From Amphiura filiformis (lineage: Eukaryota; Echinodermata; Ophiuroidea; Amphilepidida; Amphiuridae), in the NCBI RefSeq assembly GCF_039555335.1, contig NC_092628.1, positions 101,764,647 to 101,828,646 of the forward strand: a DNA stretch of 64,000 bases. The letters run 5' to 3'. The notes under the pieces were generated by a model. The model saw only the letters and a list, made by a program, of their open reading frames with translations, was not told the DNA's origin and did not search any database. Below, in pieces: positions 1 through 64,000 of this stretch. The translations under genes were made by a program, and so were the position numbers. Within the stretch, counting starts at the first letter, position 1; every line of letters starts with the position of its first letter.

Positions 1-474
1 TTGATTCTTGCGAAAAATAATTTGCAGGAATGATTTTACTTTTGCGGAGGTACAGTACAGTACAGTATGTTTAGACAGGATTTTTTACAAGAATCTCTTA
101 ATTTTACAAGAATTTATTTACAGATTCATGCCAAAATTCTAACTCTGAACTCCATGACATTGTTTGCAAACACTCATTTTAGCACACTAAATCAAATTAT
201 CAAAATACAAAAATACATCAAAACTACTCCATTAAAATTGGACACAAACTGCTAATCAAATAAATGTTCATATGCAATGGAAACAATACCATGGTGTTTA
301 TAATCATCTCTACCAGCTGACATATACAGACTTGTTTAACTAAAATTGAGACTGGTATAACGTGACCCCAAATTATCATACAGGGTCTGTGGTGTCTTAC
401 CCACCAGCACCATTGCTGTCACAGCAATTGACAAGCAGTGTTTACTCGGAGGCCCTCTGTAGAAGTGACACATT

Positions 475-659
475 GGGCTATTACAATTAAATCCATACAC
501 CCCCTATGGAAGATATGACCTGAATTTCCATACAAGGGGTGTAAATTTCAAATGGAATCACCCAATCAAGTAACCCAATTTGAAATACACACTCCCTGTG
601 TGGGAGATTAAGGTCATGTTTTCCACATGGGGTATATGGATTTCAACTGGAATAGCCCA
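475..659. mobile_element. GGGCTATTCCAG palindromic MITE, copy 1
   Basis: A ~185-bp element that reads nearly the same on both strands: GGGCTATT..AAATCCATACACCCC at the left and GGATTTCAACTGGAATAGCCC at the right, with AGATT-AAGGTCATG and CATTTGAAAT-CACACTCCC blocks between. No ORF. It is the most frequent repeat of the window. Confidence 0.9.
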
Positions 660-660
660 T

Positions 661-1243
661 TGGGTAGATATACTGCAATTAACAGACTAGCACCTGTCAT
701 ACAATGATTGCATACATTCTACAATATTCAGTCTCAACTTTTGATCAAACATAAAATAGCACACAATAATCTATTTACTTGAATGGCAGCAAACTTTACA
801 TCTAAATATAGCAAGAAACTAAAGTAAGCTGGAATGTATAGTGTAATATATGCAGTTTAAAAAATAATTTGATAATTACGAATAATTCCACACAATATGG
901 CAATACAGTCCAACCTTTCTCCACTGAAAATTTGAAAAATCCAGATAATTCTGTGTAATTCTAATTCTGCACTGAATGCCCGAGGTTCTAAAAAACTGAA
1001 ACAGCAAAAGGGACTGAATATACTGCATTTGAGTGCTGTATGTAACACATGTCATTATTCATGCAGCAGTGCATGAAATTAAGATGTTAAAGCATAAAAA
1101 CATGCATTCCTATGACAATCACAAAACCTGATAACAGAGAGATCTGTATACGAGGTTCGAATGAGGAAGGTTTGACTTGTACCTAATGCGAGTACTGTGA
1201 ATCATGAATGCTACATCCCACTACATCATTGTACATGGAAACT
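661..1243. other. No gene seen
   Basis: AT-rich DNA between two MITE copies. No splice-flanked or protein-like frame was found. Confidence 0.6.
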
Positions 1244-1247
1244 TTAA

Positions 1248-1913
1248 GGGCTGGGGTATGAACGTTTGGACAGTATTTATTTTGGGACATTAGAGCACAT
1301 CAGACATATCGAATTGCATTCTGAATACGAAGAATGTCATTCTGATATCAAATAATTTCGATTTTTGAAATTCGCAATTTAATACACATTTTATGGCAAA
1401 TCATTAAAATTGATATTTTTGATATTTAACAGTACTTGAAGTAAACTTTATAAATCTGATGATTTATACTTAAAGTGTATGTAGGTGGGATGAAAAGCCG
1501 ACGATCAATTGAAAATTTTGACCTTTTCAGTATTGAAGATATGGATTTTTTCCCCAAAACACCAAAAAAAAAAAAAAATTAGGTCTTTTTGGGAAAAATC
1601 CATATCTTCAATATGAAAGGTCAAAATTTTCAATTGACCGTCGGCTTTTCCTCCCTGCTACATACACTTTAAGAATATATCATTAGATTTATATAATTTA
1701 CTTCGAGGACTGTTATATATCAAAATTTGAAAAATATCAAATTTTTATAATTTGTCATAAAATTTGTATTATATTGTGATTTTCAAAAAATGAAAATTAT
1801 TTGATATCAGAAAGACATGCTTCGTATTCAGAATGCAATTCGATAGGTCTGAGGTGCTCTCATGTCACACAAAAAATACTGTCGAAACGCAATAAACGTT
1901 CATTTTAGATCCC
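1248..1913. mobile_element. TTAA-flanked inverted-repeat element, copy 1 (666 bp)
   Basis: Flanked by TTAA at 1244-1247 and 1914-1917. Ends begin GGGCTGGGG on the left and finish TAGATCCC on the right. It is about 95% like 58609-59251 by eye and forms a near-complete palindrome with a T/A-rich centre. Non-autonomous: no coding frame. Confidence 0.85.
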
Positions 1914-1937
1914 TTAAATGCACTCTTAAAAATACCT

Positions 1938-2085
1938 TTGGTAAATCCCATAAGCCTTTGTGGGTAAACCTCCGATGCCGTCATGCTGATGTGCAATCGT
2001 TACCGCTCACTTCACGCTTTCAAATACACAATGATGTGCATTTCTCAGGTCTACCCTCAAAGGCTTATGGGTTTTACCAAAATGG
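1938..2085. repeat. Foldback pair around AAGCCTTTGTGGG
   Basis: GGTAAATCCCATAAGCCTTT at the left is mirrored by AAAGGCTTATGGGTTTTACC at the right, with a ~65-bp loop. Confidence 0.7.
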
Positions 2086-2205
2086 TAAATTGTTAACCCC
2101 AGATTTTGATTTGAAGAAGTATACTTGAAGAAATTCAGGATACTGAATACCATTATCTGAACACCAACGAAAAAATGTAAAATGTATACTTGGAACAATA
2201 CCCAG

Positions 2206-2299
2206 ATTTAGGATTTCTCTACCAGAAGTCAATTCCTGCTATTAATTCCTGTGGATTTTCGGCACAAATTGACTTCGGTAGAGAAACCCTAAATCTTTC
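2206..2299. repeat. Short hairpin element
   Basis: GATTTAGGATTTCTCTACC and GGTAGAGAAACCCTAAATC are inverted, enclosing ~55 bp. Confidence 0.75.
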
Positions 2300-2408
2300 A
2301 GTTTCAGTTACTAACAAATCAAAATATATACATAGGCAATAATCTGCATATTTGGGATGAAAAAAAAAGAATTCCTTGGGTCCTCGTTGGATAAGAAGAT
2401 AAATCATT

Positions 2409-2586
2409 TTAGGCCTAAAAAAGGATTGCTGTATTGGCGTGACTTAACTGACCCTAAGAGAATAGGTCATACATCTCTGGGCACCTACATGATGGAAAGA
2501 TTATGTTTCAATGAGCGTTGAATATATTCTTACCTACCGCATTTTTGTTCAGCTTATTACGCCAATACAACATTTTTTAGGCCTTA
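2409..2586. mobile_element. Foldback element with TTAGGCCTAAAAAA ends
   Basis: Inverted ends share TAGGCCTAAAAAA and GTATTGGCGT, 178 bp in all. A related right end occurs near 30185-30235. Confidence 0.7.
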
Positions 2587-3109
2587 GTTTACTTTTACTG
2601 CCTACAAATTTGCACCAAATTCTCAATTTAAAGGGAAATACACTTTCATGTTTATACTTGAATAATCATTGTGGCTACACTCTTAGAATACACAAAACAT
2701 TGTCAATACGACTATGGCTATATATACAAACACACACACACAAAACTAAAATTTGTATTGAAGTAGCTACCAGATAATTTTTCACTGAATACAACAAAGA
2801 TAACACTTGTAAAAAATAGAATTCTTTCTTTCTTTGTCATGATTATACATTACATTAAGCCAAATAAAGTTGATATATCTGTGCATCATGTCAATGATAG
2901 GATTAAAATGAATCAATTGAATACATAAAATCTTTTTTAGAATAAAATCTGGTTAAAAACAATATATTCAATTTTTGCCAATCTTATGCCAATTTAAAGC
3001 AACACTACTGACCTCCTGTACAGCTGCACTAGCCAACTCAATATAGGCATTCAAAGATAAAAGCTGAATTCCATGAATTCATTGCTAATTCTGCAGCGTG
3101 AAGGGTTAT

Positions 3110-3395
3110 TATTGCTTTTTTGTTTGTTTTGGTCTTTTTAACTTGGGTAAATGATTCTGTGTTGAAACAGTTCTCTCCCATGATGCCCAAGGCCATGGTT
3201 GGGTGTATGAACAGTCAGCCATTACCCTGATTGAAACTGGCTGTGAGGTCTTTGTTATCCACTGCATCTGCCTCACGACAATTCAAATGCAGTAATGGAG
3301 AGAGCAGAATATTTAATTTTTGACTCCACCACAGATTGAACTGAGGACCTCTTGCATGAGTCAAAGACCTTACCCACTGCTCTCTAGCTGTTTTT
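3110..3395 (-). mobile_element. tRNA-derived SINE-like sequence
   Basis: On the minus strand the 5' part reads AGCAGTGGGTAAGG (A-box-like) and then GGTCCTCAGTTCAATC (B-box-like). The unrelated body ends in an ACCCAAGTTAAAAAGACC tail. The layout fits a tRNA-headed SINE. A single copy is seen in the window. Confidence 0.5.
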
Positions 3396-3706
3396 AAAAA
3401 GCAGTTATTTTATCAAAAGCCAAACTTTTTTTAAATTGATTCTCCTGCAGCTAAACAGGTCTGAAATTTAAAAAAAATCAAATAACCTTGCTGCATTGCA
3501 ACAAATACAATATGTACACATTTTATAATTCTCAAATTGTATAGTCTTTAAGCTGATATTAGATAAGGAAATAATGCAACTTTATATTTGGCATGAAATG
3601 TATAGAAATCATAAATGAAGACTACTAATCCAAAACTCACTCCTCAGATCATCACCAATATGTTCCTCATTTACTGAATGGTCAGTCACCCTCAAACAGG
3701 AATACT

Positions 3707-3966
3707 GGGCTATTCTATTTGAAATCAAAACTCCCCCCGTGGAAGATTTAGCTCAAGTGTTTCCCAGAGGGAGCATGAATTTCAAATAGATGACAATTAG
3801 GAAACTTCCACTTGAAATACTCACTCCAGTTGAGGAAGATAAAGCCATATTTATACAGGGGGGTACAGGTTTCAAAACAATAACCGTAGCCAATTCCATT
3901 TGAAAAACATACTCCCTCTGTGAAAGACTTTCACAGGGGTATGGCAGATTTCAATGGAATAGCCCA
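3707..3966. mobile_element. GGGCTATTCCAG MITE, copy 2 (longer, diverged)
   Basis: GGGCTATTCTATTTGAAATC start and TTTCAATGGAATAGCCC end. About 70 bp longer than the norm because of an internal partial duplication. Confidence 0.82.
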
Positions 3967-4336
3967 TTATTTGCCCAGAAGGGATGTGACTGTTCCATAA
4001 TTTAATGGTGTAAAATATTGAATTTTTGATAAAATAGTGACATCTGTAAAATACTGACCTAAAAAAATAAATTCTAATAAAATGAGTAGCATTGACGTAG
4101 TAGGCTGAGCGAGTTTTGGAGAAGCTCTCTTCAAATGTGACATGATTTGATCCAAGTTGTCTTATATTACTAATGTTTGATAAGACTAAATTTGATTTCA
4201 AAATGATGACAAGAAAATTACAAATATTACAAACTTGATCATGAATACACTATATAAGTTTTCAACTTGATATATTTGGTGATAATAAATTTAGAAATTT
4301 CAGACAGACAAAATGGATCAGATCAAGTAACAAATT

Positions 4337-4523
4337 GGACTATTCGAGGTGAAATCCCTACACCCCATATGGAAGACATTATTTTAATCTCCCACACAGG
4401 GGTATAGACTTTAAATGGAGTCACCCATTCAGGTAACCCCATTTTAAATTCACACTGCCAATGTGGGAGATTCAGGTCATGTCTTCCATAGGGGTTGTAT
4501 GGATTTCAACTGCAATAGCGCAT
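4337..4523. mobile_element. GGGCTATTCCAG MITE, copy 3
   Basis: GGACTATTCGAGGTGAAATC to TTTCAACTGCAATAGCG, with both ends slightly mutated and the interior typical. Confidence 0.85.
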
Positions 4524-5000
4524 TCTTAGGCACAGCATAGTGGTAGGTAAGCAAATCAATTGAAAATAGAATGGTCTGAATTTGATTTGAATAGATACGA
4601 TTTTAAAATATATTCAATTTCATTGTGTATTCATATTTGGATAGATTGAGTTGCATAAATTACAATATGTACATTATTATCATCAATATATTATGCAGCA
4701 TAAAATCATTACTATGCTTCAGATTAAAAAAGAACATTATGGCAATATTTCCATGTCTGTACAAATGATTATAGATTGTGAATGACAGATTTTCCTCTGG
4801 AACTTTCACGAAGACATTGCCAAAATGGTTTCATATTTAATTTCACTCATCAGGATGCATCTTTCACAAAACTGGGCTACATCACAAGCAAATTTACAAC
4901 AGATACATATTAAAAACTGGGTTTGGATTGATGCTTGTTGATTGATTGACATTGCAGGAATTTATGTGTCTATCCCCATGGTTACTGTACTACTGCCTAT

Positions 5001-5165
5001 CTAATAGACCTCTTGATTGGTTAATTACATGATATAATCATCTTAGTAACCAATCAAAATAGAGCTTTAAGATCTTTAAGCACTTAGCACTACTAACTAT
5101 TTTTACCACCTCTCTGATTGGCTCAATACATGATACAGCCCTCTTTGTAACCAATCAAAATAGTC
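5001..5165. repeat. Two-copy direct repeat with CCAATCAAAATAG
   Basis: CTCT-TGATTGG-TACATGATA-...-GTAACCAATCAAAATAG occurs at 5010-5062 and 5111-5164. Each copy has inverted ATTGG/CCAAT blocks, so each is a small hairpin. Confidence 0.65.
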
Positions 5166-5726
5166 CTTACTTGGCTGACAATCTGGCCTGTAGTGCCCAT
5201 GGGGTTAACGTTACCATCAGTAACCCTGTTTGTATACATAGGGGTTAGAAGTCCATCCCTAGACTAATGATGGGACTGTGTGTGTAGATAAAAACTGTGG
5301 CCTACATATGGAATTAAATTTAGGTTTCACACATAATTTCTATATACATGTCACCTGAAATAATTAGGAAACCTTAACTACATTTCCTGTATAAGGAGTT
5401 CCCTATAATCTGCCGTCCTGGGTTCACCACTGACATGATTTACAGGGCATTTAGAGGGCATTACTGCTTTTTTAAAACACAAAAGAAAATAATGAGAACT
5501 TGTGGGAACTGTTGCCAACATTTTGGAAATTTTACTCATCTTCCTAGGGAAAAATACCTTCTTACATTTAAAAAAACACACATAAATATGTAATTATGTT
5601 AAACATTTCAGCAGGAGTATTACAATTGATATGTATGAGGGTACAGTAAGCAATTCCGAGTACATTCCTTTTATATAACATATACACAGACCAGAGAATT
5701 TGATTCTCTCTTCAGCAAATCAAAAT

Positions 5727-5897
5727 GGGCTATTCCAGTTGAAATCCATATGGTAGACAAGACCTATCTTCCATACATAGTGTGAATTTTAAATAGAATT
5801 ATCTGAATGATGACTCCATTTGAAATCTACACCACCTGTATGGGAGATTAAGGTCATGTCTTCCATTGAGGGTGTATGGATTTCAACTGCAATAGCC
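5727..5897. mobile_element. GGGCTATTCCAG MITE, copy 4
   Basis: Left end intact, about 15 bp deleted near the left arm, right end TTTCAACTGCAATAGCC. Confidence 0.85.
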
Positions 5898-7500
5898 AGA
5901 TGTGTTAACTAGAATTCCAACATTTTCATATATTTGGTGACAGCTTATTTACACTTAATTACAGTAAAATGCAATTTGCCAAAATAGTGAGCAATTTGTA
6001 TACATTTCAAGTTTAAAACTAGTCCTATATTATTATGATCATTATGAAAATACAAGTCACAGAGATTTTTGGTTGTACGTCAGCACATAGCTTCTATATA
6101 TGCACGGCTGTAATTATGTGGCTATTTCAGGAACTTGCTAACATGTGTTATTTATTTGAAGCCATAATATACTTATAATTTTTTAATAAATTTCATTTTT
6201 GTTTTTCAAACCCCAATTGTTGTTGGGGTTTTCCTTCATTTTACCTCATTATTTTCACCTAAAAATGAACAGAAAAACCTCCTGACAGTTATTTCAATTT
6301 TGTGATTCCAAAATTTACACAAAAAAACTACAAGAATCATAAATTATGGCTTCAAGTACAATAATTAACCCTTCTGCTAATATGACTGGTTTGACGTTCT
6401 GGGGTTTGCTAATAATGCACTACTTTCACTTTGGTATCATACTTTTTAAACCTGCAGTTATTATCCTGATTATTGTGAATGAACACAGCTGCTACTGATG
6501 TAAAATAAATTCATTCAATGCATCACATACTATTGTGTATGTTTCTATTCCATACAGTGACTTTGCCATCATTACACCAATGTAAACTGTTACACTTCTT
6601 CAATAATTTGTCTGTGACATTGATCCCTATCTAAATTGATTACTTACAATGACATCAAAAAATAGGAATGACAGTCCCAGATAGGTCCTCCAAATATATG
6701 TGTGGTAAACACCACACATAGTAATATTAATTTTTTTTTTTCATTTTCAGCCTCTTACAAGTTAACCTCAAATGACCTTTGACCTCAGTGTGTGACCTTG
6801 AACAACACCATTTATACATGAACGTTCCCATAGTGCAGCTATGGCCTAAGTTTGGTTGCAATATCATTTGAATTATTTATATGAGACCAAATTTGAAAGA
6901 GCCTTACATAATTGTTAACAATGGACATCTACATGATGCCATAAGGTCTTTTCCTTTGGACGACCCAATAAGAAAAATACATTTCGGACTTGTTGAATTT
7001 TGTGATTTCTCAGAAACCATATTTCATTACATGCATACAACAGTATGTGAAGTGACATTGTCGAGTTCAGATGTATGAGCCGATAAATACCATTTTCAAA
7101 ACTATTTGAGTTAAGACCAATAACATGTGCCCTATAATGCTAGCTTCAAATTTACACCCTGCTTGTGAAAATACAAGTATGATCAAAAGTAGCACATAGG
7201 TTTTTCAGCAGTTATAATATCTAAAATTGAGAAAAATTGATATGTTATTTTTTTATTATCTGAACTTGATTCTGAACACTGCAGTTAACAACAGGTAATT
7301 TGTTAGTTACAGACTGTAACAGGTAGGTATAGATAAATGAAGACATTTGACAGAATTGCACTAATTTCAGTAGACTGATTACAAGGTGTCTCTATAGAAA
7401 GTTATACAGGGTACAAATCATGAAATACTATATTGCTACAAATACATAAAGCTGTGATGAGGCTAATGAATCACAATTGGCAGTGAAAAGAACAGACTAC
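5898..7500. other. No gene seen; one DR1-like site
   Basis: AT-rich DNA. A short hairpin lies at 6690-6720. TGACCTTTGACCT at 6773-6785 equals an AGGTCA-x-AGGTCA direct repeat on the other strand. The 65-codon frame at 6881-7078 has no supporting features. Confidence 0.5.
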
Positions 7501-7504
7501 AGTA

Positions 7505-7671
7505 TGTCCACCTTGAAGTACTAAGTAAAGTACGCAGTAAATTAGTTTCAGCGCGCCGTAATGTCAAAAGGAATTAACGCGCTGCTAAGCTGCACACGAA
7601 TGCATGACCGTCTTTATACACGATGCATGATACGCTAATGAGCGAACCTTACTTCGTACTTTAAAGTGGAC
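7505..7671. mobile_element. Foldback element with GTCCACCTTGAAGTAC ends
   Basis: Inverted ends GTCCACCTTGAAGTAC and GTACTTTAAAGTGGAC enclose a GCGCGC-containing centre, 167 bp. No ORF. Confidence 0.72.
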
Positions 7672-8377
7672 AAAACTTTATATCTACATAAGTAATGGTC
7701 ACACAATCTAATCCAATCAAGCTAAATTGAGTTTTCATCACAATATCAATGCTCTGCAATGATGAAATCATGTGATTGTGAAGTTATGATAATTAATAAT
7801 TATAATTCTTACCTATTCTATCGGTTCTATTATTTTGTTTATTTTTCAAGTTTCCGACATTAGCCCCAAGTAGATCAGATGTGATTTACAGCTAAATTTG
7901 AAAACCATGAGGACAAACATACTCTCCTCAGATGTAAGCCAATGCTGCCAGAGTCCTAAACATCCAATATTTCTGGAAACCACTTTATTTCTGTACAAGG
8001 AACTTTATTCCGAATAAATCCAATATTAAGAATTTCCTTAAATCTGGCATCTGTGTAGTGTACAGGGAACTGGCTTACACTCATTCAACTAGCTGCAGAC
8101 AAATGGCTGATGTTTACTCCACCACATCATCATCAAGACTGATTAATATTTGGCTGTAGATTTTGTAAACCTGAGATAAATAATTTCTATTATTCAATTT
8201 GACTGTGACATAACTTCTGATTGGCTATGCAAGAATACCAAGAGCAAAAGAGTGGATGGAGTGTTTTCTATTTCTTCCAGCTATACTATCATGGACAAAA
8301 AACATCACAGCATTGTATGAGAAAGTGATAGAGGAGTTAACATCAGACTTAACACTACACATAACATAGAATTCAAA

Positions 8378-8539
8378 CTATAACAGGTGTCGCTGTCCCA
8401 GGCAGGATTGGGTTATATAGTATTTGGCTTGCTGTAGGTAGATTGAGTTGATTCTTCTCACATCCTTTTGGATCAAGTCTTCATCTTGGTACCAATGATA
8501 CCTGTAGGTCACATGGTCCAGCTTTCTTGATATGTTCAT
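8378..8539 (-). CDS. Possible small ORF or terminal exon, 53 residues, unknown
   Basis: An ATG-initiated frame reads MNISRKLDHVTYRYHWY and ends LGQRHLL before TAG. An in-frame TAG lies 15 bases before the ATG. Composition is charged, aromatic and protein-like, unlike nearby random frames, but I do not recognise it. It could be a terminal exon (a TAG acceptor lies at the upstream stop), part of a long 3' UTR, or chance. Confidence 0.22.
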   Translation of the reverse strand: MNISRKLDHVTYRYHWYQDEDLIQKDVRRINSIYLQQAKYYITQSCLGQRHLL

Positions 8540-11045
8540 GATGACTGACTTCTACTCAAAGTTGCTACCACTTTGATCTACAGGATGAAAATTATATACA
8601 AAAAGAAAAGATTTATTAAAACATGCAATCAAGTAAAACACATCATGAAGTAATAGATAACTTTGGAGTGACTATATGAGAAAGCTTTAATGGAAATAAC
8701 ATCACATGGTATGGGTTTAAAAAGTACAATGATTTTCTAATCATGTTCAAGAGTGCATGCAATATGGATGCAACAACATGCATCAGAGGCTTTCTGTACA
8801 TGAATGAACACATTTTGATTGGTTGTTTTTTTATAGTCAGCCAGGCAATTTTGTGATAATGTGACAGTGATACAATCAAGTCATGAATATTTTGTCAATC
8901 AAACTTAACTTTCATTTTGGCATATTCGCATACATGCTTATACAATAGATGACTTGTGGCTCTTTCATAACCTAAGCAAACTGGTGACATGCTCAAATAG
9001 ATAGTGAGGAATATGTCACAGGTTGTCTTGGATTACAGTACTCAATGTCAGATGAACAATTCTAATAGCCAGACATACACATTCGACACTTAAGAATGAT
9101 CAGAAGATTGAACGTACATTTTGTTTCACCTCAAGTTTGGTAGTCATGTCAATGCTGTTATGCAGTTGCATTGCTCATGTACATGTATACGCACTGCAGG
9201 ATTAAGTTAACATGAGATTCAATGCCACAACCAGCAAAATACACCAGTTATTACACACGCTATTACTAAACTCAAGGTAAAACAAAATATAGTATCCAAT
9301 GACAATGAAAAATACAATTAAAGAAATGAATGCTAAGTTATATAAAAATGGATACATAAACAAGAAAAACAATGTTTTTCCAACAGAAGTATTGGGAACA
9401 TGTCTGGTATATAACATAACGAAAGCAAGCTGTTTAAAACAGAATAAATTACACAGTCCATTGTAAAGAACGGTTTGATTTATAAAAACAGCAATAAAAG
9501 TTAATATTATGCACATAAGAAACCAATACTTTGCACAAATATAGCGTAAGAATTTAATTTGAAATGCTGATCATTATTCATGCATTAGCAAAAGGTTTTG
9601 ATATTGCAGGTTCCATAAGTACCAAGAATGAAAAAGAAATAAAAGCTACCTATTTATTAGACAGAAAATTAGTGATCTGTGGGTTTAAATCCATAGTATT
9701 ATATTCATTCAATATCAATTTTTTGCTTGTGTCAATCCCACATGACTCGGGTACCCACATAAATACTGTACTGTACAATCTCCAAACATACTCCTTGCAC
9801 TCTACCCATTTAAAGTGCCCTACCCAATTATTTAATGAGGATACCGAGTCATAAAGTCTCTTCTAATTCTACAAATAAGTGGGCATCACTTGATTTGCCT
9901 GATAACAAAATGACTGTAAGCAGTTCCACAAACACTCACAATTTTCATCATGCAAATTTAAGCTTACTCGCTTAGAACAAAGCCCTATTTTAAAGTACTT
10001 GTGGCTCAAATGATAATGTATAAGAAATTGCTATTGGGGCCTACCAGTAAGTGGTGTTCATACAGAGTACTTGAGTGATAATGAAAGTGATTAAAAGTTC
10101 CATTTTCAAAGCATCATCATCTTCTGAAGACATTTAGTGGACCAGGCGAAAATGTTTCAGGTGAGCGCAAAATTGTGCAGTGTTGTTTGTAATATACATG
10201 CAACGTGTGCTCGGGTATGATGAAGGAATTCAGGCAGAACAGATACCCATACTTCCACATTTCGCAATAGAAAATCTTGTGGTCGCCTGCTCCACAGCTG
10301 AAGGATGTTGATGATGATGATGATGCTTGTTAAAACTATATCAAAGAAGTTCTAATTTTCAGCCTCTTATAATGCAGTGTATTATTTATAATGATGTTGA
10401 TAACATGTGTTATGTCTATGATGAGCCAAACTTTCAAAATTTCAACTTCAGCTAGTTTTGTAGTTCTTCACACGTGGATCAGGAACCACAGCATACTGAA
10501 ATGATATATGTGAAATGCAGTGCATTACAGAACACAAACAAAATGTATGCTCTTTAACATAAGTTTGCTGGACACATGAGGTAATAATCCATCAGGAGTA
10601 CACTATTTTGAGCCACACACAAACATGGCCGAGTCTGTGTAGTCACATGACACATGTCTCATTCAAGTAACATGCCGAGGGTTGAGAACCAGAAAGACTT
10701 AACTAATTTTCATTGCCAGTAAGGCTTTCTGGTTCTCTACCCTCAAAGGTACCTTTTGACGACATTACAAAAATGTATACAGATATAAGAAAATGCTTGC
10801 CAAGAAAGAATGAAGTAATGAATGTCTTCTAATTATAGTAATTTCAAATTAGGAAGTTGGACATCATGATTGTATATCAAAGGACAGTTAAAGCTTCACT
10901 TGCAGGACTCATGTTTAGTATTTCCTTAACTAGCCCGCCGTCCCTGATTAGAGAAGCTGTTGCAGCGTACAACTTGTTTGCAAGCATTTCTTTCAGCCTA
11001 GATATATTTGTACACTAATAATCATTCATGTTCTGTTTAAAGAAT
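8540..11045. other. No confident gene; candidate 3' flank of LMTK
   Basis: Low-complexity AT-rich DNA. It contains the short candidate exon at 10448-10495, a (GAT)n run near 10305-10325, and a hairpin at 10678-10750 (GAGAACCAGAAAG mirrored by CTTTCTGGTTCTC). Confidence 0.45.
10448..10495 (-). CDS. Possible short terminal exon (15 residues)
   Basis: A good acceptor (ATATATCATTTCAG) is followed by an open stretch reading YAVVPDPRVKNYKTS and a TGA. It lies downstream of LMTK exon 13 on the same strand and could be an alternative last exon of that gene. No donor joining it in phase was found, and I do not recognise the peptide. Confidence 0.25.
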   Translation of the reverse strand, partial: YAVVPDPRVKNYKTS

Positions 11046-11217
11046 GGACTACTCCAGCTGAAAGCTATATACCCCTGTGGAGGATTAACTTTAATCTTCC
11101 AAACAGGAAGTCTAGATTTCAAATGGAATCACCCATTCAGGTAACCTCATCTGAAAGTCATACTCCCTATGTGGAAGATTCCATACAGGGTGTATGGATT
11201 TCACCAGGAATAGGCCA
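11046..11217. mobile_element. GGGCTATTCCAG MITE, copy 5
   Basis: GGACTACTCCAGCTGAAAGC to TTTCACCAGGAATAGGCCA. Lies just downstream of the LMTK gene. Confidence 0.82.
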
Positions 11218-11617
11218 ATTACTAACAGGCATGAGCAAAAGCCAAACGTACCATTATGCTAGTAATGCTACTAGGCCAAAACAACAAAACAAGTTTGTTT
11301 CCTGTAGCGTGCATTATGTTTTTGACGGCCTATTTTGCACATTAGAAATGTTTTCACATACAAAGAAAAAACAAACAAACAAAAAAAAAACCCAGAAAAA
11401 TCACAAGAAATAATACAAAACACTACTGGAGTAAATATTTACACATTACACAACAAACAAGCGTTTTGTCGCATTTTGCATTTGACCGGCTACAGGAAAC
11501 AAACATTTTTTTGCCTTATAAATAGAGTTTATGTTATGAACTACTTTACAAGTATTGTAGAGGCTACAGAACTATTTTATCTTTGTTATCAGATGAGGTG
11601 TTCTTTGCAGACGATAG

Positions 11618-11893
11618 CTATGAACTATGTGAATAAATTGCTGCTATGATGAGTGGAAATGGCCGGCTAAATATTTTAGCAGCAAGCTTTAATGTTATGT
11701 AGTTGAATGGTTTATAAAACAAACCCAATTTTGTATCCATGTCAAAATCTATTAGGCCTGAAGTATCAGTCTCTGATGCAGGTTGCTGGCTTTCAGGGTT
11801 ATTCACTGTGAAACTGAATTCAGGAAGTCCAAAGTCTGTGGAAGAGGTTAGACTATGCTCTTGGTGAACGGTGGTTGATGTACTCCATTGACC
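11618..11893 (-). CDS. LMTK: LMTK exon 13: candidate C-terminal exon
   Basis: A phase-0 acceptor CTTACAAAG at 11894 opens a frame reading GQWS..., then STDFGLPEFSFTVNN, SGLIDFDMDT, and a hydrophobic end, with the stop at 11620-11618. The first 55 or so residues look like genuine acidic tail. The last 30 (KLGLFYKPFNYITLKL...) look like read-through of non-coding DNA, so a donor may have been missed near 11725. Transcript data would settle this. Confidence 0.5.
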   Translation of the reverse strand, partial: GQWSTSTTVHQEHSLTSSTDFGLPEFSFTVNNPESQQPASETDTSGLIDFDMDTKLGLFYKPFNYITLKLAAKIFSRPFPLIIAAIYSHSS

Positions 11894-14800
11894 CTTTGTA
11901 AGAAGGTAGCAAATGTAAGCATTATTGGTGGCAAATTTCTCAAATACTCAATTTTGTTTATCTTTTTACATATTTGCAAGAAGAGGAGTATAGCAGCACA
12001 TTTATGATATTGGACTATCCATCATTATTTGCAAATTTACTTGTACAGTATTTTAAAGTTTATCAATAAAGTTATCTTTTAGAATCTGTTTTCTTGCAGC
12101 ATGGAGCTTCTTTGTTCGGCATCGTGTTATGAGGTGTATACTTTTGATGATACAGGGAATTATATGGACCTGGTTAGAAAGCAAACTTGCTTTCCACTAA
12201 AAATAGTATATCACCAGCCTGCTACGCTACGCTAATTGCCTAAGTCATTTTTTGTAATTTTGAGAACAAAGTACAAAATATGGTTCAAGCGTGCATTTAA
12301 ACATATTTATTCACCAATCTGTGCACAAGTACAAATGATAATGATACAAATGAAAGGAAATAATTTGAAATAATTAGGGTGATTACGTAACTGATGCATG
12401 CTTGAACCGCATTTTGTTTTTTGTTCTCAAAATTACAAGAAATGACTTGGGCAATTAGCGTAGCAGGCTGACAATATAATGAATTCATGTAGTACAACTA
12501 GTCTGAAGTACATAAAATGGATATTTAACTATGTGTAGGGCTCTTCTAAATCTCCCTGTAATATCATTTCCTAAAAATGACTGAATTCAATATCCTAACT
12601 GACCTGCCCCTCATCTCCTTTATTGAAATCCCCTCCTCCTGCCATGGTCATGTCTTGTTGCCATGCCAATCCACCTCCACCATCTGAAGAAACACTCATG
12701 GTCTGCTCAACATGAGTATCACCACCAAGTAAATCGGGAATAAGAAAGCCATCGCCAGATGAACTCTGACCTGTGCTCATAGGATTGGTATCACCCATTA
12801 GGTCTGGGATAAGAGGGGTATTTCCAGATGAGCTAAAAGCAGACAGCTGTGGAGAGGTTGGCTGAAGCATTGGTGCTTGGAAGTTGCTACTGGTGTCTTT
12901 GTCTTCAGCTGGAGTAGAGAAGAAGTCAAATAGTTCTTGGCTACCTGATGGTTGAACTTCTTTTGGTGGTCCAGACAACATCAAATCAATTATACGCTCT
13001 TGTTTGGCACTAGATGAACTGACGTTTTTAACAACTGTAACCGTGCGATGTGATTCCATCTGTTCCATCAAGTCATGACTTTTGGTTATTGTCTCTTTGG
13101 TGTTACCAGATTGTGCAAGAAGCTGTGAAAGCTCAACACCTATGGCTGGTGATCCGGTACCTTCCTGTACGACAGAGTAATCATCACCTTTCTTATACAG
13201 TTGCACCCCTTCAGTGGAGTGCTGCACATGTCGGACATGTTTCACTTCTGTATGCTTCACTTTCTTGCTGGATACACTGATGGATAGACCACCTTTCTTA
13301 CTCTTCTGATTGATCTGGAGTACACTCTGCTGCTGTGCACCTGTTACATTTTTGCTTTGAGTGAACAAGTTATCTGATTCTTTCAGCATTGTGTCGTGAA
13401 GTGAAGCTAGGTTTTGAGTGGAGCTGGTATCAGGAGGGAGGTCATGGTGAAGAATAACATTGCCTGTTTTGTGATGATGAAAACAATTCTTGAAACAAAT
13501 TCATCAGGGTCATTCATAGTTTGTAAAGGTATAAGGGAACTTTTTTTAGATCCAATGAACTTAACTCAATCCGAAATATTTCAATTACTATACAGTCTCA
13601 GGAATCTTGAGCACTCACCATCAATAAGGATGAAGGGGGCATACAAGCTCCCAAGATTTATGACCAACTCATAAATAAACAGCAACCAGGAAGTTTGGCT
13701 ACATCCTTAAGAGCTGACAGTATTATAACATTTCAACAAGTATACAGAAACACCAGAGTGATCAGGATTCAAGATAGGAATTAAAATATTTCTGAGTGAG
13801 ATTCAATTTATTGGATCTAAATAAAGAACCTTTATGCCTTTACATTCCTTTAGTACTAATATAAAGATACCTTTAAAATAAATTAATAACATAAAAGATG
13901 CAAAATATTACTGCTTCAGATAATACAAGAGTATGCAAAGTGATATGTACACTAAGTGACCCTACAGACTTTTTATTTGACGTAAAATATTCGATGTAAC
14001 ATAATTATCTACATTATTTAATCTATTCCCATTCTATTTCCAGTAATGTTTTTAAACTTACAAGTTCTAACGAATGTTTGTTGATGTAAAATTGATAATA
14101 TATTTCTACCAGATATTCTGCTTAACATCTTATCGATTTTACGTCATCAAACATTGGTTACAACTTAAACATTACTGTAAATAGAATGGGAATAGATTAA
14201 ATAACGTAGACATGTTACATCAAATATTCTACGTCGAATACTCAGAGTCTGTAGCGGCCCTTACCCTCAACTAACTTTAATCAATATAGCTTAAGGTCAA
14301 GGTTGCATGTAATAAAAGATTTAGATAAAGTGTAATGCATTGTACACTACTACGGAGTAAAATGTTAATGTTCAAGGTATCGTGTCACAACAGGCTACAA
14401 GGGCTGGTGCATCAGAAACAAATGAACTTGCATAAATCACAACTCAGTTACAGTATAAAACAAATTCAAATATATGGGTCAACAGTCACATACTAGTGGA
14501 TATTGGAAATCTTGTTGCAAAGATATTTATGCAGAACAGAAGATGATGAATTGGCAAAGGATTTGTAAAGAAATTCTTCACAATTACACAGGCATATCAA
14601 ATTGTGATTTATTGTGATCTTGTATATTAAGGATTGAGTTTCATGCTTGTGAGGATAGGGCTATCACAGTTGAAATCCATATGACATTAATCTCACACAC
14701 AGTAAGTGTGAATTTCAAATGGAGTCTTAAGCTTTTACACAGGGAGTGGGAATTTCAAATGGGGACTTCATTTGGGGGTGTATGGATTTTCAACTGAATA

Positions 14801-17800
14801 GCCCATAAGGGATGGTGTCATCAAATTTCCTGTAAGTAGTGACTCATTGTTTTATGGGCACCATGCCAACAATGTTGACTCTCATTTCAAAAAGTACTCA
14901 AACAACTTTTGCACTTGCTTGTGTTTTAAACTCATTCCTTAATACACTTTTCCAAGAAAATACTTACCAAGAACACCAACACTTCTACCTTTTAAAAATC
15001 TTTAACTCAATGACAAGCACCACTACAAACTTGATAGAAAATAATGACACATATATGATTCATACATGGCAGCTTTATGATCACAACACGGCAGCCATTT
15101 TGATTTTCACCAGCATATAGCAAACACCAAAAGATGTAAGATGATAATTACTAAAGCTAATATGAATGAACAAATTACCTGACATAGAGAGGAAATCTTG
15201 CTGTGGTGTTGATGGAGTCACATCACCATCACTTATATCATCATCCAATACACTTGACTCAGGTGTTTGGTCAACAAATGTTTGCTCATCTATGTCATCA
15301 CTACCTACGGAGTCATCGGTTAGAGTTTTGAATGATCCGTCCGTACTAAACTGGAGAGAGTCATTCCTACTTGACGCTGGTGAGCTGAAACTGTAGAATG
15401 AAGGATCGTCACTTTGCGCCGTTACCATGGTATTGTAGGATGAGGAGTCTCCATCATCTTGCTTTGTTTGGAAACTTGTTGCTGATATAAAACTCAACGA
15501 GGAATCATCATCTGAATTTGGAGCATCTAGAGGCAAGTCATCATCAGTCCTTTCAGAGGGAGTACTTGTACGAGGGTCATCACTTTCTTCATCTAAAGGG
15601 GTGTCCGTGAAAACTCTAGGGTTAGTGGCAGCTGGTGAATCAAAATCAAATATTGATTCTTCGGGTATGTTTGAAGGAGTTTTATCACCATCATCCTCAT
15701 CAACTGCATCATCCTGAACACTGTCCTCCTTTACATCATCATCACTGCTATGTGTGTCTATAGTACCATGGGATGGAATTACTTCTTCTATGTCTTCAGT
15801 ATGGGTAGGAGTACTTTCTTGATCTTCCCCAAAAGAAGCAAAAGTATCCATAGCACTAGGGGCAGCAGCTTGAAAGTCACTGGATTCAGTATCCACAGCA
15901 CTGGGGGCAGCAGCTTGAAAGTCACTGGATTCAGTATCCACAGCACTAGGGGCAGCAACTTGAACTTCACTGGATTCAGTATCCACAGCGCTGGGGGCAG
16001 TAGCTTGAATGTCACTGGATTCAGTATTCACAGCACTGGGTGCAGCAGCATGAACTTCACTGGATTCAGTAAGAGTAACCTCTTCTTCAAACACAATGTT
16101 ATCATCATCTAGAAAACAAGGATTTTAAAGGATATCTCAATCATGCATACATGCAATTAGAATGAATACTAATAACACACCTTTGAACACAAGTCTGTTC
16201 ATATGTTTGCTATGTTTGGTTTTAGGGTCACTGAACAATGGGACTATTCCAGCAGTTGAAATCCATACATCCCCTATGGAAGATAGTACCTCAATCTACT
16301 ACACAGGGAGTGTGAATTTCAAATGGAGTTACCTAGATGGGTGAATCTATTTGAAATCTACACCCCCTGTGTGGGAGATTAAGATCCTGTCTTCCATAGG
16401 GGGTATATGGATTTCAACTGGAATAGCCAATTTGGAGCTTATGTAACAGGTACATGAAGTAATGTTTTTGACTGAAATAAACTCAACTTCTTCCTTGACA
16501 TTTAAAACAAGTTTTTTACACACAGTCCTGTCAAGTCTGTTAGATAGTGTGTGTATTAGGCTATCCCTGCAGAAGATATAAGGTCAATCTTCCACAGAGG
16601 GGGTATCCATGAGCATTTTAAATGTTGGCGTGTGTGTATGTGAGTGTTAGGTAACACTGGCAAACAAGGACACTCATATGAGAAATCTGTGTAATGGGCT
16701 GTTTCAGTTGAAATCCATACACCCCCTATGGAAGACATGACCTTAATATCACACAAAGGGGGTGTAGATTTTAAATGGAGTCACCTATTCAGGTAACCCA
16801 ATTTGTAAGTCACACTCCTTATGTGGAAGATGAAGGTATGTCTTCCATAGAGGGTGTATGGATTTAATCTGGAATAGCCCAGTAATGGAAACATGGCAAC
16901 TGTGGACATCCGCAGTTCCTGGAGTGATGACCGCAGATGGTCAGTCCTCTCTTGGACAATGAAAACTTGTGATTGAGTAAATAGTAAGGTGAATGAAACT
17001 CAAACATGTGTATCCACAGTTGCATAGTGACAACGCTTAAAGTGGTATTATCAATGTCCATGTTTGCTGGTGTTGATGCTAGAGGTGTGGGGAATGTGTA
17101 TTTCTTTGAATAGACTTGCTTCAAAATTACAGAAATAGAGTATGTTATTAGTTGACTTCAGTTTCCCCCACCACAAAGAGTTAGAAACAATTATAAAAAT
17201 TTAGAAAAAGTAACAAGTTTCCATCCATTATTGTATAAACTCACCCATTGCCGGTTCACTAGTAGGACTGGAGATTAAAACTTGTGGTATATTAGTTTGT
17301 GCTGGTACAGGTACAGGAAATGATGTGCTATCAGTGAAACTGCCAAAAGCATCTTGATCCGATGGTTGTACAAATGGATCAAAATCCAAATCATCTGTGA
17401 CGTTTGTATTGGAGACAACAGGGGGCGCTGATTCAGTGGCTTCTGCCACAGTTGGCTGAATCACAAAGTCTAATTCTCTGTTAACTTGTGGTATTTCAGA
17501 GTCTACTTCTGATTTCAAAACATCACCAAGAGGTGTCGTTTGGAAATCATCTCCAGCATCCATGACGGGTTCAATGTCTACATTTGCATTCATATTCATG
17601 TTAGGGCTAGGGTCCGTATCAACATGGGGTGGTGATGATACAAAGCCGTTGGCAATTCCCGATGTGAAACCATCAGTGGGGGGAGTGTCTTCTTTCGTTT
17701 CAAAGAATTGTGAATCATCTTTGCTTGATTCTGATGATTCTTGCATAGCGGACGGTTTGAGTGATTCCCATCTGCTCTGGAAGTCATCCATATCGATCAC

Positions 17801-20800
17801 GATCTCTGTTGGTTCAGTAGATGCATCAGTAACTCATGGATTTCTTTCATTGTAGGTCTCATATCAGATTCTAACCAACAGAACATCATGATTTCAAACC
17901 TATTGGATAAACATCAGGGAACATTGTTAAGGTATTTCACTTCAACATTATGCGGCTTGTCTGCATACTACATATCAGTATATCAAAGGCCTTGGTTTCC
18001 ATGGATTTTATGCCTACAAAATTGCTTTTATATGATAATGAACATCCCATCCAGTTAATAATTCTTAGGTTGTTTATCAATTTATATGTGTTCCTGGAAC
18101 ATTTTGAATAATTTTCTTTTCCACCCGCATCTCATAATACAAGCCATTTTTTTTAGGGGGCAGGCTGATTAGAGTACTGCACCTGCTTATAGCTGCATCC
18201 CTGAGTGATGCTACATGGTTTATAAGGTGTTGTTTCAACTTACCATCTACTTGCATATCTGACATCTAGATTGGGTTTATCAAGCCTGATTTCTTGTTCC
18301 ATTACCACCTGTTTCAAGACATCTTCATTGGTCATGTTAGGGTAGGGTTTCTGTCCTCCAGTTGAAAGCTCTAACATTATGACACCAAATGACCTGCAAT
18401 ACAGAGCATGATGTCAAAATGTGTGGATTTCACAAGGTTGAACCCCATGATCACTACTGCCTTTCTTATAGTGCCCCTGATTAGTTAATTAAATAATTAG
18501 AGCTTTTACATCTTGAAGCAATATTAAGATTTATCTCATTCATAAAGCATCATGTATGTCACTCATTAACAGGACACTTGAGTCAATCAGACCAAAAGAG
18601 TGCAGTTCTGTTCTCAAAGTTAGTACACACAATAAATGTCATTATCTTACAAACGGAAGTATTTCTGTTGCATACAAAGTAGCTGTTTGAAATACGAGGT
18701 AGCTTACCACACATTTGATTCCTTAGTGACTTTCCTTGGTACCATGTCTTTATCTGTGATCTCCATAACTTCTGGTCCAAGCCACCTAATTGGTACTGCA
18801 TGACGTTGGTCTTTGGTTATATAATAATCTTCCTGTTGGAAGCAGCAAAAATAAATTATGACAGGTCAATCAAATTTGATTCTTTTCATCTTTCTGTATC
18901 AACTGACTGCAATTTTATATATCGACTGAAATTAATTTAATCGATAAGAAAAAGAGACCAGAAAACAACTATCCGTCTCATAGGACAGTAGGTGTGTAGG
19001 ACTTGTCAAGATGATATTTTACCATCAATATAGGTAATTAAATCCAGCTTTCAATATGCCAGACAATTTTGCATTTCATTGCTTTCAGTTGAAAAGTTGG
19101 GCTATTTCATTTAAAATCTACACTACCCCTGTGGAAGATTAAAGAAAAGCCTTCAACAGAGAAAGTATGATTTTCAAATGGAACTAGCCAGGATTAGTTA
19201 TTTTGAAACTACGCCCATTGACATTATATATGTACATGAATTTCAAATGGAAGTTACCCAATTGTTTATTCTACATGAAACCCATACTCCCTATATGAAA
19301 GACTAACTAAATCTTGTACTGGGGTGTGTGGATGTCAGCTGGAATAGCCCATTACTATATACTTACTGGGTATTTTTCTAATGAAAGACCATAGTCTCCA
19401 ATCTTAACCGATGTGTCTGCACATACTAGACAGTTACGAGCTGCCAGGTCACTGAAATGGGAAAACAAACAAAAGGATTAGTTGACAGGATAAATATGAC
19501 TTTATGTCTCCATTGGCAAATGAGGTGTTTGAGCAAGAAGCTTTAAGAGAGAATTCAGAAGAGATTATGAATTCTACCACAGAAGCAGTTCCATCATGTT
19601 CATTCATCACAGGTAACGTAAACCATTATCACTGTGTACCAAGCAAGCATCATTCTTCCTGTGAATGTTTACATTCTCCATGTGATGTGATTTTACTAAT
19701 ACATGTAATACACTAATCACTAAATGCACCAACCCAAGCATGAGCCAGGCATGAGATTCCCATTGTTCCCATGGAATAGTTAAGGTTATAACACATGTTC
19801 CAAAGGTACATTATTTTACTCACACAAACCGACATAGGCTATTCCAGTTGAAATCTATACACCCTCCATGGAATGCATGACCTTATTCTTCCCAAAGGGA
19901 GTGTGAATTTCAAATGGGGTTACCTGTATGGCTGACTCCATTTGAAATCTACATCCCATGTGTGGGGATTAAGGTCATATCATCCATAGGAGTGTAAGGA
20001 TTTCAACTGAAAGCCCAATCCAACACTGGTTTCCTTCTTCTATCTAATTTCTAGAAACTCACATGTGTATAAAATCTGCTTGGTGTAGCCACATCATGCC
20101 ACTAACCATATCACAGGCCATACGTAGCTGCACATCACGGTGGGCCATATCTTGAACCATGTCTTGATGCTTCTGTAGGTAACTCTTCAAATCTCCCTGC
20201 ATAGACAACAACAAATATTTGTAACTCCATGAGAATCAGCAACATTGTTAGAATAGTTTCACTACGCACAAAATTGGGGGTGAATTATTTGCAAAACTCC
20301 ATTCTGATTGGTGATTAAAGTGAAGACATCATGTAATTGACCAATCAGAGGCAATGTTAGATCGGCAGGTAGTGCTCAGGGGTCTAAAGCAGACAGAATA
20401 AAACCTTCAACTGCATTAACCAGGTTATTATTCTAGACAACTAGCCAGGTTCACATTGATGGTATTTACTCAGATTCCCATGTTTTGGATTATGGTGTGC
20501 CGCAAGGCTCTGTTAAGGGCCCATTAGATTTTGTTGTTTACACTACTCCTGTTGGCTCAATCATCCGCAGGCATGAATTAAACTATCACGTGTATGCAGA
20601 TGACACACAAATTTATGTGTCATTTGACCCAAATGTTTCGGGTTCATATAAAACTGCTCTTTCAAAACTTGAAAAATGCATCTGTGAGCTTAAAGATTGG
20701 ATGGGAAACAACAAACTTAAACTAAACCCAGGTAAAACTGAATTTTTCATCGCCGGAACTTATCAGAGTCTGAACAAAATACCACCAGTGACACTCAAAG

Positions 20801-23800
20801 TTGATAATAACATCATTGTTCCTTCAGATACAGTCCGAAATCTCGGAATTGTTTTTGATAAGCATATGTCCATGACTCCACACATTAACAATTTAATATC
20901 TTCTCTAAATTTTCATTTGCGTAACGTAAGACGTATCAGTAGATATCTGGACAAAGAGACCAAACATAGTGTAGTTCGAGCTCTGATTCTATCACGGCTA
21001 GACTATGGAAATGCCTTGCTCTATGGTGCGAATGCTAGAGATCTTGACCGCTTGCAATCACTCCAGCATAAAGCTGTCAAGCTGATTCACTCAGTTGGTA
21101 GACGTGAAAGCCCTTCGCCTCTAATGCATAACCTCCATTGGCTGCCTATCCGTGATAGAATCAAGTTCAAGATTTGTATGTATGTCTATAAATGTTTACA
21201 AGGTAATGCTCCTCAATATTTATGTGTTTTACTCTCTCATAGAGAAATACCTTCCAACTGGTTGTAGGACAAGATCTTCCAAAGACACCACATTACTAAA
21301 AGCTTGTGTTGGTAATAAAAAATCGGTGACAAATCGTTTTGTGTTGCGGCACCTTCATTATGGAACAGCATCCCACGTAACATCAGGGAGGCTTCATCAC
21401 TTCACTCTTTCAAAAAAATGCTTAAATGTCATTTGTATCCAGAATGTTGATATTTTTTTGCTTATTTTTGTTTTCTCTTTTTTGTGTGCGCTCTGATCGC
21501 TCTGTAAGAAGCGCCTTATAAAAATTTTGTGTATGTATGTATGTATGTATGTATTAGTTTCCATATGAGGTTGCAGCAAAGGAAGCAACCACAGAACAGT
21601 AATTTCATTCATACACATTTCTTTAATAATCACAATATTAACAACTCTACAGGTAGTACTTACAAATGGTGCATATTCTAGCATAAGGAGAAACGGCATA
21701 CTCTCAATGCACTGACCCAGTAATAATAATACATTAGGATGGTTCACCTCTCTGAAAAGGAAACAAACAGTCTTTGTTTTAGAATAAGCAGGTGAAACAT
21801 GTTGCATATAACACGAGAATAAGCCAAATCGCTATTGTAACTTCCGGGTTTTTTAGGACACTTTGCCCTTTGACCTATCTGGAAAATTCAGAAAAATTCG
21901 GGTTTTGTGCGTACAAAATATAATTTAAAACGTGTTACTAGAATAAAAACAAACTTAAAAAACATTATTATTAAATGAATTAATTATTTAAATATTTTTA
22001 ATGATAACATTATGACAATAATAAATAAATTATTAATAATTACAGCAATTTCCCGATAGGTCAAAGGACAAAGTGTCCTAAAACTGCAAAAACTGTCCCA
22101 CAATGCATTGCAAACTTCCAATGCCGATTGGGCTTATTGGTGTAATCAATCTGATGGGATTCTTGGATTATTTACAAATTCAAACACAGGTTATTGATAT
22201 TGAACAACAACAACCTCAACAGTAACATGGGTGATCCTTTCTTTTTAGACCACCCGTGGCATATAACTACGGTTAAAATTACTAATTTATCAAATGAAAC
22301 TTTTTCATTCAGGTTAAGCATGTTTTAGCTGTAGAAATATAACTTTATTCTATCGAATATCCTTTATTTTGTTACCACTCATTTTGACATAAAAGAGCTG
22401 GATGTAAAACCTCTGATGCAAGCTTTACTTACAGAGTGTAAAACAATGGATTGCAGTAACATGGTTCAACACTACATCCATTGCAGCTGGTCCTCATCGA
22501 TAGTGTGCCTGTGAACACACATGTGTTCAACCCATTAACTGGATTAACTTGGGTCCTGGGTAAATATGTGAACATGTCCCTATTTTAATTAGTGCCTTCC
22601 AAAAATGTAATTTAACCACATACTTACATCAACTTCTCGTGTGATGTTAGGTAAGGATGTTTCTGGAAAATGTTTAAGCTTGTAAAACAACTTGAACAAG
22701 TTCCTTGCTTGTAATACTTTCAGATGAGTTTAGTTTATTATCTTTATTGTCTTATTTTGAAACAAATTCATCAGGTTTGGTATTGAACGAATTTAGAGAG
22801 TTTTTCTTTTGTCAAAACCAGTTTGAAGAAAACTTAATAGTTTTTCTTGCTGACAGTTTTGTCAGTGAGCCACTGACTTTATCAAAGCTTGGTGTTGTTG
22901 TGATGATCCAACAGCTGATGACTGGCGGGAAGTTATTTCACTTCCGGTAGTGATGTTAGTCTTGCTAGCAGTCTTCAGAAGAGGATCATATACGTTCAAT
23001 TAATCAATCACGTAGCCAGGGCTAATCATATTATCAATTGGGGGAGTCTAAAATCTTAGAGAGCGAGAGAGAGAGAGTGATAGGAAAGCAAGGAATCAAT
23101 CCAGATCAGAAAGAGAGGGCGAGGAGTAATGAACAGAGACGAGGGGGTCTACAACCTAAGTCACGTGTATGATCCTCTTCTGAAGACTGCTAGCAAGACT
23201 AACATCGCTACCGGAAGTGAAATAACTTCCCGCCAGTCATCAGCTGTTGGATCATCACAACAACACCAAGCTTTGATAAAGTCAGTGGCTCACTGACGAA
23301 AACTGTCAAAAAAAAAAAACTAGTAAGTTTTCTTCAAACTGGTTTTGACAAAAGAAAAACTCTCTAAATTTATTGTCTTATGGTACAAAATGGACACTCT
23401 TAACAGGCACATGTAATTCCAAGAACAAAGGGCTCTGATTCCTAAGATAATTGTGAACAAGACAGATTAGGCCAGTCAGGTAAACACTCTACTCTATTCA
23501 AAAGGTGCAGCGAGCTACGCGTACGGGTATGGCTCTCTATACATGGGTCCGACAGCTTAACATCCCCTCCTAAGGACAGAGCAGACTTATGGTTCGTTTA
23601 TCCAATTCTAATTTTTAAACGACCATGGGAAGAATGTAAGTGTTCATTTAATCTACAGATATTGCAACTAAATATAAATTCAGACTTTTATCGCCAAGCC
23701 AACAGCCCAGCAATTTGTCACCATTAGGAATTGAACCTGGCAGGGCTGGTGCCTCATACACCTGCTCTAATGGTTTTATTGACTGATCTTACCTGTAAGG

Positions 23801-26800
23801 CTGCACTTCTTGTAAGAAGAGGAACTGTTGCCACCATTAGGAATGGGACCTGGGACCTCATACACCAGAGGCGACTACTCTAACCATTGCACCACGCTCT
23901 CCTGGTTTTAAATATTGATCTTACCTGTAATCCCCAAGCCAATAGCCCAGCCAAGTTACCACCAATAGGAATTGAACCCAGGACCTCATACACCTGAGGC
24001 GACTATTCTAACCATTGCACCACGCTCTCCTGGTTTTAAATATTGATCTTACCTGTAATCCCCAAGCCAATAGCCCAGCCAAGTTACCACCAATAGGAAT
24101 TGAACCCAGGACCTCATACACCTGAGGCGACTACTCTAACCATTGCACCACGCTCTCCTGGTTTTAAATATTGATCTTACCTGTAATCCCCAAGCCAATA
24201 GCCCAGCCAAGTTACCACCAATAGGAATTGAACCCAGGACCTCATACACCAGAGGCAACTACTCTAACCATTGCACCATGCTCTCCTGGTTTTAAATTTT
24301 GATCTTACCTGTAAGGCTGCACTTCTTGTAAGAAAAGGACCTGTTCTTCTGCTGTAGCTGTGTCTCGTAGTTGTTTGATTACTACTCTGGTTTTACGCAG
24401 ACCTGCATGCAGTCTGTGGGCTTCACCTTGCAGCACCTGCCAAGTGAAAAATGTTCCAAATCAATTGGATCAATCAAGCATAATATCAATTTTATTGGTT
24501 GATTTCCATTTTGTGTTCTTTTACATAATTATCACTGGCTCAAATTCCAGAGTTAAAATATGTTGTTTAAACACTATCAATAGACTCCAAAGATGGAAGT
24601 TGTCATGATGCTGAAATCAATAAGTATCTGGGGTATTTACCCAAGTCTCCACATCTACTGACCATCCAGGATTTGGACCTGGCACCTTCTTATTTCCTGC
24701 TTCCTATCGAGACTAGGGCATGCGTTTGCCTCCTAGACTCACCCATTTAGTTTAGAGAAAACATGCATTATGTCATGGCAACAACTAGAGTTGTGTTGAT
24801 AAATGAGTAGCAAACATTCTTATCAAGTTATAGAATCTATCCACGAGTGGTATAAAACAAATATTATTATTTCAAAATTATGTAGGGTAGAAATATAATC
24901 ACTATCACTTGTTGAAAGATATATTGCTCCATTTCACTTGCTATATCGGGTTGTGAAATTGAACAATTGACTGTAATTATATTACAACCATTAAAGATTG
25001 TTAATATTTGAATACTGGCTTACCTTTCCAAACCATCCTGACCCCATTTCTTCCACATAACTAAGCTGTGATCTTGGGAACTGAAACCTTGGGTTGTTGA
25101 TGAGATTGATGTCATCTTTTTCCACCCCCTGATTAGGAGTGCCATGATCAGCTTTGAGCCATGAGGACTGACTTATACTTCCTACTGATGTGCCTAGTCT
25201 AGAGGAGAGATCTGGTAGGGGTTCTATAGTGACTGTGTCTTGTTCTCCTGGTGGGTATGATGGTGTACTCTCTGTTGGTGGACTGAAATCATTGAAGTTT
25301 GTATAGCTGTGACCCACTACTGTCTCACTTGTTGTGGTTTCTTCAAATTTCTAATAGAATATAAAATATATACATTTATTAGGTTTGCATTCAACTTTCC
25401 TTGAGTGAAGAATAAGTCATTATTTTATTATTTAATACGTTTTTTTTTCAAAGATCACAGAGGTGAAGGCGAAAAAAGGCAGAAACACAACCCAACTGGA
25501 AAAAAGCTACTGTGGCTGCAGATTTGAAAATTTATGTTAAATCAGCATAAAGTTAATAACTAATTTTCTCCATTGATTGAGACAAATTTCATGAGCAGTA
25601 AGTATTTTGCCAAAAAGTTAGTCTCTGAAAATCAGTCAAAATAAACAAAGTAAATACAAGTCGGTATATAATTATAACCTGATGACACTTCAGATGAATA
25701 GGAAAACAACTGCATTTGAATTCACTGCCTGCATATGCCACATGCATGCCTCCATGTTAACAGATGTTTTTAATTTCATTTTTTGATTCCATTATTGGAT
25801 GCCTGCAGCTTCCAGGAATATACAATACTTTGCATTAAATAACCAGCTCCATTGAAAATGTATTGTTCCAATCATCTGCATACTGGCTTGTTTATGATTG
25901 GAACTTTCCATTGCCTAAACTTGAATGGTTACATTACACCAGGAGTTCTGGCCCACAAGCTAAATCTTGTTCGTAAGTGAATTTCAAACGGCCCACAATG
26001 AACAAGAATTTTTTTTAAAGTACATGTATAACAAAATAATGGCCAAATAAAAATAATAAACCAGGCCTTGAATGTTGAATTTGATATTGATTGCATCATG
26101 TGTTCAAATCAATGAAATTTGAAAAAAAAATTTGGTGTACTTCAAAAGCCTTGTGTCTAGTAAAAATTATTTCTTGCAGCTTCATTGTTAAAAAAATGTT
26201 GCCCAGAGCTTCAGGTAAGGTGGGCTCCTGGACCCCATGGATATCCCTTATCCATGATTTTACTAGCCCGCAAAATTATCTCGATTTTATATGTGGCCCA
26301 AGTTAAAAAAATGTTGAGAACCCCTGCATTACACTCTTATGTACCCTTCCCAGAATCCATTGCAACATGACGCATCACCTCATTTCATCAAATGACACTC
26401 CTATTACTTTGTACAGGTTGCATTTGTTTTTATTTTGAGAATAGACTGGTTAAACATGGGTTGATATTCAAGAAATAAACATATTTTGCAAGATCTGGAT
26501 GTACTCTGTTCAGTGTTCATTGAGGTCCATTTCGTTTCCATAGACCCATGTTGCACAAGATAGCAGATCAGTGCAGGAAATTGAAATGTGAGAACTGCAT
26601 TATGGGAAGTGTGAGATATCTGCTCTGTCCGTCCTGCATTATGCTCATAAGCATTTTATGATATTTGTTTAATAACATATAAATCTAAAGGAAACTCTAT
26701 CCATCAATCAACTTACAGCAAACCCCCTTCCGTAGCAGCATGCGCATCCTATGACGAGGAGAACAAAGCAGAAGGCCGTTGCTATGGAGACTGCACTTAC

Positions 26801-27945
26801 AACCACTAAACTGGAGTCACTACTGCCACCATTTTGATCTTCTGTTCCTGTATAGATTATGTAGTCAAGACAACAATGAACATGTGGGCATTTAATAGGT
26901 TAATGCATGAAATGTCTCAAATTAAATCAATATAAATTGTACAAATTAATTAAGCCAAGTTGGTAGATACTTGCATGCACAACTGCACAGAAATATCACT
27001 TTGAGAAGGTACATAGTATCTGATTGTAATGACAGATTTCAATTCAACTTGAAAGTTAAGCATTTCTGGATCAAATGTACTTTTTATCAGATGGCATAAT
27101 GGGCTATTCCAGTTTAAATACATCACCCCTATGGTAGACATGACCTGAATCTCCACATAGAGAGTAAGATTTCCAATGGATCCACTCATTCAGGTAACTC
27201 CATTTGAAATTTACACTCCCTGTGTGGGAGATAAAAGGACATGTCTTCTGTAAGGGGTGTATAGATTTCAAATGGAATAGCCTAATTCATGTGGGAATTG
27301 AATTTTATGGCATCATTTACATAATTTACCGTAATTGCTGTTATTGACAATTTATGAAAAAAATATGAAACACACACTCTTTAACACAAAGATATGTATG
27401 ACAACTGAATTCAAATTGTGAAACAGAAAATAACAAATATTAAATTGAAATGAATTAGCAAAGTGTAAATATATCTTATATGGGAACTATGGGTGCCATG
27501 AATGTACATGGTGTAAGAATATGAAATTTCCAAGTGAAAGAATTAGGCTTCAAGGTGCAATTACTATATAGCCAATTATCTGATGCATGGATATTTAATA
27601 TTTTTCATATTTGGCAAATTAATAAATTATCATTTTAATGCACAAAAATAAAGAGTATAAAAATTATTCTATTCCAAACTTTGCCATTGGCCTAGGCAAA
27701 CCTAAGACACAAATGAAATACCATGCAAATGTCACATAAAATTTGCATCCTGTAATTTGCCGACAGTCTTAATACTACAAATATATCTTCACTGTCATTC
27801 ATCAGTAAATAATAAAGAACAATCGCTTGCTTTCTGACAAAAATAAACTGAACTGACCTTCTGCATACTGTACTGGAGAAGCAATACTGCAGACCAATAG
27901 TATGCTGAGTAAAACAGGTAACAATATGTAATGGGTTGAGGCCAT
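11618..27945 (-). CDS. LMTK: Lemur-tail (LMTK/AATK family) transmembrane protein kinase, 13-exon gene model
   Basis: Exons in coding order: 27945-27858, 26847-26717, 25350-25024, 24436-24309, 21751-21664, 20196-20063, 19451-19367, 18832-18708, 18393-18244, 17899-17245, 16108-15179, 13463-12604, 11893-11618. Every junction is AG/GT and the phases agree; the only break is one missing base inside exon 10. The model gives about 1,325 residues, within the usual range of vertebrate LMTK1-3. Order: signal peptide, short lumenal segment, one membrane helix, juxtamembrane linker, kinase domain, then ~900 residues of acidic Ser/Thr-rich tail. Known for the family: membrane-anchored kinases of endosomes and neurites acting in trafficking and neurite growth. 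The kinase call rests on matches such as GSGWFGKV, HPNV, IGDYGL, EDYY and the post-kinase FxxRWxSLxP segment. The last exon is the least certain. Eleven or more MITEs, a LINE and a SINE array lie in introns. Confidence 0.88.
12214..12470. mobile_element. Foldback element with CAGCCTGCTACGC ends (LMTK intron 12)
   Basis: CAGCCTGCTACGCTACGCTA at the left mirrors TTAGCGTAGCAGGCTG at the right, with arms of ~85 bp also sharing TTTTGAGAACAAA. Confidence 0.8.
12604..13463 (-). CDS. LMTK: LMTK exon 12: tail with Asp-Leu-Leu-like peptides
   Basis: The acceptor AAAACAG|GC at 13464 completes the split Gly codon, reading NVILHHDLPPDTSS and onward. This phase match favours it over the closer AG at about 13430. 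It contains a basic KKVKHTEVKHVRHVQ patch, FDFFSTP, IPDLMGD, IPDLLGGD and GGGLAWQQD. The last loosely resembles the GGGFAWDDD segment near vertebrate LMTK C-termini. The donor CAG|GTCAGT is used in the model. Without splicing there the frame stops at 12597-12595 after two more residues, an alternative C-terminus. Confidence 0.82.
13956..14270. mobile_element. Foldback element with CTACAGACT ends (LMTK intron 11)
   Basis: Arms of ~120 bp. ATTTAATCTATTCCCATTCT at about 14015-14035 is mirrored by AGAATGGGAATAGATTAAAT at about 14180-14200, and the outer GACCCTACAGAC and GTCTGTAGCGGCCC are also paired. Confidence 0.8.
14658..14805. mobile_element. GGGCTATTCCAG MITE, copy 6 (LMTK intron 11)
   Basis: GGGCTATCACAGTTGAAATC to TTTTCAACTGAATAGCCC; internally deleted to 148 bp. 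Confidence 0.82.
15179..16108 (-). CDS. LMTK: LMTK exon 11: acidic tail with 15-residue coding repeats
   Basis: Encodes about 310 residues, joined in phase (G|AT). It opens DDDNIVFEEEVTL, then five copies of a 15-residue repeat (TESS[DE]xQ-AAPSAVD), then a strongly Asp/Ser-rich disordered stretch. No folded domain is visible. Long acidic low-complexity tails are normal for the family; assignment rests on phase, position and continuous open frame. Donor TCAG|GTAATT. Confidence 0.82.
15845..16075 (-). repeat. 45-bp coding minisatellite in LMTK exon 11
   Basis: Five tandem 45-bp units encode a 15-residue TESS-x-AAPSAVD repeat in frame. Units differ by a few substitutions and the last two are nearly identical. 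The period is a multiple of three, so copy-number change alters tail length without breaking the frame. Confidence 0.9.
16240..16429. mobile_element. GGGCTATTCCAG MITE, copy 7 (LMTK intron 10)
   Basis: GGGACTATTCCAGCAGTTG to TTTCAACTGGAATAGCC, full length. A further fragment of the same family lies at about 16557-16612. Confidence 0.85.
16695..16881. mobile_element. GGGCTATTCCAG MITE, copy 8 (LMTK intron 10)
   Basis: GGGCTGTTTCAGTTGAAATC to TTTAATCTGGAATAGCCC. The second full copy in the same intron, 265 bp from copy 7. Confidence 0.87.
17245..17899 (-). CDS. LMTK: LMTK exon 10: end of kinase domain and start of tail, with a 1-base frame break
   Basis: Starts FEIMMFCWLESDMRP, the last kinase helices, and continues to HELLMHLL. 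In that frame a TGA follows at about 17823. The next frame is open from about 17840 to 17228 and begins TEPTEIVIDMDDF, then SRWESLKPS. That segment matches the FERRWRSLRPG element directly after the kinase in vertebrate LMTK2/3, so both parts belong to one protein and one base appears to be missing near 17835-17845. The tail carries a DFDPF peptide (17372-17386), the DPF core of AP-2 ear-binding motifs. Donor ATGG|GTGAGT. Confidence 0.8.
18244..18393 (-). CDS. LMTK: LMTK exon 9: kinase C-lobe helices F-G
   Basis: Encodes SFGVIMLELSTGGQKPYPNM and then TNEDVLKQVVMEQEI, the helix F and G region, ending RYASR plus a split Trp codon. It is the C-lobe equivalent of the W-S-x-G-V-x-x-W-E-L pattern in family members. 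Acceptor ATTGCAG, donor GATG|GTAAGT. Confidence 0.88.
18708..18832 (-). CDS. LMTK: LMTK exon 8: activation segment
   Basis: Encodes EDYYITKDQ, VPIRWLGPEVM and VTKESNVW. The Tyr pair (about residues 330-331) matches the LMTK EDYY motif. GPE replaces the usual APE, and VPIRWLGPE aligns with the tyrosine-kinase-like P+1 loop. Donor TGTG|GTAAGC splits a Trp codon that is completed in the next exon. Confidence 0.9.
19098..19351. mobile_element. GGGCTATTCCAG MITE, copy 9 (LMTK intron 7)
   Basis: GGGCTATTTCATTTAAAATC to GTCAGCTGGAATAGCCC, an enlarged form with an extra internal block. Its right end is 16 bp from exon 7, so it forms the downstream flank of that exon's donor. Confidence 0.8.
19367..19451 (-). 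CDS. LMTK: LMTK exon 7: catalytic loop and metal-binding motif
   Basis: After the split Ile codon it reads DLAARNCLV, then VKIGDYGLS. The catalytic loop is H-I-D rather than H-R-D (catalytic Asp about 300, Asn about 305) and the magnesium motif is DYG rather than DFG. Known LMTKs share DYG and also replace the HRD arginine. Catalytic Asp and Asn are kept, so an active kinase is plausible. Confidence 0.9.
19836..20016. mobile_element. GGGCTATTCCAG MITE, copy 10 (LMTK intron 6)
   Basis: GGCTATTCCAGTTGAAATC to TTTCAACTGAAAGCCC, full length. Confidence 0.85.
20063..20196 (-). CDS. LMTK: LMTK exon 6: helices D-E up to the catalytic loop
   Basis: Begins GDLKSYLQKH (helix D) and runs through helix E (LRMACDMVSGMMWLH) to DFIH, whose His begins the catalytic loop. 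The last codon is split: AT here plus T in the next exon gives Ile. Acceptor TATGCAG, donor CACAT|GTGAGT. Confidence 0.9.
20413..21553 (+). mobile_element. 5'-truncated LINE (CR1/L2-like) with reverse transcriptase fragment
   Basis: The frame 20485-21267 carries RT motif B GVPQGSVKGPL and catalytic YADDTQIYVSF, then the thumb region LKLNPGKTEF. After 21267 the reading frame shifts, and the typical C-terminus WNSIPRNIREASSLHSF is read in another frame. The 3' end is a (TATG)n tail at about 21530-21553, typical of CR1/L2 LINEs. It starts inside the RT domain, so it is a dead insertion in an LMTK intron, opposite to the gene. Confidence 0.88.
21664..21751 (-). CDS. LMTK: LMTK exon 5: kinase beta4-beta5 and hinge
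   Basis: Encodes EVNHPNVLLLLGQCI, then the beta5/hinge stretch PFLLMLEYAPF. HPNVL and the hydrophobic gatekeeper region match LMTK family kinases. Acceptor TTTTCAG, donor TTT|GTAAGTA. The following intron (21663-20197) contains the LINE fragment. Confidence 0.9.
21850..22083. mobile_element. Foldback element with TTTTAGGACAC ends (LMTK intron 4)
   Basis: TTTTAGGACACTTTG and GCCCTTTGACCTATC are mirrored at 22056-22083, enclosing an extremely AT-rich ~170 bp. Confidence 0.78.
22787..23381. mobile_element. Large hairpin: inverted copies flanking a GA-rich spacer
   Basis: About 207 bp at 22787-22993 is mirrored at 23165-23372 with high identity (shared CTTCTGAAGACTGCTAGC and CTTCCCGCCAGTCATCAG), separated by ~170 bp containing a (GA)n run. 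The arm resembles the sequence after the endonuclease fragment at 46680-46740 (GATCCTCT...AAG, ACTTCCGG), so it may be a head-to-head pair of Penelope-like 3' ends. Confidence 0.7.
23785..24309 (-). repeat. Tandem array of the LMTK exon 4 donor with a tRNA-like SINE, 5 donor copies
   Basis: GATCTTACCTGTA (plus strand; donor CAG|GTAAGATC on minus) starts at 24301, 24173, 24045, 23917 and 23785, a period of 128, 128, 128 and 132 bp. Each unit on the minus strand holds the donor, then GGAGAGCGTGGTGCAATGG (A box) and GGGTTCAATTCC (B box), a tRNA-like SINE head. The most distant copy also carries ~37 nt of exon 4 (about 23793-23835). If a downstream donor were used, the retained sequence would stop at once (AGG TAA). 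Confidence 0.9.
24309..24436 (-). CDS. LMTK: LMTK exon 4: ATP-binding lysine and helix C
   Basis: Encodes VLQGEAHRL..., then VVIKQLRD with the ATP-anchoring Lys (about residue 203), and FLQEVQPYR with the helix-C Glu (about 220). Known lemur kinases have VVVKELR and FLSEAQPYR at the same places. The donor CAG|GTAAGATC is the first of five tandem copies of this splice site described separately. The exon ends two bases into an Arg codon. Confidence 0.9.
25024..25350 (-). CDS. LMTK: LMTK exon 3: juxtamembrane linker and glycine-rich loop
   Basis: 109 codons, phase 0 at both ends. A Ser/Thr/Pro-rich cytoplasmic linker leads into QLSYVEEMGSGWFGK, the start of the kinase domain. The ATP-binding loop GSGWFGK continues with V in the next exon, giving GxGxxGxV, and the Trp-Phe pair is characteristic of LMTKs. 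Acceptor TATTAG, donor AAAG|GTAAGC. Confidence 0.9.
26717..26847 (-). CDS. LMTK: LMTK exon 2: transmembrane segment
   Basis: Encodes 44 residues (about 30-73). A short polar Gly/Ser/Asp stretch is followed by a hydrophobic helix (LVVVSAVSIATAF through LLVIGCACC, about residues 43-66) and a basic stop-transfer flank YGRG. The acceptor is ATACAG and the donor GCT|GTAAGT. A short ectodomain with one helix just before the kinase is the typical lemur-kinase layout. Confidence 0.82.
27101..27284. mobile_element. GGGCTATTCCAG MITE, copy 11 (LMTK intron 1)
   Basis: GGGCTATTCCAGTTTAAATA to TTTCAAATGGAATAGCC, full length. Confidence 0.87.
27858..27945 (-). CDS. LMTK: LMTK exon 1: start codon and signal peptide
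   Basis: The exon encodes 29 residues beginning MASTHYILLPVLL and ending IASPVQYAE, then one base of a split Gly codon. A hydrophobic core (residues 6-21) followed by small residues fits a cleaved signal peptide. The donor is G|GTCAGT at 27857. The ATG at 27945-27943 is chosen because it gives a complete signal peptide joined in phase to the membrane exon. No conserved residues support it beyond that, so the start is an inference. Confidence 0.72.
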
Positions 27946-27999
27946 AATGAAGCTGCTATGTTCAATGTCACACTTGGAACTGGTAGCTTATCACATTCT

Positions 28000-29232
28000 T
28001 GTACACCTGTATCAAAGATTAAAAAAATTGCTTTTGTTTAAAGCCAATTACACAATGCATGCTATGAGCAATAACATAAATGAGAAAGAACATATCACTC
28101 AAGGTGTAATAATAATTCATTACCAATTTAGCTGGTAATTGGCTTGTACATTGCCCTCGGTACCTATTACTATAATACTAACCACTAATATTTCACAAAT
28201 ACCTGCGATACTGGGCAATACTTATATTCATTTTTATGATGTGGGGGTGTAAGCTTCAATGTTGTTTGATTAGCTCTTAATTGGAGCGTGTAATTTTGGT
28301 TTTATGTAAATACTGGTGCATTCATGTGGGTTTAATAGACTGCAGACATGTCTGCAATTGAGAATTATTCAATTTGACATGTACACAAATCACATGTATA
28401 ATGTACATTCAAATTGCATTGCATTTGAAACGACAGTGTTTGAGGTTTGTCTTGAATGGGTTTTCCATTGAGCAAATATGATCAATAAAATCATCATCAT
28501 AGCAATAATATTTATGCACTGGCTGGTCCATACACATTATGTATACTGCATGGTGATTCAATTGAAGACACCAGGGGCAAAGAGAGATATATTTGAATTT
28601 ATTACATTTTACATGCAGATGTAAAGTCCATATGTTGACCTAAAGATTGACACGGTCACGCCCTTACACAAATACCGCTACTCATATTCACACACAATAT
28701 CGTGGACCCTCGTTTTAACACAGGCAAACCAGGGACATTACATATTTATTGTGAAATTTCAAGACTGAACATGGACTCAAAATCTGACCAATTTATATAC
28801 AGTGGACCCGACATTATACATGTACCTCCAATGGTAAATATTTACAGGGTAAATGATATTTCAGCCTTTTGGTGCCCCCTTGGGTGGGTCTTAAAACTGG
28901 GGATATCCACGGTTCCTGTGCTGTGTTGCTGATTTATGAGTGTAAATTCATATGAAAGTGAAAATACATGTTTATAAATATTATTCTTAAACACTGGAGA
29001 ACGTTCCTGCAATCTTATTGGTTCTTACCCGTGTGATATGACACAATATCATATGGGTCAGCGTGTGTGCATCGATGCGATACGCGAACTCGCTATTTGG
29101 ACCAATCGGAGGCGCATAGCAACAACGGGACTAACCGATTTTAAGCCGTAGGTAATTCCTTGTAAAATGTAGGATTTATTTTGATTAAATACTCAGGATA
29201 TTTTTATTTGAATTGAAGTGTTTAAGAATGAT
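28000..29232. other. Upstream flank of LMTK, no promoter element identified
   Basis: No CpG-rich block or TATA-type signal could be assigned. A TATTATTCTTAAACACT / AGTGTTTAAGAATGATA inverted pair at 28977 and 29216 suggests a further degraded foldback element next to the 29233 hairpin. Confidence 0.4.
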
Positions 29233-29413
29233 AATAAAGGTATTGTTTTTAGTCGCTGTCGTGCATCTATCGTCTCATATAACACAAGCGACATCATTAT
29301 TTTTGGCGTAAAACAACTCGGCTTCGCCTTGTTGTTTTACTCAAAATAATGATGTCGCCTGTGTTATATGAGGCGATAGATGCACGACAGCGACTAAAAA
29401 CAATACCTTTATT
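29233..29413. mobile_element. Near-perfect long hairpin
   Basis: Arms of ~80 bp: AATAAAGGTATTGTTTTTAG at the left and its complement at the right, sharing CGCTGTCGTGCATCTATCG. The centre is CGGCTTCGCC. Mismatches are very few, so it is young or conserved by gene conversion. Confidence 0.88.
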
Positions 29414-30274
29414 CTCTAATACAAACATGATCCTACACACACAAACATTCCTACACCGTCTGCAGGAACCCATGAGTTGAACCCCTCACCCATGTTTTGG
29501 GATTTACACTGCACTTTTTTACTATTGTATTACCGCTACAGTGGTACATGTATAACTAGGAAGTATGTAACCATCAACATGGCTGCCCAATATGAGTACA
29601 ATGTAGAGCAGGGGTCCGCAAATAGCGCCGTGGCTTCCCGAGTGGCGCGTGGCGCCGTTTAGATTTAAAATATTTTTTTTAAATTAAAATAAAATCAAAC
29701 CCTTTTATCAAACTTTGCAGGAATATCTCCAATATTCTATATTTCAACATCAAACAATGTGATTTCCATGTTATCCTTGTAAAGACAGGCTAAAATAGTA
29801 CAAAATGTTGCACCAAATGGCGTCATTTGCACCTCAAATTTCAAAAAATCAATAGCTTCAGAGGGGGGACACCCCCCTCTTACTCCCCCCGGTGACTTTG
29901 CAGCCATTGAGTGGCGCTTTGCAGAGTTCTTTTATTTCATGTGGCACTTCAACAAATCTATTTGAGGAAGCCTGATGTAGAGCAATGTAACATTTCTTGT
30001 GTCAATGCTTGCAATACAAAGTCATATTTAAAGTGCTATGATGACAGATTAATCTGAATGCTGCTGCTCACCATGTCTGCATGATAAATGTTCCTACACC
30101 TTTACCTCTACAGACATGTATATGTTGAAAAAGTACACTGAGATTTAAAAAAAATATTAATAACAATCCCTTGCATCCTGCCCTATTTTTGTTCAGCCCG
30201 TCATACCAACACAAAAACAAATTTCAGGCCTTACATAAAACATGTGCACGTACAATTTGCTTCAGTGTGTCTTG

Positions 30275-30450
30275 TCTCAAGTTGTGAGTAACTCCTTGTT
30301 GGATGTCGCAGTGGTAGTGCATTTACCCGGTTGCGTCGCCAGAGTACAGACAAACTGCACTTCTACATGTACACCCTGCAGGATTAGGTGTAATGTGTGC
30401 AATTCAAAACTGCTACTGCGACATCCAACATGGCATTACTCTCAACTTGA
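30275..30450. mobile_element. Foldback element with CTCAAGTTGTGAG ends
   Basis: GTTGGATGTCGCAGTGGTAG at the left pairs with CTGCTACTGCGACATCCAAC at the right, with outer CTCAAGTTG/CAACTTGAG. 176 bp, no ORF. Confidence 0.82.
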
Positions 30451-30804
30451 GATGAGACATAATTAATCCTATTTCAACAACTCCTCCTATACCATTGTAC
30501 AGGCGCCAACCGTTGTTAATCCTTGATGAATCCACACTTTTACTGTAGCGTATACGCGAATGCGAACGAGACTACGCGTTACGCGAGAGCGCGTAAAATT
30601 CGTCATGCCTGGAACCTTTGCGCGTATGCCAGCTTACAAGTTGAATTCAGTGTCTTTCAGGTAGCTGCTAAACTTTGCCGTTTTATTCTGTAGGTTTATT
30701 GCTGATATTAACAGAGAAATCATGAGTGACATGATTAGGCCTGACATATCATCGTGAAATAATCGTGAATTATATGGCCTACGATCTTTAGCTTCTTTTC
30801 GTTG

Positions 30805-30962
30805 TTGAAAGGGATTCAATCATGTTTCGCCATTGTTCATCACCGTTTAACAACTCGCGTCCGGCGCGTCTGCGTGGTTTACTTCGCTCACCACCCAGAC
30901 GACGCAGCCGCATCGTTGTTAAACGGTGATGAACAACGGTGAAACGTGATTGATTGAATCCC
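30805..30962. mobile_element. Hairpin element with GGGATTCAATCA ends
   Basis: Arms of ~50 bp (TTCATCACCGTTTAACAAC mirrored by GTTGTTAAACGGTGATGAA) around a GC-rich centre with CGTCTGCGTGG. A related right half occurs at 61085-61127 in STK11IP intron 4. Confidence 0.82.
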
Positions 30963-31474
30963 TAATTCAATCTTCCATGGATATAAAGTTCTACACTACT
31001 CAAAGATCAGACTTATCATTTTGCAAAAACACCATTAATCTTGTATCAGATGAGTGTCATTTCATTCAGTAATGTTTAGGCAACAGAACACTTGTACTAG
31101 AGAGTACTGCAATGTCCTGGGACACTGAATAATACCTTGGTTAGATCCATAAAAAGAAAGAAGGTAAAACTAAAATCAAAATTGTCAGATTCTGAACCTT
31201 AAAATTGTTGAGCAGTGTACGATAAAATATTGAAAACATATTTATACCTACAGAGTTTGTGAACGTATGCGTTATCCTAGAACATTGATAAACATAGCAT
31301 AATCAATAACCCAATGATGGCAAATATATGCATGAAAGTATGCCTTCAGATCTCTCTCTCTCTGTGATTTGACGTTAGCTGTCTATGCCAGTAAATCCTT
31401 GGATGATCTCAGCACGCATATGTGCCAGTCTTCATGTTCATAACACAGGGTAAGGGGAGTGTCTGCTTGTCAAT

Positions 31475-31709
31475 GGGCTATTCCAGTTCAAATCCATACA
31501 CCCCCTGTGGAAGACATGAGCTTAATCTTCCACACAGGGGGAATATATTTCAAATGGAGCCACTCATTCAGGTAACCCCATTTGAAACTTACACACCCTT
31601 TCAGGTCGGGCTTTCAGGTAACCCCATTTGAAAATTACACTCCCTTGTGTGGAAGATTAAGGCAATGTCATCTATAGGGGGTGTATGGATTTCACCTGGA
31701 ATAGCCCAA
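31475..31709. mobile_element. GGGCTATTCCAG MITE, copy 12
   Basis: GGGCTATTCCAGTTCAAATC to TTTCACCTGGAATAGCCC, with the middle TCAGGTAACCCCATTTGAAA block duplicated (31569 and 31613). Confidence 0.88.
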
Positions 31710-32071
31710 TGTGAGATCACTATGTCAATAAAATACTGAACTTTGGTATCAAAAAGTTCAAAGTAGATAGACAAACAGGCAAACATCAAGCTCAAACTTC
31801 ATGCAAGCACTTCAAATAATTAGACAAACCCATTTATTTTGAAAGGTTATGCAGGTAGTTTTGGTGTGTCCTGTTCTTTAATAGTTAACTTAAACTAGAA
31901 TTATGCAGTTGGTAATTAAGGTGGCCCACACAAAGGTGTGTAAATAACAGAGGTTTGTAAAAAAAATATGCAAATAAGAGCTCATTAATATTCATAAATA
32001 TGCAAATAACATGACACAAAACTATACAGCACATGAGGCCACCATATCCAATCCACATGTACCAAGTTTGA

Positions 32072-34101
32072 TATAATATTGGATGGCTGAGCATGATACC
32101 ATAACATATCAGATGAGTCACCATAACATATCAGATGAGTCATAAAAATATCGGACGAGCCAACGGCGAGTTCGATATTTGTATGACGAATCCGATATGG
32201 TCATTTTCACAGTAAAGGTGTAACTTTTGATTTTTAGGGTCAAAATTTCAAACCACTTAAATATGTTTCTGTTTACTGTAATCATGCATAGAAGCAACTT
32301 AAATTCCAGTAAAATAATGTTTCAAGGCTTAAACCTTTTGATTTCTGATAAAAAATTGACATTTCCATAACATTTTGGTTAAAATCTAAGAAAAAATGTA
32401 TGTTACATAAGCTCAGAAAATTATGACATGAAAGCTGGAATACATGTGAAATCCCATTCCAAAGTAAGTCAACAGATATTTATAAGTTAAATTTTATACC
32501 ATGTTTTGCTATGTTTGTAATTGCAATTTTGAAAATTTTTAACATCAAGGGTCATTTGCAATGGAAATTTCCCAACCTTAAACACATTTTTTAAGTTTTA
32601 ATTGAGTTCCTCAAATAATTTGAATGTCTAACTTCATGTACAAATACTACTTGTTGAAAGGAACCTCCCAGCCAAGTTTCACAGAAATCGGAGTTATTTT
32701 TTAGAATTGGCAATTCAAGCGATTTGTGTTTCGGAGGCTTCAGTTAACAACACAGGTGATCATAAAAGTAAAATATCTGGCTAACTACTACAAGTTGACA
32801 TGAAAAAATAGGTTAAAAATATCACAATTACCAATAATCATGCATTGATTCTAAGTATTGAATTTCAGTTGTGACAAAAATTAAATTATCACAGCAAGTC
32901 ATTTTTTTTGTTTCGAGGCTTCATGTTAACAATGGTTAAACATTGCAGAAGTAGTTTTTTTGAAAACAACACTGTTGGGATCATCTAAGCTGTTATTTTC
33001 TTGTGTGTATTGAATCAATGATTCTATGTGGCAGATATTGTAGATTTATAACATGGTAATTTTTTCACCCATTTGTTAAGTATGGTGTTATTTGCATGTG
33101 AAGCCTCCGAAACAGGCTTTCTTGGGTATCAGTATATTTTTCAAACATTAACCATAATATCAATTTTTTTTTTAAATTTATGACATTCTACACATATCAT
33201 GTAACAATTACAATGCAGATATCAATATGGAACACAACAATTTAGATATGCATATATGATAATTAACCTTATTGTTGTTTCAGAGGCTTCATTTGTTTCG
33301 GAGGCTTCAATTGTTAACGGAAAGTTTGTATTGGGTCCCATTTTCAAACGGTGATATATATCTCCACGATTTAAAAATAAGTGACTTGAGGATCTACTTT
33401 GCTACATTTTGATAAATAGATTGGATGAGCTCTTTTATTCATATTTGCCCAAGCTTGCTGAACAGTTTGTTTCGGAGGCTTCAAAAAAGTTAACGGAAAA
33501 ACGGCTCTTTGAAGTCAAGATTTTATAAAAATTTTAAAAGCTTGCAAATCGACTAATTTTTGTTACCCACTTCAAGTTAAGATATCAACTGTTATGAATC
33601 AAGAAGAAGTGAAGAAATAACCAAGAATTATGAACCAAAGCTATACCCACAAAGTTTGTTAACAATTGTTAACGGAAAATGAAGCCTCGAAGCGACAAAT
33701 CTCAAGTCCGGTTCTCAAAAATACAGGGCTGTTCACAATTAAATCTAATGTGGCAGTGTTTACTGAACATATGACCGTACTTTCAGGATAAGAAAAATTA
33801 TCCATGAACTAACTGAAGAAAACACAGGGTTTTACAAAAATGTTACTGTTTTTTATAGTTTTTCAAAATGGCAATATTAGGTACATTTAAGCCTGCTAAA
33901 ACTGAACGCAGTAACTCCTGAAGATGATTATGCTACCCAAGGTAGCTGCTAACTAGATGACTTATGTGGCCAAAAATCATGGAATTCTGTGGCTTTATTA
34001 GAACACAACGGATCAAAATGTTAAAAATCCAAAGTTACACCCTTTACCGTGAAAATGACCATATGTTATGGTATCATGCGAAATAAGCCATCCAATATTA
34101 T
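32072..34101. mobile_element. 2-kb inverted-repeat element with recurring GTTTCGGAGGCTTCA motif
   Basis: Ends ATAATATTGGATGGCT and AGCCATCCAATATTAT are inverted. Subterminal GATACCATAACATAT, GGTCATTTTCAC and TAAAGG-TGTAAC blocks are also inverted at both ends, giving arms of about 150 bp. The interior has no long ORF but repeats GTTTCGGAGGCTTCA, usually followed by GTTAAC, seven times. It is flanked by related ATGCAAATAA-rich sequence on both sides (31960-32070 and 34150-34410). Confidence 0.7.
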
Positions 34102-35240
34102 CATTATTAGGCTTTCTTAACTCCTAATAACCCTGAAAACATAATAATGAAATTGATTGGCCTTTGCCATTAAACTGCAGAATGGATTAATGAAAATGTA
34201 GGCAAAATATGCAAATCAGCTCATTAACAATAACACAAGTTCATAAATGCAAATAACATGACACAAAACTAAACAGCACATTGGGCTACCATATCCAATC
34301 ACAAAACCAAATTTGAAGTTGATCAGTTATTGTGTTAAAAGCTACAGAGTGGATTAATGAACATGTACATTGTAGGCAAAATATGCAAATAAGCTAATTA
34401 ATATTCATAAAACAGAAAAAATCCCAATGTTCACCAAAAAAAGCATCAAACAAAATTCAAAATGGGCTCAAATGTCAGTACTGGTATTTTCTTCTTTTTT
34501 GGGGGGGGTTATGGATATATCTTAGTTGGGAGGGACAGGTTCTGATATAAAAACAGTGACAGGTGTCGGTTCAGGAGTATAAAATGCTTGGTGCTCATGA
34601 GAAAAAAATGCCAATCTACCTTAACATCCTGTTAAATTATATCTGAATGATAGGGATGCTAGTCATAAATATGGCTACTTTTGAAATCATCAACTTCTAA
34701 GGTAGGCAGGGATTAGGGTGCATCAAATGCCCCTCATGTCAACCAAATTTTTTGTACCTAGTCTTAAAATGTGCCACTTGTTAAAATATTAACCTGCACA
34801 AAATTTAAATTCATTCCGAAGTCGTCTATGGGGTCCACCGTGGGCCTAAAGTTTAGGCATGAAATCCTGTATCTGACAGGTCGTGACCCTTAAGGCAGCT
34901 ATTATAAATTACATATTTACAGTACACAGTATTAGCTGCCTTATGTTTTAAACTACTTGTGGTGGTATAAAACCATGAAGGTAACCCAGACAATCCCTGT
35001 CACAAAAGAAATCTAGCTAAAGGCAGCTTTTTACAGAGCCAAATAATGGCTAAAATAATAGCTGCCGTATTATCAATGCTAATTATTATGCACTGTAGCA
35101 ATAATTTAATGATAAAACAAGCACAGAGTGAGCAGTGGTAAGTGGAATTTTGGAATTATGATGGTTTCATTGTCAAGATGGTATTTGACACAACTGTTTC
35201 CAATACTGGCTTGCTATTAATGGAGCTACTCAAGCTCGTT
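34102..35240. other. No gene seen; ATGCAAAT-rich repeats
   Basis: 34150-34410 repeats the host sequence found left of the 2-kb element (AAATAACATGACACAAAACT, CCATATCCAATC). The remainder shows no protein-like frame or splice pattern. Confidence 0.5.
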
Positions 35241-35244
35241 AATT

Positions 35245-35405
35245 AACCCCCAAAATGGACCCTAAGTGGCGTAACCAGCACCTGTTAATTTGCTACCCTA
35301 AATGGCTTAACTCGACACTTTTCAAACCCTAAATGGCGTGAATAACTAAAATCCTACCCTAAATAGCGTATTAACCAAAACTGTACCCTAAATGGCGATT
35401 AACCA
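35245..35405. repeat. Irregular CCCTAAATGGCG motif cluster
   Basis: CCCTAA[AG]TGGC or a one-base variant occurs five times at 30-45 bp spacing, and once more at 36474 (CCCTAAATGGCG). Spacers are unrelated, so this is not a simple satellite. Confidence 0.6.
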
Positions 35406-35570
35406 ATTACTTGTGCAAATAACGCAACAAACTAGGAGTCATGATGACACAAAAAAAGAACATAGGTCTCCTAAAGCAGAATCAAAAATGAAAAAAAAAA
35501 ACCTTTTGGAGCGAACATCAGATAAGGAAAAGTGTTCGATATACGTGTGACAACAATGGGAGATATCTTA

Positions 35571-35925
35571 CCGTATTTCGTCAAATAGTCGCCCCCCTCA
35601 AACAAACGCCCCCCACCACTTTTTTCAACCAAGATGTTTCAAAAATGCCGATATTTCCATACTATCTTGTGTTGTAAGCTTACCAAGTTGCCCACATGGT
35701 TGATAATAGCGCCAATAATTGGCGAAAATCTGGATTGGAAACCAGGAAGTGAACCAGAAGTCAGTGTTTCTAAACTTTCTAGTTCATAGTTCGTCATTTT
35801 AGCGTGAGTTTTAAGTTTACCTAATGATTTTAACGGGAATTATCATTCTAAAATTGACCTTGAATAAATGCCCCCCCCTTGGGAAAATGTAACGCCCCCA
35901 GGGGCGTTTATTTGATGAAATACGG
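35571..35925. mobile_element. MITE with CCGTATTTC ends and TA duplication (355 bp)
   Basis: Ends CCGTATTTCGTCAAATA and the complement GATGAAATACGG are flanked by TA (35569-35570, 35926-35927). C-rich subterminal blocks (CGCCCCCC) lie inside both ends. A TA duplication fits Tc1/mariner-type mobilisation. No ORF. Confidence 0.78.
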
Positions 35926-36954
35926 TATGTTGTTTTATAAAATTGTCTCATACTAAATAACAGTCTGAAAAAAAATATTCTTTTCAAATGATATTTGAAT
36001 TTGATCTATATTTTCTACAATTCTCATTCTGAACTGAGTGCAAGTGCAAATGAAGGCATCGATTTGTGTGGGGTAAGCTTCCCGCCAGTTCCCGGGGTAA
36101 GCTTAACCAAAGAATGCTCAATAAATATTACTCACAATTTGCGACACATTTTTTTTCTTCATAAAAATCATCACTTTCAATGTTGACATCATATATTTTG
36201 TAGTAATTCATTTTATAATCCATGTTGTTGGTAGACAAAACATGTTTGTTTATCTATGCTAATTTGATGTCAAATTGCCGACAAGATCGTAATAATGTTT
36301 ATGCAATATCAATCAACACATGTTGTCAAGTTGACAGTTCGTATTATAGTTTGGTTTCATCTTCTAAATCTATAGGGCCTTGTTAAATTTAGCAACAGAC
36401 TATCAGGTGCAAAGAGATCTAGAATCGGGAAAAAATTAAAGTCATGAATACAACTGAAGGGCCGAAAGTAAGACCCTAAATGGCGATGATCGATGTTCAA
36501 AATCAACACCCTTTATGTCGAAATTGTGGAAAATCGACTCCTTATTTGCAAAGACGTCGTCGACGCCCGATGGCCAAGATTCGACCTTTTTCGATGTTTT
36601 TATTAACGTGGATGCGTAGGCTCCATTACATGCGAGTGATCCCCCGGGACCATGCATTCCTTGCAGACAATGTTTACGCTTGGTCTCAATCTAAAGCTTA
36701 GTCCTCATTAGTCAATGTTAGTGCCATCAAATTGGTGTATGATGCTGCAGAACATGGAATGTTCAAGTTAAGCTCAGATTTCTTAGAAGCAGCCCAAACT
36801 TTGTTCTCAAAATTAAGTGAAATAACAGCAAAATGTGTAATTAAGCATGTTGATACATATGGCAGCTATTACATTTTTAAACAGCAACTTTCTCAAAACA
36901 CTCTAATCCCTAAATGTCAAGGAACTGTAAAAATGATCCAATATACCAATTTAA

Positions 36955-37722
36955 GGTGGTACGAAAGGCAAAATCAAGTTGCTCTGATTGAGATTAAAAT
37001 AGACTTGTTGCAGAGAGATATATGCAAAATAATCTTAATTCTAAAATTTGAGCCAAATCGGACAAACGGTTTTTGAGATATTGCTGTTGAAAGATTCTTT
37101 GTATTCTATTGTTTTTTGCCAATATATTGATGAAGTTAATGAAGAAAATTGGCAAAATGTGCTCATTAATATTAATTTTTGCCAATATTTTCCCAATATT
37201 TAATGAATAAACCTTCATACTACTTTTACCGTTAAGAATTTTGACCTGAAACTTTGCCAATGTGTCTCTATGACCTAAACCTTTAACATGTGATTTTCCC
37301 GCAAATCTAATTTGCATATTTGCATAATTAATTAGCCTTAAGTATAATGCTAATTAATTATGCAAATATGCAAATTAGATTGGCGGGAAAATCACATGGT
37401 AATGTTTTAGGCCATAGAAACACATTGGCAAAGTTTCATGTCAAAATAATATAAAATAAAAGTAGTATGAAGGTTTATTCATAAGATATTGGTATAATAT
37501 TGGCAAACATGAATATTCATGAGCACATTTTGCCAATTTTCCTCATTAACACAAATAAAAACAATAGAATACAAAGAAACTAAAAACATGCATATCTTGA
37601 CAACCGTATGTCCGATTTCCTTCAAACAAAAACTATTTTGCTCAGTTAGCTTAACTTATTCAATCTATTCAAATGGTTCTAAATTCAGTTTCTGTTTTCC
37701 AGAAACATCGTTTCGAACCCCC
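36955..37722. mobile_element. TTAA-flanked foldback element, second family (768 bp)
   Basis: TTAA at 36951-36954 and 37723-37726 flanks ends GGTGGTACGAAA and TTTCGAACCCCC. The two arms (about 380 bp each) pair imperfectly and meet around 37330-37345, where ATGCAAATATGCAAATTAG is mirrored. Apparent frames inside are not coding. Confidence 0.82.
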
Positions 37723-37726
37723 TTAA

Positions 37727-38649
37727 GGCGATATAATACCCCGAATTTCATCAGTACCCCTCTTCTTTTTTTTCTTGCAAATTTATTAAGTACATATATA
37801 TGTTTATCACCTCATGTCCTTAACTTATAAAATATATCTACATATAAAGTGACTTTCAACCATTTTAGTAAGTCATTTTAACCCTATATATTTTTTGTTT
37901 ACTGTAACCTAGTAACTCAGATCTGTGTTTCATAACAAACCATAATTTATTCTTTTCAAAATGTTCAAGTAGGGTACATGAATAGAATACATTAAATCCT
38001 TTGTTATACTCTCTATAGAAAATCTATAGTGGTGCATGCAAAATACCTACCATGATATAACACTGAATAAATTAAATAACACTTATACAATGGATGCATA
38101 GTCATAAGTTGTTAGGAGAAGAAAAGGCTATTAGGTCACCGTATGTCAGGTTATAGGTCAATTGGTTCAGGTCAAATTTAAGCATCAATTTTGAATACAC
38201 ATGTGAGAGTCTGTGATATCATATGAGGCATAATTTTGATATTCTGTCTTTAACTGGATATATATCGTGAAGTGCATGGTGGATATACTAATATACCTTG
38301 GGATGTAAATGGTGAGTACAATTTAGAATGCCTAGTTGAGACGGATTTCACAAATAAATATAAAATAGTTACCAAAATCACAAAAGGTAAGCTTACGGAA
38401 AACTACCCAATATGGTTGTATAGGTGACAAGAAATACAATTTTTTTCATCATTGCTGTAGTATGGTTGTTGTAACCTGTTACCTATGGCTTAATTAAGTT
38501 TCAGTGCAATAATGTCGCAAGTTAAAAATACAAAATATAGCTCAACATTGAAAATAGAAGCATTTTAACCAGTTCCTTTTTTGATAGTTGTGGAGCACCA
38601 AGTTCATGAAGTCATAAAAGAAATCAGGAACCACTTATTCCCATTTTAC
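37727..38649. other. No gene seen
   Basis: AT-rich DNA between the TTAA foldback element and the LTR retrotransposon. Confidence 0.5.
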
Positions 38650-38653
38650 ATAT

Positions 38654-39889
38654 TGAAACGGATGTGCCTTGGCCTACAAATACAAATATGGACTAAATAT
38701 GGTAGCGTGAAAGTCCCAAATGATCGATGTGAAATATAGGCCTAAATGTCAGGATCATGAATGGCATAAATACCTGGTCGTCGTTGATTATGAAATGGTT
38801 GTAAGATTGATTGTGATTTGCCACGGATTGTGAATTAATTAATTTAAGTAACTTAATTAAAGAAATGAGATCAATAAGGTGACTCATGACAACACGTAAA
38901 ATTAGCAATATTATATTGTACTGGTTTCCCAGCATAAACTGTAAGCTTCACAATGCACAACAATATATTCAATATTCACGTATCAAGTTTACAACTCCAA
39001 TCTCATCACTGAAATTATCAGCAAAATAACGACATTATTTAATCACTAAAAATCAGTCACTTCATCCTGTAAAAGTCACGAGTGCATCGGCATAAAAGCT
39101 TCACTTATAAAATCATCGTGGGTTTGTTTACAAATGAACAGCTGATTGCTGTAATTTCCCACGCTCAAATTGATGACGAAATTTAGAGTATCGGACTCTA
39201 TCGCCGATCTCTCAAATACATTTATTATATTATTTATTTATTAAAAGGCCGGCGTATTGATTAGAAAATCGTGACAATTAATAAGATGAATTAACTAAAG
39301 AAATTAATGATTTATGATTTATCGACGATGCGTATTTTATTTATCTGACTGAAGTTAAAAATAGAAAAGCCAAAACCTGATCACGCCATAAGCGAGAACT
39401 CACTCGGAATTAATCCGCGCTTACTGAGTCTCCGTGATCCAAAAGTATACAAAAATTATAAGTAAATTAAAAGCACATTTCTAGTCAGATATTATATTAA
39501 ATACTGAATCATTACTTAATTATTACAACACTCACGTAGCTGGTCCTAAAAGGATCAGCGAATCTATCAGAATGTCCGAGTGCCGAAGTGCGAGTTGCAA
39601 GACATGAAAAACACGTCCACCCGGTACAAAGCCTGGGCCGCAACTCAGCCGTTCCAAAATGCAACACGAACGGCATTTCTTTTCTATATCGCGCAAGTAA
39701 TTAGGTCGCGCAATTTGCGTACGCGCTGCGCCTGCAAAGCAAGCACGCGATACCTGAGCAAATGAAATAAAGATTGAAATGAATAGATTATAAAATATGA
39801 TAAAAATATGATTAGCGCTGCCGAAGTTTTAAATGATGGTTTTCAATATTAGTAGGCCTACTGAGGTGCCTACTGGGGGTTCCGTTACA
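38654..39889 (-). repeat. 3' LTR of the retrotransposon (element orientation)
   Basis: The mate of 43722-44951 with matching TG...CA ends. ATAT lies directly outside at 38650-38653, matching the duplication beyond the other LTR. Confidence 0.92.
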
Positions 39890-39901
39890 TTACCCCCTTC
39901 T
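39890..39901 (-). other. Polypurine tract
   Basis: AGAAGGGGGTAA lies directly before the 3' LTR in element orientation, the expected plus-strand primer for reverse transcription. Confidence 0.8.
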
Positions 39902-42390
39902 AAGAAAACATTTTGTCCTCAAAATACGAGGTAATATTGAAAAGATATATACATAATAAAATAGACACCAGTTATCAGACAATAGATCTACGGTCACATT
40001 ATACAAAACCAAGTCCTACATCACAATTACCAGTAATGCCATTCCTGAGCAAAGGAATCCACCATCATCAATCTCGTCTCAGGAATCAGGACTATTAACG
40101 GACATCCAACATCATAATGTCACTGGATAGCAAATCTACAGTCATCTCCTGGTTCATCGTAAATCACATTGACATTCAGATATTTTTAAGCTTACCAAAA
40201 AAAAATAAGACAACAGTATAAAAAGTCATCATGGTGATGGTCATGAAGAACGAGAGTTAATTAATGCTTACGTTAACTTCCTGGATAAACAATCAACTCA
40301 GTTGAATTTCGTTAAATGCACACGAGAACTGTATCCAGAATTATGAAATACACGAATGATTGAAAACAGTTAATGCACAGATTATTTCCAATGTTTACAT
40401 GCACGCAAAATGTTTGAACTGCTACTGACAGCCCGTGTCCCATAAGCAGGAACTACTTTCGGCGCGTTTTTAGAATTTGCAAAATTGAGCAGCCAAAATA
40501 ATGAATTCTGGTACGAATTCTGATTCTCACATCTACATAAACACATTTTTAACAATGTTTGCAAAAACAAATAATAATTCAAGAGAATTATCCCTTTTAT
40601 GTTGAGGAATAAAACATACTTTAAACATGTGAGATAAATTTATCTCCAGAAACATTTAATTTGCGCTATTTACCTTGGAAACAAACATGTACAGTTGTAA
40701 ACATGTACACACATGTGCGTCAGCATGAAGAGTTCGTTCGTCGCACACGTACATGTCATTTCATAATCATTCATTGAATCAGCTGTTCGCCAAACAATAA
40801 TATTTGAAAATCGATAATGAACTGTCAAAACAGTTGTACGATATTTACAATAGAAATGTACCAACTGTTCAATGTGGTGAGCAGTTAAATTTTCTATCAA
40901 CACTTTTGCATGGCTGATGTTCAACCATAATAATTGAAAGATTTCCAGCAATGTTTTCCAGCCAGGATTATAATTTTATAAACAACAAAAATGCGAAATT
41001 TTCAACACTGCTTGATGACGTCCATCCATGTCTCTGTGGAATATTATGTCTCTCTGTATAAACGTTGACTGACTACAGAATGGTATTTAAACATGGTGAA
41101 ACATTGAAGACTGAAAGGTAAAGTGGTGACAATAAATGCAATTTTATACAGACATGTAAGCTTATAAAAGTAAACATACAAATTAATTTCATCAACAATA
41201 TAAAAAGGTTTATCCATCCTTCCTGGTTGATGACGTCTGTCACTGTGTCAGGTATGCAGTGCAGGCTGTGTCCAATCTTGAAACTTCCATCTTCAGGTAG
41301 GAACTGTATTCTGGAACACTTGCACTGAAGTTGTAATCTTCTTCGCCAATGACATGTCTTTGACTTCGTCGTTGTCTTCGTTGCCACTCCGATGCACTTC
41401 TATCAGGAATCACACAACACAAGAAGAAATTATTTAAGTTCACATGTTCATGAGTTCTGCAAATGATAAATTGTTCTTGGTAGTTTCCTCTTCCGCTTGT
41501 AGTTGTAGTGCATGGCTTGTAGGTGCTGTATCGAGTTCTCAGTTTGTGAGGTTTCCACAGTAATTTTAAAATGTCTGTGAAAATGTCTGTGAGAATGAGT
41601 CGTAGAACAGCGCTTTCAAACTTCGTCTTCATAGATTGAGTCGGTAGAACTGGTCGAACATCCATCTGGAAACATCACACCATCGTTGTCGCCTGGTAGT
41701 TGTAAACATCTGATGCCAGTGAGGTGCCACATGAATGTCGAAAGTAATTTTGGTTTGTTACTTTCTGTATTCTATGACAATTTCTGAGGGTTTTATGTCT
41801 GCTGTAGTGTTAGATTAGAGAGTTCTTGTCTCTCTTGATGAGTCAGCGGACACCTCAAATTTCAGTTTAGTCTGCTCAATTGTATGCGTTGTTGTGTCCA
41901 CACAACAGGTCTATGGATATGCATACATTATATTGAAGCTATGTAACTTCCATCATTTTTAGAGCAGTATACAGGTAAGTTAAATTAGCATTTGCAATCA
42001 AATTATTGCAAGTTTTGGTGTACAATGAAAATCTTGTACAAATCTGATGAGGTTAAATTATAAAATACATTGTTCTTGTTGTCATTGAACAATATTGTTT
42101 GTTCAAAAGCATTATATACTTTTGAACTGCATCATACCAAATCAAAAGAAAATTCATGCCATTACCGGGGCCCTCGGTAAGTGCACTCTTCAACCTTTGA
42201 TTTGATATTATAGTGACAATTCTTAACATGAAATACATCATGAAACTCGTGCTACTTTCCACATGTGAAGTCACTAAACCTCTTCATTATTTCTTGTGGT
42301 GACAATTCTTAACATGGTTTGAGGTGTAACCATGAAACTCGTGTAACTGCGCATGTTACACATGTGAAGCCACCATAATGTTTCTATAAG
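39902..42390 (-). other. Non-coding internal region of the retrotransposon
   Basis: 2.5 kb between Gag and the 3' LTR. Short frames exist (for example 41665-41240) but none shows polymerase, integrase or envelope features. An imperfect duplication with GTGACAATTCTTAACATG and CATGAAACTCGTG blocks lies at 42212-42373, just after Gag. Confidence 0.6.
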
Positions 42391-43344
42391 TTAACGGATA
42401 GTTCGCCTTTTCCAGGCTCGCCTTTGAGCTGAAGGAGATTTTCTCTTTACTCGTTCAGGTGTTGTTTGTACATGTACCTGATTTATTTCGTTCGAAATGT
42501 CATCTATCAAGTCAATAATTGTTTTGTCAATGATAGTTTTTGACTCTACATGTACATGACATTTTCTGAGTTCTTCAGCCTTGTAAAAAGACTCTGTTTC
42601 CACTGCTATTTGTATCATGGCATTAAAAGAGGCAGGTTTGGCATGTAAAATGTTCAGTCTTACCCGGCTATCTGGTATAGCATTTACAAAGTATTTCTTT
42701 GCCAATGCTTGTGTGGAAGAATCCGGCATTGTAGGAAAGACTATTTTAACCATTGTGCGAATATCATGAGCCAGATCAGGTAAAGTTTCATTAGGATTTC
42801 TGACTCTATTATTTAATTTCATCCAAAATAATTCTTCCTGGTTTTCATGACCAAACCTTAGGTTCAAGGAAGTTACCAGTGATTGGAAGTTGTGTCTTTT
42901 TGAAACGTTCACGTCACTTAATACTCCCTGTGCCGTACCTCTTAAATTTGCAGCTAAATGCATAGCTTTATCATAATCGTTCCAATTATAGTATTCTGCT
43001 ATCAGTTCGAATTGTAGCAGGTAATTGGACCATGATGTTGTACCATCATATTTATCTAGTTTGATGTCAGGCTTGTTTGGTGCATGCTCATAGTCATTAG
43101 ACTGAGAGTGTGCAGTGGCTTCACTGAATGATGCCATGTTATCCTGCTCATTACTATTTTGGTACTTTGAAGCCGACACATTTGGATCACTGAAACGAGC
43201 CTCAGTCAACATTTTGACAATGCATTCTATAGCTGCTTCAATCTGACCAACTTTACTGTGTAAAAAGGCTATGTGCCATTGTTCATGTTTTTCTTGCATG
43301 TCTGAGTCCGAGGACTCGTTGCAATTGGCAGTGGTGACTGTCAT
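42391..43344 (-). CDS. Retrotransposon Gag (317 residues)
   Basis: The central block has the Ty3/Gypsy Gag pattern: KLDKYDGTTSWSNYLLQFEL, LAANLRGTAQGVL, LVTSLNLRFGHENQEELF, LPDLAHDIRTMV and YFVNAIPD. It forms capsid in retrotransposon particles. The N-terminal ~80 residues are variable. No CCHC zinc knuckle is present; the protein instead ends in a basic stretch (ERVKRKSPSAQRRAWKRR) that could bind RNA. The ORF is intact from ATG (43344) to stop, which suggests recent activity. Confidence 0.88.
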   Translation of the reverse strand: MTVTTANCNESSDSDMQEKHEQWHIAFLHSKVGQIEAAIECIVKMLTEARFSDPNVSASKYQNSNEQDNMASFSEATAHSQSNDYEHAPNKPDIKLDKYDGTTSWSNYLLQFELIAEYYNWNDYDKAMHLAANLRGTAQGVLSDVNVSKRHNFQSLVTSLNLRFGHENQEELFWMKLNNRVRNPNETLPDLAHDIRTMVKIVFPTMPDSSTQALAKKYFVNAIPDSRVRLNILHAKPASFNAMIQIAVETESFYKAEELRKCHVHVESKTIIDKTIIDLIDDISNEINQVHVQTTPERVKRKSPSAQRRAWKRRTIR

Positions 43345-43701
43345 GGCATTAGTTCAATTTTCTTGACTTCAGCCAAATTATTTGACAGATTCTGTATGCT
43401 CTTGGCATGAAGGGTTTGACCTGCTTATTTACAGTATTGTCGTCAAATGCCCTTAACTTTGTGTCAAGTCGGTATCAAAGAACACCTCATTGTGATCTCG
43501 ATTCCGATTTTCAAGTTTCGAGTCACGTTTTGAATTTCGAAGTTGATTTTCGAGTTTCAAAGTTGTTGAGGTTAATTGCTCTTTAACATGAGGTTTTTAT
43601 GCTTACTGATCCATCGTTTAAATCTCCTTGATCCTTTACTAACACTATTTGTAGCCAATTTTATAATAATGTAGGTCGAAAATCTGATAAACAGACTTTC
43701 T

Positions 43702-43719
43702 ATCCCACCGCTGCCACCA
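43702..43719 (-). other. Primer-binding site matching leucine tRNA 3' end
   Basis: Two bases inside the 5' LTR. The plus strand reads ATCCCACCGCTGCCACCA, identical to the 3' end of animal tRNA-Leu (AAG/UAG type) including CCA, so the minus-strand element RNA is complementary over 18 nt. This fixes the element's orientation. Confidence 0.85.
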
Positions 43720-43721
43720 AA

Positions 43722-44951
43722 TGAAACGGATGTGCCTTGGCCTACAAATACAAATATGGACTAAATATGGTAGCGTGAAAGTCCCAAATGATCGATGTGA
43801 AATATAGGCCTAAATGTCAGGATCATGAATGGCATAAATACCTGGGCGTCGTTGATTATGAAATGGTTGTAAGATTGATTGTGATTTGCCACGGATTGTG
43901 AATTAATTAATTTAAGTAACTTAATTAAAGAAATGAGATCAATAAGGTGACTCATGACAACACGTAAAATTAGCAATATTATATTGTACTGGTTTCCCAG
44001 CATAAACTGTAAGCTTCACAATGCACAACAATATATTCAATATTCACGTATCAAGTTTACAACTCCAATCTCATCACTGAAATTATCAGCAAAATAACGA
44101 CATTATTTAATCACTAAAAATCAGTCACTTCATCCTGTAAAAGTCACGAGTGCATCGGCATAAAAGCTTCACTTATAAAATCATCGTGGGTTTGTTTACA
44201 AATGAACAGCTGATTGCTGTAATTTCCTACGCTCAAATTGATGACGAAATTTAGAGTATCGGACTCTATCGCCGATCTCTCAAATACATTTATTATATTA
44301 TTTATTTATTAAAAGGCCGGCGTATTGATTAGAAAATCGTGACAATTAATAAGATGAATTAACTAAAGAAATTAATGATTTATGATTTATCGACGCGATG
44401 CGTATTTTATTTATCTGACTGAAGTTAAAAATAGAAAAGCCAAAACCTGATCACGCCATAGCGAGAACTCACTCGGAATTAATCCGCGCTTACTGAGTCT
44501 CCGTGATCCAAAAGTATACAAAAATTATAAGTAAATTAAAAGCACATTTCTAGTCAGATATTATATTAAATACGAATCATTACGAATTATTACAACACTC
44601 ACGTAGCTGGTCCTAAAAAGGATCAGCGAATCTATCAGAATGTCCGAGTGCGAAGTGCGAGTTGCAAGACATGAAAACACGTCCACCGGTACAAAGCCTG
44701 GGCGCAACTCAGCCGTTCCAAAACAACACGAACGGCATTTCTTTTCTATATCGCGCAAGTAATTAGGTCGCGCAATTTGCGTACGCGCTGCGCCTGCAAA
44801 GCAAGCACGCGATACCTGAGCAAATGAAATAAAGATTGAAATGAATAGATTATAAAATATGATAAAAAATATGATTAGCGCTGCGAAGTTTTAAATGATG
44901 GTTTTCAATATTAGTAGGCCTACTGAGGTGCCTACTGGGGGTTCCGTTACA
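43722..44951 (-). repeat. 5' LTR of the retrotransposon (element orientation)
   Basis: Begins TGTAACGGAACCCC and ends CCGTTTCA in element orientation, that is TG...CA. It is almost identical to the other LTR. Differences are about two substitutions but about ten small indels, most in homopolymers or GCC/CCGG contexts. A short frame at 43761-44003 occurs in both LTRs and is not considered coding. Confidence 0.92.
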
Positions 44952-44955
44952 ATAT

Positions 44956-45230
44956 CAACTTTATTTCCCTAATGTGTTAGCAACACATATCCAAAATTTT
45001 AACGAAATCCGTTGATAGTAAGCTTTCCAAAATGAAGTGAATTTAAATCATCAGTGATGTACCTCCTTTTGGCTTCTATCTGTAAAAGCATGTAAGCTAC
45101 ATTGATACCGATACCACCAATAAAGCGAGAAGATTTGCCCCTTCATTTTGCATACCACTTTGTCCAATTTTTTTTGTAATTTCTTCACAAAATGCAAAAA
45201 TGCAAAAAAAATCAATGGGTGTAGTACCCC
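44956..45230. other. Possible half of an older TTAA element
   Basis: Ends GTGTAGTACCCC next to TTAA (45231), the inward C-rich end type seen in the other TTAA elements here. No mate was found; the retrotransposon insertion may have separated it. Confidence 0.35.
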
Positions 45231-45234
45231 TTAA

Positions 45235-45761
45235 TGTAGGCACCGGAGTTTAGCGCGGTTCGGCATAAAAGCGACATTTTCGCGCATTTGGGTGTCCAAA
45301 GCGCATTTTTGGATTCCATCGAGAATGTTCACGATTTTGACCCATCGATAAGCTTAAAGTTAAAACTTACGATTTTATGCCCCAAATCGGCAGCATTTAC
45401 AAGAAAATTCACTCAATATTGGTTCTAACTTCACTTATGTACATCAAAATACAAATAACGATCATTAAACCAAGCATAATGTGGGGAAATTTGCCCTTGC
45501 TTTCGACATTTCGATCGACGATTTGTGATGGTCGCCATCTTTATTTTTTATTTTTTCCAGAAACTGGAAATGAACCGGAAGTCGTTCGTAATTGATTGAC
45601 ATGCCATTGTTTTACCGATGTTTTTTTCGTGTTTTGCATTGAAAACAGGCGATCGCACATTTTAGCGCATTTTGACCTATTTTTTGGCCCATTTTCGCGC
45701 ATTTTGAAAAGTGGCCAGCGCATTTTGCCGTTTTAAATCGCGCGAAACTCCGGTGCCTACC
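45235..45761. mobile_element. TTAA-flanked inverted-repeat element, third family (527 bp)
   Basis: TTAA at 45231-45234 and 45762-45765. Terminal repeats contain GTAGGCACCGGAGTTT on the left and its complement on the right. The interior is rich in GCGCATTTT motifs. It sits directly on the TTAA that ends the neighbouring GTAGTACCCC sequence, so it may be nested in an older TTAA element. Confidence 0.78.
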
Positions 45762-46389
45762 TTAATGCAACAACTTCCCACAGCGAACATGAAATCTGCA
45801 ATCTTGACCATCTTTGAAACTGTTCCTTTACTGTACTGTACACTAAATGATGTTTAAAATGTCTCTCCATTTGGATTTGTTCTTGGTAACATTGTGCAAA
45901 TGTTACAATGGTCCTCCGTAGCACCGGCCCAGAAAGGCCCTAGACCTACCGGAAGACTAAGTCAACAGCGGGCTGCAGACAAAGTCAACCTATCCAACCG
46001 GGATGAAGGCCATGGAGTTTTATCAAGTTCTTTGCTGTTCGGTCCCACTGAAATTGATTATATAATGCGCAATATAAAAATGACGATTCATCAAATTGTT
46101 TGGGTTTAAATGGCCAGTTAAGAGGGGGATTCTCCTTCACTGAACTTGTGTATAAATCGCTGCCCGGTGGTGAGCAATTAATGGTTTGTTATAATGTAAA
46201 CAATTTAATTTCCTTTCTCTTGGTTTCTTTCTTTTTCTTTTATGTTTCTTGCATTTCCCTTTTATTTTTGTTTTCTTCTTCTTTCTTCTACGCGAATCAA
46301 CTTTGATTCGCCTATGTACCAAGTCAGGCGAATCACAGCGCGAATCGATTCAGTGATTCGCGTCCAAATTCGAGCCCCTGGACAAAAGA

Positions 46390-46910
46390 CAATTTGGCGT
46401 CCGCATGAGTGAGCACAAACGGGAAGCAGAGAAAGCGGGCCAGCTTACATTTTGTAAATACACACGCTCCAAAAGAACAGAATCTCTTACGGAAATAAAT
46501 AAATCCGCAATTACTGATCATGTGTCAAAGAGAAAACCATATCATAGACTGGGACAGTTCATCAATCATCGACAGAGAAGAAAATCGCAGAGCAAGACGG
46601 GTAAAGGAAGCGATCTGGATTCGCAAGAGAGGGGACAAGACCATGATCAGAGACGAGGGCACATTCTTTCTGAGTCACATGATTTTTGATCCTCTACTCA
46701 AGTCAAGACCACCGCTGGAGACAGGAATACTACTTCCGGGAAAATCAAAACATCCGGTCAAGGTTCCCGCTCCAAGCAGATGGATCAATAACATCATCAA
46801 TGCTTTGAGAAAGCCAGAAGGTTTCTGGCGAAACTGTCAGCAGAAAAACATAAGTTTTTCACTTGGTCTTGACAAATTAACTCTTTTCATTTCAATGTTT
46901 TGGAGATCTG
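46390..46910 (+). pseudogene. Penelope-like endonuclease C-terminal fragment, frameshifted
   Basis: One frame reads QFGVRMSEHKREAEKAG, then INKSAITDHV. It continues after a shift near 46520 as RENHIIDWDSSSIIDREEN, RRVKEAIWIRKRG and MIRDEGTFFLSH. This order resembles the region after the GIY-YIG endonuclease core in Penelope-like elements. The GIY-YIG core itself and the reverse transcriptase are absent. Family assignment is from memory of the pattern. Confidence 0.6.
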
Positions 46911-46939
46911 TGAATTAGTTCCTGGACATAAATTGGCAT

Positions 46940-47110
46940 TATATAGGTATCCTAGGTGAATTCAAATTTGCCATCAAATTGCATCGTTTTATATATCAAA
47001 TTAAAGCCCTTGAGTAAACTAAGCCAAAACTGAAAACCTTTTTTTCATAGCACTTTCCGTAGCAAAGTTACATCTTGTCAAAGATTGACTTTCATCAAAA
47101 AGATTCAGCT
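46940..47110. repeat. Dispersed repeat, copy A
   Basis: GGTGAATTCAAATTTGCC through GATTGACTTTCATCA, about 95% like 50299-50455 in the same orientation. TAGTCTCATG follows both copies at a short distance. Confidence 0.8.
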
Positions 47111-50100
47111 AGCAAAATTCCCCAAAAGCGGCATTTCGGGGTGTTTCTAGATCTTAGTCTCATGGCGATGGCAGCTTTTTTAATGGAACTGCTATCAAAA
47201 TCCTCTAAAATTCCATGTGCGACTTGATTATCACCATAAAAAATCATATATTTGGGTCAAGTGAAGTATAGAAAACATATTTATGTAGGTTTCCTTCACC
47301 CACCTATTCTCGAAAAAAAATTCAAATTTCTATGTAAATATGCATTGTGTTGGGGCCCGGTCTCGGCGAATTAAGCTGACTAGTAAATGTGTTAACTAAG
47401 GTTTGCCTAGGTTACCTACATTATAGCCTTAGTGATAGTCTACTGTGCACTGAAGATGTTCATGAATCATGTTTCACTCAAATTCGCTGTGTTAACAAAA
47501 TGACAAATTCAATTCAATATTTGCATTGCCAAGCCATGAACTTGAAACTTGATTCACTGAAGCATGGAAGACAAGCAATATCAACATGATCAATGCCAAT
47601 GCAAGAATTAAAATAAATGCATGAATGCATGATAATGTATCAATGTTTCCCATGCACACGAATCAGTGCCTAAGATTTAATACAAGTAGGAGATGATTAA
47701 CTTACATGTAAATATTCATGCGATTAATCCTCAAGTCCTGTTTAGAATGAATAACTGCAGAAACGGGAAAATATTCAAGAAGATGTACAACTCAAAAATC
47801 CCATCTCAGTGAGCCGCCATGTCTTGTTTATAAACTCACAAAGTTGCCAGTCTGATTCAGTCAATGCGAAATCGAGATCCTAGAAACACCTCATCAAAAT
47901 CGCTAATGATATTAATGGTGACACGCCATGGCATGGCATTAAAGGCCCATTCAGTGATTTGCTCATCCGGACGATCGTAAAAATCATCAAAATTCAGATT
48001 TTGGTACCTTTGTAATTGGCATAGATGTGCTAACATAGCCTGCTAGTGGTTCGGTCGAAAGCCGTGTATTTTAGACAAAATAAAGCATTTGCATGATTCT
48101 GGACTTTTGATACTGACAGTACAAAAAGTCCGACTCGAGATCGAGAAGCTCACTCTCCACCGTACCAACACGCGTTGCGTATTGTTTCTACTACTTATTA
48201 CATCAGTAGCTACTATTTTAAACAAAATACACAATTTTAACTGTTTATCATATTTGAATTGACCGTTAGTTTGCCTCGGTGACCTTTAATTGCTTATTTT
48301 GTTTTCTACTACAAAAATTAAGCGTCTGTTTTAAATCAATTTAGACTCTACTTCCCCGTGTTAGAAACACTGGACTAGGAAGTTTTTCCAGTCGATTAGT
48401 AGCGCACTGTACGACAATCTCGATTTTCTCGAGTCGATCTGAGTTGAAGTAGAAAACCTTTCTAAAACTTCTGTTTTTGACTAATTTGTCGATGTATTCA
48501 GGGAAAAGTGGTTTAATGAAATTCTGTAGACTTATTCTTTATTTCTAAGCAACTCTGACAAATTTCCATTTTTTAAATGTTCCTGTGAAATCACTGAAAG
48601 GGCCTTTAAATAATGTGCCCCCACCCTTCCCTCCTAATGCTACGCTACTGCCTAGCCAAAAAAGGTAGCTAAAGGTGGGCAAGGAAAAAAAGAAAGAAAG
48701 AAAGAAAAATATTTCTTTGATTCAAAGGTTAAAGACTGATCCCAGCGCAAGTGTAAGAGCTTGTAAGAAAATTAGAATTATTCATAAATTGCTTAAAAGT
48801 GAAGAAAAGGTCATTCAAATTGTCATTTAGTATTTTTGAATGACAAATTTAGCAAAAAATTAAGAAAACAGCTGTACTGACCAAGTTGAAGCCCCATTCA
48901 AATACATGTAGCTAAAGATACTGTCCGTATCTAAATTACAGATTCGTGTAAAATGTCTTATTTTGTCAACGGTACTAAAATAAGTTTTTGCCCCCAAATA
49001 ACTGATACAATGAATGCAGCAATTTGCATACTGTCAAATTCAAGACACGTTTACATATGGTCACTGAAAAAACAGCTCATTTAAATACAACCATATTACA
49101 GACAGCAAATTAAAAAAGAATCCAACAGAAAATCTGGGTCGGTTGGGAAAACAGGGATGGCTTTGCCCCCCCCCCCCCGGTCCATATGATGGGGAGGAGA
49201 GGATGACATGGGGGAAAAACGTGTCATACCTTGGGTTTTAAACTCGATGACCATCCATCGTATTCATCATGATCATTTGGGGCAAATTGCTGCATTTTAT
49301 GCATTTTCAGCTAGGTTTCCCACCATGGGGAGGGGGGGGGACTCAACTTTAGAAGTGACTATAGGCCTATGTGCAATCCCTTTTTTGAAGTTGAATATAC
49401 CGGTACCCGGTACACCTTTTTCATACCAGATGACCCCCCCCCGCTCCATTTTTTTCTACCCGATGACCCCGCCGATGCGATGACCCTTTTTAAAAATGTT
49501 CTACCTAATGGAATGACTCCTCTTTTTTCAAAATATATACCCAAAACAACATTCTGTAATATAGAGCTTTATGGCACATGAAATCGGGGACTGAATGGGT
49601 ATTTAGGACCCGGCGAGACTGACATTTTTGAACTTTTGTATCAACAGAACTATCGTCAGTAGATAGTAAATAAGTCAGTTTTTACAGACTGCCTTTCCCT
49701 CCACCAAAACATAATAAAAGCTCATAAATATAGTATTGTCCACAAAAATAATTGTATTTTCAAGTTCATTGTGTAATTGGTATAACATCGTTGGTAAATA
49801 TTAATTATTATTTCGATCTCCGCGGGCGCGTGCCTCAAACTTCTAACACCCGCGGTACCCGTGACCCAGCAGACTCACGGCACCCACCCACCCAAAAACC
49901 CACCCACCGAACTGGCACCATAACACCATTCGATCTCGGCACCATGCACAACCAAAACATTGATAACCGGAAGTAACAGCCGAAATCAATTAATTTTCAC
50001 GTGACACGCCAATCTTGACCCAGGTCACACACACATTTCAAAGCTGTTGTGCCGATGTGGAAATCTCATGTCGAGTGAACAACTTCCGAGATTAGAATCT

Positions 50101-50298
50101 GTCTTTTGTATGAAAATTAGAGACGATTTGGACTTATTACAAGCAAGGAAAACGTATTATCTTGTCTGTGGTGAGTTTAATTTATAGAAGATCTCTTTGT
50201 ATTTCGTTGAAATTTCCACAAAATGGGGGCGTGTACATTTTCAGATTTTGTGATTTTTAAGCTTACTTCAAGTTCAACAAGAAATGATCATGACGTAG
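47111..50298. other. No gene seen; homopolymers and a GC-rich patch
   Basis: An (AAAG)n run lies near 48690-48705, C- or G-runs at 49168-49180 and 49328-49340, and a CG/CCCACC-rich patch at 49815-49960. That patch could be promoter-like, but nothing connects it to STK11IP. Confidence 0.4.
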
Positions 50299-50455
50299 AA
50301 GGTGAATTCAAATTTGCCATCAAACTGCATCATTTTATATATCAAATTAAAGCCCTTGAGTAAAGAAAGCCAAAACTGAAAACCGTTTTCTCATAGCACT
50401 TTCCGTAGCAAAGTTACATCTTGTCAAAGATTGACTTTCATCATATATATTCAGC
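50299..50455. repeat. Dispersed repeat, copy B
   Basis: The mate of 46940-47110, 3.3 kb away and direct. Differences are single substitutions (AAACTGCATCAT against AAATTGCATCGT). Confidence 0.8.
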
Positions 50456-51685
50456 CAACATTTAACATGTTTAATGCTTCAATTAAAAAACCAAACAGCA
50501 TAGTCTCATGATAGCGCGTTTTGGGTCAAGCTGGGAGAAAAAAATCCCAGGTCGACCTAGTCGGGATTATGCACGTTCAGTTTCTCACGCGTTTGAACGG
50601 GAATTGGATTGCGTACTTTTTCTATGTCTAGTGAGCAAATTTCTTCAATGTTTTGAGAAAATGATGTCAAATTTTCTATTCTATATTGTTTGGTAATAAT
50701 GTCTTTTGCCAATAGTATGTTTAAAGTTGTAATTTTGTGTTTTTGATCGTAAAGATCGGATATTTTCGTTCCCGATTCGAATTCTGAACCCTTCGCAAGG
50801 GTGCCGATTTCGGTAGAACTTTGACGATAATTTTGCCTTTTTGGACACTAAAATGCATTCGATCCTTAATTTTGTTTCAACCGAGTCTTAAATTAGCAAG
50901 CACAATAAGGTTGGTACCACTTTTACATTGATAAAAAATTTTAAGATTTTTTTTTCAAGTTTCTAACCGGCGCAAATCGTTAAGTGTGTACTTCTCATTG
51001 ACATCCAAAACGGCGTTTACAAGCCAGTCCTTAATATACATAGGTACGGCGTATATAGGACTGGCAAGCAAGTCTAAGGTCGACCCAAAATAGCATATCG
51101 CGCACGCGCACGATAGACCACCTAAGTTATCGCATTATCGTAAATCGGTTTCTCTCACCCAGGTCAACCGTAAATTTTGGGTTGCCACATTCGGCCCGCA
51201 AACGCCCAGGATTTTTAGCCAGGTCGACCCACGACAAGCATGCAAATAGGCCTACATACGTGACCCGACCATGGCGATATACATGTAACGAGTATAAACC
51301 ATTGTAGGAAAAGCGTTCATTCATAACTTTTGCAAGCGCCGGTGACTTTATCATTTTGTTTTGGCATCTAAATTAATTCACAGTCATAGGCCTACTTTCA
51401 TATTCATATTAAAGTATTCTTGTTTTAGTTTGCAAAATACAACTTAAGGCAAATTTAAGGAGATATAGTCATACTTCCAAGTTTTTTCCTTTCTAAGAAT
51501 AGATTCTTATTTAAATGTTTGTTTTCACTGATCACATTATCCCCTTTTAATTTCGAGCCAAACAAATGAGGTAAAACAAAGAATGGTTTAATCCTGCTGG
51601 CAGGTTTATATTTTGATTTTTAGTGTAATTGGCCTATTTTATTTGTGCAAATTTCATATATATATTTATGTCCTTGTAATAATAT
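50456..51685. other. No gene seen; GGTCGACC-containing inverted fragments
   Basis: GCGCGTTTTGGGTCAA near 50514 and GACCCAAAATAGC-ATATCGCGC near 51083 are inverted, suggesting a diverged ~600-bp element. TATACATAGG-TACGGCGTATATAGG at 51035-51060 is a short imperfect hairpin. Confidence 0.4.
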
Positions 51686-52114
51686 ATCTACCAAAAAAAC
51701 GTTGACAACGTAAAGAAATCAGCAAGTTAAAAACAACCCACCTCGGCTCACTTTTTGAAACTTGGTCCCATTTGTAAAAGGTATACTGATTTAAACTTTA
51801 TCATATATAAATTTAAAACATTTCCAGAAGTGAAATGTATCTTTAATGTGCAGATGCGATATTAATTTGTAAGCTTTCTGGAACGACCTGAAAGGTTATT
51901 ATCTTGTTCTTGCATAATAATCATGATTAATGATTGAATTAAGCAAATAACAAGTAGGCTTGTAATCTTGTTGGAAACGCTGTGTTCTGTTGAAATAAAA
52001 TAAAAACACTGATTTGCTGTTGGTGTTAAAAATGGGACCAAGTTTCAAAAAGTGAGCGAGGTGGGTTTTTTAAACTTGCTGATTTCTTTACGTTGTCAAC
52101 GTTTTTTGGTAGAT
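51686..52114. mobile_element. Foldback element with ATCTACCAAAAAAACG ends
   Basis: Arms of ~90 bp: AACGTTGACAACGTAAAGAA at the left pairs with TTCTTTACGTTGTCAACGTT at the right, and TTTTTGAAACTTGGTCCCAT with ATGGGACCAAGTTTCAAAAA. 429 bp, no ORF. Confidence 0.85.
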
Positions 52115-52329
52115 TTCTTTTCTTTTTATGAATGTAGCCAAGCAGCTCCAAGCTTGGAAAGTATTTTTATTCAAGGCAAAGTAAATATGTAAAGAAAATG
52201 TAAATATGAACAACACACACCCAATGTTGACAATGCCACAGAGACACAGAGAGTAAGTCCGATTTAGGCCTACTTCAAGTCGGAACTGGTATTATATTTA
52301 AGCCTATACTACTAAAGCGCCTAAACGCC

Positions 52330-53425
52330 CCGAGTAGGCAATATAATCGTGATTTAATGTTTGTGGTTCTTTGTAGCCCTGCGGGGCAACCTAGTTGGAT
52401 ATTCCTATTAAGCGGCGGTTGTCGGCGATCTTTCGTGGTTTGTGGTTTTCATCAAGCCCTGCCTTCTATCGGGAGCTAATTATAGTTTAAGCTTGTTGGA
52501 TATCCATATTTCGTGGTTTCTGGTTCTTTGTAGCTATGTGGGGCAATCTATAGTTGCATATCCAAATTTCGCGGTTTCTGGTTCTTTATAGCCCTGCGGG
52601 GCAATCTAGTTGGATATCAATATTGAACTGCAGTTGATGTTGATCTTTCGTGGTCTTAATTTGTTGGGTATCCATATTTCGCGGTTTGTGGTTGTTTATA
52701 ATCGATAGGCCTGCGGGCAATCTAATTGGATATCCAAATTTAGTGGTTTGTGGTTCTTTGTAGCCCTATTAAGCGGCGGTTATCGGCGATCTTTCGTGGT
52801 TTGTGGTTTTAATTTTCCTCATCAAGCCCTGCCCTCTATCGGGAGCTAATTTATAGTTTAAGCTTGTTGGATATCCATATTTCGTGGCTTGTGGTTCTTT
52901 GAAGCCCTGTGGGGCAATAGTTGCATATCGAAATTCCACGGTTTGTGGTTCTTTATAGCCCTGCGGGCAATCTAGTTGGATATCAATATTGAGCGGCAGT
53001 TGTTGGCGATCTTTCGCGGTTTGTGTTTTTAATTTTTTGGATATCCATATTTCGCGGTTTGTGGTTCTTTATAATCGATAGGCCTGCGGGAAATCTGGTT
53101 GGATTTCCAAATTTCGCGGTCTGTGGTTCTTTGTTTCTTGGATATCCCTATTAAGCGGTGGTTGTCGGCAATCTTTCGCGGTTCTTGATTTTAATTTCCC
53201 GTATCAAGCCCTGCCCTCTATCGGTAGCTAATTTATAGTTTAAGCTTGTTGGATATCCATATTTCGTTGTGTGTGATTCTTTATAGCCCTGTGGGGCAAT
53301 CTAGTATATATCCAAATTTCGCGGTTTGTGGTTCTTTATATCCCTGTGGGAAATCTAGTTGGTTAACAATATTCGGCGGCAGTTGTTGGCGATCTTTCGC
53401 GGTTTGTGATTTTAATTTGTGACAA
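52330..53425 (+). repeat. Complex higher-order tandem repeat (~80-bp subunits, ~380-bp units)
   Basis: Subunits carry GTTGGATATCCATATTTCG, CGGTTTGTGGTTCTTT and TAGCCCTGCGGGGCAATCTA. A larger unit is marked by AGTTTAAGCTTGTTGGATAT near 52486, 52856 and 53238 (spacing ~370-382 bp), each preceded by AAGCCCTGCC and CTATCGG. About three large units. No ORF. Confidence 0.85.
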
Positions 53426-53697
53426 TTTATAATATTTATTCCAAATATAATTTCAATGTGAGCTGTGAACAGAGCCACTGATAAATGTGTTTTAAATGAC
53501 GAAAATATCATGATCGTCAGGCATGGTGAAAGCATCTGGGTGGTGAAAGTAGGCCCTAGGTCTACATGTGAATAAAAAATCAAACATGTTTGTTTGATGA
53601 AAAAAAAAATAATATCACAATAGCAATGGATGTTGAAATGGTGTTATTCTTGATTTATGACAATAAATTGGTTAATAAAACATTTTTAAAAAAAGGT

Positions 53698-53768
53698 GGT
53701 GGGAAGTTTCGAACTTGTTAAGTGGATTAGAAGTCCATGGCCTTAACCACTTCGCCACGTGGACGTCC
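53698..53768 (-). other. tRNA-like sequence (pseudo-tRNA or SINE head)
   Basis: The minus strand reads TGGCGAAGTGGTTAAGGCC (A box), GGACTTCTAATCC (anticodon-like stem with TCT loop) and AAGTTCGAAACTT (B box). The acceptor and T stems do not pair properly, so a working tRNA is unlikely. Confidence 0.45.
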
Positions 53769-55396
53769 CGATATAACGACGTGTGAAAGTGGAGTATTTA
53801 TTAATATGAATGTATGCTGTGGTCCGTAAAGAATAAAAGAATTGTGAAAAACTTGATTTTTTTGGCGAATGGGATCCAGAATTTGTATGTAGGGTATCCA
53901 GGAAAATGCTAGGGTATATTCTGAAAGTGAATCTCAAAAAGTAGTGCGACAGTGACAGCCATGTATGGCTGTAGCAGTGACGAAAGATTCTGGATATCAG
54001 TATGATTAGCTATGATTTGCCACTAATTTTGGCTATGAAATACCGCGTGAAATAAACAAGAATGTTTGTTTATTATCAAACAATCGGATTGACTGTAAGA
54101 TTGGTGTAACTTTTGAATTAATGAGTTATTAAAATATTACACTTTGGACAGTAAATAAGATTTAGCATGGTTTTAGATATATTTTGTACCCAGCGAAAAA
54201 TATCATAGAACAATAGCGCTTTTTTGTTTCGTGTAAATATAGTCTTGCGGTGCATCTGTTTATTCTTCTTTATCAGTCGTTTTTTTAAAACTTGCTGGTC
54301 ATGCTACCGCATGACTCTAATTTTCCATGTCATGTTTATTTATACTATTATATAATGTGCAATACTTGTGTAATTATAAATGTTTTAAATTTTGTCTGTT
54401 ATTCTAAGTATCTTTAATTATAAAATAGTTATTTGTAATATTTCTCTGTAATTTGGCCCATGGCCACCAATGTGAAATAAAATATATATATGAAATATGA
54501 AATGAAAATTGTGATTCATTCCAATGCCTACAATGCGTGTACTACATGTACATGTACGCTCGCCGATCGTATTACATGTAACTGCACGGAGCATCAATAA
54601 GTATTCGCACATCACCCAAACTCACCTTGTTGCTATTAAATAAAATATCAAATATATCCAAGAAAATACAGGTTACAGTGTGTGTTTATCATTTATTTAT
54701 CATCAATAAATTCATGTTTGTGCTGGATTTTATCATGCTTAAAATCCGACTATTTTGAATGCAATGGTCTCTAGCCTAGAATGTGAAGCTATCGGTGAGA
54801 TAATTCTTGGCTAGACTTCTCGAGCTAACCTTATCATATTGATGTCTATCGTGCTATGGTGGGGGAATCTTTACATGTCCCCGATAGCGAGTGCCGTTCG
54901 ACACAATTTCAATGGAGGCTGAAACAAACTTTCCAGCCGAATATCTCGACGGATTCATACATGTGTACTGTATACACGTACCTAAGAACTTTAAGAAGTT
55001 GTATGCTGCTTCAGTTTTCCAAATTTAGATCATTTTCATTGAAAAATCCAACAAAACAAGAGGCTGCTTTGAGCACTAGCTGTAACCCTGTAATGATTTC
55101 TAATGAGGCAGCGACTTAGGTCACATGATCACCGCAGCAGCCAGTTTGGTTCCGAATAAGTTCAGCACTAATCTAAGCACTTAGGAAAACACAATTTGGA
55201 AGCCAAAAAATGCACCTCGATTTAAAAAAGAAACAATGTGATATACTGAAAATTTAAAAAAGAACCCCCCCCCCCCAAAAAAAAAATGGGGGAATCTTTA
55301 GTTAAAAAAAAGTAAATATATATATGTAGACCCTAAATTAGCTAACTAAAAACAAACTATTTGAAATTAATTCTGGATTAAATACTCATATACGGT
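53769..55396. other. Upstream flank of STK11IP
   Basis: No ORF with support. GGTCACATGATC at 55119-55130 resembles a degenerate CLEAR/E-box. Homopolymer runs (C then A) lie at 55265-55288. The true first exon and promoter were not located. Confidence 0.35.
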
Positions 55397-55442
55397 AACA
55401 TTTCTTTTCAGATATTATGATGCAGTGATTTAGCAGTCAACA
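55397..55442 (+). promoter_or_regulatory. 5' UTR with a probable 3' splice site before STK11IP exon 1
   Basis: A pyrimidine-rich acceptor (TTTCTTTTCAG, ending at 55411) lies 31 bases before the ATG. This suggests that the first coding exon is preceded by an intron and that the promoter and a non-coding exon lie further upstream. That upstream exon was not located with confidence. Confidence 0.5.
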
Positions 55443-55518
55443 ATGAGTGGTTACCAGCGAATGAATCAACCTTCAGTAGATGCTGTTGGTGAATTGGCAA
55501 CATTCTTGAGGAAACATG
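55443..55518 (+). CDS. STK11IP: STK11IP exon 1 (coding start)
   Basis: Encodes MSGYQRMNQPSVDAVGEL, then ATFLRKH and one base of Gly. It corresponds to the short helical N-terminus LAGLLRESG of vertebrate STK11IP. The donor is CATG|GTACAT. A second in-frame Met occurs at residue 7. Confidence 0.8.
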
Positions 55519-58500
55519 GTACATATTTTATTTAAGTTTGGAAACTTTCAGTTGTTACTGTATTTCCCTGCCTACACTTTTTTTGACCCAGGAATGCCAG
55601 GATATAGTTTTTTAGGATGTTTTTATTTCCTCATTTTTGGATTTGATTATTAATTATAGCATGGCAAGAATGCAATTTGCAAAATCACCATCATCCTTCT
55701 AAATTTTTATCACAAAAAGTTTTTGAACAGAATTTATTTGAATATAGATGAATTGTTGTGGTAACTACATGTACCTACTGACAAATTCTTGATAAATGGG
55801 CTATATTCCAGATGAAATTCATACACCCCCTATGAAAGACATGACCTTAATCTCCCACACTGGGGGTGTAGATTTCAAATGGAATCACTCATTCACGTAA
55901 CTCCATTTGAAATTCACACTCCCTGTGTGGGAGATTAAGGTCATGTCTTGCATAGGGGATGTATGGATTTCAACTGGAATAACTCAATAACTAGTCCTTT
56001 TGGAATATCATTAATACATGTATGTGGAGAGTGATTATTATCGGTGTGAATGTACGGTGTCAAGCTGTTTTTGCTATTGTCACTGCCTGAACTCGGAGAA
56101 TTGCGAAAGGCATATCCCAGATTTACTAATTTTCAGTATTCAGAAATCGCATCAAAATATTTTATAATACTCGAAATTCTATAACTATTCATATTCATTT
56201 ATATATTTTCCTAACTTAAGTAATCCTTAACTAGCTGTTTTTTGTCAATTGAATTCTTTCACACAGGATCTCAGATTCAGGATAAGACAAACAAATTTTC
56301 CTTAAGCTCCGCCTCCTTGGTTTATCTCAATAAATGCTTCCATCATCTCATCCAACACCAAGCAACATCCAAGTCAGCAGGTGCTCCTCACACAAAAAGG
56401 GAACAAGATGTTGCTTATCTGCTGGACTTCTTTAAAAGAGCACATGCTGTTAAGGTAAGTAGAAAACATGAAAAAAAAGCATGTAACCTGGGGGGTGTGG
56501 GCTGGCAGTGCACCAGGGGTGGGGGAGTTGAGTGGTTTATATGCCCAAAATAGGCTGATTTGTCATGTTTTTGACATAAATCCAGTGGGATTACATACCT
56601 GACTGAGCAAGGTAAAATTATACCAAGGATACGAAGATGAAAAAAATGCCTCTAAAAAGAATATTGTGAAGGTTTTGGTCTAGTATAACAACTTGATGTG
56701 GGGAATATGCAGACAAGGCAAACGAAAATGTGAAAGGAACAAACAGTCAGCAACTGCTTCATCTAAAGGAAAACCACAGTAAACCAGAAACAAGTGGGTT
56801 ATTTTTATTGATTTGCTGTAGGGGTTTCCCCTTGGTGGTTTTCTGCCTGTTTATTTTCTGGAAACATCTTGCTTTTTTGTTTTTATTACTCTCCCACATC
56901 AAGTTGGTAAATACAATTGTCTCTTTTACGTCCTGCCAGACAGCTAGTAGTCACAACAGCACCAGCATTGAAAAAGTTAGTGGTACACTGACAAAACTAG
57001 CAGCAAAAACAAAAATAAAAAGATTTTCTTGGTTTTGTCAAATTAAACTTAATTTAGTTAACAAAGAACAAATCAAAGCAGCTTACTTTAAAAGTAGAAA
57101 TATTTGTAGAATATTAGTTTTCTCGCTCAATACAGCTATCGCGAAAATGCGCGAATATATTTATTTATGCATACAGTAGGTCTATGTACAAAACCTCAAA
57201 ATCATGAATTTATAAACAAGCAAAGTAGTTAACTAGACTTAGCTGTGGTCTAAGACCACGAACACAGCCGTGTTATGACCCCTTAATGACCTTTGACCCC
57301 AAAATATATGAAAACCCCGTAGACATTGGCTAATGTCAATGTATGTGTGCAGGTGGCATCACTTTGCCATGTTATTTGTGGCAGAAGGGGCATTTTGAAG
57401 GTTTTTCGTCTCAGACCGGAAGTGACCCCTTTGACCCCAAATTAAAAAAATACCACATATGAATTGGGTAACCACAATTCATGTGTGAACATACCGTTAC
57501 TGTCCTATGTTTTTCTTAGCAAATAAAAGTTTTTGAAGGTTGTTCGTTTTATACCGGAAGTGACCCTTAATGACATTTGACCCCAAATCTGTGTACACCC
57601 CATAGACACTGGGTAATAACAATACATGTGTGCAAGTGGCATCACTGTCCTACAGAATCTGTGGAAGAAGATGTATTTTAAAGGTATTTCGTTTTATACC
57701 GGAAGTGACCCCTTAATGAGATTTGACCCCAAATAAAAAAATACCACATATACATTGGGTGACTGCAGATCACGTGTGAACATACCGTTACTATCCCATG
57801 TTTTACTTAGCTTATAATTTTTTTTAAATATTTCGTTTTTTACCGGAAGTGACCCCTTAATGACCTTTGACCCCAAATCTGTGTACACCCCATAGACACT
57901 GGGTAATAAAAATGCATGTGTGCAAGTGGCGTCTCTGTCCCACATAATTTGTGGAAGAAGATGCATTTTAAAGGTATTTCTTTTTATACAGGAAGTGACC
58001 CCTTAACGAGCTTTGACCCCAAATAAAAAAAAATACCACATATACATTGGGTGACTGCAGATCATATGTGAACATACCGTTACTGTGCTGTTTTATTTAG
58101 CTAATAAAAATTTTTGAAGGTTTTTCGTTTTATACCGGAAGTGACCCCTTAATGACCTTTGACCCCAAATCTGTGTACACCACATAGACACTGGGTAATA
58201 GCAATACATGTGTGCAAGTGGGTTGCTGTTCGACGTAAGTTGTGGGAGAAGATGCATTTTTAGTTGAAATCACGTTTGTGACCCCTGCGTGACCTTTGAC
58301 CCCGCAAGTTTCATATGACATGTAGGGGCACGGTCAATGATTATTGTGACCAAGTTAGGTCAAAATCGATGTAAGCGTGTGAGTGCTAGAGCAAATGTAA
58401 TGGTTGACAGAAAGAAAGAAGAAAGAACCTGTAAGAAAAAGACACAGCCGTGACTAACGCCACGGCTGTGTAAAAATCTGCAAAGTGCAAGTGCAGGATT

Positions 58501-61256
58501 GTCAAAATAAAATAAAGAAGAAATGATTCTCTTATTTCACTTGCCAGTTGGTTCATAGCACAGTGACCCTTCAAGGAGCTGTAGATATCAGTCATTTCCA
58601 TGCCTTAAGTATGGGACAGTATTTATTTTGGGACATCAGAGCACATCAGACATATCGAATTGCATTCTGAATACGAAGAATGTCATTCTGATATCAAATA
58701 ATTTTGATTTTTGAAATTCGCAATTTAATACACATTTTATGGCAAATCATTAAAATTGATATTTTTGATATTTAACAGTACTAAAAGTAAACTTTATAAA
58801 TCTGATGATTTATACTTAAAGTGTATGTAGGTGGGATGAAAAGCCGACGATCAATTGAAAATTTTGACCTTTCAGTATTGAAGATATGGATTTTTTTCCC
58901 AAAACACCAAAAAAAATTAGGTCTTTTTGGGAAAAAATCCATATCTTCAATATGAAAGGTCAAAATTTTCAATTGACCGTCGGCTTTTCCTCCCAGCTAC
59001 ATACACTTTAAGAATATATCATTAGATTTATATAATTTACTTCGAGGACTGTTATATATCAAAATTTGAAAAATATCAAATTTTATAATTTGTCATAAAA
59101 TTTGTATTATATTGTGATTTTCAAAAATGAAAATTATTTGATATCAGAAAGACATGCTTCAGTATTCAGAATGCAATTCGACAGGTCTGAGGTACTCTCA
59201 TGTCCCACAAAAAATACTGTCGAAACGCAATAAACGCTCATTCTAGATCCCTTAACCTTCTATAATTCTCTTATATCTCTTGCCAGTTGGTTCATAGCAC
59301 AGTGACCCTTCAAGGAGCTGTAGATATCAGTCATTTCCATGCCTTGACCTTCTATAATTCTCTTATATCTCTTGCCAGTTGGTTCATAGCACAGTGACCC
59401 TTCAAGGAGCTATAGATATCAGTCATTTCCATGCCTTAACCTTCTATAATTCTCTTATATCTCTTGCCAGTTGGTTCATAGCACAGTGACCCTTCAAGGA
59501 GCTATAGATATCAGTCATTTCCATGCCTTAACCTTCTATAATTCTGTTATTTTTCTTGCCAGTTGGTTCATAGCACAGTGACCCTTCAAGGAGCTGTAGA
59601 TATCAGTCATATCTATGCCTTGACCTTCTATAATTCTCTTATATCTCTTGCCAGTTGGTTCATAGCACAGTGACCCTTCAAGGAGCTATAGATATCAGTC
59701 ATTTCCATGCCTTAACCTTCTATAATTCTGTTATTTTTCTTGCCAGTTGGTTCATAGCACAGTGACCCTTCAAGGAGCTGTAGATATCAGTCATTTCTAT
59801 GCCTTGACCTTCTATAATTCTCTTATATCTCTTGCCAGTTGGTTCATAGCACAGTGACCCTTCAAGGAGCTGTAGATATCAGTCATTTCCATGCCTTGAC
59901 CTTCTATAATTCTCTTATATCTCTTGCCAGTTGGTTCATAGCACAGTGACCCTTCAAGGAGCTATAGATATCAGTCATTTCCATGCCTTGACCTTCTATA
60001 ATTCTCTTATATCTCTTGCCAGTTGGTTCATAGCACAGTGACCCTTCAAGGAGCTATAGATATCAGTCATTTCCATGCCTTGACCTTCTATAATTCTCTT
60101 ATATCTCTTGCCAGTTGGTTCATAGCACAGTGACCCTTCAAGGAGCTGTAGATATCAGTCATTTCCATGCCTTAACCTTCTATAATTCTCTTATATCTCT
60201 TGCCAGTTGGTTCATAGCACAGTGACCCTTCAAGGAGCTGTAGATATCAGTCATTTCCATGCCTTGACCTTCTTAGAAATCAAACGAGTGCCTGTCCATC
60301 TGCTGGTGGGATTGAAAGATTTAAGACGTCAACTTGAGGTTCTTATATGCTCCAGAAGTCTAACATCAATAAGTGTAAGTATATGGGTTAGAAATCAAAC
60401 GAGTGCCTGTCCATCTCCTGGTGGGATTGAAAGAATTAAGACGTCAACTTGAGGTTCTTATATGCTCCAGAAGTCTAACATCAATAAGTGTAAGTATATG
60501 AATGCCACACTTTTACTCTGATTTAAAAACAAAACAAAACTTGATGTAATCTGATGGGAATGACATTTGTTACATCTGTTTCCAAATGGGCTATTCCAGT
60601 TGATTCCAGCCCACCACTCGAGGCCAAAAATGCACAATTTTATTGAATTAGTCAATAATTTGGTGAATTTTGGCAACAATTTCTAAATGTACAAATGCTG
60701 CCTAGCACTTAAGATATCCTTGCTACAACTATGTTAGATTCACAGTGGATTACAACTCCAGAACAAGAAAGAAGCCTGATCAACACAGCAAACTTAACAA
60801 TCCATGCTTTTTTCTTATCATTGATTTTGCACTTATTTGTTTCAGTCATTACTTCAATCGTGTGGAGGAGATATGACATCATCAGCTCCATGGCCTGCCT
60901 TGCATACAGTCAATCTCAGTCATAACCACATAGATAAATTAGATGACTCTTTGGTAAGTACACGCATGGATACTCTGATTTTGAATAACAATGACTTTTC
61001 AAGTAGGGTCGGTCAGTCTGGAATTTTTTCTTCTGCGCATCTGTGTGGCCTCGCGATGTAAACAACGCGGAGGAAGCGGATGCATCGTTGTTAAATGACA
61101 ATGGTGAAACATGGTTGAATCCCTAAGTGTACTATAAGTCTATATTTTTAGGTTTATATTGACTTTATCCTTATTTCTTTTCAGAAACTGCTACCATCAG
61201 TAAAAGTTCTTGACCTAAGTCATAATGATATCAAACATGGCAGGAATTATTTAGAG
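55443..61256 (+). CDS. STK11IP: STK11IP (LKB1-interacting protein 1), 5' part of gene, exons 1-5
   Basis: Exons 55443-55518, 56267-56454, 60207-60374, 60846-60953 and 61185-61256 join in phase to give 204 residues, open at the right edge. The strongest match is QLEVLICSRSLTSIS, then SLLQSCGGDMTSSAPWPALH and leucine-rich repeats VNLSHNHIDKLDDSL and VKVLDLSHNDI. Human STK11IP has QLETLICSRSLQALEELLSACGGD and FLNLSHN at the same places. Known role: binds the LKB1 (STK11) kinase and is found on cytoplasmic and lysosomal compartments. The N-terminal ~85 residues are more divergent. The full vertebrate protein is about 1,100 residues, so most of the gene lies to the right. Confidence 0.88.
55798..55987. 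mobile_element. GGGCTATTCCAG MITE, copy 13 (STK11IP intron 1)
   Basis: GGGCTATATTCCAGATGAAA to TTTCAACTGGAATAAC, full length with well preserved arms. A bare left end of the family (GGGCTATTCCAGTTGA) also lies at 60587-60602 in STK11IP intron 3. Confidence 0.88.
56267..56454 (+). CDS. STK11IP: STK11IP exon 2
   Basis: 62 codons after the split Gly: SQIQDKTNKFSLSS, then LVYLNKCFHHLIQH, and QDVAYLLDFFKRAHAVK. QDVAYLLDFFKRAHAVK parallels the LQFLFDVLQKTLSLK helix of human STK11IP just before the leucine-rich repeats. Acceptor CACACAG, donor AAG|GTAAGT, phase 0. Confidence 0.85.
57238..58475 (+). repeat. Dimeric tandem array with GACCTTTGACCCC motif, bounded by ACACAGCCGTG
   Basis: Six monomers of 144-146 bp start at TACCGGAAGTGACCCC-like sites (57414, 57552, 57696, 57841, 57985, 58132). 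They alternate between a TGTACACCCCATAGACACTG type and a ATACCACATATACATTGGG type, giving a ~290-bp dimer. ACACAGCCGTG lies at the left edge (57272) and in a strong hairpin at the right (58442-58470, CACAGCCGTG...CACGGCTGTG). Located in STK11IP intron 2. Perfect TGACCTTTGACCC sites lie at 57287, 57861, 58153 and 58290. Confidence 0.85.
58542..60272 (+). repeat. 92-bp tandem array of an STK11IP splice acceptor plus exon start, 12 copies
   Basis: TGCCAG acceptors start at 58542, 59281, 59373, 59465, 59557, 59649, 59741, 59833, 59925, 60017, 60109 and 60201. Each unit is 67 nt of exon 3 (TTGGTTCATAGC... to ...GACCTTCT) followed by 25 nt of intron end, including the pyrimidine tract and CAG. A 643-bp TTAA element plus its 4-bp duplication interrupts unit 1; removing 647 bp restores exactly 92 bp. 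Units differ only at a few sites (TTA/TTG, CTG/CTA, two with a T-rich tract), indicating recent or homogenised expansion. Confidence 0.95.
58609..59251. mobile_element. TTAA-flanked inverted-repeat element, copy 2 (643 bp)
   Basis: It is flanked by TTAA at 58605-58608 and 59252-59255. The uninterrupted site is seen in sister repeat units (GCCTTAACCTTC), which proves a TTAA duplication. Long imperfect inverted repeats run nearly the full length, with no ORF. It is the same family as 1248-1913. TTAA targets are typical of piggyBac-like transposases, but these ends read GGG...CCC inward, so the superfamily is left open. Confidence 0.88.
60207..60374 (+). CDS. STK11IP: STK11IP exon 3, at the end of a 12-copy splice-acceptor array
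   Basis: 56 codons: LVHSTVTLQGAVDISHFH, ALTFLEIKRVPVHLL, and LRRQLEVLICSRSLTSIS, phase 0 at both ends. Acceptor CTCTTGCCAG at 60206, donor AGT|GTAAGT. The 3' splice site and first 67 nt occur 11 more times upstream at 92-bp spacing, and the last 102 nt with the donor occur again at 60388-60489. Only the 60206 acceptor reaches the complete open exon. Exons taken from earlier acceptors read into the next unit out of frame and meet a TGA. Confidence 0.88.
60273..60500 (+). repeat. Duplication of the 3' half of STK11IP exon 3 with its donor
   Basis: Positions 60273-60387 and 60388-60500 are near-identical (period 115 bp). Each holds the last 102 nt of exon 3 (from TTAGAAATC) and the donor AGT|GTAAGTATATG. 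The second donor is at 60489/60490. The second copy is in the intron and has no acceptor, so it should not be spliced as an exon by itself. Confidence 0.92.
60846..60953 (+). CDS. STK11IP: STK11IP exon 4 (SCGGD motif and first leucine-rich repeat)
   Basis: 36 codons: SLLQSCGGDMTSSAPWPALH, then TVNLSHNHIDKLDDSL. The CGGD and PW-x-L residues and the LRR consensus L-x-x-N-x-I/L match STK11IP. Acceptor TTGTTTCAG, donor TTG|GTAAGT, phase 0. Confidence 0.9.
61185..61256 (+). CDS. STK11IP: STK11IP exon 5 (second leucine-rich repeat)
   Basis: 24 codons KLLPSVKVLDLSHNDIKHG, RNYLE, one leucine-rich repeat. Acceptor CTTTTCAG, donor GAG|GTAAGG, phase 0. No later exon is visible in the remaining 2.7 kb, which is a long duplicated repeat. 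Confidence 0.88.
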
Positions 61257-61714
61257 GTAAGGCCCTTTGTTTAGAGTTTTCTTAAAGGGATATACAGTAT
61301 TTACAGTATATGAGTCGGAGGGGAACATGACCTAGTGATATTTGCACTTAAAGAGTGAGACAAATAAATCTGAAACAAAAGAGGAATGGAATGGGCAAGG
61401 AGATCCCAAAGCTTGATATAAGTGGGTGTCATTTCTGCCCCATGTGCATGTTTTTTCTGAGCAGGGGAAAGCACCCAAACTCCCATTCTAATAGTATATT
61501 ACTTTAGAGACCCACAAGACCTGTGGAAATATAACTGTAATTATTGGCTTCCTTGACTCATTTCCTAAAAGATCAACATGTTAATATTAAGAAGTAGTTA
61601 AATGGCTAAAACTGGACAAATGTTGAAATTGAGATAAATGCAGAAATTTGGAGGTAAAAACAATAAAATACATACGAAAATAGACGTCATAAAACTTCAT
61701 AACTTTAGAACCAA

Positions 61715-64000
61715 TTGTCCTATGGACGCAATAAGTAGACCAAACACAACTATTGCCGGAGCTGGATCTTTACCATCCGAATCTTTTATTTCCTTTCATT
61801 TACACAGTTGATCAAGTGTCAACTGTGTTCTTCATACTTAATTTAATATCGCATATCACTTCAGACAGCTATATCATCTGATATTTTAAATAGATATAAA
61901 TTCAAATTCATTAGCGCCTCAGACAGCTATATCATGTGGCTTATTCTTTAAAAGCAATATATAACAATCATTGAAATCATATATGTATCAGACAGCAATA
62001 TCATCTGATACCCTTTTTACGCAATCAGACAGCTATATCATCTGATATTTTAAATAGATATACATTCAAATTCATTAGCGCCTCAGACAGCTATATCATC
62101 TGGCTTATTCTTTAAAAGCAATATATATCAATCATTGAAATCATATATGTATCAGACAGCAATATCATCTGATACCCTTTTTACGCATAATCAGACAGCT
62201 ATATCATCTGATGCCATTTATGGTCCTGAAGTGAGACGACCCACTTCAAATCCCAAACAGCATATTTGGCTTGGACCTAATCATTACTCATTTCCGAATT
62301 AGGACAACCCCATTCAATTTCCAAACATCCTAATTTGGAATTGACATTAAATATTAAGTATGTGAAAACATTCCCAATGACTTGCTCAAATGCAGCAATG
62401 TATCTCCATTTTGATTCATATATTGGACAAAATGGTAAAAAGCAAAAGAAACAATGCCATTTAATATCATATTTTTTATAAAGGGAGTGGTGGGTGGGTT
62501 TTAAATTTTTCTGACCTCTTCGGATGGTATCGAAACAGCTTATGAATTTTCCCGGCAACAATTTCTGTGAAAACAGCCACGCCCCCAGAACCGCTGCCTA
62601 TGATTGGCTACTGGCCCTTTGACTCGACACGGGCATGGATGCACAACAGGTGTCGGACTGATGTCACAACACGCATGGCACCACCTTTTATTGATCTACA
62701 GGACAATGAAACCCTTTTCAACAAAACCCAGGGCTTATTACGCTAATGACAATTTTGGTTTTGATTGAAGTTTGCTCAATCAAAACCCGATTGTCCTATG
62801 GACGCAATAAGTAGACCAAACACAACTATTGCCGGAGCTGGATCTTTACCATCCGAATCTTTTATTTCCTTTCATTTACACAGTTGATCAAGTGTCAACT
62901 GTGTTCTTCATACTTAATTTAATATCGCATATCACTTCAGACAGCTATATCATCTGATATTTTAAATAGATATAAATTCAAATTCATTAGCGCCTCAGAC
63001 AGCTATATCATGTGGCTTATTCTTTAAAAGCAATATATAACAATCATTGAAATCATATATGTATCAGACAGCAATATCATCTGATACCCTTTTTACGCAA
63101 TCAGACAGCTATATCATCTGATATTTTAAATAGATATACATTCAAATTCATTAGCGCCTCAGACAGCTATATCATCTGGCTTATTCTTTAAAAGCAATAT
63201 ATATCAATCATTGAAATCATATATGTATCAGACAGCAATATCATCTGATACCCTTTTTACATAATCAGACAGCTATATCATCTGATGCCATTTATGGTCC
63301 TGAAGTGAGGCGACCCACTTCCAATCCCAAACAGCATATTTGGCTTGGACCTAATCATTCCTCATTTCCGGAATTAGGACAACCCCATTCAATTTCCAAA
63401 CATCCTAATTTGGAATTGACATTAAATATTAAGTATGTGAAAACATTCCCAATGACTTGCTCAAATGCAGCAATGTATCTCCATTTTGATTCATATATTG
63501 GACAAAATGGTAAAAAGCAAAAGAAACAATGCCAACCAAGGACCTAATCTAGGGACTTGCCTAATAGCTGAAAATTGGAAAGTAAAAACCTGCACAAAAA
63601 AAACTCGTTGTGAGAAAAAACAGGAAAACCTCCCAATGGCAGCGTGTATCTGTTCTAGTTACTAAAGAGCATCCCTACCAGGAACATGCCATGAAATGCA
63701 TTGATCAGTTAAATTTTTCTGACCTCTTCGGATGGTATCGAAACAGCTTATGAATTTTCCCGGCAACAATTTCTGTGAAAACAGCCACGCCCCCAGAACC
63801 GCTGCCTATGATTGGCTACTGGCCCGCGACTCGACACGGGGCATGGATGCACAACAGGTGTCGGACTGATGTCACAACACGCATGGCACCACCTTTTATT
63901 GATCTACAGGACAATGAAACCCTTTTCAACAAAACCCAGGGCTTATTACGCCAATGACAATTTTGGTTTTGATTGAAGTTTGCTCAATCAAAACCCGAAT
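61715..64000 (+). repeat. Two direct copies of a ~1.1-kb sequence with ATCAGACAGC-ATCTGAT subrepeats
   Basis: Copy 1 starts at 61715 and copy 2 at 62791 (offset 1076 bp), nearly identical from TTGTCCTATGGACGC to GCCAATGACAATTTTGG. Copy 2 has a different ~150-bp stretch at about 63533-63712. Each copy has six short near-palindromes ATCAGACAGC[TA]ATATCATC-TGAT in two ~175-bp periods. Short ORFs here are not coding. It fills STK11IP intron 5 to the window edge. Confidence 0.88.

Follow-up and report, generated by a model that had tools for sequence, protein, structure and literature searches.

Upstream of the third exon of STK11IP, the splice acceptor of that exon and the bases around it have been multiplied into a tandem array: positions 58523–60273 of the window (the whole 64-kb stretch of DNA that was analysed) hold 12 copies of a 92-bp unit made up of intron bases −25 to −1 followed by exon bases +1 to +67. 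Judged by its architecture, its splice signals and the reading frames to which each site leads, the array is probably an unstable, boundary-spanning minisatellite of the kind known as a mirage, and one that would be mostly silent both for splicing and for the protein. As such, it is probably a long further case of a known class of repeat, in a phylum that is new for it. The reasoning turns on the intact exon, which is enclosed by the innermost acceptor and donor, a pair that exon definition would favour, so that the array should mostly go unnoticed by the splicing machinery.

The host gene and its intact exon 3

Five exons of the gene were recognized on the forward strand, namely, the coding part of exon 1 from its ATG (55443–55518), exon 2 (56267–56454, ending at the donor AAG/GTAAGT), the intact exon 3 (60207–60374), exon 4 (60846–60953) and exon 5 (61185–61256). 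Their assignment rests on the reading frame, on splice signals and on alignment with two orthologues; exon 3, bounded by acceptor 12 and donor 1, is 168 nt long and in phase 0 at both ends. Joined together, the five exons form an open frame of 204 codons, and the introns between them begin with GT and end with AG. No STK11IP exons beyond exon 5 were recognized within the window, and the gene probably continues past its end.

The product matches two LRR families of Pfam above their curated cut-offs, and the LIP1 family (LKB1-interacting protein 1) with an E-value of 1e-4 and 23 bits, below the curated cut-off of 26.3. A protein search with the 204 residues returned none of 107 candidates at E ≤ 0.001, presumably because full-length relatives fell outside the length limits. 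With the padded search, two of 994 candidates reached this threshold. One is a caecilian protein, the STK11IP of Microcaecilia unicolor, which matches 93% of the query at 36% identity (E 5e-25); the other, of 1,396 residues, shows 42% identity over 85%. Across the residues that exon 3 encodes, both align with no gap longer than one residue and no duplicated segment. In the PDB, the 204 residues matched LRR proteins, with Nischarin the best (E 7e-8) and no STK11IP among the 60 matches listed. Taken together, the Pfam families, the named STK11IP match and the collinear orthologues identify the gene as STK11IP, in agreement with an earlier note made on this DNA. Moreover, the alignment of the orthologues through exon 3 marks the exon bounded by acceptor 12 and donor 1 as the conserved form; an open exon, collinear with two relatives, thus stands intact beside the array.

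Architecture of the repeats

The window contains 12 exact matches to a 19-mer that spans the acceptor, with none on the opposite strand; the successive spacings are 739 bp (once) and then 92 bp (10 times). Tandem Repeats Finder reports a period of 92 between 59250 and 60273, with 11.1 copies and 96% matches. Furthermore, the 86 different 40-mers that are found at least five times in the window all fall within 58540–60265, which excludes a chance origin of the array. The edges of the unit were set by comparing its copies: the likeness between copies 1 and 2 stops 25 nt upstream of the acceptor, and that between copies 11 and 12 stops past exon base 67, at 60273. All copies lie on the forward strand. 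Copy 1 (58523–58608; first exon base 58548) adjoins the original intron flank and stands outside the contiguous part of the array, which consists of the 11 units of copies 2–12 (59262–60273). The first exon bases of these are 59287, 59379, 59471, 59563, 59655 and 59747 for copies 2–7, and 59839, 59931, 60023, 60115 and 60207 for copies 8–12.

The twelve-fold repeat of the exon 3 acceptor and the unit of 92 bp, with 67 nt of exon, had both been put forward in the earlier note, and both are borne out by these comparisons. The exact 92-bp period that it gave holds for 10 of the 11 spacings, those among copies 2–12, and fails between copies 1 and 2, where the 739-bp distance is accounted for by a TTAA-flanked foldback transposon in the tail of copy 1. 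Its suggestion of a TTCT shared at the unit boundary, and with it a microhomology-driven duplication, had to be abandoned: the junction joins exon base +67 (...CCTTCT) to intron base −25, and in copy 1 it is AGAA, not TTCT, that precedes base −25, leaving one of the breakpoints devoid of the motif.

Mean pairwise identity among copies 2–12 is 97% (55 pairs). The stretch examined contains eight variable columns, which amount to seven sites of the 92-bp period because columns −33 and +60 are one site, one unit apart. Additionally, a two-unit pattern is repeated within the array (copies 4–5 and copies 6–7). Variation of this kind is what minisatellite turnover by unequal exchange would be expected to produce. 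Copy 12 is identical to copies 2 and 8 across the first 60 nt of exon.

The foldback (long inverted-repeat) transposon occupies 58609–59249, with TTAA on both sides; the remaining tail of copy 1, containing the second TTAA, follows at 59250–59261 on the forward strand. Its arms measure 112, 99 and 60 nt and show 87–89% complementarity. A related element, also TTAA-flanked, lies on the opposite strand at 1263–1883 (84% identity over 632 aligned positions), in comparison with which the element inside the array has a shorter left end. The uninterrupted insertion site can be seen in copy 3: CCTTAACC. The closest known counterparts of these TTAA-flanked foldback elements are non-autonomous elements of the TTAA-inserting (piggyBac) type, to which the two copies in the window conform in having TTAA on both sides and long inverted repeats, whereas the copy in the array is an accessory inserted into another repeat. 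The insertion probably came after at least one duplication, since a single-copy exon would have been broken by it.

The donor side of exon 3 is also duplicated. The 3' half of the exon and its donor are present in two copies with a 115-bp step at 60273–60502 on the forward strand, such that one donor follows 60374 (donor 1) and the other 60489 (donor 2); Tandem Repeats Finder and sequence comparison place the duplication at 60273–60500. The copies differ at four of the first 115 bases, two of these being at the junction. The 92-bp array and the 115-bp duplication share a breakpoint at 60273/60274, with one base ambiguous; our guess is that both arose from a single break whose repair copied sequence on either side. 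Derivation of the AA..BB arrangement in one step from a duplicated whole exon (ABAB) was considered and rejected, as this order would not be obtained without further events.

From this arrangement, we infer a course of events in which a 92-bp segment, comprising the last 25 nt of intron 2 and the first 67 nt of exon 3, would have been duplicated in tandem and then expanded by repeat turnover until 12 copies were present. A foldback element that inserts at TTAA would have entered the tail of the first copy, and the other side of the same break in exon 3 would have been duplicated once.

Splice signals and the predicted outcome of splice-site choice

All 12 copies retain the CAG at the acceptor and a pyrimidine fraction of 0.82 at −20 to −4, with copies 5 and 7 carrying more T in this interval than the others; thus, the acceptors themselves do not single out copy 12. 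In each of copies 2–12 (11 of 11), a YTNAY motif places its A at −32, where it may serve as a branch point. The motif is supplied by the exon-derived end of the preceding unit (CCTTRACC), and the duplication would thereby have created complete acceptor modules; in copy 1, there is no YTNAY between −45 and −15. The two donors of exon 3 are equal to one another, both matching the consensus at 7/9 positions with a U1 duplex of −5.9 kcal/mol, and three of the four other STK11IP donors pair better with U1. Within the three 92-bp units examined, no GT site exceeds 5/9, and the U1 duplexes are −2.6 kcal/mol or weaker. Cryptic donors this far below donor 1 favour a silent array, and mini-exons drawn from inside the unit were rejected as a candidate, these three units offering weak donors only.

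In the reconstructed gene, acceptor 12 alone stays open and enters the full exon, just as the earlier note had proposed for the last copy, and exons begun at copies 1–11 all reach a TGA. For acceptors 2–11 (10 of 10), the TGA lies 108 nt downstream, inside the next unit; for acceptor 1, it comes after 120 nt, within the foldback element. The earlier note had predicted a TGA in the next unit for every acceptor but the last: the TGA is there for all 11, and its placement is correct for acceptors 2–11 and incorrect for acceptor 1. Use of donor 2 likewise leads to a stop. Skipping of exon 3 would keep the frame, given its length of 168 nt and its phase of 0. Exons begun at acceptors 1–8 would be 536–1,827 nt long, and those begun at acceptors 9, 10 and 11 would be 444, 352 and 260 nt, respectively.

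Whenever only one boundary of an exon is duplicated in tandem, geometry ensures that the innermost sites still enclose an intact exon, and in both STK11IP and LMTK (see below), it is this innermost pair that gives the only open exon. The available portions of PMC9225289 give 250 nt as the intron limit for exon definition and quote ~500 nt for efficient exon inclusion between long introns. The introns flanking exon 3 (3,752 and 471 nt) both exceed the first of these values, and the exons from acceptors 1–8 exceed the second. Acting across an exon of 168 nt, exon definition would, we propose, mostly choose acceptor 12 and donor 1, with the remaining sites being treated as intron; stray use of the others would produce stops upstream of later exon junctions and, presumably, nonsense-mediated decay. 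Some leakage into such decay-prone transcripts is likely in view of the equality of the acceptors and of the donors, and of the overall preference for upstream 3' sites described in the same portions of PMC9225289, which also state that long flanking introns and exon definition lessen this preference, though not that they overturn it at each site. The splicing rules of the source organism may differ from those relied on here.

Were competition among the acceptors near-equal, early exon 3 starts would decay and STK11IP output would drop as copies rise, making the array a throttle dependent on copy number. The near-identity of the acceptors is consistent with this, as are the branch-point-like motif that copies 2–12 each possess, the TGA that 11 of 11 alternative acceptors reach upstream of later junctions, and the upstream preference noted earlier (PMC9225289). 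We nevertheless regard such a throttle as unlikely, because the innermost pair bounds an intact exon, the intron lengths favour exon definition, and the mirages of amphioxus are reported as harmless to splicing in the available portions of PMC3087553 and PMC3902484. The earlier note had seen in the choice of the last acceptor a special difficulty that could throttle output, an argument that loses force given that acceptor 12 is the nearest to the donor and that, according to the same two sources, splicing is undisturbed in amphioxus genes of the same geometry.

A donor array in a second gene

On the reverse strand, a kinase-domain exon of LMTK (lemur-tail kinase; 24309–24436), identified by its splice signals and by a best PDB match to LMTK3 (E 6e-13), carries an array on its donor side (23690–24308), delineated by Tandem Repeats Finder and splice signals. 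Its five donors, with first intron bases at 24308 (the authentic site), 24180, 24052, 23924 and 23792, share the same nine bases, CAG/GTAAGA. The exon is open with donor 1 only; use of donors 2–5 leads to a stop after 43 codons. The final copy also repeats the end of the exon, and the inner units resemble, by eye, the donor fused to a SINE of tRNA origin.

The presence of separate arrays, here and on the donor side of STK11IP exon 3, bears on the suspicion that the acceptor array is an assembly artefact, with an inflated copy number or a mis-joined repeat. One assembly is the source, and the available portion of PMC3087553 describes one amphioxus mirage as apparently mis-assembled in its draft-genome version. 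An artefact is very improbable in the present case, where eight variable columns (seven sites) and a repeated two-unit pattern distinguish copies 2–12, the copy at the left edge is distinct and a transposon lies inside the array.

Relationship to mirages and to intron gain

The founding description of the amphioxus mirages is reportedly that given in a paper on Adh3. In the available portions of PMC3087553 and PMC3902484, mirages are tandem repeats that extend across an exon–intron boundary, with units of tens to ~160 bp, in the amphioxus genes for Adh3, troponin C, the globins BflGb6 and BflGb9, and PGBD5 (those in PGBD5 and troponin C having been added by PMC3902484), and are said not to interfere with regular splicing. 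The arrays in the window resemble them, as far as those portions describe them, in spanning a boundary on the acceptor or donor side, in the authentic exon that is left intact at the edge, in the homogenized inner units and in affecting several genes. Indeed, four structural features of mirages are found together here: a boundary-spanning unit, an intact exon, splice signals that have been kept and, with STK11IP and LMTK within 64 kb, more than one gene. Mirages are also marked by germ-line or somatic variation in length, and the unit variants of the STK11IP array suggest that this repeat, too, may turn over. The copy number is 12, as against 6 and 3 in two haplotypes of BflGb6 and up to 7 in PGBD5 in the same portions. 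Unlike in amphioxus, both boundaries of one exon are involved, with a common breakpoint, a foldback transposon lies inside the array and the source is probably not a cephalochordate, the relatives of a reverse transcriptase in the window (see below) pointing away from amphioxus and to an echinoderm as a candidate source. Under the terms searched, the open-licence literature, so far as its text was available, yielded no description of boundary minisatellites outside amphioxus.

A further parallel is intron gain by tandem genomic duplication, which shares with the array an internal duplication that carries splice signals; according to the available portions of PMC4974935 and PMC3087553, it requires a usable donor and a usable acceptor in the duplicated piece of exon, and in the three units examined the best donor is the one already noted (−2.6 kcal/mol, at most 5/9), which we do not consider usable. 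The related idea of a nascent exon or intron, in which pieces of the unit serve as mini-exons or a new intron arises from the array, has been proposed for the amphioxus globin genes (available portion of PMC3087553) and could draw on a 33-nt in-frame piece that ends at GTAGAT in some units; with GT sites so weak in those three units, and with GTAGAT replaced by ATAGAT in five of the 12 copies, it is scarcely credible for STK11IP. Equally hard to credit is a damaged STK11IP allele that is being lost and merely persists in this haplotype: exon 3 is duplicated on both sides and has received a transposon, yet the five exons keep their splice signals and an open frame of 204 codons, collinear with two orthologues, and the first 60 nt of exon in copy 12 are identical to those of copies 2 and 8.

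Implications

If the STK11IP array is a splice-silent mirage, the survival of such repeats has a simple reason, in that the innermost sites still enclose an intact exon after one boundary has been duplicated. The occurrence of two genes with junction minisatellites in 64 kb suggests that these repeats may be common in this genome and, if its source is an echinoderm, splice-junction minisatellites extend beyond the cephalochordates. A bolder proposition, which we offer as speculation with little expectation that it will prove correct, is that boundary minisatellites are more widespread in animals, hidden from selection by exon definition, and that the 12 acceptors and two donors allow allele length to tune the productive fraction of STK11IP mRNA. 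Were such tuning real, the array would provide a natural cis-competition series for the choice of 3' splice site. Length alleles of the array would be the natural counterpart of experiments with duplicated splice sites, and 12 near-identical acceptors that differ mainly in their distance from the donor could separate first-come, intron-proximal and exon-definition rules.

Other features of the window

Searches of the window with ARAGORN (bacterial code) gave no tRNA genes, and Rfam gave no matches at gathering scores; the 22-base exon pattern of the array had no matches in public viral contigs. The G+C content of the window is 36%. The window also encodes a reverse transcriptase, for which the five organism-named sequences among the 120 listed of 1,281 relatives are all from the brittle star Amphiura filiformis, an echinoderm, with 45–71% identity.

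Other repeats in the window

The acceptor-side array of STK11IP exon 3 and the donor-side duplication, in which the 3' half of the same exon is doubled together with its donor, have a common break base at 60272-60274. Just upstream of the acceptor array, intron 2 carries a tandem repeat of a 290-bp unit (57276-58260; 3.4 copies), and downstream of exon 5 there is a large direct duplication (61711-63998), in which a 750-bp stretch matches at 99% and a 291-bp stretch at 98%, with a spacing of about 1.1-1.2 kb; each copy of the duplication contains 164-bp tandem repeats.

A second splice-junction array in the window differs from that of STK11IP in both gene and strand: on the minus strand, the LMTK kinase exon is followed by five arrayed donors that are identical over nine bases (exon and array together at 23690-24436).

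The foldback transposon with long inverted repeats is present in two copies (1263-1883 and 58609-59249), both flanked by TTAA and 84% identical. Additionally, a 1,243-bp direct repeat (38654-39892 and 43722-44954; 98.6% identity, separation 5,068 bp) encloses a 320-residue open frame on the minus strand (42391-43353), and together these look like a young LTR retrotransposon. Copies of a ~190-bp family, about 70-89% identical to one another, are scattered in both orientations (463-661, 4325-4524, 5726-5897, 11043-11220, 16241-16432, 16693-16881, 19834-20017, 27098-27286, 31472-31710 and 55794-55988). Finally, a 45-bp repeat of about five copies (15843-16071) falls within a minus-strand open frame (15081-16124) whose product has a protein repeat of 15 residues.
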